Assembly (NCBI GenBank): GCA_037157565.1
Contig: JAZHRO010000073.1
Coordinates: 97,938,001 to 98,002,000 of the forward strand
Direction of reading: 5' to 3'
Length of the DNA stretch: 64,000 bases
DNA from: Thalassia testudinum
Taxonomy: Eukaryota; Streptophyta; Magnoliopsida; Alismatales; Hydrocharitaceae
Positions 1-64,000 of the stretch are shown one piece after another. Positions within the stretch are counted from its first letter, which is position 1, and every line of letters begins with the position of its first letter. The notes under the pieces are model-generated. The model was not told the DNA's origin and made no database searches. It was given only the letters and a program-made list of their open reading frames with translations. A program made the position numbers and the translations under genes.

Positions 1-830
1 GAACAAGGATGATGAGGGTTTTGTGAGTACTCTAACATTTCAAAAGTTTCTCCCCACAGATCAATTTTCTCCTCACAATTAGGGTGCTTAATCCAACCAT
101 TATGATCCTCATGATTCCCACCCAAAAGTTGAACCTTAAACTCTAAAAATTCAAGATGAGGACATTGTTGGGTTATAACTTGATCATGTGAATCATCCAA
201 CAAATTTCCGATTTCATGAATATCTTCTTCATCCCGTGTTGCTATAGTTGGTTGCATGTTTCCATTGTCTTCAATTATACCGGCAACCGTATGATTTTCT
301 TCCTGAGTTTGGGTTGAGTTGGCCCCTAAAAGGTTGTCTAAGGTATGTATGGCCATTACCTCCTCTATTCTGCCAAGCTCCTCCATCAAACCACACTTAA
401 TTTTATCCTTCTTTGAGACCTCAAAAATATTAAATCAATTTGTTTTATTTGCTGAGACCATTTCTATATTTCTCGATTCACAATCAATCCTTACCTTGAC
501 GGTAGCCAAGAAAGGTCTTCCCAAAATAATCAGGGTGTGGTTGAGCTATTTTGGTGTTCCACGTCTAGGACCATAAAATTAGTGAGGTAATACAAATAAT
601 TAACCTTGACTAAAACATCCTCCAAAATACCCCTTGGTTTTGTAATGGATCTATCAAATAATTGCAAAGTATGTCAGTGTGTTTCAAGTAGCCTAGACGC
701 AATTCCATGTGTAGTGAGGTGGGGATCACATTAATGGAAGCGCCCAAGTCGAGAAGGGCCCGATTAGAAGTGATGTTTCCTATTGTGCAAGAAATCAGCG
801 AGGCTCCTGGGTCCTACTTCTTAGGAGGTA
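1..830 (-). pseudogene. Aspartic protease plus acidic C-terminal extension of element H (broken)
   Basis: On the minus strand, just after the KLPPKK linker, the translation shows a Ty3/Gypsy pepsin-type protease: an active-site block DLGASINVIP near 740-710, then a degenerate flap region with stops, then a KTFLATVKVRIDCES block near 520-480 that corresponds to the family's GRPFLAT motif. The protein would cut the Gag polyprotein in the virus-like particle. The same frame then stays open to position 1 for about 125 residues. That stretch is rich in Asp, Glu and His and has no reverse-transcriptase motif. In known Athila-like elements reverse transcriptase follows the protease, so its absence here is notable, although it could start beyond the window edge. 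At least three in-frame stops make this a pseudogene. Confidence 0.75.
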
Positions 831-1976
831 GCTTGTTTAAGATAAGTGTGCTTGTGTTATCAGACAAGACTACTCTCCTAATGTTTTCAGATTCCACTCT
901 ATGCTTTGCTTTATATGAATTCGGTAAACCTATGGCGTAGACGGGGATTGATCCGATAGCCACAAGGAGTAAAATGATTGTCAATTTGAAAGCCTGAAGT
1001 AATGACATCCTTTCCTCTAATTTCTCCACTGACTTTTTTTGTTTGCCCATATAACAACATACTCCTAAATCAGACTCTGATGTTTTGTTGATCACATTTA
1101 TAGTAAGGAGTATGGAATTCTTACTACGGGGCCTAATGGTGTTGACATGGGGTTGGGTAGGTCCCTTGTGTCTACTACCACTCCTTAAGGTGATGGTGTT
1201 TGCAGTGGCAAAATGCTGTTGGTTAGTGCCTTGGGGAGGGTTGGGCAAAACAGGAGGCTCCCGGTTGATTATGGTAGGAACTTGGTTCACTCCAGGAGTG
1301 GCTGGGGTAGCCTGATAGATAGCATGAGGTTGAGCATACGACTCCCCATTATTACCAAACCCTTAAGGCCCAGCGCCTTGGTTCTGTACATTCCTTGGGT
1401 TTTGTACAGGTTGTGATGGTAGAGATCTAGGCTGTCGGTTGTTTGCACTAAGTCAGGATTGCAAAGTATTCAATGAAGTTTTCATTTGTTGCATGAGCTG
1501 GAGCATTGACCCTTGCATTTCTACCATCTTCAAGTTTAAATCAGCCTTCTCGGCGGGTTGTTGAGCATTCCACATGGACTGATTAACCTGATTCAAGGGC
1601 AACTGAGTATATACATGACCTTGACCCATTGGTTTTGTGGTACATAGTTGTTGGGTCGATATTGGGTCTACTGCCCTTGATCTTTCCAAGAGAAGTCAGG
1701 GTGATTTTTCCAATTAGAATTGTAGGAATTCGAGTAAGGGTTGGCCCAAACATTCTCCTGCACAACATGAACATCCTCATAAGATGAGGATGAAGAAGGA
1801 TTTAAAAAACTGGGATCAAAGGCCCTAGTTTGGAACCCATAAGGTTTCGAGAAGAGTTAGCCCGAAGGTTGGGTTGACTCCAGCTGGTTCACAAACTCCC
1901 GTCCCGTAGGAGCTTGCGAAGAATGTTATCCTGATCCCTAGGATTGAGTGGATCTAGAAAAATTAGAGTTTCTGGA
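814..1976 (-). pseudogene. C-terminal part of Gag and Gag-protease linker, element H
   Basis: Minus-strand reading frames give the plant Ty3/Gypsy Gag signature SYNSNWKNHPDFSW (near 1735-1690), equivalent to the family's YNPGWRNHPNFSW. A glutamine- and methionine-rich coiled-coil stretch follows (about 1560-1460). Next comes the NTITLRSG junction motif (near 1195) that in this family joins Gag to protease. The pieces lie in different frames, so frameshifts are present. The upstream half of gag resumes at 3663, beyond the solo LTR; both sides carry the repeated target CTGGA. Gag forms the particle shell; this copy cannot be translated intact. Confidence 0.8.
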
Positions 1977-3657
1977 TGTTGAACGTCGGGTTGCTACGCT
2001 AACGTGTTTGGTTTTGAAAAACTTGTCGTCGTAGTATGAAAGCGAAGAACTCGTGTTGAACAAATAAAATTTGTACCAGAATGAAAATCCCGGGTTGAAC
2101 ACAGGGAGGCGGACGTTTGATTTAAAAAATTCGTGTTTGTTTTATTGTCACGAAGTAAATTAATTGATTAGAACTATCTAACTATTTACAAAAAAAATAG
2201 AAGAGAGAGAGAGAATAATACAAACAAAAATCGAAAGAGATATAGAATGCACATGGAATTCATTATCGAAAGGATTGTTCATTACACTAAATATTACAAC
2301 TAGAAAGCGGGAAAATGATTACACTAGAAAGCAGTAAATCTACTCTAGAAAGCAGTAAATTTATTCTAGAAAGCATTAAAAGAATGGAGAGAGAAATATC
2401 CTCCTCGACGGTTGCTTGGAGGACGAGCTGGATGGGACGACGCCTGGATGAAGGAGGATGGAGCAGGATGAAGGAGGGCGAAGCAAGAAGAACAGGAATG
2501 GGGCAGCACGTCGTCGTCGTCGCGGGATCCGCTTCCGAAAGGAGGACGAAAAATTGACTTTATCTCGCGAGAAGCATCCCAGGTGTGGGACAAGCTTCTC
2601 TTGAGCTTTGGAGAGGGAGAAGAGAAGGAAGGGATGAGAATTTCGTGTGGAGGGGGTCTCCTTTTATAGTTGCAAGGAGTGGGGGCATTTTGGTCATTAC
2701 AATTTTAAAAACATTAATTCAGGACCTTTAGTGATGGTTAAAACCGTCGCTAAAGGTCCGAACATGGGCGTAGTGCGTGACACGCGCGCACCTGCTCGCT
2801 TGCCCACGTCCAACCGTCTCAGTCGTTTGATCGCGAGATCGGATGGCTTAGATCGCGCTACCACCTGCCCGCATGCGATTCTGCATGAGGCGCGGCGTGC
2901 AATAGCGCGTGGGCGCTATCGAGCGCCTGCAACCTCTCGATCACAATCCGACACTCCTTGCACCCACTCACCCGCGCTTGCTCGCCTGCACCCTGTGATT
3001 CGAACGCGCGTCTGAAGGTGGCCGAGTGCCTTATCCACTACGCTGCACGCGTGGATGGGCGGGCAGCCGAACTTTTGAACACGTGATTAGGACCGTTGGA
3101 TCAAGATCCAATGGCCCAGATCACACGTTGGGTTTCCTTTGGAGAGGCAGCAGCAGTCTTAAGGGCCGGTTGGATGGCTGAGATGGCACCACGTGGTGCT
3201 ATCTTGGCCATCCATCTTCTGGATGATGTAGATGGTGCCATGGGTGTCGGATTGAGTCGATTTTTGTGCCGTTAGGCTGCGATCGTCGGTCCGAATCCAT
3301 CAGTGCGGTCGAATTTGTTGCTTGAGGTGTGGATTCACACTATCTTGGCCCTTGATCTTCTAGGGTTCCCCGGTCACTATCTGATGCTACAGATGTCTAA
3401 TTAGGGTGATCTTGGAGTCGTTGAACTCCAATCGTCACCCTGATCACATCTGTATGGTTGGATCTTCTATCCGAGGCCCTGATAAAAAGCTTGCCCTATC
3501 CATGAACATAAAAAGAGACAATTAACCTTCATTTTATTCAAACTACTATAAATGCAAGATGATGCATGTTATGCAATATTTATAGTATGCAATGCAATCC
3601 TATGCTTAAGAACATGCATAGATAGACATCTTAAGTAGTGTAAACATGTTTACATCA
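1977..3657 (-). mobile_element. Solo LTR A1 (family A) with TSD CTGGA
   Basis: A 1681-bp LTR in minus orientation: on the minus strand it begins TGATGTAAACATG at 3657 and ends GTTCAACA at 1977. The 5-bp direct repeat CTGGA lies at 1972-1976 and 3658-3662, a perfect target duplication, and no internal region is present. This is therefore a solo LTR left by LTR-LTR recombination. It interrupts the gag of element H. It is closely related to the LTRs at 23924-25631, 25753-27436 and 31663-33352. It carries a long hairpin at 2722-2759 upstream of a TATA-like box (reverse complement of CCTTTTATAG near 2650). Confidence 0.95.
2722..2759 (-). promoter_or_regulatory. Hairpin upstream of the TATA box in family A LTR
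   Basis: Inverted repeat with 16-nt arms (GGACCTTTAGTGATGG and its partner) around a TTAAAA loop. The two differences between arms are both wobble-compatible. The same hairpin occurs at the equivalent place in the three other family A LTRs (24841-24877, 26503-26540, 32398-32435). It lies about 60-90 bp upstream of the TATA box in transcription sense. The core TTTAGCGACGG resembles sequences often seen in plant DNA-transposon ends, so it may be a captured MITE-like piece. Confidence 0.55.
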
Positions 3658-3662
3658 CTGGA

Positions 3663-4619
3663 CATCCACTCTTCCAGTCGTTTAGCAACCAATTCCATCT
3701 TATCTAATCTATTGCAGATCAATTCCATATCAAATGTATGAGAATCTTGGACCTCATTGGCATTCGAACTAGTTTGTTGAGATTGGTTGCAAGTTTCCAT
3801 GGATGAGTGGTTTAAAGAATTTTCACTCATTTCCTCAAACAAATCATATGCGCTATCTACGTCTTTGTTGAGGAAATTGCCTCCGCAAGAAGCATCCACA
3901 TGATTACGGAGTTGATCATTTAACCCGTGATAAAAAATCTGTACAAGTTGCCATTTAGGCACCTTGTGGTGTGGACACTTCCGCAACATATCCTGGAATC
4001 TCTCTCAGGCCCCATGAAATGGTTCCCCCTGCCACTAGGCAAAAGTGGTAATTACCCAACGCAACACATTGGTTCACACAATTGGGAAGAATTTCTTCAG
4101 GAAGGCCGATTTCAAAGCTGTTCAGGTAGCAATCGGTCTTCCATTGGTACGATACCAATGTGCGGCCTTATCCCTGAGTGAATGGGCGAAAAGCCTCATG
4201 AGCATTTGTTCTTCATCCACATTCCGCGATTTGGTGGTCTGAACTAGATTGGTCAGGTCCTCCAAATGTTGGAATGGGTCCTTTGAGCCAAGCCCATGAA
4301 AGTGTTTAATTAGACTCAAAACCTAGGGCTTGATCTCAACATCACCAGTGGGGATCACAACGCCGAGATGATCCTCATAATTTGAAGGATCATAAAAATC
4401 CTTCAAGGGCCGAGTGCCTTGACCATTCATTCATTGGAACCATTACTGCATCTACTATAATTCTTCCAACTACCTCTGAATGAGCTCTTGGTGGATTAGG
4501 GGCGGGGGAGGTGGTTGTTGATCAGCCATGGGATCTACTTGGCTAAAACTCAACCTCCGCCTTTGAGAATGGTCAATAGGTCCTTCCAAACGAGGGTTCA
4601 ATGACCTCCTTCCAAGCAT
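3663..4619 (-). pseudogene. N-terminal and middle part of Gag, element H
   Basis: The chosen start is ATG at 4619 (MLGRRSLNP), 42 nt after a conserved splice-acceptor-like TGCAGGG. Recognisable blocks in order are: a proline run (near 4500), RPLKDFYDPS (near 4410), FHGLGSKDPFQHLEDL (near 4300), the capsid motif FAHSLRDKAAHWY (near 4180), and LRKCPHHKVPKWQLVQIFYHGL (about 3985-3920). The last is the most conserved region of plant Ty3/Gypsy Gag. Stops between 4330 and 4470 and a frame change near 4120-4000 break the frame. Gag continues at 1976 after removal of solo LTR A1. Confidence 0.85.
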
Positions 4620-4660
4620 ATACTGAAAGGAAGATGGAAGGACGGGGAAGAGAAGGAACC

Positions 4661-5491
4661 CTGCAGCACAAAAATACAAGCCTGTCCTTAGTTTGGGTAG
4701 CCTAAACGTCTACAGACTCTCAGAATCTGTCCTACGATTATGGACAATTTACTCATGTCTAGGCAATCCAGCCAGTTAGAAGGAGGGACTAGGGAGAAGG
4801 TTCTTCCTTTGACTTTTTCTGGTTCCTAGTGTACCCCCCAGTCGCGATCGTTTGACGCTACTCCCCTAAGTAGACATCAAATTAACTACTATAAGCAAGT
4901 TAATTGTGAACAATCTCAATTTGGATCCTGACAAGTGAACCAGTCCTTAGGGCTAACGTCTACTCAATTTTAGTTAGACTTAGGATATTGGTACTTCTGG
5001 AATGTGATGGACCCTTAATGGGTTTTACCCTTAGTGATTTTTTTGAGAATGTGTGAATGTGCACAACCAAGAAGTTTTCAAGCAAGATTACTAATGATTA
5101 GGTGGTGCGGCCCAAATAATTCAATCAATCGGCTCAAATGCACCACTAATTAAAACACACATAAATGTGATTAACCTAATATGATTTCTACTCTTTTATG
5201 TGTTGAATTAGTATACTAGTTCCACAGGTCAGAATCTTGGTTGAGTAGATGAAAATCAAGTTAGGTTATGTGCCTCAAATGTGGGTGTATAAAGTGTGTA
5301 TATTGATTCATCCCACAGGAAGTATCTTTTGATTTTTTATTTTTTTATAAAATGCAAGGGTGAAATGAATGGAGGTGGCAAACAAGACAAACAATTCTAT
5401 CCTAGGGTTTATGCAAGCACCTAAGTATATTTGGTCTTGGTTATAAGTGTGGCAAAATGAAACTAGTGGGGGGGATGTGGGGGACACTTAC
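4661..5491 (-). other. Candidate leader intron of element H
   Basis: Minus-strand donor GTAAGT (5491-5486) and acceptor TGCAG ending at 4661, directly before the exon that carries the gag ATG. Elements A, K and L have the same donor and acceptor context at equivalent places (991, 1052 and 1043 nt apart; 831 nt here). The interval is noncoding. Splicing is inferred from conservation, not shown. The rest of the leader (5492-5638) is also noncoding. Confidence 0.45.
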
Positions 5492-5638
5492 AAATTACTC
5501 TACCTGCACTTTATTCCGGTCTACCACACTTGGATATCCATGCTAGGGTACCTTCAAGACAATAGATTAGAGATAAGTGAGGTTAGTGCTATGTAAATGC
5601 AAAGAAGAGCAGAAAACAATAAAGTAAATTCCATTGCC

Positions 5639-5656
5639 TCCTCGGCAACGGTGCCA
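5639..5656 (-). promoter_or_regulatory. Primer-binding site of element H (tRNA-Asp type)
   Basis: Minus-strand TGGCACCGTTGCCGAGGA starts three bases after the LTR end at 5660. It differs from the complement of plant tRNA-Asp(GTC) at only two of 18 bases. It marks 5660-7249 as the 5' LTR. Confidence 0.85.
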
Positions 5657-5659
5657 AAA

Positions 5660-7249
5660 TGATGCACGTGTTTTGCGTGTTTGAAATAGGGGTTAAGAGT
5701 AACCTGTTGTTGTAGTCACAAAACTCGTTATCAATAAAATTTTACTGAAACTCCAAGGGAGTTCCGGATTGAACATAGGGAGGCGACGTTTACTTAGCTT
5801 GAAAACTGCGCTTCGTTTTGTTTGTTTTTGGTGTTTTAGTTTTTGTTATTTTTTGTGTTTTTGAAATAAGAAGACAAGCATAATAAATTCACAAGAGAGA
5901 TGGAACAAATATGATATATATCACTCCAATGTCAGTTACAATGATCTATGAAAGCATAAAAGAGAAAGAGGTGAGAAGAACCTCCTGAAGTGGATGTTTG
6001 GTGACACGACGATGCCTGGCGGAAGCTTGGATGAAGGAGTTGAGAAGTGGGACGACGGAGGTGAGATGCGGGAGGACGTCGAGTAGAGGAAAGCTTTAGC
6101 GAGGCTCCGGAAAGGAGGTGAGGAGGCAAAGATGATCTGCTATTGGAATGGAGGTGAGAGGACAGCTCCAAGGCGACCTATGAATGGAGGTGGGAAGATG
6201 GAGGAATATTTGGTGGGGTAGAGGTTCGTTACACTATTAAGAGCCTTGGAAGGTTGAGAGTAAGCTCTAACGGAGTGTTGGTAGGCTTGCTAGAGCTTAG
6301 GAGTAGGTGGGAGTAGAGTAGGTAGAGATGCCTTGGAAGGGAGGGGGTGTAGGTCCTTATATAGTGGATGAGAGAAGGCTAGAATAGGCATAAGACCAAT
6401 AGCGACCTCCAGGACATCGCTATAGGTCCAGCTCAAGTGTCGCTGTAGCTAGCTCACGCCCGCTCATGCACGAAGCTGGCCTTGCGCCTACGAGTAATTA
6501 GTGATAGCTGTAAGTGTCACTAAATGTCCATCAGGTTGTCACTAAAGGTTGGAGCCAACCAAGCACATGCCTATGCGTGCGTGGGTTCGCGTGTTCTCGA
6601 GGTGCGTTGGCGGTCGTGTGCAGCATAAGCACCCATCGAGTGGTGCCACATGGCAACGCCTCCGCTGCTTGATGACATCCAACAGGCATAATCGAATTGC
6701 GCCTGCTTTTCGCGAGATTCCCCCCGTACACCGCAGCTCCAACTCATGCTCGCTGTTTGCGAGCGTGTGTCTTCACTAATGTGCCAAGGCCGCAGTTTTT
6801 CGAGTGGGGGGTTGGTGCAGCTGTGTCGTTAGGATGCCCCTCAGCCGTTGGATTGAGATCCAACAGCTGAGGTCTCATCTTGCGGTGGGCTAAGGGCGGT
6901 TGAGGTTCGTGTTGGGCAGCCTGGATGGCACCACGTGGTGTCATCTGAACTGTCCATCTTCTTCTTCTTGTAGAGGGTGCTACGAAGCTTTGATCGAGGT
7001 GATTTTCGCGTTGACAGATTGCGATTGTCGCTTTGGATTCATCCATATAGTCGGATTCTTCATCCGAAGCCCGTAAAAATGTCACACTACCTCCTGGCCC
7101 TGTAAAATGGAAGAATTAGTGCACATAATATGCAACTATCCTAAATCCCATGCAATGGATGTATGTAGTATTTATAACATGATATGCAATGCTAAGCCTA
7201 GGAACTATCATAAATAAGCATTTTATCATGAATTCATGTGTGTTTATTA
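5660..7249 (-). repeat. 5' LTR of element H (family F)
   Basis: A 1590-bp LTR. Its minus-strand 3' end is at 5660, next to the primer site, and its 5' end is at 7249. A TATATAAGG box lies on the minus strand near 6363. It resembles the LTRs of K, L and solo LTR F: the same cgtgtttgaaa end block, the GAACAYAGGGAGGCGACGTT block and the TTATAACATGAAATGC type start region. The small open frames inside (for example 6531-6779) are low-complexity by-products. Confidence 0.88.
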
Positions 7250-7516
7250 GAGGTCAGATCGAGGTGATTTTGAGTCTGTTAGACTCTGTTTGTCGATCTG
7301 GATCCATCCATATAGTCCGATTGCTCATCTGAGACCTATTTCAATACGGACTTGTACACAAGGTCATTAAACATTAATTCTAAGAAATCCTAATCATGAA
7401 ATAACACAACATGCATGCAATGTTCCCAAACCCACTATGATGTGATATTATCGCATAAGTACCCTCAAAATTGACTTTAATTGATAATATTAACATTGAT
7501 AATTATAGAGTCATCA
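7250..7516 (-). repeat. 3' LTR remnant of element I
   Basis: These 267 bp align with 13255-13430 in the 5' LTR of I (shared blocks around CATTAAACATTAATTCTAAG and ACACAACATGCATGC). The LTR start on the minus strand is TGATGACTC at 7516. It is preceded on that strand by a purine-rich tract GGGTGGGCATGCGGGTA, the expected plus-strand primer. Confidence 0.85.
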
Positions 7517-9150
7517 TACCCGCATGCCCACCCGTTGCTAGTCCCTAGCAAGGTTTAACCTAAATTCTATTTACAAAATAAAAGTAGGGATTGATTAGTT
7601 AGGTGGAAGTTGCTTGTTAATAGGAGGAAATTTCTACTAAGAACCTAATCGCAAAGACTCAATAGTGCCTATGTTGCTTGCCAAAATGCCCACCGCCCAA
7701 GTCCTCGCCTTATTCTACATAGAAGCAACTATATATTTTTTTCTTTCTCATGTTTCTAATTTTTTTTATCATTTTTTTGGAGTTGAGGATTTTGGGGTAA
7801 CTTTTTACGGCTACCCAACTCACCCAACACTTGAAAAGAACTCTTAGTACCAAGCATCTTATTGTGAAAGTGATAGACTCACTCAGCGGCAATTGAAACG
7901 AACTTCGGGTTTCTACTCCCCTAGGTGACCCGAAAGAAAAAATGTTGCATAAAGGTGTATCTATTTGACCGGTAGCTTTTTCCTTACGTTTTATTTTTGT
8001 GGGGTCAACATAAGGGTAAGCCCAGAGTATATCTCCCCGGATTATGCTACTTCCCTACTTCTTCCTTAAGTGTTTTAGAATTCTTGTGCATTTTATGAGG
8101 TGGGATCTGGACAACCGACCAATTGGCCGTTACCCACGACAAGTTGACAAGTTGCCAGCCATACTCATGCGGTGAAGTGTAGCTTATTTCTTTTTTTCTT
8201 TTCTCATTTTCTATTTCCTTTTTTTTTGTTAAATAGGTGGCTTTCCTGATCTAAGATTTACCCAAAGGCAGTAGTGAAAGAGAAGGGTCCTGTGGCTGGG
8301 CTCTCGACAACAGGCCAATGGGCTGTTACCCACGACAACTTGTCAGTCTTACCACCCTAGAAGGTTCATTAGCTACCTAATTTCTGTTAGAACCACCGTT
8401 GAGTGAGTTAGTGTAAAATGTGTGTAGATGCTTAGACTAAAAACCCTCCCAAATCAGTGGGCAGGTTGATAAGTCGTATACTTATCACCCTGCTTTATTG
8501 ACCAGATTAAAATAAATTATAGTGGCGAGGACTCGAGACTAAGTCCACATTTTAGTAGACACCCGGACTGATTAAGTTCGAAGACCTGAAGAGTCTAGGC
8601 GATTAGGTCCCTAACGTATCATTTCCTAAAGTTGACAAGCTTCTAATACCTAAGTTTTCTTTTCTTAATTTTTTTTAAAATAATTCAAACTGACAAGATG
8701 TACTTAGAACATATGAATTACCAACCCCAATGCCTAAGTTGGACAACGTCCTCATTGGAAAATAAACGTATGCAAGGGAGTATGGAAAGAAATCACCTGA
8801 GTCATCACCATGTATCCAATCAGCCTAAAACTTCTGGGTTGCCTCCCAGGAAGCTTTGAGTTTAGTGCCTTCAGCTGGGCATAATGCATAGACAACAAAG
8901 GAAAATTAGTTGAATGGTTTGGGTTAAGAAGGTGCAGACAAAATCAGCTAGATCCAAAATTAGAAGTCCGTAGATGCGGACTAGGTTGTGGTGGAGTCCC
9001 ATTCCTAAGGGACGGGAACTCTGCAACTGGTGTAACATGCATGCCCATGCCTATTCCACTCTTAGTTTGCGGGCATGCAGAGAAGTAGATTTGGACGAGT
9101 GTAACCCAAATCTAAAATGCCAGACACTAAAGATGTAGGTTTTGTAATCA
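7517..9150 (-). other. 3' noncoding region of element I with duplicated 60-bp block
   Basis: Noncoding and AT-rich. Two imperfect copies of a block of about 60 bp (GACAACCGACCAATTGG type, followed by TTACCCACGACAA and TTGCCAGCC) lie at 8106-8169 and 8297-8356. Equivalent pairs occur in A, K and L. Other blocks shared with A, K and L include GAAACGAACTTCGG (7894-7907) and a stretch around TCAGTGGGCAGGTTGATAAG (8453). The GTCCTCATTG motif near 8748 matches the conserved CAATGAGGACATTG hairpin of the other elements. No protein is evident. Confidence 0.7.
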
Positions 9151-9152
9151 GC

Positions 9153-10617
9153 TTATGTCCCTTTAAAGTTATAATCCCCTAGAGGTATATAAATTCCAAT
9201 GCATTCGAATTGCGGGATTTCAATTCTGATAAGGCACGTAACAAAATCAAAAGTTTCACAATAGGCTCTAAGCATGAGGTCGCTCTCCAAAGAAAAATCT
9301 ATCCCTTCTTCAACTAGAGTTTCAATGCTTATTCCCTCCAATTCCCTGACCCCATGAATATTATGTTTAACCTCTTTCATATCAGACTCAATTTTCTAGG
9401 TTGCATTAGAGGTAGGACTAATTTCATCCTCTAGCTCAAATTCTTTCCCTTGGCCCTCCTCTAAACTTGTGATGGGGGTTTCAAATGATTCAAAATCGAT
9501 TATTTCAGAATTGTAATCCCACTCCCCATCTTCAATTTTGGATGTCTCTTCCACCAAATCACTTTCCTTGGGAAGATTAGATTTGGATTCAAAGTCATCA
9601 TCCCCCAAATTCTCAGTTTCCTCCTGATGTTTGTCCTTAACTCTCCCCAAATCATGTTATGAGGAATCCTTAATGACATTTTCTATTGAGTTGTCCAACT
9701 CCTGGGGAGTATCAATGGTGGACTGAACTAATTTTGGGTAAATAGGTGTAGTCCAATCGATCACTATAGGGCCTTGCTTAATGAATTCCGTAAACGGAGT
9801 TATTTTCAATAGTTTTCTTTGGCCCTCTTCCTCTAGTTGTTAGAACATATCAATCATGGCTTGTTGCCCTTCAATCAATTCTTGATTTTGTCTATGTAAC
9901 TCCAACTAAAGGCTATCAAGAACTGACTGGGTGTCATTAGGTTTCCCCTTGATTTCCTCCTTAGCATTTAAATTAGAGTTGGGAAGGTATGGTTGAGGAT
10001 GTGTGTTAGAGTGCGTACTAGGGTTTAAGTTCTTGGGTGGTCCTCTATTCTATCATTTTCAGGGTCCAATTCTTCAAGAGGAACCATTTTCTGTCTAGTC
10101 CTACTCCAGAATAATTGATGTTCTAAGTCCCTCTCCTAGTCGGATTCTTCGTCAAGGGTCCAAAGTAGGGTTTGATCATTCTTGATTTTCCTAGGTTTGT
10201 GATCATCCTTCGATTTCCACTTTTCTAAAATCCCTTCCAATCCATAGGTCAAGTAGGAGAGATCCTTGAATTCAGATGACCTATCTTGGTTATTATCCTG
10301 GGAAGGGTAGGGGCCTTGATGTTCTCTTAGATGTAGGTCCTATCAGATTGATTAGTGGGTGGGTAGGACCTAAAAGAAGAGTCATCATAAAGAGAATCAA
10401 GATAAGGATTCCCAAGGTTTGGATCATAACCCTAGGTTGTTGGGTTTGATGTGTCCCAATAGGAAGTTGGTGCAGGCTGAGTGAAATTGGGATAGTTGGG
10501 ATAAGAAGGGTCTTCAAGATGATCAGATCTTGGATTGTATCCCCAAATAGGTGGTTGGTTATCCCAAGTAAACTGTTGATGCGATCTACTTGGGTTAGAG
10601 TACAAAAATGTGCACAA
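9153..10617 (-). pseudogene. ORF-X of element I (diverged, broken)
   Basis: Read on the minus strand. An aromatic and Pro-rich N-terminal piece contains SYPNYPNFTQ and QFTWDNQPPIWGY (10617-10432). It is followed by frames with stops, then an acidic piece of 84 residues (9650-9396) rich in Asp, Glu and Ser, and a 75-residue C-terminal piece (9380-9153) with no stop. The order (aromatic N-terminus, acidic linker, hydrophobic C-terminal block) matches ORF-X in A, K and L, but residue-level similarity is weak. I do not recognise the function. No zinc knuckle, protease or polymerase motif is visible. Confidence 0.5.
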
Positions 10618-12050
10618 TCAAGCAAACAAATCTAGGCCCTACAGTGTAGACTTAGGTGACCTAGAAGTCATGAAGAGAGTGATCAAATCTGCAAGCACTT
10701 AAACCTCTTTTCCCAAAGTTAATTCGGCCAGGTTGATTATGAGGGGATTGAAGGGAAGGTTCTTCCTTTGGCTCACGCAACCGGTTCCTTTGTATTCCAC
10801 AACTGCGGTCGTTCGACACTTCCCCATAGCCTAGACACCAGATTCCACAATGGAAATTAAGGCCAAGCACTTACAAACCCAATCACACTTCTAGGGCTTA
10901 AATTGGTCCTATCTGTCATGTCCGTGCACAATTGGGTGCAAGGACCTAATGCCAAAGTAAGTGTTCTTTAGCAAGTAAGAATGAGATGTGTGATTTTTAG
11001 GGTTTGAATCTTACTTTAATGGATTTTAAAAATTCCACTTGTTTACACATTCAAACAAGGCACAATTGTATAGCCAAACAGTTGGTGAAGATTGATTTTC
11101 TTTAAGGCCTTTTGTGTAGCTATAAAATCAAAAACTCCATAGTGTGGAAAATCCAAGGGTGTATAGCTTCTACTCAATGAAGTTTTTAAGATTTTGTCAA
11201 CAAGGGTTTAATCAAAGCAATCAATGACCCTATCCTGATTGAAATTGAGTGATCTTTTCAAAAAAATTAATTTCAAAATTTGTTGAGGACAATAGACCAT
11301 CCAAATTTATATTTTTCCAAGTGGGGGTCAATCTATCTAGAATTTCTAGATCAATGTGCAAGTTTAATATCTTGAACAAAACAAGCACTAATAAATTTCA
11401 AATTTAAAAATGATCTCCAGAAGAAGTGTAGAGAATTTCGAAATGTTTCCAAAAATATAAATTTCTCACAAATTTGACCTGTGTGGTGTTTACAGCAGTA
11501 AGAACAATCTCCAGATCTTCAGAACTTAGGACAACCTTGCTCACTTTCAGTAGAGAATTTCTCATGGCCAAACCACGAGGATTTTACCTATAAAACTTGA
11601 AGGGGAGTTTTCTTACTGGAAGGAGCATCTTTGAGATTTTTCTCAAAATTTTTAGAGGTGTTTAGGGTCCTTAAATTATGTCCTCAACCTGAATCAAGAA
11701 AATCATATTGCGAAATTAATGGGTTGCGGACTTAATGGTGGTGTTTTTCTTTGACAAACAAATGAGAGGGGTTTTTCTTCTAACACACCACCATTTTTAT
11801 TGGTCCAAAGATGAGAAATTACCTTTGGATCATGGGAAGACAAGATCAAACCTTTGGGTCGATGGCTGTCTTCTTCTTGCACTTCCTTTGATCCAACCCG
11901 GCTCGTTCTCCTCCCATTGCCGATGCACGAGGTTCCTGCAGCCACAAGAAGAGAGAGAAGAGCAAGTTAGATAACAAAAATATGACTAATGACCAAGAAA
12001 ATGAAAGTGAATAAGAGATCTGTTGCCTCCCTGGCAACAGTGCCAAAAAC
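10618..12050 (-). other. Leader and primer-binding site of element I
   Basis: Noncoding leader with the same closing blocks as the other elements (GAAGGTTCTTCCTTTGGC near 10757 and GGTCGTTCGACACT near 10807). Where the other elements have a TGCAG splice acceptor, this copy reads TGCAC (near 10611). The primer site at 12028-12045 reads TGGCACTGTTGCCAGGGA on the minus strand. That is 16 of 18 bases complementary to the tRNA-Asp variant found at 25635-25709. Confidence 0.7.
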
Positions 12051-13435
12051 TGATCGCCACGGACGCATTTACGTAAAAATCGTTCGTTGTAGCATGTTTT
12101 ATGATGTCAATTTTAAATAAAAGAATTGGATGTGAGTTCGAGTGTTGAACACAAGGAGGTGTAAAATTAGATCACTTAGTCGCTTCGTGTCACAAAAATG
12201 TCGCTTGCTCGCTTGCAAATCGATTTGAGAAAGAGAGAGAGAGAAAGAGAGCGAGAGATAGAGAGAGAATAGGGTTAGAGAATCGTTATGATGATGCAAC
12301 ACTACCTAACTACAAAAGAGACAAAAAAGATGATAAGAAAATAGAGAATATATTGCATGAATCATTCATTTCTACAACTACAATGGTATATGAAAGCTTA
12401 ATCAACACAAATAATAAATTGAAAACTAGCTAAGTGGAGAGGCGAGGCAGCCACGACGGTGGAGGGGCTTCCATCGGTGGCTTGACAACTCCAAGGACTT
12501 GCTCTCAGCTCTAGAAGGTGGTGGGAACTCATGGGTATAAGGTTGGTCCAAATGGGAGGGGTAGGTCCCCTTTTATAGTTGAGGAAAGGGCTCAAATTTG
12601 TCACTGGGTCAATAGTGACATTCAAAATGTCGCTATAGACCCGCCGCAAGCGTTGCCCTAGCCCCGCCCCTGCAACCACACCCCCTGCCTTCAATGTGTG
12701 TGCTACTGGCCCGTGTGCATGCGCTGGCGTGTGCTGTGCTGGGTCGTGCTCCTTCCGTGCATGAGCGCACGCTGCTGCGTTGCCGCTGCTGCTCCTTACC
12801 GTGCCTTGCTTCAATTGCGCTTGGGGGGGTGGGGGGGTCGCGGGGATTCTAACCTGTGCCCCTCCTTTGCGAGCTGCGATCAGGACCATCGTGCTACGCC
12901 CAAAGGAGTGTCGCAGGGAGGATCCAAAGGCATACGGTGGAGGCGGCTTCTCAGCTGTTGGATCTTGATCCAATGGTTGAGATTTGATGATGAGGATGAA
13001 GAGGAGCTGGTGCTAGGTGCTCATGGTCGGTGTTGTGTGGCCCAGATGGCGACACGTGGTGCCATCTGGGCTGTCCATCTTCTTTTTGTTGTAGAGGATG
13101 CCACGATGCTCGGATCGAGATGATTCTTGCATTGTCGAGCTGCAATCGTTGCTCCAGATCCATCCGTATGGTCGGATTTTTCATCCGAAGTATGTAAGGA
13201 TGTCACACTGCCCCAGGCCGTTGCTCTTCCTCGTACTTGTTGTGGGAGCTACGGAGGTTGGATCGAGGTGACTTTGAGTCTATTGGACTCCGTTTGTCTA
13301 TCCGGATCCATCTGTATAGTTCGATTGCTCATCTGTGACCTGTTTCAATATGGACTTATACACGAGGTCATTAAACATTAATTCTAAGCAATCTTAATCT
13401 TAAAATAACACAACATGCATGCGATGCTCCCAACC
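12051..13435 (-). repeat. 5' LTR of element I, truncated at its start
   Basis: The LTR end is at 12051 beside the primer site. A GA-rich microsatellite lies at 12228-12270 and a TATAAAAGG box on the minus strand near 12570. The outermost 80 bp or so of the LTR start, present in the 3' copy (about 7440-7516), are missing because LTR piece B1 abuts at 13436. The 191- and 141-residue open frames inside (12398-13123) are GC-rich by-products on both strands with no homology I can see. Confidence 0.82.
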
Positions 13436-14229
13436 TGTTGACCACGCAAAATCGTTGTTTAAGATTGATATGTTATAGTACAGACCAAAGTTGCTCATTA
13501 ACAAATATAATTTATTACTCGAATTGACGTCCGAGGTTGAACACAGGAAGCAAGTATTGCATTCACGCACTAATCTCAATTATAATATAAATGAGCACAA
13601 TTAATTATAACAATTACTCAAAACTAATCTTCAATTGTAGCACATGAGTAGATCAAGAATCAAATGAGCCAAACTATTGGTGATTTGAATCACCAATTAT
13701 TAGCATAGATACATATATAATAATTACTCAATGGTCTAAATAGATGAACATTATCAACCACTTTAAATCCACGCAAGCTTAGTGCACAATGTGTTATGTC
13801 AGAAGCAATCAAATGGCGGAACACCTAATCAGATGGCTTAAATAGTCCTTTTGCTACAGTGCATTCGCACTATTCATCTTCTTCTCTTCTTTTTCTTCTT
13901 CAGCTGCCTTTCTTCTTTCTCTTAGGCACGACCTTCTCTTCTTCTGCCTTACCTCTTTTCTTCTTCCCCCTCCTCCTTTTGGTTTCTTCATCAGCCTTCT
14001 CACGACTAAGTGTCGGAAGAGTGCCTACAAGAGCAAAACCCCCCTAACCCCATGCTTTCTCTCTCTCTTCCCCTTCTTTTTCTTACTGTACGGTCAAATG
14101 CTCGGGTAAGCGGGTATTCGAGGATCCATGTACCCGGGACCAGGGCTACGGCCGTGGGTCGCAGTCGAGGTGTGAGAGCAATGGTAGGTCGGTGAGTGAG
14201 GGTGTGGGACCTCACCTTGTGTTCTGAGG
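13436..14229 (-). repeat. LTR fragment B1 (family B), 3' portion only
   Basis: Begins TGTTGACCACGC, the minus-strand end of a family B LTR. It runs through the region matching 14230-15100 of B2 (CT-rich stretch, a variant tacccgggacca block, GACCTCACC) and stops at B2. It interrupts the I LTR after CAACC. No right-hand continuation was found in the window, so it was truncated by recombination or its remainder is unrecognisable. Confidence 0.65.
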
Positions 14230-17026
14230 TGTTAACAGAGCGAGATCGAGGTTTATAAATGCTACATCGTAGTATAGGTCAAAATCGCTTGAAAACAAAT
14301 AGAATTTACAGCTCGAATATCAGAAATGAAGTCTAAGGTCGAACATAGGGAGAAAATAAGAAATCACACACTAATCTCAAAAAATAAGTAAAAGAGCATA
14401 AGAAATAATTCAGAAATGATAATCAATATAAAGCATGAGTTTAACATATGGCAAAAAGAATCTCAAAGCAAAAACAGTGGTGATTTAGATCACCAATTAT
14501 TCAATTTAAGCATAGATGCATTAAGTTCAAATAATGCAACAGTGCCATCAACCATTCAACTTAGGTACTTAAATAACTAGATAAAGCCTCAAATTAGATG
14601 TTGGGTCATTTAATCATATGGCTTAACCAACAACATTGTTCTTCTTCTTCCTCTTCTCTCCTCTCCTCTGCATCTGCTTTCCTCCTTTCTTCTTCTATCT
14701 TCTCATGCCCTTCGCCTTTTTCTTCTTATCTTTAACCTCTTCTCCTCTTCTTTCTTTGCAGGCCTTCTTCCTTTCCTCCTCTTCTGCGAAGGCTTTCTTT
14801 TCTTCTTCCTTCTTTCTTCACGCACAGAGGGTGGCCATCCCTTCAGATTTTGCTAAGTGTCGCATAGGGCAAAACCCTTTGCCCTGCTCTCTCTTTCTTC
14901 TTCTCTCTGGGATCCGCCCTCCTAGGGCCATAGTCAGGGTAATCGAGTATACAGGTAGAGCGTACCCGGGACCAAGGCTGTCGGCCGTGAGTGGTAGCTG
15001 AGGAGTGCTTAGGTTAGGCAGATCTACCAGATCCATGTGTAAGGTGTCGTGGGTGAGGTGCATGTGAGGTGTGTGTGGGGACCTCACCCCTTATTCTTGT
15101 TGAGGCGATAAGCCTATAGGACAAAAACAATTTATGCACCTCTTCATGGCTGTCAGCTTCCGAGGTGGGACTAAAGTCCCACCCTTTCTTCATGCAGCGT
15201 AGCAGCGATGCTCCTTCATCCAATTCACCTTCAATGTTTGTCAAACGTCCCAATTGACCACTTAGAGATGTTAGCTTGGTGATTCCGCATCACCTGGTGC
15301 TTCTGCCTGGAGCTCTTGGATGGGAAGTGGGCTTCAAAGCTTGCTCGAAGCTTCACAGTAATGGCAATGGTGGTGGTGAACCTGAAATGAGGAACACATC
15401 CTTGCAGTCTCGTCAGAAGGTTCAGCAAGCTTCGCTGTTGCACGGCGGATGTGGTGGTGTGTGCAGCGTGGAGTGGGAGTGGTTGTGGTGGCCGAATGGT
15501 GACGAGATAGGTCGGCGAAGGTGGGTTTGTTCGGTGGAAGGTTTGGATGGATGATGGAGTTTGATAGGTTAGGGTTTTTGTGTCGGAGGATGATGTGAAT
15601 GTTTTGAGGTGGTCAGCGAGGCGGATGGAGGGGTGTAGCGGCGTATATGCCTCACCAGAGGAATGGTCAGAGATGGGGAAGATGGAGATGAGCGGTGGCG
15701 TCGAGGGTTATTTTTGGGGCTTTTGGGTAGGAAACTAACCCTAAGATCTAAAAGATACTAAGATAACCCTAAAGTAATGGATGAAGGGGGAAGAACAACA
15801 CCGGCATTGGTAGGCCGATGCCGGGGAAGGTGCACCGGTAAAGGGGGATGGCGACGACAACGGAGATAGAGGGGCGCCCGTTGGTATGGCGTGACTCGGA
15901 GAAAGACAGGGAAGATGAATCTGCCACTGGCATTGTGGTCAGATGAAGAATGAAGATGGAGGAGGTCGCCGAAGCTTGAGGAGCTTTTGGGCTAGGCAAG
16001 GAGGGAGGAATTAAGGGTGTTCCAGGTCGAAATCAAGCTTGGGAAGTTCGGCCTGATCTGGGGATCCTTTTATAGGCCTTTGGAGGGAGTTTTGAACTTG
16101 GAAGCGAAGCTTCCAAGCTAGGAAATGTCACCGAAGTTGGAACTTCTAAGATACCCAAATCTCTCGTGCATTCGCATGAGAGATTGGGAAAGTTCTAGGG
16201 CTCATGGACGGATTCAATGGAAAGAGGACTCCTTAAGGAATCTCCCTTCTAATTTTGGAAGGAATTGATTGATTAGAGGAGTTCTCTTCAATCAAAGGTC
16301 AATAGAGTTGTAGGAATAGGATTCATGGCGGAAGGGACCTTTTTGTAAAGAAGGAGACAAAGTTGGGGGCCTATTTGTATGGAATTCAAAAGTTAAGGAT
16401 CTGAATGAGATAAAAAGAGTTTGACTAGACCAAAATGCAAACTTAGTCAAGATGATCTCATATTTGGCCCAAATTTTGGTATAAACCTAATTGGGACACA
16501 AGGAGACCAATGGTGATGTTAGATTTCGATTTTGGCCAAGTTTGGCTAGATAATTTATTCAAAAATCCAAATTAAGGCAAATATCTGTCTAGGACTTTGT
16601 TTTGGGTCAAGATGAGTTCTAATGGTCAAATCAAGCATACCAAACCCTAGATAATATTTTTCTATGAATTTTAGAGGGTTTAGGTGAATTTTATCATGAC
16701 CAGAACCTCAATTAATTAAGCAGATCTATTTTTAGGATTTCAAAAGTCATTTAATTCTCAAAACATGCGAAAACCCTTTTCTATCTGTTCTAACCCACTT
16801 GTTAGCCTTTTAGGATCATTTGACCCTTAATTAACCCCTGAGAAAACACGTGGTTGTATTGCATTCATGATATGATGGTAAAATTATAGTTTTAAGGCTG
16901 GTTTCTTGCCATTCTCTCAGAATGATAATGCCATGAATTACGATCCTCTGGAGGTAATGTAGGAGCATTTAATGACCTAATCAGATCAATTTGAGCTAGT
17001 TATGGCTCATGATGGTGTTCCCATCA
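14230..17026 (-). mobile_element. LTR B2 (family B), probable solo LTR
   Basis: A 2797-bp LTR in minus orientation. Its end TGTTAACA is at 14230 and its start, TGATGGGAACACC on the minus strand, is at 17026. A TATAAAAGG box lies on the minus strand near 16075. Flanks are TGAGG (14225-14229) and ATAGG (17027-17031), matching at three of five bases, so the target duplication is doubtful. There is no primer site on the left and no purine tract on the right, which argues against it being half of an intact element. The CT-rich open frames at 14636-15001 and 15276-15554 are not credible genes. Confidence 0.7.
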
Positions 17027-17577
17027 ATAGGTCAGCTGAAGTTGGTTCACTTTGTGAATCAACAAACCTCCAAATTAGGTAACAAATCAAATTAACTTTG
17101 AGTTCAAGTTAATTTCAAGGCATAAGCAGGATTAAAACTGGTAGACTTGGGAGTCAAGATCACACATTCCAATTTACTTGGAATCATGGTGACAAGGATG
17201 ATTGGGTGGGGGAAATCCTATAACCCGTGGGTACGCTCTACCGTTTAGGAGTCTTTGCGGGACTCTTCCTTCTTGGCTGCCCAAGTAATTCTTGGGTGGG
17301 TAAGTTTCTGATCCAGAGGTCCACTCTACCTAAAACTACCATAGTCACCCAACCTTGTTGGGTGCCTCGATTGGGTCCAATGCACATTATGTCCCTCATC
17401 TAATTCCATAGTGCATGTATGGGGGAAGTCCTTAAGACCAATCTTGAGGCCTCCATTAGTAGTTCACTCTAATTGGGGTCAAGCCCCGACCCAATTGTTT
17501 GTTTTCCTGTCTGATCAGATTGAGATCTCTTCTTATCCTCCCACAATCTGAGCCAAGCTCTCCATAATCTACATCAA
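17027..17577 (+). other. Leader region of element J
   Basis: Noncoding stretch between LTR B2 and the first gag ATG. It contains a perfect splice donor GTAAGT at 17300-17305, but no clear acceptor pairs with it as in elements H, A, K and L. No primer-binding site is found, so the true 5' end of J has been lost. Confidence 0.5.
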
Positions 17578-18404
17578 TGGAGAATCAAGAAGGAGAAGTG
17601 CCCAACATCTAGAATCAAGTGTAGAATCTCGCAGATTTATTCCTTGCATTCATGATCCCCCAACTGCATCCGCAGATGTGAGATCACTACGATCTTGTAG
17701 TGGTAGCAATCGAACCCAGGATGCAAATCCTGGTTGGAGGACCTGATACAGAATTAAAGCCGAATCTTATCAATGCAATCCCCAAATTCCATGGAACAAA
17801 TGTCGAAGATCCTTTCCAGCACATCAAACAATTGAAAACATCTGGTCCAGACCTTTGGACCACCTGTGCAGAATTGGGATATCCTACTCATGAAGATGTT
17901 CTCCTTATCTCTTATGGATAAGGCTACCCATTGTTATCAAACCTTAGCTTGATAGATCCTCACATGGTAGGAACTCCAATCTGAATTCTTGAAGAAATTC
18001 TTCCCAGTTGGTCGCACTAATGCCTTGAGGCACCAGATCACGCATTGCACTCAGAGTGTGGGAGAACCACTTCATGAGGCATGGGACTGCTTTCTGGATC
18101 TCATGCGGAAATGCCCTTATCATGGAGTTCCTAAATGGAAACAAGTCCAATCTTTTTGCTAGGGACTCCGTGAGGACATTAGATTATTTGTCAATGCAAC
18201 ATGTGGTAGCAACATCATGGGTCAACATGAAGGCACCATTTAGGAGATTCTCAAGAACATGTGCAATGACTTCGTAAATAATGAGTCTATGGGTGTGTTC
18301 AGCTAGACAACCACTCGCATATTGATAAACATGCGAAGGGCACACGAGACATGAGACCTATCCACATTCGTCGACTTGGAATTAGTGGCCAGTCACTTAG
18401 ATAA
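17578..18404 (+). pseudogene. Gag of element J, N-terminal and middle part
   Basis: The presumed start is MENQEGEVPN at 17578, followed by stops. Recognisable blocks are ELKPNLINAIPKFHGTNVED (17751-17810), a DKATHCYQTL capsid motif (17918-17945, next frame), ALRHQITHCTQSVGEPLHEA (18022 on), FLDLMRKCPYHGVPKWKQVQ (about 18091-18150) and ELVASHLDN at the Sirevirus boundary. At least four stops and two frameshifts are present. The coding sense resumes at 23272 after Sirevirus C, with the GATAA target repeated on both sides. Gag would form the particle shell. Confidence 0.85.
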
Positions 18405-20077
18405 TGAAATTCCCTACTAGGAGGGGGTGACGTAATAATTGTGGAAATAAATAAAAAAAATCTCACAAAATAGACAATCACACAAGTACACAAGTATTTT
18501 TAGGTGAAAACCCAAACCGAGTGAAAACCACCACCTAACCCTCTCGAGTTAGGATTTTCCGATCAACCAAGTTGATCAAAATCCACTAAACGAATCACTT
18601 TAAACGAGGGTGATTCAACCTCAAATACAACCACGCTAGAAGTGCGAGGGTAGCGTTCCTCAACCCCTTCTCTTCACGAGAAGGATTTTGTCCCTCGAAG
18701 GAGACGGGTATTCGCAAAGCGAATACCCAACCAAATAACAAAGATAAAATCACAATAATCCTATAGAGCCAACAAAGTAATTATAAACCTAAGTTTCTAT
18801 AGGAATTAAGAAAACTCCCCTTTGCAAGGAGTGCGTCGGCGATGCGGATGCATGAACAACACGACGGCGCTACGTCACTCTCGTGAACTACGGCGGGAGA
18901 GCAGGTGCACAAAGCTTGATGCTCTCAAGATGAAGAATTAGAGCTTGGAGAGCAAGAGAGTCTTTTTGGACACAAAAGAGTGTGAAGGTGTGTAGCTAGG
19001 TGTGTCTTGGTGTATCAAGGCTCACCTCTATTTATAGAGGCCTTAGGAAGGCTTTGGAAGGCTTAGAAAAGCTTCCATAGCCGTTGGGTACAAAGCCCAA
19101 GTGAATCAACCCGAAATCAGGAACAATCATTACACTGACAGGGTTATCAGACGTCTAATTCTGGCATCAGACGTCTGGAAGACCACTTTAAGACTTCTGA
19201 TTTTAAGGTCAGACGTCTGATTTCAGGCGGGTTCCTTCCTAACTTGAATCAGAGCTAAACAGGGTTCTTGTGCAAGTCCATCAGATGACATACAGGACGT
19301 CTGGCACTATGTCTGGACGTCTGGAAACCTACTTTTTCGTGGGAATGGATTTGCAATGGCTAGAAAATCTCTGAACGGGTCAGTCGAGGCAAAACGGTCA
19401 ATTATCAGACGTCTGGAAGGGCTTAAGGATGTCTGATAAGGCTCTAACAGTCATATCATCGAGTGCTTGCTAAGAGAGCCAACAGTCCACTAATTAGACG
19501 TTTGGCAAAGTCATCAGATGTCTCCTAAGATGTCTGGTCTAAGGTCTGGACGTCTGATTTCATCAGACAGAACTAACTTGTCCAGCCTAAATGTTATCAG
19601 ACGTCTGAATCAACAGTCAGACGTCTTAAAACACTTTATCAGACATCTGATTTGGGAATTAGACGTCTGGAAATGCTGTTTAAACCCTATATTGGTTTTC
19701 TAAGTTCTCTATAGAAAACCTAAGTATCATAGGGTTGTGCCGGTGTTCCTAGGACTACTGTTAGGGTACTTTGAGGCTCTTTAACATAATTTTCTAAGGA
19801 AATAAAGAGCAAGAAAAAAATGACAAATGTACATGAAAGTAATAAAAAGAATTCTATCCTATTCTTCTTGTCCTTCCATCTTCAATCTATCGCTCCTCGC
19901 GAATCTCCTCTGTTCTCCATCAAGCTCCTCAAATCTGTGCTGGATGTGAGCTCGAATTCTGTCTAAACACGTCTACATTTGCAATTGACCTGAAATCTAA
20001 GACTCCAAGTGCAAATGTTAAATAACATATGTTTTGTTATCATCAAAACAAATGATCGTGGTGCTCTAGCACCAACA
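18405..20077 (-). repeat. 3' LTR of Sirevirus C with GACGTC palindrome array
   Basis: On the minus strand the LTR starts TGTTGGTGC at 20077 and ends GGGAATTTCA at 18405. Between about 19140 and 19680 it carries some fifteen full or half copies of the palindrome CAGACGTCTG, spaced irregularly. A TATAAATA box sits inside a perfect 16-bp palindrome at 19025-19040. Dense palindrome clusters in LTRs are a known Sirevirus trait; the sequence used here is its own variant. Confidence 0.9.
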
Positions 20078-20400
20078 ATCTCCCCCTTTTTGATGATGAC
20101 AAAACCATAAATAAAAATGCAAAAAAACCTCCCCCTTTTTGACATTATCAAAAAGGTTTAATTGATTTCTTATAACTCCCCCTTAAAATACGCTCTTCTA
20201 TAAATTTCTTTTAACCAAGGTAATGTCCTCCCCTTTTTTTTTATAACAACAAGATAGCTATTATTTTTCTCCCCCTTTGTAAAGGAAATTTAGCTACCTT
20301 ATATCTCCCCATTAAAAATTGACAATTAGCTTATAATAATCTTTTTTTTGCTCCCCCTGTCTAAATGCTTATGATAAAAGGATAGGGTAAAGGGTTTTAC
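20078..20400 (-). promoter_or_regulatory. Multiple polypurine tract array of Sirevirus C
   Basis: Just inside the 3' LTR the minus strand has AAAAAGGGGGAGATTGT (next to the LTR), followed by further tracts near 20130, 20180, 20235, 20270, 20310 and 20355 (on the plus strand seen as CTCCCCCTTTTT, CTCCCCCTTAAAA, CCTCCCCTTTT, CTCCCCCTTTG, CTCCCCATT and GCTCCCCCTG). Repeated polypurine tracts upstream of the 3' LTR are a recognised hallmark of Sireviruses. The one adjoining the LTR is the likely plus-strand primer. Confidence 0.88.
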
Positions 20401-20405
20401 CTCAC

Positions 20406-21445
20406 CTACCATGGCCAATAAAATGGCCTGAATGGTGGTGGTGGATGCCACATCGGATGGGGCTCCCATCTATAGCTTGGAGGCCTGGGCATCGTCATCG
20501 GTCTCCAGTCTGGTGGTCGACGTGCGGCGGGTCCATCATTTGTTTGCCGTCTCATCGGTCTTCTTGTTCTCCTCCTTGGTCTACTCCTTGGTTCTCCCAA
20601 CTCAAGTTGACCAGCCTTGAGCTTGTCGGTTCTGTCCTTCGTGTTGTAGTTATCCCTGAAACCTACAAAACAAGATTCCAAATTTTCTTCGGTATCCAAG
20701 TGAGCATGGATCCGGATCTGTTAGTGGGTCTCCTTGACGGAGATCCTTTCTCAATCTTAGGGCTATATAAATCATCTACTTTGTTGATTAATTTGTTAGA
20801 GTTTTCCCTAAGACATGCAATTTCTTTTTCTATAATATCCATCTTAGTCTTTAAATCAGAAATTTCTAATTTTAGACTGACATTTTCCTCAATCAATTTA
20901 TTATTTTCATTGATGAGGTTATGATTTTCTAATAATAGGTTATCTTTTTTAGGACAAGCTTCTAGATCCTTAAGTTTTATTTCTAACCTATCATTTTCAG
21001 ATTTAAGAAAGCTAAGATTCTTTTTCATGCTTTTATTTTCTATCTTAAGTGCTTTACTAACTTCAAAAAGTTCATTAAAAGCTTCTTGTAAGTCGTAACT
21101 TACCTCGTTGTCTGAGTCGCTTTCGCTTTAGCTGCCGCTTCCTCTGGCCATGAAACTGAAGCAAGCAGTTTCTTCCTTCTCGAGATCTTCTTCCGAGCTC
21201 GTCTCCTCATGAGTGTCTTCTAACCTCCTCCATATCTCATGGGCGGTGGTGCACTCTTGGATTTTCTCGAACTGTTTTAGACTCAACACGCAATACAGGG
21301 CATTCATTGCCTTTGCATTGAGTGAAAGCTCTCGAATCTGCAGCTGCGAGTAGCCTCCTTGGGGTTGCTTCGGGATCTCGTATGGGGTTTCACAACATCC
21401 CCATATCTCGAATTCAGTGGCTTGGAGCCACGTCTTCATCCTCAA
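20406..21445 (-). pseudogene. Copia/Sirevirus Gag remnant with internal deletion, element C
   Basis: Read on the minus strand from 21445. The Copia capsid domain is recognisable by NAKAMNALYCVLS, FEKIQECTTAHEIWRRLED and THEE. It then jumps directly into the acidic SSEEDLEKEETACFSFMA block that normally lies much further downstream, so a large in-frame deletion is likely. After a stop at about 21130 the same frame continues as a coiled coil (about 21060-20770, rich in Glu, Lys, Asn and Leu heptads). It then shifts frame into an Arg/Pro/Trp-rich tail ending near 20406. Zinc knuckle and pol are missing. The particle functions would have to come from an intact relative. Confidence 0.8.
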
Positions 21446-21576
21446 CTTCCAATATCCGAAGTCCCTCCCGTCGAAATAGGGTGGTCGGATGGTGGACTGC
21501 CCCTTCGGAGATTTTGATTGTGGCTGTGCTTCCCTCCATGATGTTCTTGCTGGGTGTTACTCCGATCTTGCAAGAA

Positions 21577-21591
21577 CCTGCTTTGATACCA
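21577..21591 (-). promoter_or_regulatory. Primer-binding site of Sirevirus C (initiator tRNA-Met)
   Basis: Minus-strand TGGTATCAAAGCAGG lies two bases inside the 5' LTR end at 21594. It matches the complement of the initiator tRNA-Met 3' end in 11 of the first 12 bases. Confidence 0.9.
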
Positions 21592-21593
21592 AT

Positions 21594-23266
21594 TGAAATT
21601 CCCTACTAGGAGGGGGTGACGTAATAATTGCGGAAATAAACATAAACAATCTAACAAAATAGACAATCACACAAGTACACAAGTATTTTTAGGTGGAAAC
21701 CCAAACCAGGTGAAAACCATCACCTAACCCTCTCGAGTTAGGATTTTCCGAACAACCAAGTTGATCAAAATCCACTAAACGAATCACTTTAAACGAGGGT
21801 GATTCAACCTCAAATACAACCACGCTACAAGTGCGAGGGTAGCGTTCCTCAACCCCTTCTCTTCATGAGAAGGATTTTGTCCCTAGAAGGAGACTAGAAT
21901 TTGCAAAGCGAATACCCAACCAAATAACAAAGACAAAAGAACAATAATCCTATAGAGCCAACAAAGTAATTATAAACCTAAGTTTCTATAGGAATTAAGA
22001 AAACTCCCCTTTGTAAGGAGTGCGTCGGCGACGCGGATGCGTAAACAACACGATGGCGCTACGTCGCTCTCATGAACTACGGCGGGAGAGCAGGTGCGCA
22101 AAGCTTGATGCTCTCAAGATGAAGAATTAGAGCTTGGAGAGCAAGAGAGTCTTTTTGGACACAAAAGAGTGTGAAAGTGTGTAGCTAGGTGTGTCTTGGT
22201 GTATCAAGGCTCCCCTCTATTTATAGAGGCCTTAGGAAGGCTTTGGAAGGCTTAGAAAAGCTTCCATAGCCGTTGGGTACAAAGCCCAAGTGAATCAACC
22301 CGAAATCAGGAACAATCATTGCACTGACAAGGTTATCAGACGTCTAATTCTGGTATCAGATGTCTGGAAGACCACTTTAAGATGTCTGATTTTAAGGTCA
22401 GACGTCTGATTTCCGGTGGGTTCCTTCCTGACTTGAATCAGATCTAAACAGGGTTCTTGTGCAAGCCCATCAGACGACATACAGGACGTCTGGCACTATG
22501 TCTGGATGTCTGGAAACCTACTTTTTCGTGGGAATGAATTTGCAACTACTAAAAAATCTCTGAGCGGGTCAGTCGAGGCAAAACGGTCAATTATCAGACG
22601 TCTGGAAGGGCTTAAGGACGGCTGATAAGGCTCTAACGGTCATATCATCGAGTGCTTGCTAAGAGAGCCAACGGTCCACTAATTAGACGTCTGGCAAAGT
22701 CATCAGACGTCTCCTAAGATGTCTGGTCTAAGGTCTGGATGTCTGATTTCATCAGACAGAACTAACTTGTCCAGCCTAAATGTTATCAGACGTCTGAATC
22801 AACAGTCAGACGTCTTAAAACACTTTATCAGACATCTGATTTGGGAATTAGACATCTGGAAATGCTGTTTAAATCCTATATTGGTTTTCTAAGTTCTCTA
22901 TAGAAAACCTAAGTATCCCAGGGTTGTGCCGGTGTTCCTAGGACTACTGTTAGGGTACTTTGAGGCTCTTTAACATAATTTTCTAAGAAAATAAAGAGCA
23001 AGAAAATAACGACAAATGTACATGAAAGGAATAAAAAGAATTCTATCCTATTCTTCTTGTCCTTCCATCTTCAATCTATCGCTCCTCGCGAATCTCCTCT
23101 GTTCTCCATCAAGCTCCTCCAATCCGTGCTGGATGTGAGCTCGAATTCTGTCTAAACACGTCTACATTTGCAATTGACCTGAAATCTAAGACTCCAAGTG
23201 CAAATGTTAAATAACATATGTTTTGTTATCATCAAAACAAATGATCGTGGTGATCTAGCAACAACA
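21594..23266 (-). repeat. 5' LTR of Sirevirus C
   Basis: 1673 bp, the same length as the 3' LTR. The GACGTC palindrome array is at about 22325-22865. The TATAAATA box on the minus strand (22218-22225) lies inside the palindrome CCTCTATTTATAGAGG (22214-22229). The LTR start at 23266 reads TGTTGTTGC rather than TGTTGGTGC as in the 3' copy. Confidence 0.92.
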
Positions 23267-23923
23267 GATAAGGTCTCCATCATTGAGAAGAAGGTGGAAA
23301 AATTTACTTGACATCTCCAAAGAGTCATCTCTTCGCAGCAAAACATGTATGCACATCCACCCTTAGGTAGGGAACCCGTGCATAATATTCACCACCACGC
23401 ATATCATGGGATGGATGCCTATCCAACTCCATCTGATCCAGGTTTCGGAGGAAACTCTGGACCATCCTACTCTAGTTGGGGGAACTCCGAACCTTCATAC
23501 TCTAATTACTCTGGAGTTCCTCAAACCTGCGAGGATCTCCACACCATCCAGAATGACCCATTCTCCAACTCATATAACCCTGGATGGCATAATCATCCGA
23601 ATTTTGCGTGGTCTAGAAATAATCATAACTTGAGACCTCAACTCTAACCCTGAGTACAAGACCCACAACCATATCAACCCACTCAGCCTAGGCCCAACCC
23701 GAATTTCCAAATAGAGTCCAAAAAGGAAGATCAAATGAGCTTGATTTTGTAGACATTGGCTAAGATGCAGAAGGCCAACACGGCTATACAACAATAGCAT
23801 GAGGCGTAGATCATAGAGGTCTGTAATCAACTTGCACAAATGACATGGACTCGCCAGCTTGGTGCACTTCCTTCCCAACCTCTACCAAATCCAAACATGT
23901 CAACCTAGAAACATGTGGTGAAC
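23267..23923 (+). pseudogene. Gag of element J, C-terminal part
   Basis: Continues J after Sirevirus C with a short coiled coil (KVSIIEKKVEKFT). A Ser/Tyr/Pro-rich stretch of about 100 residues follows (23345-23560), then the family signature NSYNPGWHNHPNFAW at about 23571-23615. A stop ends the longest frame at 23645. After it comes a glutamine-rich region (about 23725-23890), read with further stops. The composite element interrupts at 23924. Confidence 0.85.
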
Positions 23924-25631
23924 TGATGTAAACATGTTTACACTACTTAAGATGTCTTTTTATGCATGTTCCTAAGCATAGGATTGCATTGCATACTATA
24001 AATATTGCATAACATGCATCATCTTGCATTTAGATTAGTTTAAATAAAATGAAGGTTAATTATCTCCTTTTATGTTCATAGACAGGGAAAACTTTCTATC
24101 GGGGCCTCGGATCGAAGATCCAACTGTACAGATGTGATCAGGGTGACGATTGGAGTTCAACGACACCAAGATTGCCCTAATTAGACATCTATAGCATCAG
24201 ATAGTGACTGGGGAACCCTAGAAGATCAAGGGCCAAGATGGTGTGAATCTGCACTTCAAATGAAAAATTCAACTGCACGGATGGATTCGGATTGATGATC
24301 GCAGCCTAACGGCACAAAAATCAACTCAATTCGACAACCGTGGCACCATCTACATCATCCAGAAGATGGACGGCCAAGATGGCGCCACGTGGTTCCATCT
24401 CAGCCACCCAATCGGCCGCTGCAGTCGCCGCACCATCTCTTCTTCGTCAGTTCTCCGCCGTTGGATGTGCATCCAACGACTGTGGATGCGCATGCCTAAA
24501 TTCATCTCTGCGACCATCTCTCCTCCACAATGCAGCGGGTGAATGCCTTATCGCGAGCGGGCGGTGCACATTCGAGCTTGCACGAGAGGCAATTGAGGTG
24601 CGGGTGAGTGGGCTCTGCGATCGCTCAATCGTAATCGAGCGGCTGTGGGCACCCAATCCGTTCCACACTCTATCGCACGCCTATGCGTGATGCGAGATCG
24701 CATGCGAGAGAGCACGCGCTGAGGAGCGGGCGAAGGTGTAACTTAAGCCATCCGATCGTGAGATCAATTGGATGTGGAGAGCGTGTTATGTGTGAGGAGG
24801 TGAGCGGCCACGCGCTTGTGCCCCCACTACGCCTACGATGGGGCTTTAGCGACGGTTTTATCCGTCACTAAAGACCCCTGATTTAATTTTTTTGAGTTGC
24901 AATGACCAAATTGCCCCCACTCCTTGCAACTATAAAAGGATAGCCCCTCCACATGAAATTCTCATCCCTTCCTTCTCTTCTCTCCCTCTCAAAAGCTCAA
25001 GAGAATCTTGTCCCACACCCGGGATAATTCTCACGAGATAAAGTCAATTTTTCGTCCCCCTTTCGGAAGCAGATCCCGTGACAACGATGACGTGTTGCCC
25101 CGTTCCCATTCTTCCTACTTCGCCCTCCTTTGTCCTGCTCCATCCTCCTTCGTCCAGGCGTCATCCCATCTGGTTCATCCTCCAAGTGACCGTCGAGGAG
25201 GATATCTCTCTCCCCATTCTTTTTATTGCTTTCTAGAATAGATTTACTGCTTTCTAAAGTAGATTTACTACTTTCTAGTGTAATCATTTTCCTGCTTTCT
25301 AGTGTAATGAATAATCTTTCTGATGATGAAATTCCATGTTCATTCTACATCTCTTTTTGGTTTTTGTTTGTAATATTCTCTCTCTCTTTTATTCTCTCTC
25401 TCTCTCTTCTATTTATTGTAAATAGTTAGATAGTTCTAATCAATTAATTTACTTCGTGACAAATAAAACAAACGTGTGTTTTTAAATCAAACATTTGCCT
25501 CCCTGTGTTTGACCTGCGATTTCCATTCCGGTATAAATTTTATTTGTTGAACATGAGTTCTTCACTTTCATACTACGACGACAGGTTTTTCAAAACCAAA
25601 CACGTTAGCATAGCAACTCGCACGTTCAGCA
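23924..25631 (+). repeat. Unpaired plus-orientation LTR of the composite (family A)
   Basis: 1708 bp, starting TGATGTAAACATG and ending CACGTTCAGCA. TATAAAAGG is at 24931-24939, the upstream hairpin at 24841-24877 and a CT-rich tract at about 25376-25410. It has no internal region of its own. Its U5 end is followed by TTT and the tRNA copy exactly where a primer-binding site would begin. It shares the U5 variant AACTCGCACGTTCA with the adjacent inverted LTR, whereas the other family A LTRs read AACCCGACGTTCA or AACCCAACGTTCA. Confidence 0.9.
24931..24939 (+). promoter_or_regulatory. TATA box of composite LTR(+)
   Basis: TATAAAAGG in the U3/R boundary region, preceded by the 24841-24877 hairpin and by a C-rich stretch. 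The same box and spacing are present in all family A LTRs. Confidence 0.6.
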
Positions 25632-25634
25632 TTT

Positions 25635-25709
25635 TGGCGCCGTTGCCAGGGATCGAACCTGGGTCGCCCGCGTGACAGGCGGGAATACTTACCACTATAC
25701 TACAACGAT
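25635..25709 (-). tRNA. Full-length tRNA-Asp(GTC) copy including CCA, at the primer site
   Basis: The minus strand reads as a full-length tRNA-Asp: 7-bp acceptor stem, an A-box-like TAGTATAGTGG, anticodon loop CTGTCAC (anticodon GTC), T-loop TTCGATC, acceptor 3' strand, discriminator G and CCA. Compared with the standard plant tRNA-Asp it has an A instead of G at position 1, one variable-loop change, and a compensatory A-T pair at 51-63 in place of G-C. Plant nuclear tRNA genes do not encode CCA. Here CCA is present and its complement starts three bases after the LTR end, exactly as in a primer site. I read it as a reverse-transcribed copy of the primer tRNA, not an ordinary gene. The internal Pol III promoter boxes are nevertheless intact. 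Confidence 0.88.
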
Positions 25710-25752
25710 GAGTATAGTTGTAGTAGTATGAAAGCGTAATGAACCCTAGTAA
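25710..25752. other. Filler between tRNA copy and inverted LTR
   Basis: 43 bp. GTTGTAGTAGTAT (25717-25729) is an inverted echo of the tRNA 5' part ATACTACAAC (25697-25706). GTAGTATGAAAGCG (25723-25736) is identical to 25808-25821 inside the neighbouring LTR. The last two bases, AA, may be the complement of the TT(T) that follows an unprocessed LTR end. This looks like snap-back copying followed by a template switch. Confidence 0.6.
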
Positions 25753-27436
25753 TGTTGAACGTGCGAGTTGCTACGCTAACTTTTTTGGTTGTAAAAAACC
25801 TATCGTGGTAGTATGAAAGCGAAGAATTTGTGTTCAATAAATAAAATTTATACCGAAATGGGAATCCCAGGTCGAACACAGGGAGGCAGATGTTTGATTT
25901 AAAAACATGAGTTTGTTTTATTTGTCACGAAGTAAATTAATTGATTAGAACAATCTAACTATTTACAATAAATAGGAGAGAGAGAAAGAGAATAAGAGAG
26001 AGAGAATATTACAAACAAAAACTAAAAAGAGATGTGGAATGAACATGGAATTTCATCATCAGAAAGATTGTTCATTACACTAGAAAGCGGGAAAATGATT
26101 ACACTAGAAAGCAGTAAATCTACTCTAGAAAGCAGTAAATCTATTCTAGAAAGTAGTAAAATGAATGGGGAGAGAGATATCCTCGACGGTCGCTTGGAGG
26201 ATGAGCCGGAGGGGATAACGCCTGGATGAAGGAGGATGGAGCAGGACTAAGGATGGCGAAGCAAGTAGAACGGGAATGGGGTAGCATGTCGTTGTCGTTG
26301 CGGGATCCGCTTCTGAAAGTGGGACGAAAAATTGACTTTATCTCGCGAGAAGCATCCCGAGTGTGAGACAAGCTTCTCTTGAGCTTTGGAGAGGGGGAGA
26401 AGAGAAGGAAGGGATGAGAATTTCGTGTGGAGGGGGTCTCCTTTTATAGTTGCAAGGAGTGGGGGCAATTTGGTCATTACAACTCCAATAACATTAAATC
26501 AGGGGTCTTTAGTGACAGATAAAACTGTCGCTAAAGGTCCGAACGTGGGCGTAGTGGAGGCACGGACGCGTGGCTGCTCACCTCCTCGCGTATAACGTGC
26601 ACTGCACGTCCAGCTGATCTCAGTGCGCGCCCGCTCCTCAGTGCGCGCCCGCCCATGTGCGATCCCACGTCACGTGCGGGCGTGCGATAGAGCGTGGAAC
26701 GGATTAGGCACCTGCAGTCGCTCGATCGCAATCGAGCGGTCATGGAGCCCGCTCACCCGCCCCTTAAGTGCCTCTCTCGCAGGATCGAATGCTCACTACC
26801 CGCTCGCGATAAGGCGTTCACCTGCTATGGTGTGGAGGAGAGATGGTTGCAGAGATGAATTTAGGCGTGTGCATCCACAGCCATTGGATGCGCATCCAAC
26901 GGCAGAGAAGCGATGAAGAAGAGATGGTGCGGCGGGTGCAGCGGCCGATTAGGCGGCTGAGATGGCACCACATGGCGCCATCTTGGCCGCCCATCTTCTT
27001 GATGGAGTAGATGGTGCCACGGTTGTTGGATTGAGTCTATTTTTGCGCTGTTAGGCTGCGATGGTCAATCCGAATCCATCCGTGCGATCTAATTTATCAT
27101 TTGAAGTGTGGATTCACACCATCTTGGCCCTTGATCTTCTAGGGTTCCCCGGTCACTATCTAATGCTATAGATGTCTGATTAGGGCGATCTTGGAGTCGT
27201 TGAACTCCAATCGTCACCCTGATCACATCTGTACAGTTGGATCTTTGATCCAAGGCCCCGATAAAAGGTTTTCCTTGTCCATGAACATAAAAGGAGACAA
27301 TTAACCTCCTTTTTATTTAAACTAATCTAAATGCAAGATGATGCATGTTATGTAATATTTATAGTATGCAATGCAATCCTATGCTTAAGAACTTGCATAA
27401 ATAGACATCTTAAGTAGTGTAAATATGTTTACATCA
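25753..27436 (-). repeat. 3' LTR of element A
   Basis: 1684 bp in minus orientation, with its LTR end at 25753 facing the tRNA copy and its start TGATGTAAAC at 27436. Just inside is the purine-rich tract AGAGAGGCATGGGGTTA (minus strand, 27453-27437), which identifies it as the 3' LTR. The upstream hairpin is at 26503-26540 and the TATA box on the minus strand near 26445. Confidence 0.9.
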
Positions 27437-29045
27437 TAACCCCATGCCTCTCTTTTGCTAGTCCCTAGCAAAAACTATATGCTATTTATAAAAGAATCAG
27501 GTTGGATTATTTGGGCATTAGTTATTTTCAATCACTAAGAAAATGTCTACTTTGGATCTGAACTTTCAAAGACACAACAGTGCCCGAGTATCTGCCAAAA
27601 TGCAGACTGTCTCAAGCCCTTGCCTTACTCAAAGAAAAATTTCTTTTTCTCTTTTTCCTCTTTTCTAATTTTTTTGGATTTTCAAGTTTTAGGGTTTAAG
27701 AGTGGCTTTCTACGGCCATTCAACTCATCCAGGATTTGATGGGAACCCTAAGTTCTAAGCATCTTATTGTGAATGTGATAGACTTGTTGACCGGTAGTTA
27801 AAACGGACTTCGGATTTCTATGCCTCTAGGTGACCTAAAAAAGAGAATTCTGCCTAAAGGTGTATCTTTACAACCGATAGCTTTCTCGCTACTTTTATTT
27901 TTTTACGGGGTCAACACAAGGGTGAATCCAGTGTATATCTTCCCGGTTTATTCTACTTCTCCGCTTCTTCCTAAGTGTTTTGGGGTTTTTCAGTCATTTA
28001 TTGAGCTGGGTTCTGGACAACCGGTCGATGAGCTGTTACCACCAATAACTTGCCAGCCATACTCATGCGGCGAAGTGCGGCTTATTTCTTTTTTTTATTA
28101 TTATTTTTTTCTTTTCTCCTTTTTTTTTCTCTTTTTATGTAGGTGGCTTCCCTGGTCTAAGATTTACCTAAAGGCAGCAAAAAGAGAAAGATCCAGTGAC
28201 TGGGCTTTAGACAACCGGTCAATGGGCTGTTACCCACGATAACTTGCCAGCCATATCACCCTAGAAGGTTCATTAGCTACCCAATTTCCGTTAAAATCGT
28301 CGAACAACGAGTCATTGCAAAGAAAGTATATAGATGCTAAAAACTCAAAGTTCCTTCAAATCAGAGGGCAGGTTGATAAGTCGTGTACTTATCACCCAAA
28401 CTTATTTACTCCAATTAAAATGGAATTCAGGTTGGTGAGGACTCGAAAGAGAAATCCATATTTTAATGGATACACAGGCTAATTAAGTGTAAAGACCTGA
28501 AGGGCCTTTGTGTTCAAATCATAATGTGGTATTTCCTAAGATTGAAAATTTTCTTAAACCCAAGTTCTCTCTCCTAATTCCAATTTTTTTTTAATAAAAT
28601 AAAATAAATCTACGTAGCTGACGAATAAATTTAGAGATAAATACCCACCCCCCATGCTTATCTAATGCAATGTCCTCATTGTATTAAAAAGACATAAAAT
28701 AGAGTGGAATAGAGTAGAAAGCACCTGAATTGCTTGAATGTCAGTTCCGCTCCAAGATAAAAACTAAAAAGAACTGTATATGTACTGAATTTAGTGCCTT
28801 CAGCTAGGCACATTATACAAAGAAGAGAAATAAAGAATTCACAGGTGCAAGTCAGAATCAGAATAAACATAAGAAACCACTGACCTGTTAGCAGATGTCC
28901 ACAAATGTGGACCAGATTGTGGTGCAGACCCGTACCCCATAATCGAGAATATCTTAGGTTCTGGATAAAAATTACCCAAAACCTAAAATCAATATGCAAG
29001 CAGGATCGGGGCTGCGATTTATGAGGATGCAACCCAAGATCAAAA
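27437..29045 (-). other. 3' noncoding region of element A with duplicated 60-bp block
   Basis: Noncoding. The two block copies are at 28009-28072 and 28201-28262, separated by a T-rich tract and the GTGGCTTCCCTGGTCTAAG block. The conserved ATGCAATGTCCTCATTGTA hairpin is near 28664-28682. The piece reading GLHHNLVHICGHL (near 28950-28915) also occurs in J at about 44220 as LTPHHDLVLICGHL, so A and J are related in their 3' parts. Confidence 0.72.
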
Positions 29046-30463
29046 AGTTGAGTTACAAAGAAATCAAGCTCAAAAGGATAATCATTGAATGTGTGCTTGG
29101 GTTCAACATCCTCAGAACAAATGTAGTAAGGGTCCTAGTTTGATGGTTTCAGCTTAATATGAACCCTTCGACTTAGTCTTCTACTTCCTCCAGAACTTGC
29201 TTCCCAAATCAAAATTTCCCGGCTCCTATCCTCCTCATTCAGCATGTCAAATTCCAGGACCTCTTGCATATTAATCACCCCATCTAAAATCTCCAAGTCT
29301 AATTGATGTGGCTGAATCAGAATTGACTTGGGTCTAATTATCTCAGAAACAGAATCATTGATAAGCTCAACAGGGTGTAACTGACAATCAGGGCATTAAA
29401 TTGAATCCTCCAGAAAATGCGATTCTGGATCCGTAATGTGAGCCCTAATAAGATCAGTTTCCTCAATTATTGGGCTATCAAATGATCTATCAGATTCCTC
29501 AGGCCCAATCGTCTCACAAAAATCATATTCTGTAAACTCGTGTGAGACTTTGCAACTTGAATCTTCACCATCAGAATCAAAGAAATCAAGATCCGTATTA
29601 ATGTATGTCTAAAAATCATCTGTCACTTTCTGTTCCAAGGAGACATACATTTCCTTGTACCCTGGCTCAAGGATCTCGGGTGAAGAAATCAGATCATCCT
29701 TAATTGGTTGCTCTAATTCAATCTGGTCAGCCTCGTAGCACGTGTCCCCCCTAACAGGTGCCTGAGCAGGTTTTGACATTGGATCTCCTGAAGGGAGTTC
29801 ATCCTAAGAATCATCCCACGACTGAACTAAAGCAACCACAAATCTCATCCTCAATTTCGCTAACTTCCCAAGTAGAAACTCACCTGGGTTCTTATCCTTA
29901 ACATCCTGGAGCCAATCCAACAAATACATATTCAAATCATCAATCATCTGAATCAGGGGCTCCAATCTTTCAATGGAAGGTGTTGGCTGAACTTCTAAAG
30001 TTTGTATAATATTTCTCAAGTTAGCCAAAACCTTATCTTGAACCTGGTTACCCTGAACCAAATGAATTGGTTTAGGGTTGGTCGGGTTTGGGATCAATGT
30101 AGGGGAGTTAACGAATTGAGATTCGTTATACCCTTCCTGATAATAGGTCATTTTGGATTGTGCAAAAGGTGGTGATGACCTAAAGGCAGTGTAATCAGAG
30201 GATAGGTAAGGATCGATGTATCCTTCTTGATTGAAGATCGTATTAGGTTGTTCATGAAAGGTTGACAATGTATAATCGATGTGGCTCTAAGAAGGATAGA
30301 AATCACAATCAAAGTGTTCAGGGTTAGACCCTAAATACGGAGGTCCGAAATTGTTTTCCCAATCCGAGTTATCCCAACTAATTGATAGTTGATTACAATA
30401 CGAGTCGGAATAATCGTCATGTTGAGGATAATTCAAAACAGGAGGGAAAGAGTGGGAATGCAT
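29046..30463 (-). pseudogene. ORF-X of element A
   Basis: The presumed start is ATG at 30463 (MHSHSFPPV). N-terminal Tyr/Asp/Pro/Ser-rich region (DYSDSYCNQLSISWDNSDW), then a long open frame (30268-29804): MTYYQEGYNE, then the helical core NQVQDKVLANLRNIIQTLE and GEFLLGKLAKLRMRFVVALV. An acidic, stop-interrupted linker follows (about 29800-29330). The C-terminal block (29284-29046) with MQEVLEFDMLNEED, ILIWEAS and DPYYICSEDVEPK corresponds to the C-terminal blocks of K and L. No catalytic, zinc or membrane motif is visible. It occupies the place of gag-pol, directly after the candidate leader intron. It may be a much altered Gag or a captured gene; I cannot decide. Confidence 0.6.
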
Positions 30464-30508
30464 GTAAAATGTGGAAGGATCATGAGAGATGGGAGGAAGA
30501 AAGGTACC

Positions 30509-31499
30509 CTGCAATACAAACAATCAAACCTGTCCTTAAGTGGGCTAGCCTAAAGACATACAGACTCCCAAAACCCGTCTTGAGATAAAGGAATGATTTG
30601 ATCTACTTCTGTCTGTTCAATCCAACCAGTTAGGAGGGATTGGGGAGAAGGTTCTTCCTTCGGCTTGCGCCTTTGGTTCCTAGTGTACCCCCCAGCCGCG
30701 ATCATTTGATTCTGCTCCCCTTGCTAGACATCAGATTGAACAATAGAAACAGACTAATCGAAAATGATCTCATTCTGGGCTCTGAAAAGCGAGTCGAATC
30801 CTGAAGGCCAACGTCTACTCTGTTTTATTTAGGGCTAGGTTTGAATGTGCTTTGGAATATGATGGGCCCTTTATTTGGGTTGTGCCCTTAATGATTGATT
30901 GATTTGTGTGTGCGTGCACAACCAGTGATTTTCAAGCAATATTATTTTTGATGCGATGAATTTTAGGGTTCAAATCTTGCTTAGTAGCTTTTAGGATTCA
31001 ACTTTAGGTGTTTTCAAACAAGTTTTGTTGACACACCAGGTTTTGAAAGCACAGGTGAAGATGTTTTCCTTTAAAACTTAAAAGAATATAGAGTGCTTGG
31101 TAAATCCCTAAGAGTTGAACCTATGTGGCAGCTACTTGATGAGTTGATTTTAATTGAAGTGGTGCGGCCCGATCAACTCAAACAATTGGCCTGTTGCACC
31201 ACTTAATTAAGCACACAAGTGATTACCTAATCTGATTTCTACTCAATTATGTGTTTGGATGTGTGTATCGGCTCCAAAGATCGGTTTACCGGTTGAGTTT
31301 GAAAATCAGATGAGGTTGTGTACCTCTGTGAGATTTTTTTTTATTTTTTTATTTTTTAATGTGGAAGTTGGGGCTAGTGTGGGTGTCAAACAACAAACAA
31401 TCTAACCTTAGAATTCATAAGAACACCTAGGTTGATTGATGTTTGTGTTATTACTTGGTGGAATGAAATCTAATGGGTGGGAGGTGGGGAATAACTCAC
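30509..31499 (-). other. Candidate leader intron of element A
   Basis: Minus-strand donor GTGAGT (31499-31494) and acceptor TTGTATTGCAG ending at 30509, followed by GGTACCTTTC. Context equals that of H, K and L. The interior is noncoding, with the shared leader blocks (CGATCATTTGATTC, GAAGGTTCTTCC). Confidence 0.45.
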
Positions 31500-31641
31500 A
31501 GAACCTTTAATAGCACTTTTCTCCAATCTACCATTTTTGCTCGTCTCGAAAGAGTACCTGCAATTACAATAAGAAAGGAGAGAAGTGAGGTAAATGATTC
31601 GTAAGTTGTAAAAACGCGAAGAAAAATCAAGGATCATTGCC

Positions 31642-31659
31642 TCCTCGGCAAGGGCGCCA
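31642..31659 (-). promoter_or_regulatory. Primer-binding site of element A (tRNA-Asp type)
   Basis: Minus-strand TGGCGCCCTTGCCGAGGA, three bases inside the LTR end at 31663. It matches the tRNA-Asp complement in 16 of 18 bases. Contrast this ordinary short site with the full tRNA copy at 25635-25709. Confidence 0.88.
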
Positions 31660-31662
31660 AAA

Positions 31663-33352
31663 TGTTGAACGTTGGGTTGTTACGCTAACGTGTTTGGTTT
31701 TGAGAAACCTGTCGTCGTAGTATGAAAGTGAAGAACTCGTGTTCAACAAATAAAATTTATACTGGAATGGAAATCCCGGGTCGAACACTGGGAGGCAGAC
31801 GTTTGATTTAAAAATGCGCGATTGTTTTATTTGTCACAAAGTAAATTAATTTATTAGAACTATCTAACTATTTACAATAAATAGAAGAGAGAGAGAGACT
31901 ATTACAAGCAAAAATCAAAAAGAGATGTAGAATGAACATGGAATTTCATCATCAGAAAGATTGTTCATTACACTAGAAAGCGGGAAAATGATTACACTAG
32001 AAAGTAGTAAATCTACTCTGAAAAGCAGTAAATCTATTCTAGAAAGTAGTAAAAAGAATGGGGAGAGAGATATCCTCCTCGACGGTCACTTGGAGGATGA
32101 GACGGACGGGGCGACGCCTAGACAAAGGAGGACGAAGCAGGACGAAGGAGGGCGAAGTAGGAAGAACGGGAATGGGGTAGCACGTCATTGTTGTCGCGGG
32201 ATCCGCTTCTGAAAGAAGGATGAAAAATTGACTTTATCTTGCGAGAAGCATCCCAGGTGTGGGAAAAGCTTCTCTTGAGCTTTGGAGAGGGAGAGAAGAG
32301 AAGGAAGGGATGAGAATTTCGTGTGGAGGGGGTCTCCTTTTATAGCTGCAATGAGTGGGAGCAATTTGGTCATTACAACTGTAAAAACATTAAATCAGGG
32401 GCCTTTAGTGACGGATAAAACTGTCTCTAAAGCCCCATCGTGGGTGTAGTGGGGGCGCGCGCGTGCGGCCGCTCACCTCCTCACGCATAACGCGCGCTGC
32501 ATGTCCAACTGATCTCACGATCAGATGGCTTAACTCAAGCCTTCGCCCGCTCCTCAGTGCACGCCTGCCCACATGCGATCCCACGTCACGTGTGGGTGAC
32601 CGATAGAGTATGGAACGGATTGGGCACCCGCAATCGCTCGATCGCGATCGAGCGGTCGTGGAGCCCACTCACCCGCGCCTCAATTGCCTCTCGCTCAGGC
32701 TCGAACGCGCGCCGCCCGCTCACGATAAGGCGTTCACCCGCTACGCTGTGGAAGAGAGATGGTCGAGGAGACGAATTCAAGCACGCGCATCCAGACCCAT
32801 TGGATGCGCATCCAACGGTGAAGAAGCGATGAAGAAGAGATGGTGCGGTGACTGCAGTGGCCGGTTGGGCGGCTGAGATGGCACCACGTGGTGCCATCTT
32901 GGCCGTCTATCTTATGGATGATGTAGATGGTGCCACAGTTGTCTGATTGAGTCGATTTTTGCGTCGTTAGGCTGCTATCGTCGATCCGAATCCATTCGTG
33001 CAGTCGGATTTGTCATTTGAAGTGCGGATTCACACCATCTTGTCCCTTGATCTTCTAGGGTTCCCCGATCATTATCTAATGGTACAGATGTCTGATTAGG
33101 GTGATCTTGTCGTTGTTGAACTTCAATCGTCACCCTGATCACATCTATATGGTTGGATCTTCGATCCGAGGCCTCGATAAAAAGTTTGCCCTGTCCATGA
33201 ACATAAAAGGAGACAATTAACCTCCATTTTACTTAAACTAATCTCAATGCAAGTTGATGCATATGATGCAATATTTACAATATGTAATGCAATCCTATGC
33301 TTAAGAACATGCATAAATAGACATCTTAAGCAGTGTAAACATGTTTACATCA
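31663..33352 (-). repeat. 5' LTR of element A
   Basis: 1690 bp, with its end GTTCAACA at 31663 beside the primer site and its start TGATGTAAAC at 33352. The hairpin is at 32398-32435 and the TATA box on the minus strand near 32340. It differs from the 3' LTR at many sites, so the composite is not recent. The short frames at 32557-32897 are by-products. Confidence 0.9.
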
Positions 33353-33381
33353 TGATCCAAATCCAAGACCAAGCTTGCTAC
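33353..33381 (+). pseudogene. 29-bp island of element J gag
   Basis: The short piece of J between the composite and solo LTR B4. It holds TGATC (right-hand target copy) and GCTAC (left-hand target copy of B4). Joined with its neighbours it restores the spacing of the Gag C-terminal region. Confidence 0.65.
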
Positions 33382-36010
33382 TGATGGGAACACCATCATA
33401 GGCCCTAACTAGACACTTTTAGTCAAGTATGATTGATAAAAGCTCCTACATAATCATTTGAGGGTCGTAATTTCATAATATTTTGATTTGAGAAGAAAAT
33501 GGGTAATCTGGGTTAATTATGTAATTCTACTAGTACAACATGAACACAAATTAACCATGGGGTCACTCGGGGGTTAAATAAAGGTTAAATGAGCTTAAAA
33601 GTCCAAAATATGGGTCAACGCTAACAGAAATAGGATTTTACGTTTTTCGAGAACAACAACAATGCACAAAACACTAATTTTAGACCCGCTTAAATTAAAG
33701 AGGTTCTGGTAAAAATAAAATTCATCTAAACCTCCTAAAAATTATAGAAAAATATTCTAAGAGGTTTGGTACCCTTGGTTTGACCCATTTTGACCTAGAA
33801 GAGAGTCTCAAACAGAATGCTACTCTAATTTGGGCTTTTATGCAAATTACCCAGTCAAATGTGGTCAAAACTCAAACCAAACTTTTTCATTAGATTCATT
33901 GGGTCAAAATTATGTTACTACCAAAATTTGGGCCCAATCAGAGTTCATTTTACCTCGTTTGCAATTTAGCCCTTTAAAACTTTAATTTTGACATTTAGCC
34001 CCTCAGGCTTCGAATTATTTGCAAATTACCTCTTAACTTCTCATCATTTTATTCATTTAGGTCCCTACTACCATTAGAGGTGGGAGTGCACCTCAATCGA
34101 GATTCACGGAGAGATTTCTCTCTCGAATCAAGACTAAATCCCTCCAAATTTAGAGGGATTGATCATGAGGAGATCCTCGATCCATTGAGTCATCTCAAGA
34201 GCCCTAAATCAAATCCTAGAGCCCAGGTGAGCTTGAGGGTTTTGGATAACTTTTTCCCCGAAACTACAAATCAAATCAAGATCTTTTCCTCATCTGGAGC
34301 TCATCCTTAAGCTTTATATAAGCTTCCCTACGCACGATTGTCCTCGTTAGCCAAGTTTTGAGCTGGATTCCATCTCCTTTTCTCTCCTCCAGCCAGCCAT
34401 ACTTGAGCTCTGGTGATGCTCTCTAATCCCCTTCATTCGGCCTCCCAATAATCAAATTTTGAGGTTCATCGCCTTCGTCTCGATCCTTCGCTCCTCGCCA
34501 ACCACTGCAGGAGTCTTCTTCCTCTTCGTCGTTGCTGTCCTACCTCACAACCAACTTCATCTTCTTCAGCATCGACCTGCCAACACCAATGACTACTCCT
34601 CCCTATTTCTACTATCTCTTTCCTCTAATCTCCTCCTTTACTTCTCCACTTCACTCTTATCCACCTTAGCTCTAGTTTTAGCCACTGCATCGCCTGCACA
34701 CATGTCATCTTCCCCACGGTCGATGAAACTCCGATGAGTTTGCACAACCTCTACACCTCTCCAAACACCACACGATCACCTCCATAAGCTCTGCTTCACC
34801 TTCCTCTTCAAAAGCCCTAAATTTACTTGGAGTTTCATGCTCTACACCTCCCTGTTGTACAAACCCCCCATTACCCTCATTTTCATCACCGACAGCCCTC
34901 CACACACATGCACACACCAAACCACGGCCACTGTTGCACTTGCCGTGGTCTGACAAAGCTTCTATGTTAAATTAATTGGGCCACTAGGTCGTATTCTTGA
35001 TTTCAGGGAATTGTCGGAGCTCCACCATCGCCATCACCATCCGTACCTCCGGCAGTAGCAATTAAAACATCTCTGGCCATGACTCCACCTCTAATAGATG
35101 CAACCTAACCTCATAAAGCTACCTGCACCCTCGGTTGAAACCCCATGCACTCCAGTAGCTTCAATTCGACGAAGGACCACCTGCTGTGCCCATGCGAAGG
35201 AGCCCTCAACTTAGTCCTACATCGGGCATTTATGAAGCAGCTGCAGTGTATATTACATAAACGTGCATATGGCTCTTCGCCTTAGCATGCATCAGGGGTG
35301 AGGTCCCCTTCCATGCCCCAATGCACATGCTCACATGCACTTGCTCATGCACCCTCTGCCGCGAACATGCCCGTGGGTCTGGGCGAGGGATCCGTTTACC
35401 CGGATACCTAGGTCTGACTTGGTTTTGAGGAAGGAAACTCTGAGGGAGGAGGGGGTTTTTGTTGCCATGGGATTCATGCTCTCCCTCTCCTCTCTCTCCA
35501 CTTAGTCTCTGCTGAAGACTTAGTAAGGCCTTGTACCTTGCTCTTGTGCGAGGCCCTTGCACCTCTATGTTCCTCTACTACTATTGTGCCTTGGCTTCAC
35601 TGAGGCTCAACATAAGGTGTCTAAAGACTTAATCTGACATCTGACCTCGTGCTTGTGTTGGTTCTAATATTTGAGATATTTGATTGATACTGTTGAAATA
35701 TTTAAGTGGCTATAGAGCTTAAACATTAGGGTTAATTTGGTGATTCAAATCGCCATTTTAACCCCATTTTTTTGTACTCTCATCCTTGGTTTAATTGACA
35801 TATTATTCTGATTTATCATGGGCAATAACTTAATTATAATTGCATATCTTTATTGATAATTACGATTAGTGATTGAAATTTTCCATTTTGCTCCTTGCGA
35901 ACGACCTTGGACTCACATCGATTTTTGGTTTTATAAATTTAAGTGTTTGTGCAAAATTTATCCTATACTATGATGGGTATTTCTTAAAAGGCAATTCTTG
36001 CATTTAAACT
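33382..36010 (+). mobile_element. Solo LTR B4 (family B), TSD GCTAC
   Basis: A 2629-bp LTR starting TGATGGGAACACCATCA. GCTAC is repeated at 33377-33381 and 36011-36015. The right end reads AAACT rather than the usual AACA, so either the end has mutated or the boundary is off by a few bases. A TATA-like TATATAAGC lies near 34315. It is GC- and CT-rich in the middle, with several meaningless open frames (34459-34737, 34705-34956, 35230-35562). Confidence 0.75.
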
Positions 36011-36454
36011 GCTACACCCAACCAGGCCCACTGACTCATACCTATCTATTTGGAGCTTCCACCTCCTCAGCTGATATAAATTAAGCCTCAATGATTAACC
36101 CTGTTATTCCACAACAAGGTCCAATCCTCTCTCCTCCACCTCCACATTATGACTTTGCTATGATCAACATTGTGGACTTGAGAAAAGATCACAACACCAG
36201 ACCTCGTCACCCTTCTCCCAAATCCAACCCAACCCATAATCAACCGAACAGGGTTGAGGACAAAACCAAGAGGTGGAAGGAGAAACCCATCCCTCAGGCT
36301 AGTCAATCCATTCCCCTATCCCAAATCTTACCCCACCTCCACACTAGAACACATAACGAGATTATTGAGGAATGCACAAGTCACTACCCTGTTACTTGAT
36401 ATCCTCACTTTGAACTCTACCTTGCCTGATTCATCCTAAAAAGAGGTGGAGGAA
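36011..36454 (+). pseudogene. Gag-protease linker of element J
   Basis: An open frame of 102 residues at 36091-36399 contains MINIVDLRKDHNTRPRHP, the equivalent of the TLRSG junction segment of this family, followed by a Pro/Lys-rich linker. In another frame the piece LRNAQVTTLLLDILTLNSTL (about 36363-36422) corresponds to the conserved region before the protease (compare AFKLTIILLLVAIGSIPVY in H). It runs into AGGAA, which is repeated beyond LTR B5. The protease region continues there at 39216. Confidence 0.7.
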
Positions 36455-39215
36455 TGATGAGAACCTCATCATGAGCCCTAACTAGCTCATTTTGACCTAA
36501 GAAAGTGAACAAATGCTCCTATATAACCGAAAGGAAGGCCTAATTCAAGGGATTACCGTTCTGGGAAGGAAACATGAACTAAAGGATAAAACTGTAATTT
36601 TACCATTATAGTACATCAACATAATTTCTCAGGGGCTAAACATAGGTTAATTGGACTTAATAAGATGAAAAGTGGGATGGTTCAGTCAGAAAAGGGTTAT
36701 TGTGAGATCTAAGAATTAAATGATATTCTGTAAACCTAAAACAAAACCACTCAATTTCACAAGGTTCTAGTCAGGACAAAAATCAACTAAACACTCTAAA
36801 ATTCATGGAAAAATATCCCCTAGGGTTTAGAACCATCAATTTGGCCTTTGAAACCTATTTTGACCTAGATAGGGGTCTTAGCTTAGTATTTGACCTAATT
36901 TGGGTTTTTATGTAAAATATCCAACCAAACGTGGTCAAAACTAAAATCCAACTTCACCATTTGATTTCTTAGGTCTAAATTAGGCTTTTACCAAAATTTA
37001 GGCCTAAGGGATGGTCATCTTGACCTACTTTGCAAAATAGTCCACCCAATTACATTCTGGCCCCTAACTTTTGAAAATCCTTGCACAGACCCCCTATCTT
37101 CCTCACCACTCTTTGCATTCAGGTCCCTCCACCATTACAGCGGAGGAATCCCACTCCGGTGAGGATTTTAGGAGGATATCTCCCCGAATCCTCAGAGATC
37201 TACTCCCAGATTTGGAAGGGAGATTCTCTAAGGATTTCGCCACTGTCTGAACAGGATCCCAAGATCAGATTTACACCAAATCTCTCGTGCAAATGCTTGA
37301 GATTTGGGTGTCTTGTACACCTTCCATCTCCGACGAGATCTTTGCGCTTGGAGGCTTGCCTTCCAAGCACAAAGGGCTCTGCCAGCAGTTATAAAAGGAC
37401 CCCCAGTCCTTGCCCCATCTTCTAAGCTTGAATTGGTCTGAGAATTCCCCTAAATTTCTTCCTTCCTTATCTCTGGCCAACTTCTCGGAAGATCCGATGA
37501 TCCCTCCTGCCTCCTCTCGTCACTCTGCCACAATACCAGTGGCAGAGTTATCTCCGCCTTGCTCTTCCGGGTCACGTCGTACCCGCACGTGCCTCTTCGA
37601 CCCCTTCCTCATCGCCGTAATCCTCACCTCAGGGCCTTCTTCCCCGACGACAGCACATATGCACCTCTCGTCCCCTTTGCCTCCCCTTCGTCCAGCTACT
37701 TGTAAATAAGTCCCATTCTCCTACTCTTCATTTTCCCTCATTCAATTTCGTAAAATACCCCTCGATAGCCACTGTCCATCTCCGTCTCCCTCATCTCCGG
37801 TCGACCACCGACGAGGTGAATTCGTTGCTTCCCCTCTCCACACACCTCGCCACCCACCTCAAAACCTTCGCCATAACTCACCGATCACCATCCACTCCTT
37901 CACTGACCACCACACATGGCCTACCCCTCACCCGACACAAGCACCTTCACAGCCACAGAGCGACCTAGGCACAGATGCCTAGGCCATTCCGCAGCCAACC
38001 AACCCCCGCCTCACCTTTGCCATGACACGGTGAAGCTTCCCAAGTTGTTTGACAGGGCTGCGAGGCCGTGTGTGTGCATTTTAGGTTCGCACCTCCGCTG
38101 CCATTAGCGAAGGTGTGAAGGACCTTGCTTGCTTTCTCCAGGACGACCCACACCAGGCAGGTGCATCCCAAGTGCCCGGAATCCCTCTATGAGTCTTTCA
38201 CACCTGGCAATCAGGGCCTACATCGCCTGCAGCTCCCTAATTGGATGGACCTTCCTCCTGCAAGCACAAGTAGAAGTGGGTGGGACTTTAGTCCCACCTC
38301 GGAAACTTAGGTGCGCGGTAAGTCATTTAAATTATTTTTGTGTTTTCTTCTTAGCACCTCAATTAACATAGGGTGAGGTCCCTCACCCATGCCCCTACCT
38401 CATTCGTGATTCACACCCACGCGGACCTGGTACCCGACCCATATACCTTGCACTCCTCACGCATCACCCACGCCGGTGCGCTTGGACCCGAGCAAGCGAA
38501 ACCCGACCCGATTACCAGGCTTTGGGAGAGCAAACCTAAGAGCGAAATAGAGAGAGAGACGTGGGGGAGGGTAGGGGTAGGTTTTGCTCTGTGCTGTGTA
38601 GGGAAAGGAAGGAGGAGCTGAGGAAGCAAAGGCAAGCTAAGGGCAGTCGCTGAAGAAGGACTTGTGCAGAGGCAGAAGCTGAAGTCAGGAGCGGCTAAGG
38701 AAAGAAGAAAAGAAGTTGAAGGCAGAAGTCAAGGAAAGAGGAAGAAGCACTTTAGCTACTGAAGAAGAAGAGAAAGCAGAAGCTGAAGGAAGCCAAGGGT
38801 TGAAGAGGCAGAGGCTGAAGAAAGAAGGAAAGGAAGGAGCCATAGAGAATCAAAGGTAGAGGAAAGCTAAGGAAATCAGAGAAGAAAAGGAAGAAAGAAG
38901 ACATCAGAAAGAAAAAAGAACTCAGAGGAGGAAGAGAAAGGAGAAGAAGAAAGAAGAGAACATTCAATTTCTTTTTGCATCTTTATCCTTCTCCTTGGCT
39001 TTCATATACATTGAATTTCATTGATACTATTGTTGAACATCATCTTTTGAGTAATTTGAGATTGTGATCTTAGTTTTTAAAGACCAATTTGCTCCTTGAG
39101 TTCGACCTCGGATACTTAGGTTTTCGAGTAATAAAATTCTTATTTGTTTTCAAGGCGATTTCATTTATACTGCAATGTACATCTTTTTGAAAACCACAAT
39201 CTCGCCCTGTTAACA
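36455..39215 (+). mobile_element. Solo LTR B5 (family B), TSD AGGAA
   Basis: A 2761-bp LTR starting TGATGAGAACC and ending CCTGTTAACA. AGGAA is repeated at 36450-36454 and 39216-39220. TATAAAAG is at 37390-37397. It carries C-rich and then strongly purine-rich (GAAG)n-like tracts (about 38620-38960), the latter responsible for a meaningless Phe/Leu/Ser-rich open frame on the opposite strand. It shares the U5 end CTGTTAACA with B2. Confidence 0.9.
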
Positions 39216-40206
39216 AGGAATCCTCGCAAAGGAAGGTAACACTATTTGAAAATGTGAGTGCTATAATCCAAAATGGTCTACCTCGTATGAAATCCGATCG
39301 CAGAACCCCACTGATCCCTTGCAAGATCAGCAGTAAAAATTTTAAGAGGGGTGTACTGGATCTCGACGCCTTGGTCAACCTAATCCCAACCGCCCTATTT
39401 GGTAAACTACGGATAGGACAGCTAAAACCTGCTAATGTTACTCTGCAATTCTCTGATTGAATCGTAATCACCCCGATTGGGATGGTAGAGGATGTGGTAA
39501 TTAGAGTCAAAGATTTCAGCTACTTAGCTGATTTTCTAGTTCTAGACATGGACGTAGTATAACAAATACAAGATATGCCTTTGATTTTAGGGAGACCTTT
39601 CTTGGCTACTGTAGGAGCCATAATCAATTGTGAATCAAGGCACATGACAATCGCCTTTGGAGATAAGTGAACTGAGATTAATATTTTCAAGGCATCATCT
39701 AAAGGAAAGGAAAAATGTTTGGTAGAATAGCTAGGTTTGATTTAGGAACTCATGACCATCTCAATAGTAGAAAACCTAGAACCAGAACTTGAAGTTTTCC
39801 GCATTACAGAGGATCTCGATTCAGCTGAGCATGATTTCAGCATATTGAGAGTATTGGAGGCATTTAGCTTTGATCTTGAGGATGTACACATGGATTTTGG
39901 GGAACAGGATGACGACATTTGATGGGATTTGGATTTGTATTCCGTAGATCTGGAGACATTCTATGATGTTTATTTTGAGGATCTACGGGAATAGGGCACA
40001 GTAGATGCCGAGAGTGACCATAATCCAAAGTTTGAATCATTTACAGAATCGTATTTTTAAGATCCAATAGTCACACTCCAGACATGTACCTTTTATTGGG
40101 ATGAAAATTATATAGGAGATCCATTGGATGAACCAATCATTGAGTCATTTCTTGACGAGTTGATATTGCACACAATGGAAAAGGATCAAGATGACTCATT
40201 GGATAA
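39216..40206 (+). pseudogene. Aspartic protease and acidic extension of element J (broken)
   Basis: Blocks in order: QRKVTLFENVSAIIQNGLP, PLIPCKISSKNF, LDLDALVNLIPTALF (39357-39401), VTLQFSD followed by a stop, LADFLVLDMDVV, and ILGRPFLATVGAIINC (about 39586-39633). This is the Ty3/Gypsy aspartic protease. The active-site signature, normally DLGAS, reads DLDAL here, so the flexible glycine is lost. A long acidic region with several stops follows (39740-40206), with no reverse-transcriptase motif. LTR F interrupts at 40207. Confidence 0.85.
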
Positions 40207-43200
40207 TGATGAGCGTGATTCCATATGTGAAAAGATTTGAGTTAGAAAACCTATTGTTGTAGTGCACAGAAATCCTCTACCAGATAAAATTTATAATCGA
40301 AGCACCAAGGGAGTCCCGCGTCGAACACAGGGAGGTGAATGTTTGGTTTTGTGAAATCCATATTTTCGTTGTTTTTGTATTTTATGATTTTTTTTGTATT
40401 TTTAGAAAGCAAGAGATCAGATCGACAAATGTTTATCTAACTAATTTACTTGCAAAATAAGAGTGAGCGAGAGAGAAAGAGAACATCAATATATTTATCT
40501 AAATAAATGTTTGCTATAGATTGAAAGAGGAAAACTACATTGCAAAAGTGATAAAGAAAGAGAGAGGTGAGAAGAGTCCCCCTCGATGGTCGCTTGGAGG
40601 ATGACTCGCTCTGACATCGCTTGGAGGAAGTAGGTGAGGAGTGGGATGAACAAGGATAGAGTCGAAGGATGTTGGGTGGGGCAGGATGGTGTCGCGGTAA
40701 GGATCTTCTTCCAAAAGGTGGTGAGGAGACAGCCACGGGATGCTCCACGAAGGGGGATGAGAGGCAGGAAAAATATTTGATTTTCTACTCTAGAGGAGCA
40801 TCCTGGGTTTGGGACAATCTATCTCTAGAGCCTTAGAGGTGGTGAGTGAAAGAAAGGAAGAGATGAAGAAGAATGCGAGGGGTAGGGGTCTTTTTATAGT
40901 GGAGGAAAGGATCCATTTCGTACATAGGACATATAGTGACTGCCATAAATGTCATTGCAGATCCATCGCAAGTGTCGTTAAAGCTCCAACTCATGCACCA
41001 CATGAACGGCACTTGCACATGCACTCCGCGCACCTGTGTCGCATGCTGGCGCTCGCTACCTTAATACTCTACGCTATGTGACTCATGCGTGTTGTGAGCT
41101 ACCCATTACTGTGCGCACCCATGTGCTGCGGGCTAGACTGCTACGCACGCCTGTTCGCTGCGTGCTGCGTGATTGCACAACAATCATAGGACTTAAATGA
41201 CCTAAATTAAGTTAGAACTTAGCATAACTATAGTGTAATGCATGCATAAACAACATACATTGCATCTTTCTTGTCTTATTTAGATATACATGAAATAGTG
41301 CCATAGTGTACTAATTAGTCATTATTTGAATTGTAGGCAATAAGAAGCTCAGGAGATGGCCTGAAGCTGGATCTGAAGTAGGGAAGAAGCTAGAGCTGCA
41401 ATAGAGCTGGAGCAGAAGCCCAGGAATAAAGAAGAAGAAATAATGTAGGGAGTGGTATGGTACATTACTAAGTAGAATTTTAATGTAGAGCTAAATTATG
41501 AAGAACATAGGACTTTTCCTAGCCTTAGGATAGCCCTAGAGGCCCTCCTAAACCCTAGCCACCCTTAGATTAGGTCACTTCAGCCTAAGATACCTTAAAA
41601 CCATCATTCCAGCCCATATCTGGATGTCTAGGTAGGTTGCTGGATGTCCTGAACCCTGAGACAGACCGCAGATCTGGAACCCAATTCTGCTGGAAAATTG
41701 GACGTCCAGACTATGTGTTAGACATCCAATTTCTATAGAATTCCAAGACAGAACCTAAATTCCTCCCTGACTCAACTCTGGACTTCCAAACTAGAGTTCT
41801 GGACTTCTGATTTTGAAGTATAAGTCATTTGATTGTAAAATCAAATGTCTGGAACCCTTCTCCAATCCCTGTTTTTGGAATCAAGATTGGATCTTGATTT
41901 CTTGAGCCTCTAAACCCAATTTTACACCCTAGGGAACCTAAATCAACGTACCCTAAGCCTAGTACACCACCCTAAGACCCTCCTAAGGATCTAATTAGGT
42001 TCTCACTAAGCCCAATTGACTTGGATCAAGTCAATCACAGTTCACCTAGTCAATTGGACTCATAGAGTCCAATTGAGCTTAGATCTCAACAAACACAAGT
42101 CCAATTTAACTCAGTGAGAGTCCAATTGACTTAAGCTTGACCTAATTGGGCATCTTCTCTCCCAATGTGACACACATCCACTCAATTAAACTTGTGATAA
42201 ATTTAATTGCACATTCACTTTAGTATTAGGGCTTATAGCCCTAACTTTAGGAGCCTACCTCAACCTAACCACCTAGACATATAGGACTCGACTTAAGCCA
42301 CCTAGCCACAAACACACAAGTCATGCACACACACCTACGCACACACACTTGGCCGCTACCTCTAGAGTTCTCTAGAACTCTCTTCAAATGGTGCCACCTT
42401 GAAAGACTATTTTTAGTCTTTCAAGGAGTCCACCAACCAACCATGAAATGAGGATCTTGAAGACCCATTTCAAATTGCTTGGACGACCACCTTGAGAGCT
42501 CTTCTAGAGAGTTCCACACCTCTCTAGATGCACCATCCTTTGGTCTATTTAAGAGACCCATTGGACGACCATGCACCCCCAGCTAGCCATTCACCCTTAG
42601 CTCCATTCCATGTGCACCTCCATCCACGAGCTCCATCACCATTAGTACTCCCATCTTGATGTCCAAGGCTAGAGAAGCTCTCCAACACCTCTCAAGAGGT
42701 TGGCCTACACACCATTGGCCGCCCCTCTTTCTCCTTCCTACCACCTTAACCTCCACAGGCCATTGGAGACCACCTCCATTGCCCTGTGTTCTCATAGATA
42801 AGTTTTTCTCCATAGTTTAATCTCTGCATTAAATTCCTTCTTAGTAGTGTAGTAATCCTCTACCTGAAAGATGCATGTGTAATCTTCCATAGATACACAC
42901 ATGCATCCATTTTCTGCTAGCTAGAATTCTCATTTTAATCATTCTTGTACAAGCTTTCCTCAAAAGATGATTGTAATGACAATATTTGTGAATGAATGAA
43001 ATCATCATTTTATTTATCTCTACTATGATCATGAGTTGCCTGATTTAATTGCCTACTACATTGCAACAAGATGTCAGTTCCTGAATACATAAACGGCCTT
43101 GCAATTGACACATTTCCTGTTAATAGCCATTGCGAAGCTAGAATGGTGCGTACTAGTACACATACATTCACATTCATTGTGTACTTGACACATGCATGCA

Positions 43201-44000
43201 TAGTTAGGGTCAACAACGTGACTGGCAAGAGTTACATTCACAGGCTTGAAACTGGCGTACAATTATAAGAAAGTAGTAAAAAGATCAAAATCAATTTTTC
43301 TTTTCTAAATGCCTCTCTTAGATCGACCAGGACTCATTGTCTCATTAATTAAAATGTTTTGTTGAGTTGTATTTCGCAACTATACTACGACATTATTTAA
43401 ACACTTATGCGATTTACGAACATAACACTACGTTACTGCATGTGCCCATGCACTGCACGCGTGCGGTGGTGCGTGCGTGCCCATGCACTACGCGCGTACG
43501 GTGGTGAGTGCGTGCCCATGGGTGGCCTGGATAGCACCACGTGGCATGATTTGGACAGTTTATCTTCTTTCCTTTGCAGGGGCTGCAACAGAAGTTGGAT
43601 TGAGTCGATTTTTACGCCGTTCGGTTGTGATCGTCAACTCGAATCCATCTGTGTGGTTATATTTGTCATTTAAGGCTTTGAATTATGTCACCTAGTCCTT
43701 TGGCCATTGATCTTCCTCGGACTGCATAAGGTGCTATGGGACTTTGATCAAGATGATTTCAGAGGCATTGAACTCTGATCGTCGTCCAGATCAGATCCAT
43801 ATGGTTGGATCATCAATTTGAGGCTCCAAATTAAATCTCCTCTCTTAGCCATAAGAGGATGTAATTAACCTAAAATTTATACAAACTACTCTAATTGCAG
43901 AATGATGCATGCTATGTAATATTTCTAACATGGAATGCATATCTAAGCTTAGGGACATGCATAACTAGGTAGTTTATCCTAATTAAATGTGTCTTCATCA
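40207..44000 (-). mobile_element. Solo LTR F, TSD GATAA, itself holding LTR G
   Basis: Minus orientation; end at 40207, start TGATGAAGAC at 44000. GATAA is repeated at 40202-40206 and 44001-44005. After removal of LTR G (41174-43427) the length is about 1.54 kb, like other family F LTRs. It shares the REGION GGGAGTCCCGCGTCGAAC with the LTRs of K and L. The TATA box on the minus strand is near 40900. Small GC-rich frames (43407-43695) are not genes. Confidence 0.9.
41174..43427 (+). mobile_element. LTR G nested in solo LTR F
   Basis: About 2254 bp from TGCACAACAATCATAGG to CGAACATAACA. The start and the U5-like end (CGCAACTATACTACGAC) resemble family B, so it is a Ty3/Gypsy LTR in plus orientation. 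The TATA-like TATTTAAG lies near 42543. No clean 5-bp target duplication could be assigned (left GTGAT, right CTACG), so the ends are approximate. Around 41600-41860 it has several GGACGTCC- and GGATGTCT-like half-palindromes. Confidence 0.65.
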
Positions 44001-44551
44001 GATAATGATCTATGAGGCCACATTACATGTGGGGAACCAAACATTTGGGGTAAGTTGACTAGGTTCACCTTTGTAGGGTCCTGGACTCACCATAATCTGA
44101 CTTCAAGGCCTCTTGACTACATCTTATCTATGATTTCCCTATTAAAACTCAATAAAAGGCACCTAGAAATGAATCTACTTGATCCATATCATAGACCTTT
44201 TGGATTGACTCCTCATCATGATTTGGTGCTCATTTGTGGCCATCTGATTCTCTTTCACCATGATCACATATTATCTCCTACCACGTATCACAATGTGCTA
44301 GATGACATATCATTCTGAGTTGTATTGCACCCAGCCAATGGCGTTAAAATGAGAGCTTAATGAGCGATAACCCATCATTTCGAAAAATCTGAGACCCTTT
44401 TGACCTATCTCTAAGCTGAAGTCATATTACACTTTAGGGTTCATCATTTAGAACAACCGACTCTACCTCTAATATTCGTATTAGAGCTTGAAATCATCCT
44501 CAATAATCATCCCAACCCATTCGCCACCTACCTAAACCTATTCTAATGTAC
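44001..44551 (+). pseudogene. Downstream coding/3' part of element J
   Basis: An 87-residue frame (44055-44315) contains LTPHHDLVLICGHLIL, clearly like GLHHNLVHICGHLL in element A. A stop-rich stretch with LHPANGVKMRA follows. I see no polymerase or integrase motif. It ends at TGTAC, the target of LTR B3. Confidence 0.5.
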
Positions 44552-46972
44552 TATTGGTAATGCCATCATTCATCATAACTAGCTTAATTTAGTCAAAATC
44601 AAGAGATAAATGCTCCTAAATGATCGCTTGAGGACCATAATTCCACTCTGATTTGATTTGGGAAGAAAATAAGAAAATAGGGTTAATTATGTTGTTTTAA
44701 CAGCATATCACAAATGTGGATTAACCACAGGGTTATTCAAGAGTTAATTAAAGGTAAAATGAGCATTAAATATGAAGAAGTGGGCTTACACTAATAGAAT
44801 CAGGGTTTCATGCATTTTAAGGATGAAAACAGTACTAAAAACACTAATTATCAGCACCACTTAAATTGTAAAGGTTCTAGTCAGCATAAAATCAAAATAA
44901 ATCTCTTAAAATTCATAGAAAAATATTTTAATAGGTTTGGTACCTTTGGTTTGACCATCTGGACTTATTTTGACCTAGAATAGAGACTTAGACGGGAATT
45001 TGTCTTGATTTAGGTGACTATGCAATTTACCCAGTCAAACATGGTCAAAACTCAAATCTAAGTTCACCATTAGATTCCTTGGGTCCAAGTTAGTTTAATA
45101 ACAAAATTTGGGCCTAATTAGAGTCCATCTTAACCTAGTTTGCATTTTAGACCTTAGAAACTCTATTTCTTACACTTAGATCCCCAGGTTTCAAGTTTAT
45201 TACCAAGACCCCATAACTTTGCCATCTTCCTTGCATTTAGGTCCCTACTGCCATGAATAGTGTGAACAGACCTCAAACCTAAACCGTTGACCTTCAATCA
45301 AGGATTCTCAATGATTTGTCAATGAATTCCCTCCAAAATTGGAGGGAATGATCTTTACGAGATTCCCTAGTGATTGAACTCGGTCCTAAATCCTAAGATG
45401 GATCCTAGAGCTCCGAAGAGTGTAAGAAAAATTAGGAGTTTAGGTTTCCAAACTCATAATCAAACATGCGAATTTCACACATTTTAGGGCTTGATCCTCC
45501 TCTATTTAAGCTCCCTGAAGCTCCTAGGTGAAATCAATTCCGGTCACGACCGAAAACGCCCAATTCTTCTCCTCTCTGGCCACCTCCATCGCAGCTTCGG
45601 TGATCTTCTTAGATCTCCTTCCTCTAGACGTCCAACTATTAAATTGGGTTGTCCAATCTATTCCTTGACTTCCTCCGCTTCTCGTCCACCAACATAGAAG
45701 CTTCCTCGCCCTTTCATCATTGCTAATCCCCTCATTGGAGGTTTTCATCTTCTCCACGACCAGCAAGCCACGCTAGCATGCAATTCCGCCCCTTTCATCC
45801 AATAGTTAGTCTCCCACCCTTCCTATCTTTCTCTAGCATAGGTTTATCCCCTTTAGCCCTAAGTTCAACCACCGATTCACCGATCCCCTACTTCGTCTTC
45901 TCTCCCTCCGGCCATGACTCCAGTGAGTCCGGGCCTCCCCTACACTGCACGAATTACCTCGCAACTACCGCCAAAACTTTCCCCATAGCTTAGAGATCAA
46001 AAGCCCTCAATTTATTGAGGGTTTTGATCTCTATAGCTCTCAGCCAAAGAACCCAGCATTCTGCCAACCATCTCGATTCCATCTTGCCGTCCTCATTCAC
46101 CAATCACTTCACCACTACCACCATCACCTAACAAGCACCTCGGCGAAACTACTGAACATTCTAATTGGGTCCTATCGGCTGTATACTTATTTTTAGGGAC
46201 TTCGTTTGAGCTCCATTGTAGCCATCATCAAGTCCCCCGTCGTCCATCGAGCTCCGTTGACATCTGCCTTTGCATTCACTACCAGCAGCTGCGGATTGAA
46301 GTTGCAAAGCTCTTAAAAGCTTCAATGAAACAAAAGCAGCAAGGCATAGCAACTATTGATCTAGGGAAGCCATGATGCTTCACGTGAAGGAGGTGCCATC
46401 TTAGTCCTACATCGTAGGCACCAAATTACAAAATGCATATAAATTGATTAGCATCCTCTGCCTTAATGCCTCTCACACGGGGGTGAGGTCCCCTTATCTC
46501 ACGTGCTTCTCACACCTCACCTGCGACCATTGCCCGTGGGTCTGCTCCCTATACCGGGATCCTATACTCAATCTGAATACTTGATTATTGACCTGATTTT
46601 GGGAAAGAAAGAAGGAATCTTGAGGAGGGAGGGGAGAGGTTTTGCCTCGGGGTGGGTGCACACGCTCCCAACACTTAGTGAATTCCAAAGGTTTGAGGGC
46701 TATTGTGCTTTGAACACTTAAGTCATCTGGCATTGGTGTCCAATGTCTGATTTGAGTTACTGTGGACTTATTTGGCTCTTGAATAACGTGTATAAGTGGT
46801 TTAGAATCATTGTTGAAACATTGAAACCATTGTTGGTATTGGGATTTGTGCTTAATTGTGGGATTAAATTGGTGATTCAAACCACCATTTTTAGTTCTCT
46901 AATTCTCTTTTTGTCCCATTGTTTTCTGAGATACAATTTAGCTCATTATAGAATATATTTTTGATTGATATT

Positions 46973-48696
46973 TGATCGCATGGGTTTCGCGTGTTTGAAA
47001 TTAGGTTTACGAGTAACCCGTCATTGTGGTTGCAAAACTCGTGATCAAATAAAATTTATACCGAAACTCCAAGGGAGTCCCGGGTTGAACACAGGGAGGC
47101 GACGTTTACTTTGAATGAAAATTGCACTTCGATTTGTTTCCTTTTGATGTTTTAGGGTTTTGTTATTTTTTTTGTTTTTGAAATAAAATGACAATCAATC
47201 ACAAGAGAGAGATAGAATTGAATCTAATATATTGCATGAATGTCAATTACAATAATATAAAAAACATAAAAAGAGAGGGAGGTGAGAAGAAATCTCCTAA
47301 AGCGACTGTTTGGCGAGACGACAACACTTGGTGGAAGCTCGGATGAAGGAGTTAGGAAGAAGGACGATGGAGGTGAGAAGTAGGACGACGTCGGGTAGAG
47401 GAAAGCTTCAGCACAACTCCGAAATGGAGGTGGGAAGGCGGAGATGATTTGCTACAGGAATGGAGGTGGGAGGATGGCTCCCAAGCGTCCTATGAATGGG
47501 GATGGGAAGTTGGAGGAGTATTTGGAGGGGTAGAGTCTTGTTACACTAATAGGCACCTTGGGAGCTTGAGAGCAAACTTTAACAGAGCGTTGGTAGGCTT
47601 GCTAGAGCTTGGGAGTAGGTGGGAGTAGAGTAGGTAGAGATGACTTGGAAGGGAGGGGTTGTAGGTCCTTTTATAGTGGAGGAGAAGAGGCTAAAATAGG
47701 CATGGGACCATTAGCGACCTCCAGGCCGTCGCTGTAAGTGCCGTTGTAGGCAGCTCATGCCTGCTAACGTGCGCATTTGGCCTTGCAACTGTGAACAATT
47801 AGCGACAGCTATAAGCGTCGTTGTATGTCTGCTAAGCTGTTGCTGAAGCCTGGGGCCAACCGAACACGTGCCTACCCCATGGGCGTTATGTCATCTTGCC
47901 TTATGCATGCGGATTGCGCGGCGGTCCTGCTTGGAGTGCGCGCTGGCATGTGCTGTCGTGCGCGTTCACGTGCGCTGCTGGTGCATGCTGGCGCTGCGAA
48001 TTCGTTGGCTGGATTGAGAATGGGGGGCTGCGGGGATTCGAACTCACGCCCCTCCCTTGTGAGCTGACGTTTACACCGTTGTGCGACGTCTGCATGTGTG
48101 TTGAGAAGAGGAGTTGCGGCTGCGTGGTGAGGGCAAGCTCTCAACCGTTGCATTTTCATCCAATAGCTGAGATCACTTGATGGGTGGCCCTTAGAGATGT
48201 GGCGGGTGGCTTTGGGTGCCCTAGATGGTGCCACATGGCACCATCTGAACTGTCCACCCTTCATTGTGCAGAGGATGCCACAGTGCTCGGATTGAGGTGA
48301 TTTCTATGTTGTCGGACTACGATCCTTGCTCCGGATCTATCCGTACAGTTGGATTTTTCATCTGAATTCTCTAAGGACGTCACATTGCCTCCCTGACCAT
48401 TGATCTTCCTCGGACTTCGTATGATGCTACGGGACTCCGATCTAGATGATTTCAGAGGCGCTAGACTCCGATCGTCATCCTGATCAAATCTATATGGTTT
48501 GCTTGTCCATCTGAGGCCCTAGAATAAGTATTCTTCCCTCCTCACCATAAAAATGACCTAATTAACCCAAAATATATGCAACTACTCTAAATGTAGAATG
48601 ATGCATGCTATGCTATATTTATCACATGAAATGCAAATCTAAGCCTAGGAACATGCATGAGTAGGCATTTTAACCTAAATAGATTTGTTTACATCA
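46973..48696 (-). repeat. 3' LTR of element K
   Basis: 1724 bp, from end TGATCGCATGG (plus-strand reading) to start TGATGTAAAC at 48696 on the minus strand. The adjoining minus-strand tract GGCTTGGAGGTA is the polypurine tract. The TATA box on the minus strand is near 47678. GC-rich open frames at 47825-48264 are overlapping by-products on both strands. Confidence 0.9.
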
Positions 48697-50122
48697 TACC
48701 TCCAAGCCTATCTTTTGCTTATCCTTAGCAAAATTAAACTACATACTATGTATTAAAGTAGAATTAGGATTAGATCGCTCAGGCTTAAGTCATTTATTTA
48801 CAATAGAAAATTTCAACTAAGATCCTAAACAACGAAAACTCAACAGTACCCAGGTGTCTACCAGAATGCAGACCACCCAAGTCCTTGCCTTATTTGAAAA
48901 GGGGAAGATACATTTTTTTTATTTTTCTTCATTTCTAATTTTTTCGTACTTTTGGAGTTTGAGAGTTCCGGGATAACCTTTTACGGCTACTTGACCCGCC
49001 CAAGACTCGAAAAGGACTCTAAGTGCTAAGCATCTAGTGAAAAGAGTGAAAGACTTACTAGGCGGCCGTTAAAATGGACTTCGGGGTTCTACGACAATAG
49101 GTGACCTTGCCTAAAGGTTTATCTTTTCGAACGGTAGCTTTCTCCCTACTTTTATTTATGGGGTCAACATAACGGCGAACCCCGTGTATATCTTCCTGAT
49201 TTATTGTACTTTCCTACTTCTTCCCTAAGTGTTTTGGGAATTATTGTGCATTTTTTTTTTGTGAGCTGGGTTCTGGACAACCAGCCAATGGGCTGTTACC
49301 CACGACAACTTGCCAGTCATACTCATCCGGTGAAGTGTGATTTTTTTATTATTTATTTTTTTCTCCTTTTTTTTCTTTTTCCTTTTTTTTTCTTTTTAAG
49401 TAGGTGGCCTTCCTGATATAAGGTTTACCTAAAGGCAGTACAAAGAAAATGGTCATGTGACTGGGCTCTGGACAATCAGCCGATGAGCTATTATCATCGA
49501 CAACTTGCCAGCCATACCGCCCTAGGTAGTTCATTAGCTACCCAATTTCCAAAAAAATCATTGGAAAGTGAGTCAGTGCAAAAAAATAGTTGTACATGCT
49601 TAGGCATAAAGTCCCCCTTAATCAGAGAGCGGGTTCATAAGTCGCATACTTATCATCCTAATTTATTTACTAAATTAAAATGAATTTTAATTGGCGAGGA
49701 CTCGAGACAGTCCACATTTGAGTGGACACTTGAGCTAATTAAGCCTGAAGACCTGAAGAGTCTAAGTGTCTAGGTCTTATCGTATCATTTCTTAAAGTTA
49801 ATAATTTCCAAATGCCTAAGTTCTCTTCTCCTAATTCTTTTTTTTTATCTTTTTGAATTTTCACTTTTTTTTATAAGAAACTGAAAGAAATTCTACAGAG
49901 TTAACAAAATGATCTCAGGAATTGATTATCCACCCGCAATGCCTAAATGATGCAATGTCCTCATTGTAAAAACAAAGACATGAAAATGGCAGAGTAAACA
50001 GAATATCATCTGAACATCGTGAGCAATCCGGTCAGCTGCATAGAGAACGTAAAATATAAACACGTGCTAAATTTAATGCCTTCAGCTAGGCATAAAATAC
50101 ATACAACGAAGAAATTGAGAAT
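48697..50122 (-). other. 3' noncoding region of element K with duplicated 60-bp block
   Basis: Block copies at 49267-49327 and 49458-49520 with a T-rich spacer. The ATGCAATGTCCTCATTGTA hairpin is near 49950. It ends at AGAAT, the target of L. Confidence 0.72.
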
Positions 50123-51636
50123 TGATATAGACACACCTATTTAGGTTAAAATGCCTATTCATGCGTGTTCCTAAGCTTAGATTTGCATTTTATGTTATAA
50201 ATATTGCATAGCATGCATCATATTGCATTTAGAGTAGTTGTTTATATTTTAGGTTAATTAAGTCCTTTTTATGGTCAGGAGAGAAGAAGACTTATATTAG
50301 GGCCTCGGATGGATGATCGGACCATACGAATCTGATTAGGATGATGATCGGAGTCTAATGCCTCTGAAATTGTCTAGATCGAAGAACCGTAGCATCATAC
50401 AAAGTTTGAGGAAGATCAACGGCTAGGGGGCAATGTGACATCCACATGAGTTTTTGATGGAAAATCCAACCTTACGGATGGTTCCGGAGCGACGATCGTA
50501 ATCCAGCAGCGTGAGAATCATCTCGATCTAAGCACCGTAGCACCCTCTACAAAAGAAAGAAGAATGGACAACCCAGATAGCACCATGTGGCACCATCCAG
50601 GCCACCCAACGCTAGCCAGCAGCAGCGCACGCGCACAGCCGCAGCCGCGTGCAGTGCACCGCTCATAGCGTAGCCGTGCGCAGTACCATAGCGCATGCCA
50701 GTGTGCGCGTGTGCATGGTACGGGGAGCATGGGCGTGTGAAGCGCGCAACGCGTGATGGGCGCAACAGCAAAGCGTATCTTCAGCGATGCGTGCCTTTAG
50801 TGATGCTTGCAGCTGTCACTAATGGCTTGCATGTGCCAGCAAGAGGATTTGAAGGGTGGATCTTCAGCGATAGCTACAACGATGTTTATGGATGTCAGTA
50901 ATGACCCAGATGCGAATTTGTTCCTCCTCCAATATAAAAGGACCTACCCACCACCATTCCAAACCATCTCTTCCTTTCTTCCTCTCACCACCTCCAAGGC
51001 TCTAGAGAGAGCTTGTCCCAAGCCTGGGATGCTCCTCTAGAGTAAAAAATCAAATAGTTTTCCCTCCTCTCATCCCCATTCATGGAGCATCCCATGGCCG
51101 TCCTTTCACTGCCCTTTGGGAATAAGATCCTCGCCGCGACACCGTCCTGCCCCATCCTTCGTTCTCTGGCTCTATCCTCCTTTGTCCTGCTCCTCACCAC
51201 CTTCCTCCAGTTGATGTTAGAGCGAGTCGTCCTCAGAGCAACCGTCGAGGGGGATTTCTCTCACCTCTTTCTATCTTTTTACGCTTTCGTAGTGTAGTTT
51301 TCCTGCTTTCATAGTTGTAACAAACAGTTGTTTATGAATAAATGATTATTTCTCTCTCTCTCTCCTTCTCTCTCTTATATTTTTGCAAGTAAATAAAGTT
51401 TTCATCGACCTAATCTCTTGCTTGTTAAAAATACCAAAAAAATTAGAAAAGATAAAAATGACCAAAAGAAATAAAAGTAAAGCATGGATTTCATAAAAGC
51501 AAACGTTCGCCTCCCCGTGTTCGACTTAGGACTCCCTTGGAGTTTCAATATAAATTTTATTTGACCACGAGTTTTTCAACTACAACGATGAGTTACTTGT
51601 AACCCCGATCTCAAACTCGCGGAATATGTGTGATCA
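50123..51636 (+). repeat. 5' LTR of element L
   Basis: 1514 bp, TGATATAGACAC to ATGTGTGATCA. TATAAAAG is at 50933-50940 and a CT microsatellite at 51350-51374. It is followed by TTT and the primer site TGGCACCGTTGACGAGGA (51640-51657). Confidence 0.9.
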
Positions 51637-51639
51637 TTT

Positions 51640-51657
51640 TGGCACCGTTGACGAGGA
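51640..51657 (+). promoter_or_regulatory. Primer-binding site of element L (tRNA-Asp type)
   Basis: TGGCACCGTTGACGAGGA, three bases from the LTR end; 15 of 18 bases complementary to tRNA-Asp(GTC). Confidence 0.82.
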
Positions 51658-51809
51658 GGCAACGCTCTTTGGGTTTTTTTTTTCTTTTCTGTGTTTTTCC
51701 TCATACCTAACTTTTATCTCACTTTTTCTCTGGTCTTACTGTGATTGCAAGTGCTCATTCGAGGCGGGCCAAAGTAGTTAGATCAGAGAAAAGTGCAGAT
51801 GAAGGTTTT

Positions 51810-52852
51810 GTAAGTTTATCCCCACCACCCCCACCCACTAATTCATTTCACCACACTAATAACTCAAACCCAAATCAACTTAGGTGCTTTTTGTAAACCC
51901 TAGGATAGATTTAGTTGTTGTTTGCTACTTCCACTCATCTCACCCCCGCATATAAAAGAAAAAATACTCTTCTCTTGTGGGATTTTCTGAAAGCTACACA
52001 CTTAACACCCACAACTTCTCACCCTAAGGCACACAATCACATCGATTCTACCACTTAACCGGGATCTAACCTATGGACCTGGTATACTTAACTCAACACA
52101 CAAATATGTGAGTAGAAATCTGAATAGGTCAAACATTTCTGTGTGCCTTAACTAAGTGGTGCAATAGGTTGATTGCTTGAACTGTTTGGGCCGCACCATT
52201 GAAAATAAAAGCGATTCATTAAGTAGCTTGCCACTTAGGGTTGATTCTTAGGGTTGAACCAGGCACTCCACATTTTTTCTCTGATTTCTAAAGGAACATA
52301 TCATCACCCGTGCTTTCAAAACTTGGAGTGTTCTACTAAACCCTGATTGAACCAACCTAAGAATTAAACCCTAAAAGCTACTAAACAAGGTTAAATCCTG
52401 AAAGACACATCATCAAATAACCTTGTTTGAAAACCCCGGTTGTGCATGCACACACATTTTAACTTATCATTAAGGGCACAACACATCTAAAGGGCCCATC
52501 ACACTCGAAGAGCATGATCATCCCAAGCCTAACTAAAACTGAGTAGACGTTGGCCTTAAGGATTGATTTGCTCTTCGGGGCTTAGATTGAGATTTTTTTC
52601 TATTAATCTACTTATGCTAGTCCATCTGATGTCTAGCTAGGGGAGTAGTGTCAAACGACCGCGACTGGGGTGCACACTAGGAACCAGAGGAACAAGCTAA
52701 AGGAAGAACCTTCTCCCTAGTACCTACTTCTAACTGGTTGGATTGACCGGATAAAAGTAGACTAAATCATTTATAATCTCAAGACGGGTCCTGGGAGTCT
52801 ATAGGTCTTTAGGCTACCCACATTAGGATAGGGTTGATTGATTGTACTACAG
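51810..52852 (+). other. Candidate leader intron of element L
   Basis: Donor GTAAGT at 51810-51815, acceptor TACTACAG ending at 52852. ORF-X starts 38 nt later. The noncoding interior contains the leader blocks common to H, A and K. The 153-nt exon 1 would join the primer-site side of the leader to the ORF. Confidence 0.45.
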
Positions 52853-52890
52853 GGCACCTTTTTCTCTTCTGATTTCCCTCCTACTCCACA

Positions 52891-54366
52891 ATGTATCCTT
52901 CCACATCTTTCACACATTTCCAATCCTACCCTCCTACCAACACATATCCTCAAGATGATTACTATCCCTACTCAACTTATGATTACCCATCCACTAGCTG
53001 GGATAACTTTGATTGGGGATATGAATTCAGACCTCAGTGTCTAGCGCCTAACTTTGGACAATAAGACCATGATTATTATCCTTCCCAGAGCTACAATGAT
53101 TATAGATCTTCATCCTTGGATCACCAAACCAACCTGATCTATAATCAGGAAGGATGTAATGATTATAACACCTACCCTTCCCAGTATTCCACTGAATATA
53201 GGTCACCACCATCCTTTAAACAACCTGAAATGACCTACTATCAGGGAGGGACCCGAGAACCTTGATATCTTGACTCCCCTAAATTTAACCCGAACCCACC
53301 CAACCCTGAACCGAACTAGTCGGTTCAGGTGAACCAGATCCAGGATAGGATGTTGACTAATTTGAGGAACACTATACAATCTATAGAAGCTCAACCAACA
53401 CCATGCACTGAAGCATTAGAGCCTATGATCAAAATGATTGATGAACTTAATAATTCTCTATTGGATTTGCTCCAAATGTTAGGGATAGGGACCTGGGTGA
53501 GTTTCTTCTTGGGAAATTATCGAGGATGAAGATGAAATTTGTGGTTGCCCTAGTAAAATCTTTGGATGATTCTCAAGATGAACCCCCTTCAGGAGAGCTA
53601 ATGTCTGAACCTGCTCAGGTGCTTGCAGAGGGGGGATACATTTTCTGAGACCGGGGATGACCAGGTTGGGCTAGAGCAACCCATTGAGGATGAACTGATT
53701 GATTCACATGAGATCCCCAATATAGGGAGCGAGGAAAAATATGTCTCTTTGAAATAGGAAATGACAATCGATTTTGAGACATATATAAATTAGGATCATG
53801 GATTCTTTGATTCTGAGGGTGAAAAATCTCTTAGTGAAGTCTCACTTGAGTGTAAGGAAGATGATTTTAGTGAGACAAATGGGCTAGAGGAATCTGGCGA
53901 ACTGTTTGATAGCCCAATTATTGAAGATTTGGATTCGGTTGGGGCTAACTTGGAGGATTCGAATCCTCATTTACTAGAAGATTCAATCAATAGCCCCGTT
54001 CCTCAACCACACCCCAAAGGGATTGATTTTGATTTGAAAATCATTGTACCCAAGTCAATTCTGAGTCAGCTACGATTTCTGGACTTGGGTAAATCTTATG
54101 GGGTGAATGGTATGCTAGAGGTCCTGGAACCTGAGCACTTGATGTTGGAGGATAGGAATGTTGAAATTAAAGTTTGGGAGGTTAATTTTGAGGGAAAAGC
54201 AAGTTTGGATCTACGGGTTCCTGTTGACCTAAAACCACCAACCTTTTACCAGGACCCTTATTATATCTTACATGTGCAACCCAAGCTTGAAATAACTGAT
54301 TATTTTTCTGAGCTAGATGTTAAGTGGACAACCTCACCTATTGAGCCATCTTTACCTGTTGTCTGA
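52891..54366 (+). pseudogene. ORF-X of element L
   Basis: ATG at 52891 (MYPSTSFTHFQ). Order of regions: Tyr/Pro/Asp-rich N-terminus with YPQDDYYP and SYNDYRSSS; MTYYQGG (53232 on); helical core NQIQDRMLTNLRNTIQSIEA (53332-53391) through KMIDELNNSLLDLLQ; an acidic linker; and a C-terminal block in an intact frame (53929-54366, 145 residues) with NGMLEVLEPEHLMLED, TFYQDPYYILHVQPKLEIT and a final EPSLPVV. Several stops and at least two frameshifts break the 490-residue plan. Conservation of the C-terminal block among L, K and A despite decay suggests it was once under selection. Function unknown. Confidence 0.65.
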
Positions 54367-56013
54367 CATTTTGGTCTTGGGTTGCACACCACAAATATGT
54401 AGGCCTGACCCCGCAAGCTTAACAACCTTTAGTTCTGGGTGATTTTCATCCAGAACATTAGAACCACTTGACCCTAGGGCATGGGTCTGCACCATAATCT
54501 GGTCCACATCTGTGGACATCTTCTACTGGTGGGTTTTAGGATCAATACTTTTATTTTGATTTTGACCCGCACTTGTGAATTCTCAATTTCTTCTTTGTAT
54601 GTATGGTATGCCTAGCTGAAGGCATTAAACTTAGCGCGTGTGTATACACTCTTCTCTCTGTGGAGCTGACTGGACTTTCACAACACTCAGGTGATATTCT
54701 GTTTACTCCACCCTTTTCATGTCTTTATTTTTACAATGAAGACATTGCATCATTTAGGCATGGGGGGGCAGATAATCAATTCCTGAAATCATTATGTTAA
54801 CTCTGTAGAATTTCTTTTAGTTTCTTATAAAATTTTAAACAAATTTTGAAAATTTGCAAAAGATAAAAAAAAGAAAGAAATTAGGAAAACAGAACTTAGG
54901 CAATTGGAAGTTATTAACTTTAGGAAATGATACGAGAGGACCTAAACACTTAGACTCTTCAGGTCTTTGGGCTTAATTAGCCTGGGTGTCCACTCGAATG
55001 TGGACTTAGTCTCTAATCCTCACCAAGTCAATCTTATTTTAATTTGATAAATATATTGGGGTGATAAATATACAACTTATCAACCCGCCCTTTGATTTGA
55101 GGGGACTTTAAACCTAACCATCTACACACATTTTTTGCACTGACTCACTTTTCGATAGTTTCTTCGGAAATTGTGTATCTAATGAACTATCTGGGGTGGT
55201 ATGGCTGGCAAGTTATTGGTGGTAGCAGCTCATCAGTCGGTTGTCCAGAGCCCAGTCACAAGATCATTTTCATTATACTGCCTTTAGGTAAATCTTAGAT
55301 CAGGGAAGCCACCTACCTAAAAAATAAAATAAAAAGAAAAAAAAGGAGAAAAAAAATAAAAAATAAATAAAACCACACTTCATTGCACAAGTATGGCTAG
55401 CAAGTTGTCATGGGTAACAACCCATTGGCCGGTTGTCCAGAACCCAGCTCACAAAAAATGCACAATAATTCCCAGAACATTTAGGGAAGAAGTGAAGTAG
55501 AATAAATCAGGGAGATACACACTGGGTTTGCCCTTGTGTTGACCCCATAAATAAAAGAAGTAGGGAGAAAGCTACCGTTCAAAACGATAAACCTCTAGGC
55601 AAGGTCACCTAGGGTCGTAGAAACCCGAAGTCCATTTTAATGGTCACCTAGTGAGTCTTTTACTATTTCCACAAGATGCTTAGCACTTAGAGTCCTTTTC
55701 GAGTCTTGGGCGGGTCGGGTAGCCGTACAAAGTTATCCCAGAACTCTCAAACTTTAAAAGTACAAAAAATATTAGAAAAGAAGAAAAATAAAAAAAAATG
55801 TATCTTCCCTTTTCAAATAAGGCGAGGACTTGGGCGATCTGCATTTTGGCAGACACTCGGGTACTGTTGAGTTTTCGTTGTTTAGGACCTTAGTTGAAAT
55901 TTTCTATTGTTAATAAACGACTTAGGCCTGAGCAATCTAATCCTAATTTTGATTTTATACATAGCATGTAGTTTAATTTTGCTAGTGACTAGCAAACGAT
56001 AGGCATGGGGGTT
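54367..56013 (+). other. 3' noncoding region of element L with duplicated 60-bp block
   Basis: Conserved hairpin ACAATGAAGACATTG near 54735, then block copies at 55199-55262 and 55389-55452 (plus-strand sense) separated by an A-rich tract. It closes with the purine-rich GGCATGGGGGTTT at 56001-56013, the plus-strand primer for the 3' LTR. Confidence 0.75.
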
Positions 56014-57584
56014 TGATAAAGACACAGCTATTTAGGTTAAAATGCCTATTCATGCATGTTCCTAGGCTTAGATTTGCATTTCATGTTATAAATATTGCAT
56101 AGCATTCATCATTTTGCATTTGGAGTAGTTGTTTATATTTTAGGTTAATTAGGTCCCTTTTATGGTTAGGAGAGAAGAAGACTTAATTTAGGGCCTCGAA
56201 TGGATGATCGGACCATATATATTTGATTATGACGACGATCGGAGTCTAATGCCTCTGAAATCGTCTAGATCAAAGAATCGTAGCATCATACAAAGTCCAA
56301 GGAAGATCAATAGCCAGGGGGCAGTGTGACATCCATACGGCTTTTAGATGGAAAATCTGACCATATTGATGGTTCCGGAGCGATGATCGCAGTCTAGCAG
56401 CATTGGAATCATCTCGATCTGAGCACCATGGCACCCTCTACAAAAGAAAGAAGAATGGGTGGCCTAGATGGCACCACGTGGCGCCATCCAGGCCACCCAA
56501 CAATGGCCCATTGCAGCTCATGCTCATAGCTGCAGCTGTGTGTAGCACCCGCTTACAGCCACAACGCACGCGCATAGCCACAGCTACGCGCAACGCACCG
56601 CGCACAGCGCATCCGCGCACAACAGCAGCGCAGTGCATTCCAGCGTACGCGCACGCAGTGCTGGGAGCATGGGAACGTGAAGCTCGCAGCACGTGATGTG
56701 CATGACAGTGGAGCAGATCTTCAGAGACGCATGCCTTTAGTGAGGCTTGTAGCTATCAGTAATGGTCTACGCAGACCAGCAAGAGGTTTTGAAAGGTGGA
56801 TCTTCATCGACAGCTGTAGTGACGTTTATGGATGTCAGTAATGACCCAGATGTGAATGTGTTATTTGTCCTCCACTATAAAAGGACCTACCCACCACCAT
56901 TCCAAACCATCTCTTCCATTCGTCCTCTCACCACCTCCAAGGCTCTAGAGAGAGCTTGTCCCAAGCCTGGGATGCTCCTCTAGAGTAGAAAATCAAATAG
57001 TTTTCCCTCCTCTCATCCCCCTTCGTGGAGCATGCTATGGCCGTCCTCTCACTGCCCTTCGGGAAGAAGATCCTCGTCGCGACGCTGTCTTACCCCATCT
57101 TCCATCCTTTGGCTCCGTCCTTCATCCCGCTCCTCACCACCTTCCTGCAGCCAACGTCAGAGCGAGTTGTCCTCTGAGAAATCGTCAAGGGGGATTTCTC
57201 TCACCTCTTTCTATCTTTTTATGCTTTTGTAGTGTAGTTTTCCTACTTTCATAGTTGTAATAAACAGTTGTTCATGAATAGATGATTGTTTTTCTCTCTC
57301 TCTCTCCCTCCCTCTCTCCCTCTCTCTCTTATATTTTTGCAACTAGATAAAGTTTTCATCGACCTAATCTCTTACTTGTTAAAAATACCAAAAAAATTAG
57401 AAAAGATGAAAATGACCAAAAAGAAATAAAAGTGAAGCGTGGATTTCATAAAAGCAAATTTTCTCCCCTGCGTTTGACCTGGGACTCCCTTGGAGTTTGG
57501 TATAAATTTTATTTGACCACGAGTTTTGCAACTACGAGGATGGGTTGTAACCCCGATTTCAAACTTGCGAAACACGTGCGATCA
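56014..57584 (+). repeat. 3' LTR of element L
   Basis: 1571 bp, TGATAAAGACAC to CACGTGCGATCA. TATAAAAG is at 56876-56883 and a CT microsatellite at 57295-57332. It is clearly diverged from the 5' LTR, including length changes. Confidence 0.9.
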
Positions 57585-57780
57585 AGAATTCACAAGTGTG
57601 GGTTAGAATCAAAATAAAAATATTGATTCACAAACCCACCAACCGAAGATGTCCACAAACGTGGACCAGATTAGGTGCAGACCCATGCCCCAAGGTCGAG
57701 TGGTTCTTAGGTTCTTGATAAAAATCACCCAAAATCGAAGGGCATCGCAGTTTTGTGGTGTGCAATCCAAGACCAAAGTG

Positions 57781-59240
57781 TCAGACAACGGGTAAAGATG
57801 GTTCAATAGGTTCAGATGTCCTCTTCACATTCAGCTCAGAAAAATAATCAGTTATTTCAAGCTTGGGTTGCACGTAAAATATATCATAAGGATCCTGGTA
57901 GAAAGTAGGTGGCTTCAGGTCAATAGGTACCCTTAGATCCAAAATCAAAGTTCCCTCATACTTAGCCTCCCAAATTTTCATTTCAACAATTCTATCCTCC
58001 AACATCAAGAGCTCAGGTTTCGGGACCTCTAGCATATCATTCACCCCATACAATTTACCCAAGTCCAGAAATCATGGCTGAATCAAGATTGACTTAGGCA
58101 CAATCATCTTAGAAGTCAGCTCTTGTGGTGCAGATGAGGAATGGGGTCACTGATTGAATCATCAAGATTCAAATCCTCCAAGTTAACCCCAACCGAATCA
58201 GAATCTTCAATAGTCGGGCTATCAAATGATTTATCAGATTCCTCAAGCCCGTTTGTCTCACTAAAATCATTTTCCTTAAGCTCAAGTGAGACTTCACTAA
58301 GAGATTCCTCACCGTCAAAATCAAACAATCCATGATCCTCATTTATATATGTCTCAAAATCATATATCATTTCATGATCCAAGGAGACATATTTTTCTTC
58401 GTTTCCTGGCTTGGGGATCTCGGGTGAATCAATTGATTCATCCTCAAAGGGTTGGTCTAGACCAATCTGGTCACCTCCAATCTCCGAATATGTATCCCCC
58501 TTGACAAGTGCTTGAGCGGGTTCAGACATTGGCCCTCCTGAAGAGCGTTCATCTTGAGAATCATCCCTAGATTTGACTAGTGCAACCACAAATTTCATCC
58601 TCAACCTTGACAACTTCCAAAGTAGAAACTCATCTAGGCCCCTATCCTTAACATTTTGGAGCAAATCCAATAAAGAACTATTAAGTTCATCAATCATTTT
58701 GATCATAGGCTCCAATGCTTTAGTGCATGGTGTTGGCTGAGCTTCTAATGATTGTATAGTGTTCCTCAAATTAGCCAACACTCTATCCTGGATCTGGTCC
58801 ACCTGAACCGACTTGTTCGATTCAGGTTTGGGCAGGTTTGGCTTAAATCTAGGGGAGTCAAGATGTTGAGGTTCTTGGGTTCCTCCCTGATAGTAGGTTA
58901 TCTCGGGTTGTTCAAAGAATGGTGGTGACCTATATTCAGTGGAATATTGGGGAGGATAGGTGTTATAATCATCATATCCTTCTTGATTATAGATCAGGTT
59001 GGTTTGATCATCAAAGGATCAAGATCTATAATCATTGTAACTCTGGGAAGGATAGTAATCATAGTCTTGTTGTCCAGGGTTAGGCCCTGGACACTGAGGT
59101 CTGGATTCATATCCCCAATCAACATTATCCTGGCTAGTGGATGGGTAATTACAAGTCAAGTCAGGATGGTAATCATCTTGGGGATATGTGGTGGTAGGAG
59201 GGTAGGATTGGAAATGTGTGAAATGTGTGGAAGGATACAT
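57781..59240 (-). pseudogene. ORF-X of element K (best preserved copy)
   Basis: Start ATG at 59240 (MYPSTHFTHFQ). A 73-residue N-terminal frame ends in one stop near 59020. The same frame then continues to 58116, with a 228-residue open stretch from about 58802: helical core DQIQDRVLANLRNTIQSLEA, KMIDELNSSLLDLLQNVKDR, LSRLRMKFVVALVKS, then about 110 acidic residues. A frameshift near 58100 leads to the C-terminal block (58062-57781): YGVNDMLEVPKPELLMLED, VEMKIWEAKYEG, TFYQDPYDIFYVQPKLEIT, ending EPSLPVV. This copy gives the clearest view of the whole protein plan. No known domain is recognisable by eye. Confidence 0.68.
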
Positions 59241-59278
59241 GGTAGAATAGGAGGGAAATCACAGGAAAGAAAGGAGCC

Positions 59279-60330
59279 CTGCAATACAATCAACCAAGCC
59301 TATCCTTATGTGGGTAGTTTGAAGACCTACAGACTCCCAGGACCCATCTTGAGATTATAAACGATTTGGTCTACTTTTATCCGGTCAATCCAACCATTTA
59401 GAAGGAGGGATTGGGGAAAAGGCACTTCCTTTGGCTTACGCCTTCGGTTCCTAGTGTACCCCCTAGCCGCGGTCGTTTGACACTACTCCCCTAGCTAGAC
59501 ATCAGATGGACCAGTAAAAGCAGAATAATCGAAGAAAATGTCAGTTTGAGCCCTGAAGAGCAAATCAATCCTTAAAGCCAACGTCTACTCAGTTTTAATT
59601 AGGCTTGGGATGATTGTGCTCTTGGAATGTGATGGGCCCTTTAGGTGGGTTGTGCCCTTAACAATCTATTGAAATGTGTGTGCATGCACAACTAGGGTTT
59701 GCAAACAAGGTTATTTGATGATGTGTCTTTTAGGGTTTAACCTTGTTTAGTTGCTTTTAGGGTTTAATTCATAGGTTGGTTCAATCAAGGTTTAGTAGAA
59801 CACACTATGTTTTGAAAGTGTGGGTGATGATATATTCCTTTAAAAATAAAAAATAATGTGGAGTGCCTGGTTCAACCCTAAGAATCGACCCTGAGTGGTA
59901 GGCTACTTGATGGATTGGTTTTAGATTGAGTGGTGCATCCTAAACAGTTCAAGCAATTGGCCTATTATACCACTTGATTACGGCACACAAAAAGTCTTAA
60001 CCTAATTAGATTTCTACTCACTTATTTATGTGTTGAGTTAACTGTACCGCGCCCACAAGTCAGATAACGGTTAAGTGGTAGAATTGACGTGATTGTGCGC
60101 CTTAAGGTGAGAATTGTGGGTGTTAAGTGTGTAGCTTTCAGAAAATCCCACAAGAGAAGAGTATATATTTTTTCTTTTTTTTAATATATGCGGGGGTGAG
60201 ATGTGTGGAGGTGGCAAACAAACAACCAAATCTATCCTAGGGTTTATAAAAAGCACCTAAGTTGATTTGGGTTTGAGTTATTAGTGTGGTGAAATGAACT
60301 AGTGGTGGGGGTGGTGTGGGGGACACTTAC
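59279..60330 (-). other. Candidate leader intron of element K
   Basis: Minus-strand donor GTAAGT (60330-60325), acceptor TTGTATTGCAG ending at 59279, then GGCTCCTTTC and ORF-X 38 nt downstream. 1052 nt long. Confidence 0.45.
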
Positions 60331-60477
60331 AAAGTACTCTATCCGTACTTTACTCCAGTCTACCGCACTTGGATCTCCAAACTAGGGTACCTGCAAGGTA
60401 GTAGATCAAAGATAAGTGGGGTTAGTGCTATGTAAATGAAAAGAAGTGCAGAAAACAATAAAGCAAATTCCATTGCC

Positions 60478-60495
60478 TCCCCGGCAACACTGCCA
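60478..60495 (-). promoter_or_regulatory. Primer-binding site of element K (tRNA-Asp type)
   Basis: Minus-strand TGGCAGTGTTGCCGGGGA, three bases inside the LTR end at 60499; 15 of 18 bases complementary to tRNA-Asp(GTC). Confidence 0.82.
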
Positions 60496-60498
60496 AAA

Positions 60499-62232
60499 TG
60501 ATCCCATGGGTTTCGCGTGTTTGAAATCAAGGTTACGAGTAACCAGCCGTCATAGTTGCAAACCTCGTGATCAAATAAAATTTATACCAAAACTCCAAGG
60601 GAGTCTTGGGTCGAACACAGGGAGGCGATGTTTACTTTGAATGAAAATCACGCTTTGATTTGTTTCTATTTGGTGTTTTAGGGTTTTGTTATTTTTTTTG
60701 TTTTTGAAATAAAATAACAATCAATCACAAGAGAGAGATAGAATTGAATCTAATATATTGCATGAATGTCAATTACAATATTATAGAAAACATAAAAAGA
60801 GAGGGAGGTGAGAAGAAATCTCCCGAAGGGTTGTTCGTCAAGACGACGGTGCTTGGTGGAAGCTCGGATGATGGAGTTGGGTAGCAGGATGACGGAGGTG
60901 AGAAGTGGGAGGACATCGGTTAGAGGAAAGCTTCTGTGTAGCTCTAGAATGGAGGTGAGAAGGTGAAGATGATCTACTACTGGAATGGAGGTGGGAGGAT
61001 GGCTCCAAGGCGATCTATGAATGGGGATGGGAAATTGGAGGAGTATTTGGTGGGGCAAAATCTCATTACACTAATAGGTGCCTTGGGAGCTTGTGAGCAA
61101 ACTCTAACAGAGCATTGGTAGGCTTGCTAGAGCTTGGGCGTAGGTGTGAGTAGAGTAGGTAGAGATGACTTGGAAAGGAGGGGGTGTAGGTCCATTTATA
61201 GTGGAGGAGGAGAGGCTAAAATAGGCTTAGGACCATTAGTGACCTCCAGGCTATTGTTGTAAGTGTCACTGTAGGAAGCTCATGACCGCTGGAGCGCACA
61301 GCTTGCCTTGCGCCTGCGAACAATTAGTGACGACTATAAGCTTTCCAGTATGTTTGCCAAGTTGTCACTGAAGCCTCGCACCAGCCGAACATGCATCCGC
61401 CCCATGCGCGCTATGCTATCCCACCTCATGTGCACGGATTGTGTGACAGTCCTACCTTGTGTGTGCGTTGGCATGCGTTGGTGTGCGCACGTGCGCGCGC
61501 TGCTGGTGCATGCTGGAGCTGCACATGCGCTGGCTAGATTGAGAATGGGGGGGCTATGGGGATTCGAACCCACTCCCCTCCCTTACGAACTGACACTCCC
61601 ATCGTTGCACCACGTCCGCATGTGCGTCGCAAAGAGGAATTGCAGTTGTGTGGTGAGGGCGAGCTCCCAGCCATTGGATTTTCATCCAACGGCTGAGATC
61701 ACTTGATGGGTGGCCCTTGGAGATGTGGCAGATGACTTTGGGCACTCGGACGGTCTAGATGGTGCCACGTGCCACCATCTAGACCGTCCACCCTTCATTG
61801 CTTGCAGAGGATGCCACGGTGCTCAAATCGAGGTGATTTCTACATTGTTGGACAGCGATCGTCACTTCGTATCCATCCGTACGGTCGGATTTTTCATCCG
61901 AAGTCCGTAAGGACATCGCATTGCCACCCTGGCCGTTGATCTTCCGCGGACTTCGTATGATGCTACGGGACTCCGATCTAGACAATTTTGGAGGCATTAG
62001 ACTTCGATTGTCATGCTGATCAGATCCATATGGTCTGATCGTCCATCCGAGGCCCTGAAATAAGTCTTCTTCTCTATTGACCATAAAAAGGGCCTAATTA
62101 ACCCAAAATATATACAACTACTCTAAATGGAAAATGATGCATGCTATGCAATATTTATAACATGAAATGCAAATCTAAGCCTAGGAACACGCATGAGTAG
62201 GCATTTTAACCTAAATAGATGTGTTTATAGTA
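60499..62232 (-). repeat. 5' LTR of element K
   Basis: 1734 bp in minus orientation, closely matching 46973-48696 along its whole length. The TATA-like box (reverse complement of CATTTATAGTGG) is near 61200. Open frames at 61308-61745 are GC-rich by-products of the same LTR region seen at 47825-48264. Confidence 0.9.
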
Positions 62233-62424
62233 ATATTCATTGCATATCATTATCGGGAATTATTGTGCTCATTATCTATTATTGCAACTAGTGATTGAAT
62301 TCCATATTTGCTCCCTCCGAACGACCTTAGAACTTATGATTTTTCGAGCATTATAAATTTAAATGTCGCATTGATTTTCGTCACTATACCACAAGATATT
62401 TTTACGATGATTTTCGACGCAACA

Positions 62425-64000
62425 TGTACGATCTAAGTTGAACTCGAATCCACCTAATTTACAATGAGGACATTGCAAATCTTATTCATGGAGGGGTATT
62501 AAAGTGCAAAACACTGTGAAATTCGATTCATTGAGGGGTTTCATTGAAAAGAAAAAATGGAGATGAAAGGAGGAGAGCTGAATTGAAAAACTTGAATTGA
62601 GGAGGAAGAGGAGAAAAGAAAAACAGAGAAAAGGGTGCAAACAAAAGAAATGATTGTGTTGGTCCCTGTAATTGAGTATGGAACTTACCTAAGTTTTAAG
62701 CTAGTTTGGATGATGAATTAAGACCTGAAGGGCTAAATCATAGGAGAGAAGTGATGGGTACCGACCTTAGGCCTCTTGGGCCAATTCTAGGGCTTAAACA
62801 CTCACGTATTTGTTAAGATCCAGATTAATCCATAAGAGGTTGAGGAATGTGTGAGGTTGATGTATTAAGTCTAAGGCATAGGGATTATTCGGCCTCATTG
62901 CCTACCCTTTGGTTTGCGGGACTTGGTAACCTAGGCACCCAAAAATCACACACTAGTCTGGTTCAGTACATTTAATGAAATATAACGACAAGTGTGTTCT
63001 GCTCTAAAAAATGTTTTCTTGAAGATCTAGCTTTGGAGCGACTCGAAGACACAGGTTAATTGGATGAGTTCCCAGTGATGAGACCACATTTGTGGGCTAA
63101 TTGAATCAATAAATGCTTAGATATTAGAATGATGTCGACATGTACATAGCATACTTAGATTTGTAAATAGATTGGTTTATAAAAGTGCTTGTATGCATAT
63201 TTCATACATTGCATTCACATGTAATAGAAGATAATATGCATTATAGTGACTTGCATGCATTACATGCATTATTTTGGATTATTTTTGTAAATAACCCAAT
63301 TTTCTTTTTCTTTTCTTTCTTGCAGAGCACACGGCTTCAATGCACCGCACCCTCGTCGTTCCACCGCCAACCCAAGTGGTCTTCTATCATCCCAACCACT
63401 CACGATCTCCGCCGAGTGGTTGGAGACAATCTTAGTGGAAGAAACAAACGAGAGATGAATTTAAAAGAAGAGGCACAACGACCGTGCGAAAGGGGGGCGA
63501 TGATCCCATTGTTTCCACCGTGAACCTCAAGCTTGCACTATGGAAATCAAGCGCGCACCATGAAAACTCCACCTCCATCGGCCACGGGGTGACAATGCGT
63601 GACCCCACAACCACAAGCCCTTCATTATATTCCTCTCATGCACACACAGCCCCCGCCCACTGTCTCCTCTTCCGTTTCCTTCTTCTTCCTCTTCTTTTCT
63701 TCTACGTGACCCACCACTACCACCACCTCCAACTCCATGCTAACCACACCACCATCAGTCGTCCACCTTCTCACCATAGATAGTCGTAGACCACCATCAC
63801 CATCGCAAACCTCACGGCCACCAAAACCGCAGTAGCCCATCCTCTACCTCTCAAACCAAACACCACCACCATCCCATTTTTCACCATCTTCAACCTCTCC
63901 TTCTTTCTCCCTTGTTTCACCGAGAACCAAACAGCAGCCCCCACCATTCCACTCCACAGCAACACCTCTAGCCCTTGTTCTCATTGTCAATAACACCAGA
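62425..64000 (+). other. 3' noncoding part of element J and unclassified sequence to the window end
   Basis: Starts with TGTAC, then ACAATGAGGACATTGCAAA (62470-62488) and CATGGAGGGG, the hairpin and G-rich block that open the 3' noncoding part of this superfamily. 62520-63290 is AT-rich, without genes. 63300-63325 is a pyrimidine tract ending TTCTTGCAG, a good-looking splice acceptor. After it comes C- and A-rich sequence (63326-64000) with triplet-like CCA/ACC runs. Open frames there (63185-63783) overlap on both strands and have no recognisable homology. It may be the start of another LTR or of J's own 3' LTR. Confidence 0.4.

Follow-up and report, generated by a model that had tools for sequence, protein, structure and literature searches.

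The window (the whole 64-kb stretch of DNA that was analysed) contains, at positions 23924-33352, one integrated molecule. It consists, in this order, of a plus-strand LTR, the trinucleotide TTT, the full-length complement of tRNA-Asp, a filler of 43 nt and a complete, reversed LTR retrotransposon, termed element A. This layout had been the core of the original prediction and is confirmed by direct reading, ARAGORN and Rfam. The plus-strand LTR (23924-25631, U3-R-U5), termed LTR(+), was recognized by BLAST against the LTRs of element A, and its ends, TGATG...CAGCA, were read directly. In the flank read to its left we looked for a PPT or an internal region and saw none. Its U5 includes the motif ATACTACGACGAC (25570-25582, plus strand), 12 of whose 13 bases are identical to the complement of tRNA-Asp nucleotides 1-13. 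The TTT spacer between the LTR end and the tRNA complement (25632-25634, plus strand) is identical to the one that precedes the PBS of element A. It is followed by a full-length copy of tRNA-Asp(GTC) including CCA (25635-25709, minus strand), detected by ARAGORN and Rfam (RF00005, 52.8 bits) and examined by alignment. The copy extends to nucleotide 1 or 2: opposite nucleotide 1 there is a T, not a C, and this base was thus either changed later or never copied. Apart from this ambiguity at nucleotide 1, LTR(+) and its tRNA copy have the composition of plus-strand strong-stop DNA, namely U3-R-U5, the spacer and a tRNA stretch from CCA to the 5' end.

The filler (25710-25752) is partly U5-like. 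Its 14-mer GTAGTATGAAAGCG recurs at 25808, the local score of bases 25710-25751 against the U5 of element A was matched by none of 2000 shuffles, and the final two bases are compatible with the spacer of an unprocessed U5 end of element A. Element A itself, in minus orientation, comprises a 3' LTR (25753-27436; identified by BLAST among the LTRs, ends read directly), an internal region with the PBS at its 5' end (27437-31662) and a 5' LTR (31663-33352), the U3 start of which forms the right-hand border of the composite. It has the hallmarks of an LTR retrotransposon: two TG...CA LTRs, a PBS after the 5' LTR and, ahead of the 3' LTR, a purine-rich stretch that we judged by eye to be the PPT. 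In its own PBS the TTT is followed by TGGCGCCCTTGCCGAGGAGGC, which departs from the tRNA sequence after ~18 nt; the tRNA copy next to LTR(+) is therefore no ordinary PBS. Since its three open pieces of at least 90 aa gave no Pfam match, element A is probably non-autonomous. It has no recognized pol domains and may be kin to a Gypsy partner; Asp-primed plant Gypsy elements, such as Athila, exist. Elsewhere in the window an element P is nested inside an element Q at 50123-57584, with AGAAT flanking both sides. Two pieces of P and Q matched no Pfam family, and a PDB search with a piece of Q found nothing.

The composite integrated as a single unit

The composite is flanked by TGAAC on the left (23919-23923) and by TGATC on the right (33353-33357), which differ by one change. 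Taken alone, this match in four of five letters gives a likelihood ratio of only ~25. The inner flanks, compared by eye, show no duplication: AGTAA and TGATC for element A, and TGAAC and TTTTG for LTR(+), agree in one of five letters each. A search for an empty site within the window itself found none; such sites turned up only in a genome-wide search, in which 40 of 7,160 candidates were scored and 20 of the 30 matching copies were then fetched. The joined flanks match at least 30 homologous repeat copies (30 of 42 match rows) straight across the site, with an identity of 83-87%. All 20 inspected copies continue into the right flank without an indel at the site, and each carries one single 5-mer, most commonly TGAAC (12 copies), followed by TGAAT (three), TGATC (one) and four other forms found once each. 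As these empty sites show, the TGAAC/TGATC pair is a true target duplication, as had been supposed for these outermost flanks, the only ones that resemble each other. A chance match of the outer flanks is ruled out by the same sites, and so are separate target duplications for LTR(+) and element A. The unit has the marks of an insertion made by integrase, a short target duplication around it and empty sites, and the proposal that it integrated as one piece is borne out by the homologous copies.

The three LTRs of the composite show a pairwise divergence of ~12% and form a star, with K2P distances of 0.131, 0.136 and 0.137, compared to 0.216-0.221 for an outgroup solo LTR; the site patterns are 99/97/92 (chi-square p 0.87). 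A tree built from 16 of the 27 LTRs recovers them as a clade (support 100/99). The tree places B with A3 (87/87), and the two LTRs of element A are not sisters in it. The sister alternative is not rejected (AU p 0.124), so that the tree alone does not decide. Three equidistant LTRs in one clade fit integration as a single unit.

LTR-tRNA joins are a recurrent class in the genome

A search of the same genome for further LTR-tRNA-inverted-LTR junctions had been suggested. With up to two mismatches, the junction pattern gave 153 matches in the whole genome and none in the reversed control; the pattern of an ordinary LTR-PBS junction gave 13,192 matches (control 0). Joins of an LTR with a tRNA copy are a recurrent class, and the composite is not unique. 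The non-redundant set comprises 111 copies, six near-identical loci (L030, L072, L079, L080, L084 and L102) having been dropped from 117; 39 of the loci were chosen by BLAST alone and 72 were found only by the pattern search. The tRNA copy ends within nucleotides 1-5 in 72 of the 111 copies and at nucleotide 1 in 40. Manual assignment of junction classes left ten of these 72 near-complete copies without a class; 62 run into element sequence after the tRNA, and six show head-to-head joining to another LTR, which is thus a minority outcome. Among the partners of other tRNA copies are gag, RT and RNase H sequences. The junction of L097, which has no Pfam match, is labeled by what we take to be an integrase-like appearance, and that of L066 by a match below the Pfam cut-off.

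The chimeras elsewhere are integrated units too, because their outer 5-mers are identical in eight of nine testable loci (L009, L010, L013, L018, L019, L022, L024 and L033). The outer ends of L014 agree in four of five letters, 12 of 20 long loci have no testable end pair, and L114 was followed short of its right end. In L019, L033 and L114 there are inverted pieces after which the first orientation resumes, and the outer ends of L019 and L033 are one U3 and one U5. The largest junction cluster links 14 loci, in most of which the entry point is the U5 end, PBS or leader, and a single break point is common to L057, L067, L085 and L103.

A mismatch hot spot opposite A58 points to tRNA as the template

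Textbook reverse transcription relies on m1A58 of the primer tRNA, which normally stops plus-strand strong-stop synthesis. Position 58 (sense) of the 111 copies is A in 80, T in 28, G in two and C in one; in 28 of the 31 wrong cases, the cDNA has an A opposite A58. There are 29 transversions at position 58, compared to 54 in 7,316 cells over the other 74 sites (Fisher p 2.4e-33), the neighboring sites of the 72 pattern-only loci being biased to sameness since the pattern, which left A58 free, allowed only two mismatches elsewhere. The 39 BLAST-only loci are unbiased in this respect, and here transversions amount to 13 of 39 at position 58 and 13 of 2,831 elsewhere. When similar junctions are collapsed, the 76 singletons still show 17 T, one G and one C. 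T58 is present on all four typed position-20/44 backgrounds, and the base at position 58 varies even within the largest junction cluster (seven A, six T, one G). Incomplete tRNA copies, which also extend past A58, have fewer mismatches (5 of 39 compared to 26 of 72, p 0.014). According to excerpts of PMC4787781, RT misincorporates dATP very efficiently in the context 5'-m1A-U-3', and m1A-U is the context of A58 in the tRNA-Asp found here. The mismatches of the class are concentrated opposite A58 and of the kind expected for m1A-U, and m1A58 is its probable cause, although the lower mismatch rate of the incomplete copies speaks against this reading. The copy in the window has the correct base opposite A58 in the alignment and so does not itself display the mismatch. 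A similar pattern for tRNA-iMet gave only nine matches, some of which are probably genes; the base opposite A58 is T in eight, C in one and A in none.

A search for tRNA-Asp genes yielded 49 matches, and the 11 that least resembled LTR joins were fetched, as a sample rather than a gene census. Seven proved to be full-length genes, of which one has a single difference elsewhere; all seven carry A58, and they span three of the four position-20/44 backgrounds. L127, L129, L132 and L135 resemble LTR copies in decay, and T58 is present in one of the four. Outside the 11 fetched, the match C34:74045052 is without a plain CCA and has G at position 58. As the full-length genes examined do not have the mismatch peak of the class, a tRNA gene was rejected as the source. 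The CCA end, the TTT spacer as in an ordinary PBS, the 40 of 111 copies ending at nucleotide 1 and the A58 hot spot indicate that a tRNA, not a gene, was copied. They favor the aberrant cDNA, with the tRNA copied to its 5' end, that the original prediction had invoked.

Proposed origin of the composite

The single insertion, the CCA-bearing tRNA copy at the PBS position, its recurrence and the A58 hot spot of the class are direct observations. The reading we prefer, with a probability of about 0.87, is that strong-stop DNA in which RT had bypassed m1A58 and made a full tRNA-Asp copy was joined U5 to U5 to the cDNA of element A and integrated together with it. With the primer still attached, RT would have read through its 1-methyl-A58 and gone on to the 5' terminus of the tRNA; because it did not stop at A58, the plus-strand strong-stop DNA would carry the whole tRNA-Asp copy. 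This DNA, of the same family as element A, would have been joined to its cDNA either by RT template switching or by alternative end joining, the filler then being templated, and integrase would have inserted the product through its two U3 ends. The copies elsewhere in the genome suggest a general route, in which the tRNA copy, by its free 3' end, would enter element DNA at U5, PBS/leader, R/U3 or gag/pol and the resulting chimeras would then be inserted normally by integrase.

The joining might instead have happened on the chromosome, if two cDNAs integrated pair-wise via their U3 ends and the free tRNA and U5 ends were connected afterwards with templated filler. U3 at both outer ends, the partly U5-like filler and the seemingly unprocessed inner U5 end of element A would agree with this. 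However, the inverted pieces that switch back in L019, L033 and L114 suit template switching better, and in L019 and L033 only one of the outer ends is a U3, the other being a U5, so we consider such an event unlikely, though worth keeping in mind. Less probable still is that the tRNA stretch was inherited, with some families having a long PBS and the copies deriving from few events. The junctions shared within clusters, up to 14 loci in the largest and the one break point of four loci, and the near-duplicates that were dropped speak for descent; the different bases at position 58 within clusters, the several tRNA backgrounds, the many break points and the same signature in the 76 singletons speak against it. 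Some inheritance, or a renewal in every cycle, is likely.

The remaining explanations have very little in their favor. A nuclear tRNA-Asp gene with an element inside or beside it, or a PBS recombined with gene DNA, would account for a stretch plainly identical to tRNA-Asp in a genome in which tRNA genes are present, but not for a CCA end that meets LTR-TTT precisely at the PBS position, for 153 matches to this join, for a mismatch peak absent from the seven full-length genes examined, or for 62 of 72 near-complete copies that by hand assignment run into element sequence; we think it very improbable. We give hardly any credence to two insertions independent of each other, with element A arriving later beside a solo LTR or a deleted element, although P in Q shows that nested insertions occur in the window. 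The empty sites refute this, barring a misalignment of the 20 inspected copies, since homologous copies lack the entire 9.4 kb and have a single 5-mer; moreover, the inner flanks are without duplication, the three LTRs are equidistant, and a solo LTR leaves the tRNA unexplained. Inverted repeats are prone to mis-assembly and the assembly alone was examined, yet the ~12% divergence between the three LTRs, the recurrence of the class on many contigs and the identical end 5-mers of eight in nine testable units make an assembly artefact scarcely believable.

Relation to known systems

The original prediction knew of no such arrangement as a standard retrotransposon product. It does have precedents, described here from excerpts of the cited papers. 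Reverse-transcribed tRNA likewise adjoins an LTR end in a circular MMLV clone, in which the tRNA lies between the two LTRs (Colicelli and Goff 1986, as described in PMC12220202); this is a single, unintegrated circle with a spurious tRNA-Gly minus four bases, whereas here the tRNA is cognate, integrated, full-length in many copies and found in 153 matches. In an HIV provirus beside reverse-transcribed tRNA-Gly, a retrotranscribed CCA-bearing tRNA adjoins an integrated LTR, for which the authors propose self-priming and independent integration (PMC12220202); here, in contrast, the chimera lies between target duplications. Triticeae have complex LTR insertions, attributed to template switching, that are also chimeric cDNA units with outer LTRs resembling each other and a target duplication of 5 bp, but they have two cores with a common internal LTR, and the excerpts make no mention of tRNA, PBS or inverted (PMC1950507). 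The HIV-1 plus-strand strong-stop product P1 is the same intermediate, an LTR plus tRNA copied to its 5' end. P1 was described on tRNA lacking the modification, synthesis past A58 being seen in cells mutant for the methyltransferase, and it is absent from the excerpted list of active products, whereas the copies here are integrated in a natural genome and their mismatches point to bypass of methylated A58 (PMC13191261). In the bipartite PBS of Ty1/Ty3, a further segment of the primer tRNA is paired with the element RNA (PMC5371799); the candidate found here is a U5 motif that matches the complement of the tRNA 5' end.

A natural genome here records many failures of the m1A58 stop, whose chemical cause is apparently legible as a single-site mismatch. 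The frequency of m1A bypass by retroelement RTs, the fate of the over-extended strand and past tRNA modification become testable from sequence. Integrated LTR-tRNA fusions were once proposed as ancestors of tRNA-derived SINEs, and the genome supplies integrated examples of DNA with an LTR plus a whole tRNA, an intermediate which that model assumes. The U5 motif, finally, is a candidate second tRNA contact. Tentatively, and at somewhat less than even odds, we envisage a second tRNA-guided route of plus-strand transfer, in which m1A58 would be bypassed regularly, the whole tRNA-Asp copied and the new 3' end brought back to the minus strand at the tRNA-complementary U5 motif. The genome would then archive integrated LTR-tRNA fusions and, as dA opposite m1A58, tRNA modification over the age of the insertions. 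The U5 motif, a complement of the tRNA 5' end, is nearly identical to the new 3' end of the tRNA copy. A complement of at least 10 of 13 bases occurs in only five of nine U5 types, and one of at least 11 of 13 in 76 of the 111 U5s, mostly ~30-55 nt before the LTR end.

Structure of the composite

The composite at 23924-33352 lies on contig C70 of the genome searched, a 4.26-Gb assembly of 237 contigs. It starts with a forward-strand LTR of 1,708 bp, LTR(+), from 23924. Then come TTT, 75 nt complementary to tRNA-Asp and including CCA, 43 nt of filler and, in reverse orientation, element A, a complete LTR element of 7.6 kb which ends at 33352. The tRNA copy is faced by the U5 end of the 3' LTR of element A, and the right outer end of the composite is the U3 start of its 5' LTR. 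Element A has an ordinary PBS with an identical TTT spacer. In the flank left of LTR(+), neither a PPT nor internal sequence was seen, and LTR(+)-TTT-tRNA therefore has the extent that plus-strand strong-stop DNA would have if its primer had been copied completely. Since the base opposing tRNA nucleotide 1 is mismatched, the copy stops at either nucleotide 1 or nucleotide 2. The original prediction, an aberrant cDNA with a tRNA copied to its 5' end and joined to a second LTR end, is supported.

The filler contains a U5 stretch overlapping a U5 motif that is complementary to tRNA nucleotides 1-13. Moreover, the final tRNA bases and the initial filler bases together form a 14-base match to the U5 of element P, elsewhere in the window, at 51579. 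Given these two matches, the templates may have included two or more U5s.

The composite as a single insertion

A query made by joining the final 200 left-flank bases to the right flank with one 5-mer matches at least 30 places over roughly its bases 1 to 224 with 83-87% identity (30 of 42 match rows; 40 of 7,160 candidates scored). Twenty of the 30 were fetched for inspection, and none has an indel at the insertion site. A 3-base insertion 26-30 bases upstream of the site is found in 18 of the 20, and in one copy, L153, a gap of one base lies 17 bases upstream. The single 5-mer reads TGAAC in 12 copies, TGAAT in three and five other forms once each, including TGATC. In the right flank, homology of these copies stops about 24 bases in, where other matches start. 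All 20 relatives run uninterrupted through the site with one 5-mer. The whole composite therefore lies inside a repeat of which other copies lack the insertion, and the 5-mer was duplicated, which upholds the claim of integration as one unit.

The K2P distances among LTR(+) and the 3' and 5' LTRs of element A are 0.131, 0.136 and 0.137, and the two-against-one site patterns number 99, 97 and 92. The nearest outside relative among 27 family LTRs, from locus L014, is 0.159 from LTR(+). In a tree of 16 of the 27 LTRs the three form a clade (support 100/99) in which the two LTRs of element A are not sisters, although their pairing is not rejected (AU p 0.124). Distances and tree agree with what a single insertion would predict. 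A solo LTR of the same family, K (1977-3657, reverse strand), has a perfect 5-bp target duplication, CTGGA, and is 0.216-0.221 from each of the three.

LTR-tRNA junctions recur in the genome

BLAST with the junction, the search suggested with the original prediction, yielded at least 39 further places where an LTR end is joined to tRNA sequence (40 of 1,138 candidates scored). A 34-base junction pattern, built from A, TTT and 30 bases of the tRNA and allowing any base at position 58, has 153 genome matches with at most two mismatches, and its reversed control none. The ordinary LTR-PBS-leader pattern has 13,192 matches (control 0), a crude ratio of about 1 to 86, since the two patterns are not alike. 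For the 5' half of the tRNA copy the genome has 291 matches, a count that takes in genes. We fetched 116 loci, the 39 BLAST places and 77 others among the 100 of the 153 pattern matches that were listed; with the window these make 117, or 111 after removal of six near-duplicates. The LTR ends joined to tRNA copies are of many different kinds. On contig C15, three loci (L078, L079, L080) share the same junction and downstream sequence at a spacing of about 5.1 kb. A few tRNA-iMet complements that have TGG towards the PBS may represent less frequent read-through on a different primer.

Other chimeras were likewise inserted as whole units. Both outer ends were readable in eight of 20 long loci, with identical 5-mers in seven; in L014, four of five letters agree. 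L033, completed with extra pieces, has outer 5-mers identical at 5/5. L019 and L033 are head-to-head like the window composite, but their outer ends are one U3 and one U5.

Mismatches peak opposite A58

Position 58 is the first base past the 18-nt PBS and is followed by U59. Of the 111 copies, 31 have a wrong base opposite A58, which reads in the sense direction as T in 28, G in two and C in one. Transversions number 29 at A58 versus 54 in 7,316 cells at the other 74 sites (Fisher p 2.4e-33). As the junction pattern restricts mismatches at its other positions, the 39 BLAST-chosen loci are the fairer set: 13/39 at A58 versus 13/2,831 elsewhere. The peak persists without similar junctions (19/76), and among the 100 listed pattern matches the cDNA base is T in 73, A in 24, C in two and G in one. 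T58 is found on all four tRNA backgrounds defined by positions 20 and 44. All seven full-length tRNA-Asp genes examined, representing three of the four, have A58. According to a review, m1A58 normally terminates plus-strand strong-stop DNA, and on a tRNA that lacks the modification copying continues to the 5' end (PMC13191261). A study of reverse transcriptase reports very efficient misincorporation of dATP where m1A is followed by U (PMC4787781), the context that U59 provides here. The A seen in the cDNA is the error that would be expected as a mark of m1A58. Three findings count against this reading: the mismatch is rarer in truncated copies (5/39 versus 26/72, p 0.014), the copy in the window carries the right base, and nine iMet pattern matches have no A opposite A58.

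Sequences beyond the tRNA copies

Copies end at tRNA nucleotide 1 in 40 of 111 loci, within nucleotides 1-5 in 72, and stop earlier in 39. For the 72 near-complete copies the adjoining sequence, classed by hand, is U5 (17), U5 end/PBS/leader (15), internal A-like sequence (9), gag/pol (8), R or U3 (7), inverted LTR (6, including the window) or of no class (10). Pfam scans of eight downstream stretches support RT (L057), RNase H (L029, L047) and gag (L016); L066 has a weak integrase match below the cut-off, and nothing was found in L097, L049 and L113. The translated gag/pol stretches are same-sense; the longest frame of L113, which has no class, is antisense. Such classes would be expected of an over-extended plus strand whose 3' end enters element DNA wrongly.

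In L057, L067, L085 and L103, four LTRs that differ in their ends are linked via the tRNA copy to one and the same point of an RT gene; this is either a hot spot or a chimera passed on by descent. Three copies (L011, L013, L083) enter at almost the same place, about 3014 of the internal region of element A, a possible hot spot. In L017, a tRNA copy and then, ahead of the flank, another U5 end follow an LTR which, being preceded by internal sequence, is a 3' LTR; copying of the tRNA can take place at the right-hand end as well.

Possible route of formation

Most likely, reverse transcriptase went past m1A58 while the primer was still attached and copied on to the tRNA 5' end, after which the tRNA-copied end became linked to a full-length cDNA at its U5, either through template switching or through alternative end joining in which U5 served as template for the filler, and integrase acted through the two U3 ends. 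Conceivably, two cDNAs paired first and were joined afterwards.

The U5 motif, scored as 11 or more of the 13 bases complementary to tRNA nucleotides 1-13, is present in 76 of 111 upstream U5s, mostly about 30-55 bases ahead of the LTR end. With other segments of the tRNA this level is reached in 0-4 cases (12 for the segment overlapping the motif), and with one shuffle per U5 in none. The U5s are related to one another, with only nine types at a 60% cut; five of these have at least 10 of 13 within 90 bases. Both LTRs of element A carry the motif, and close forms were seen by eye in K and P. The motif may provide another site of contact with the primer, as in Ty1/Ty3 (PMC5371799), or may be left over from a previous tRNA copy; on either origin it could serve as a landing place for the tRNA-copied strand.

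Among titles and abstracts of the listed matches, from a search with subscription journals largely outside it, we found no report of integrated LTR-full-tRNA fusions in plants or of a genomic m1A58 mismatch record. Single retroviral precedents and complex plant elements made by template switching are already known. The SINE-origin model involves strong-stop DNA and primer tRNA.

Elsewhere in the window, element Q (46973-62229, reverse strand) is interrupted by the full element P (50123-57584, forward strand) with AGAAT on both sides, an ordinary nesting. Upstream of the composite, a direct 1.67-kb repeat pair (18405-20077 and 21594-23266, 96% identical) probably represents the LTRs of a younger short element.
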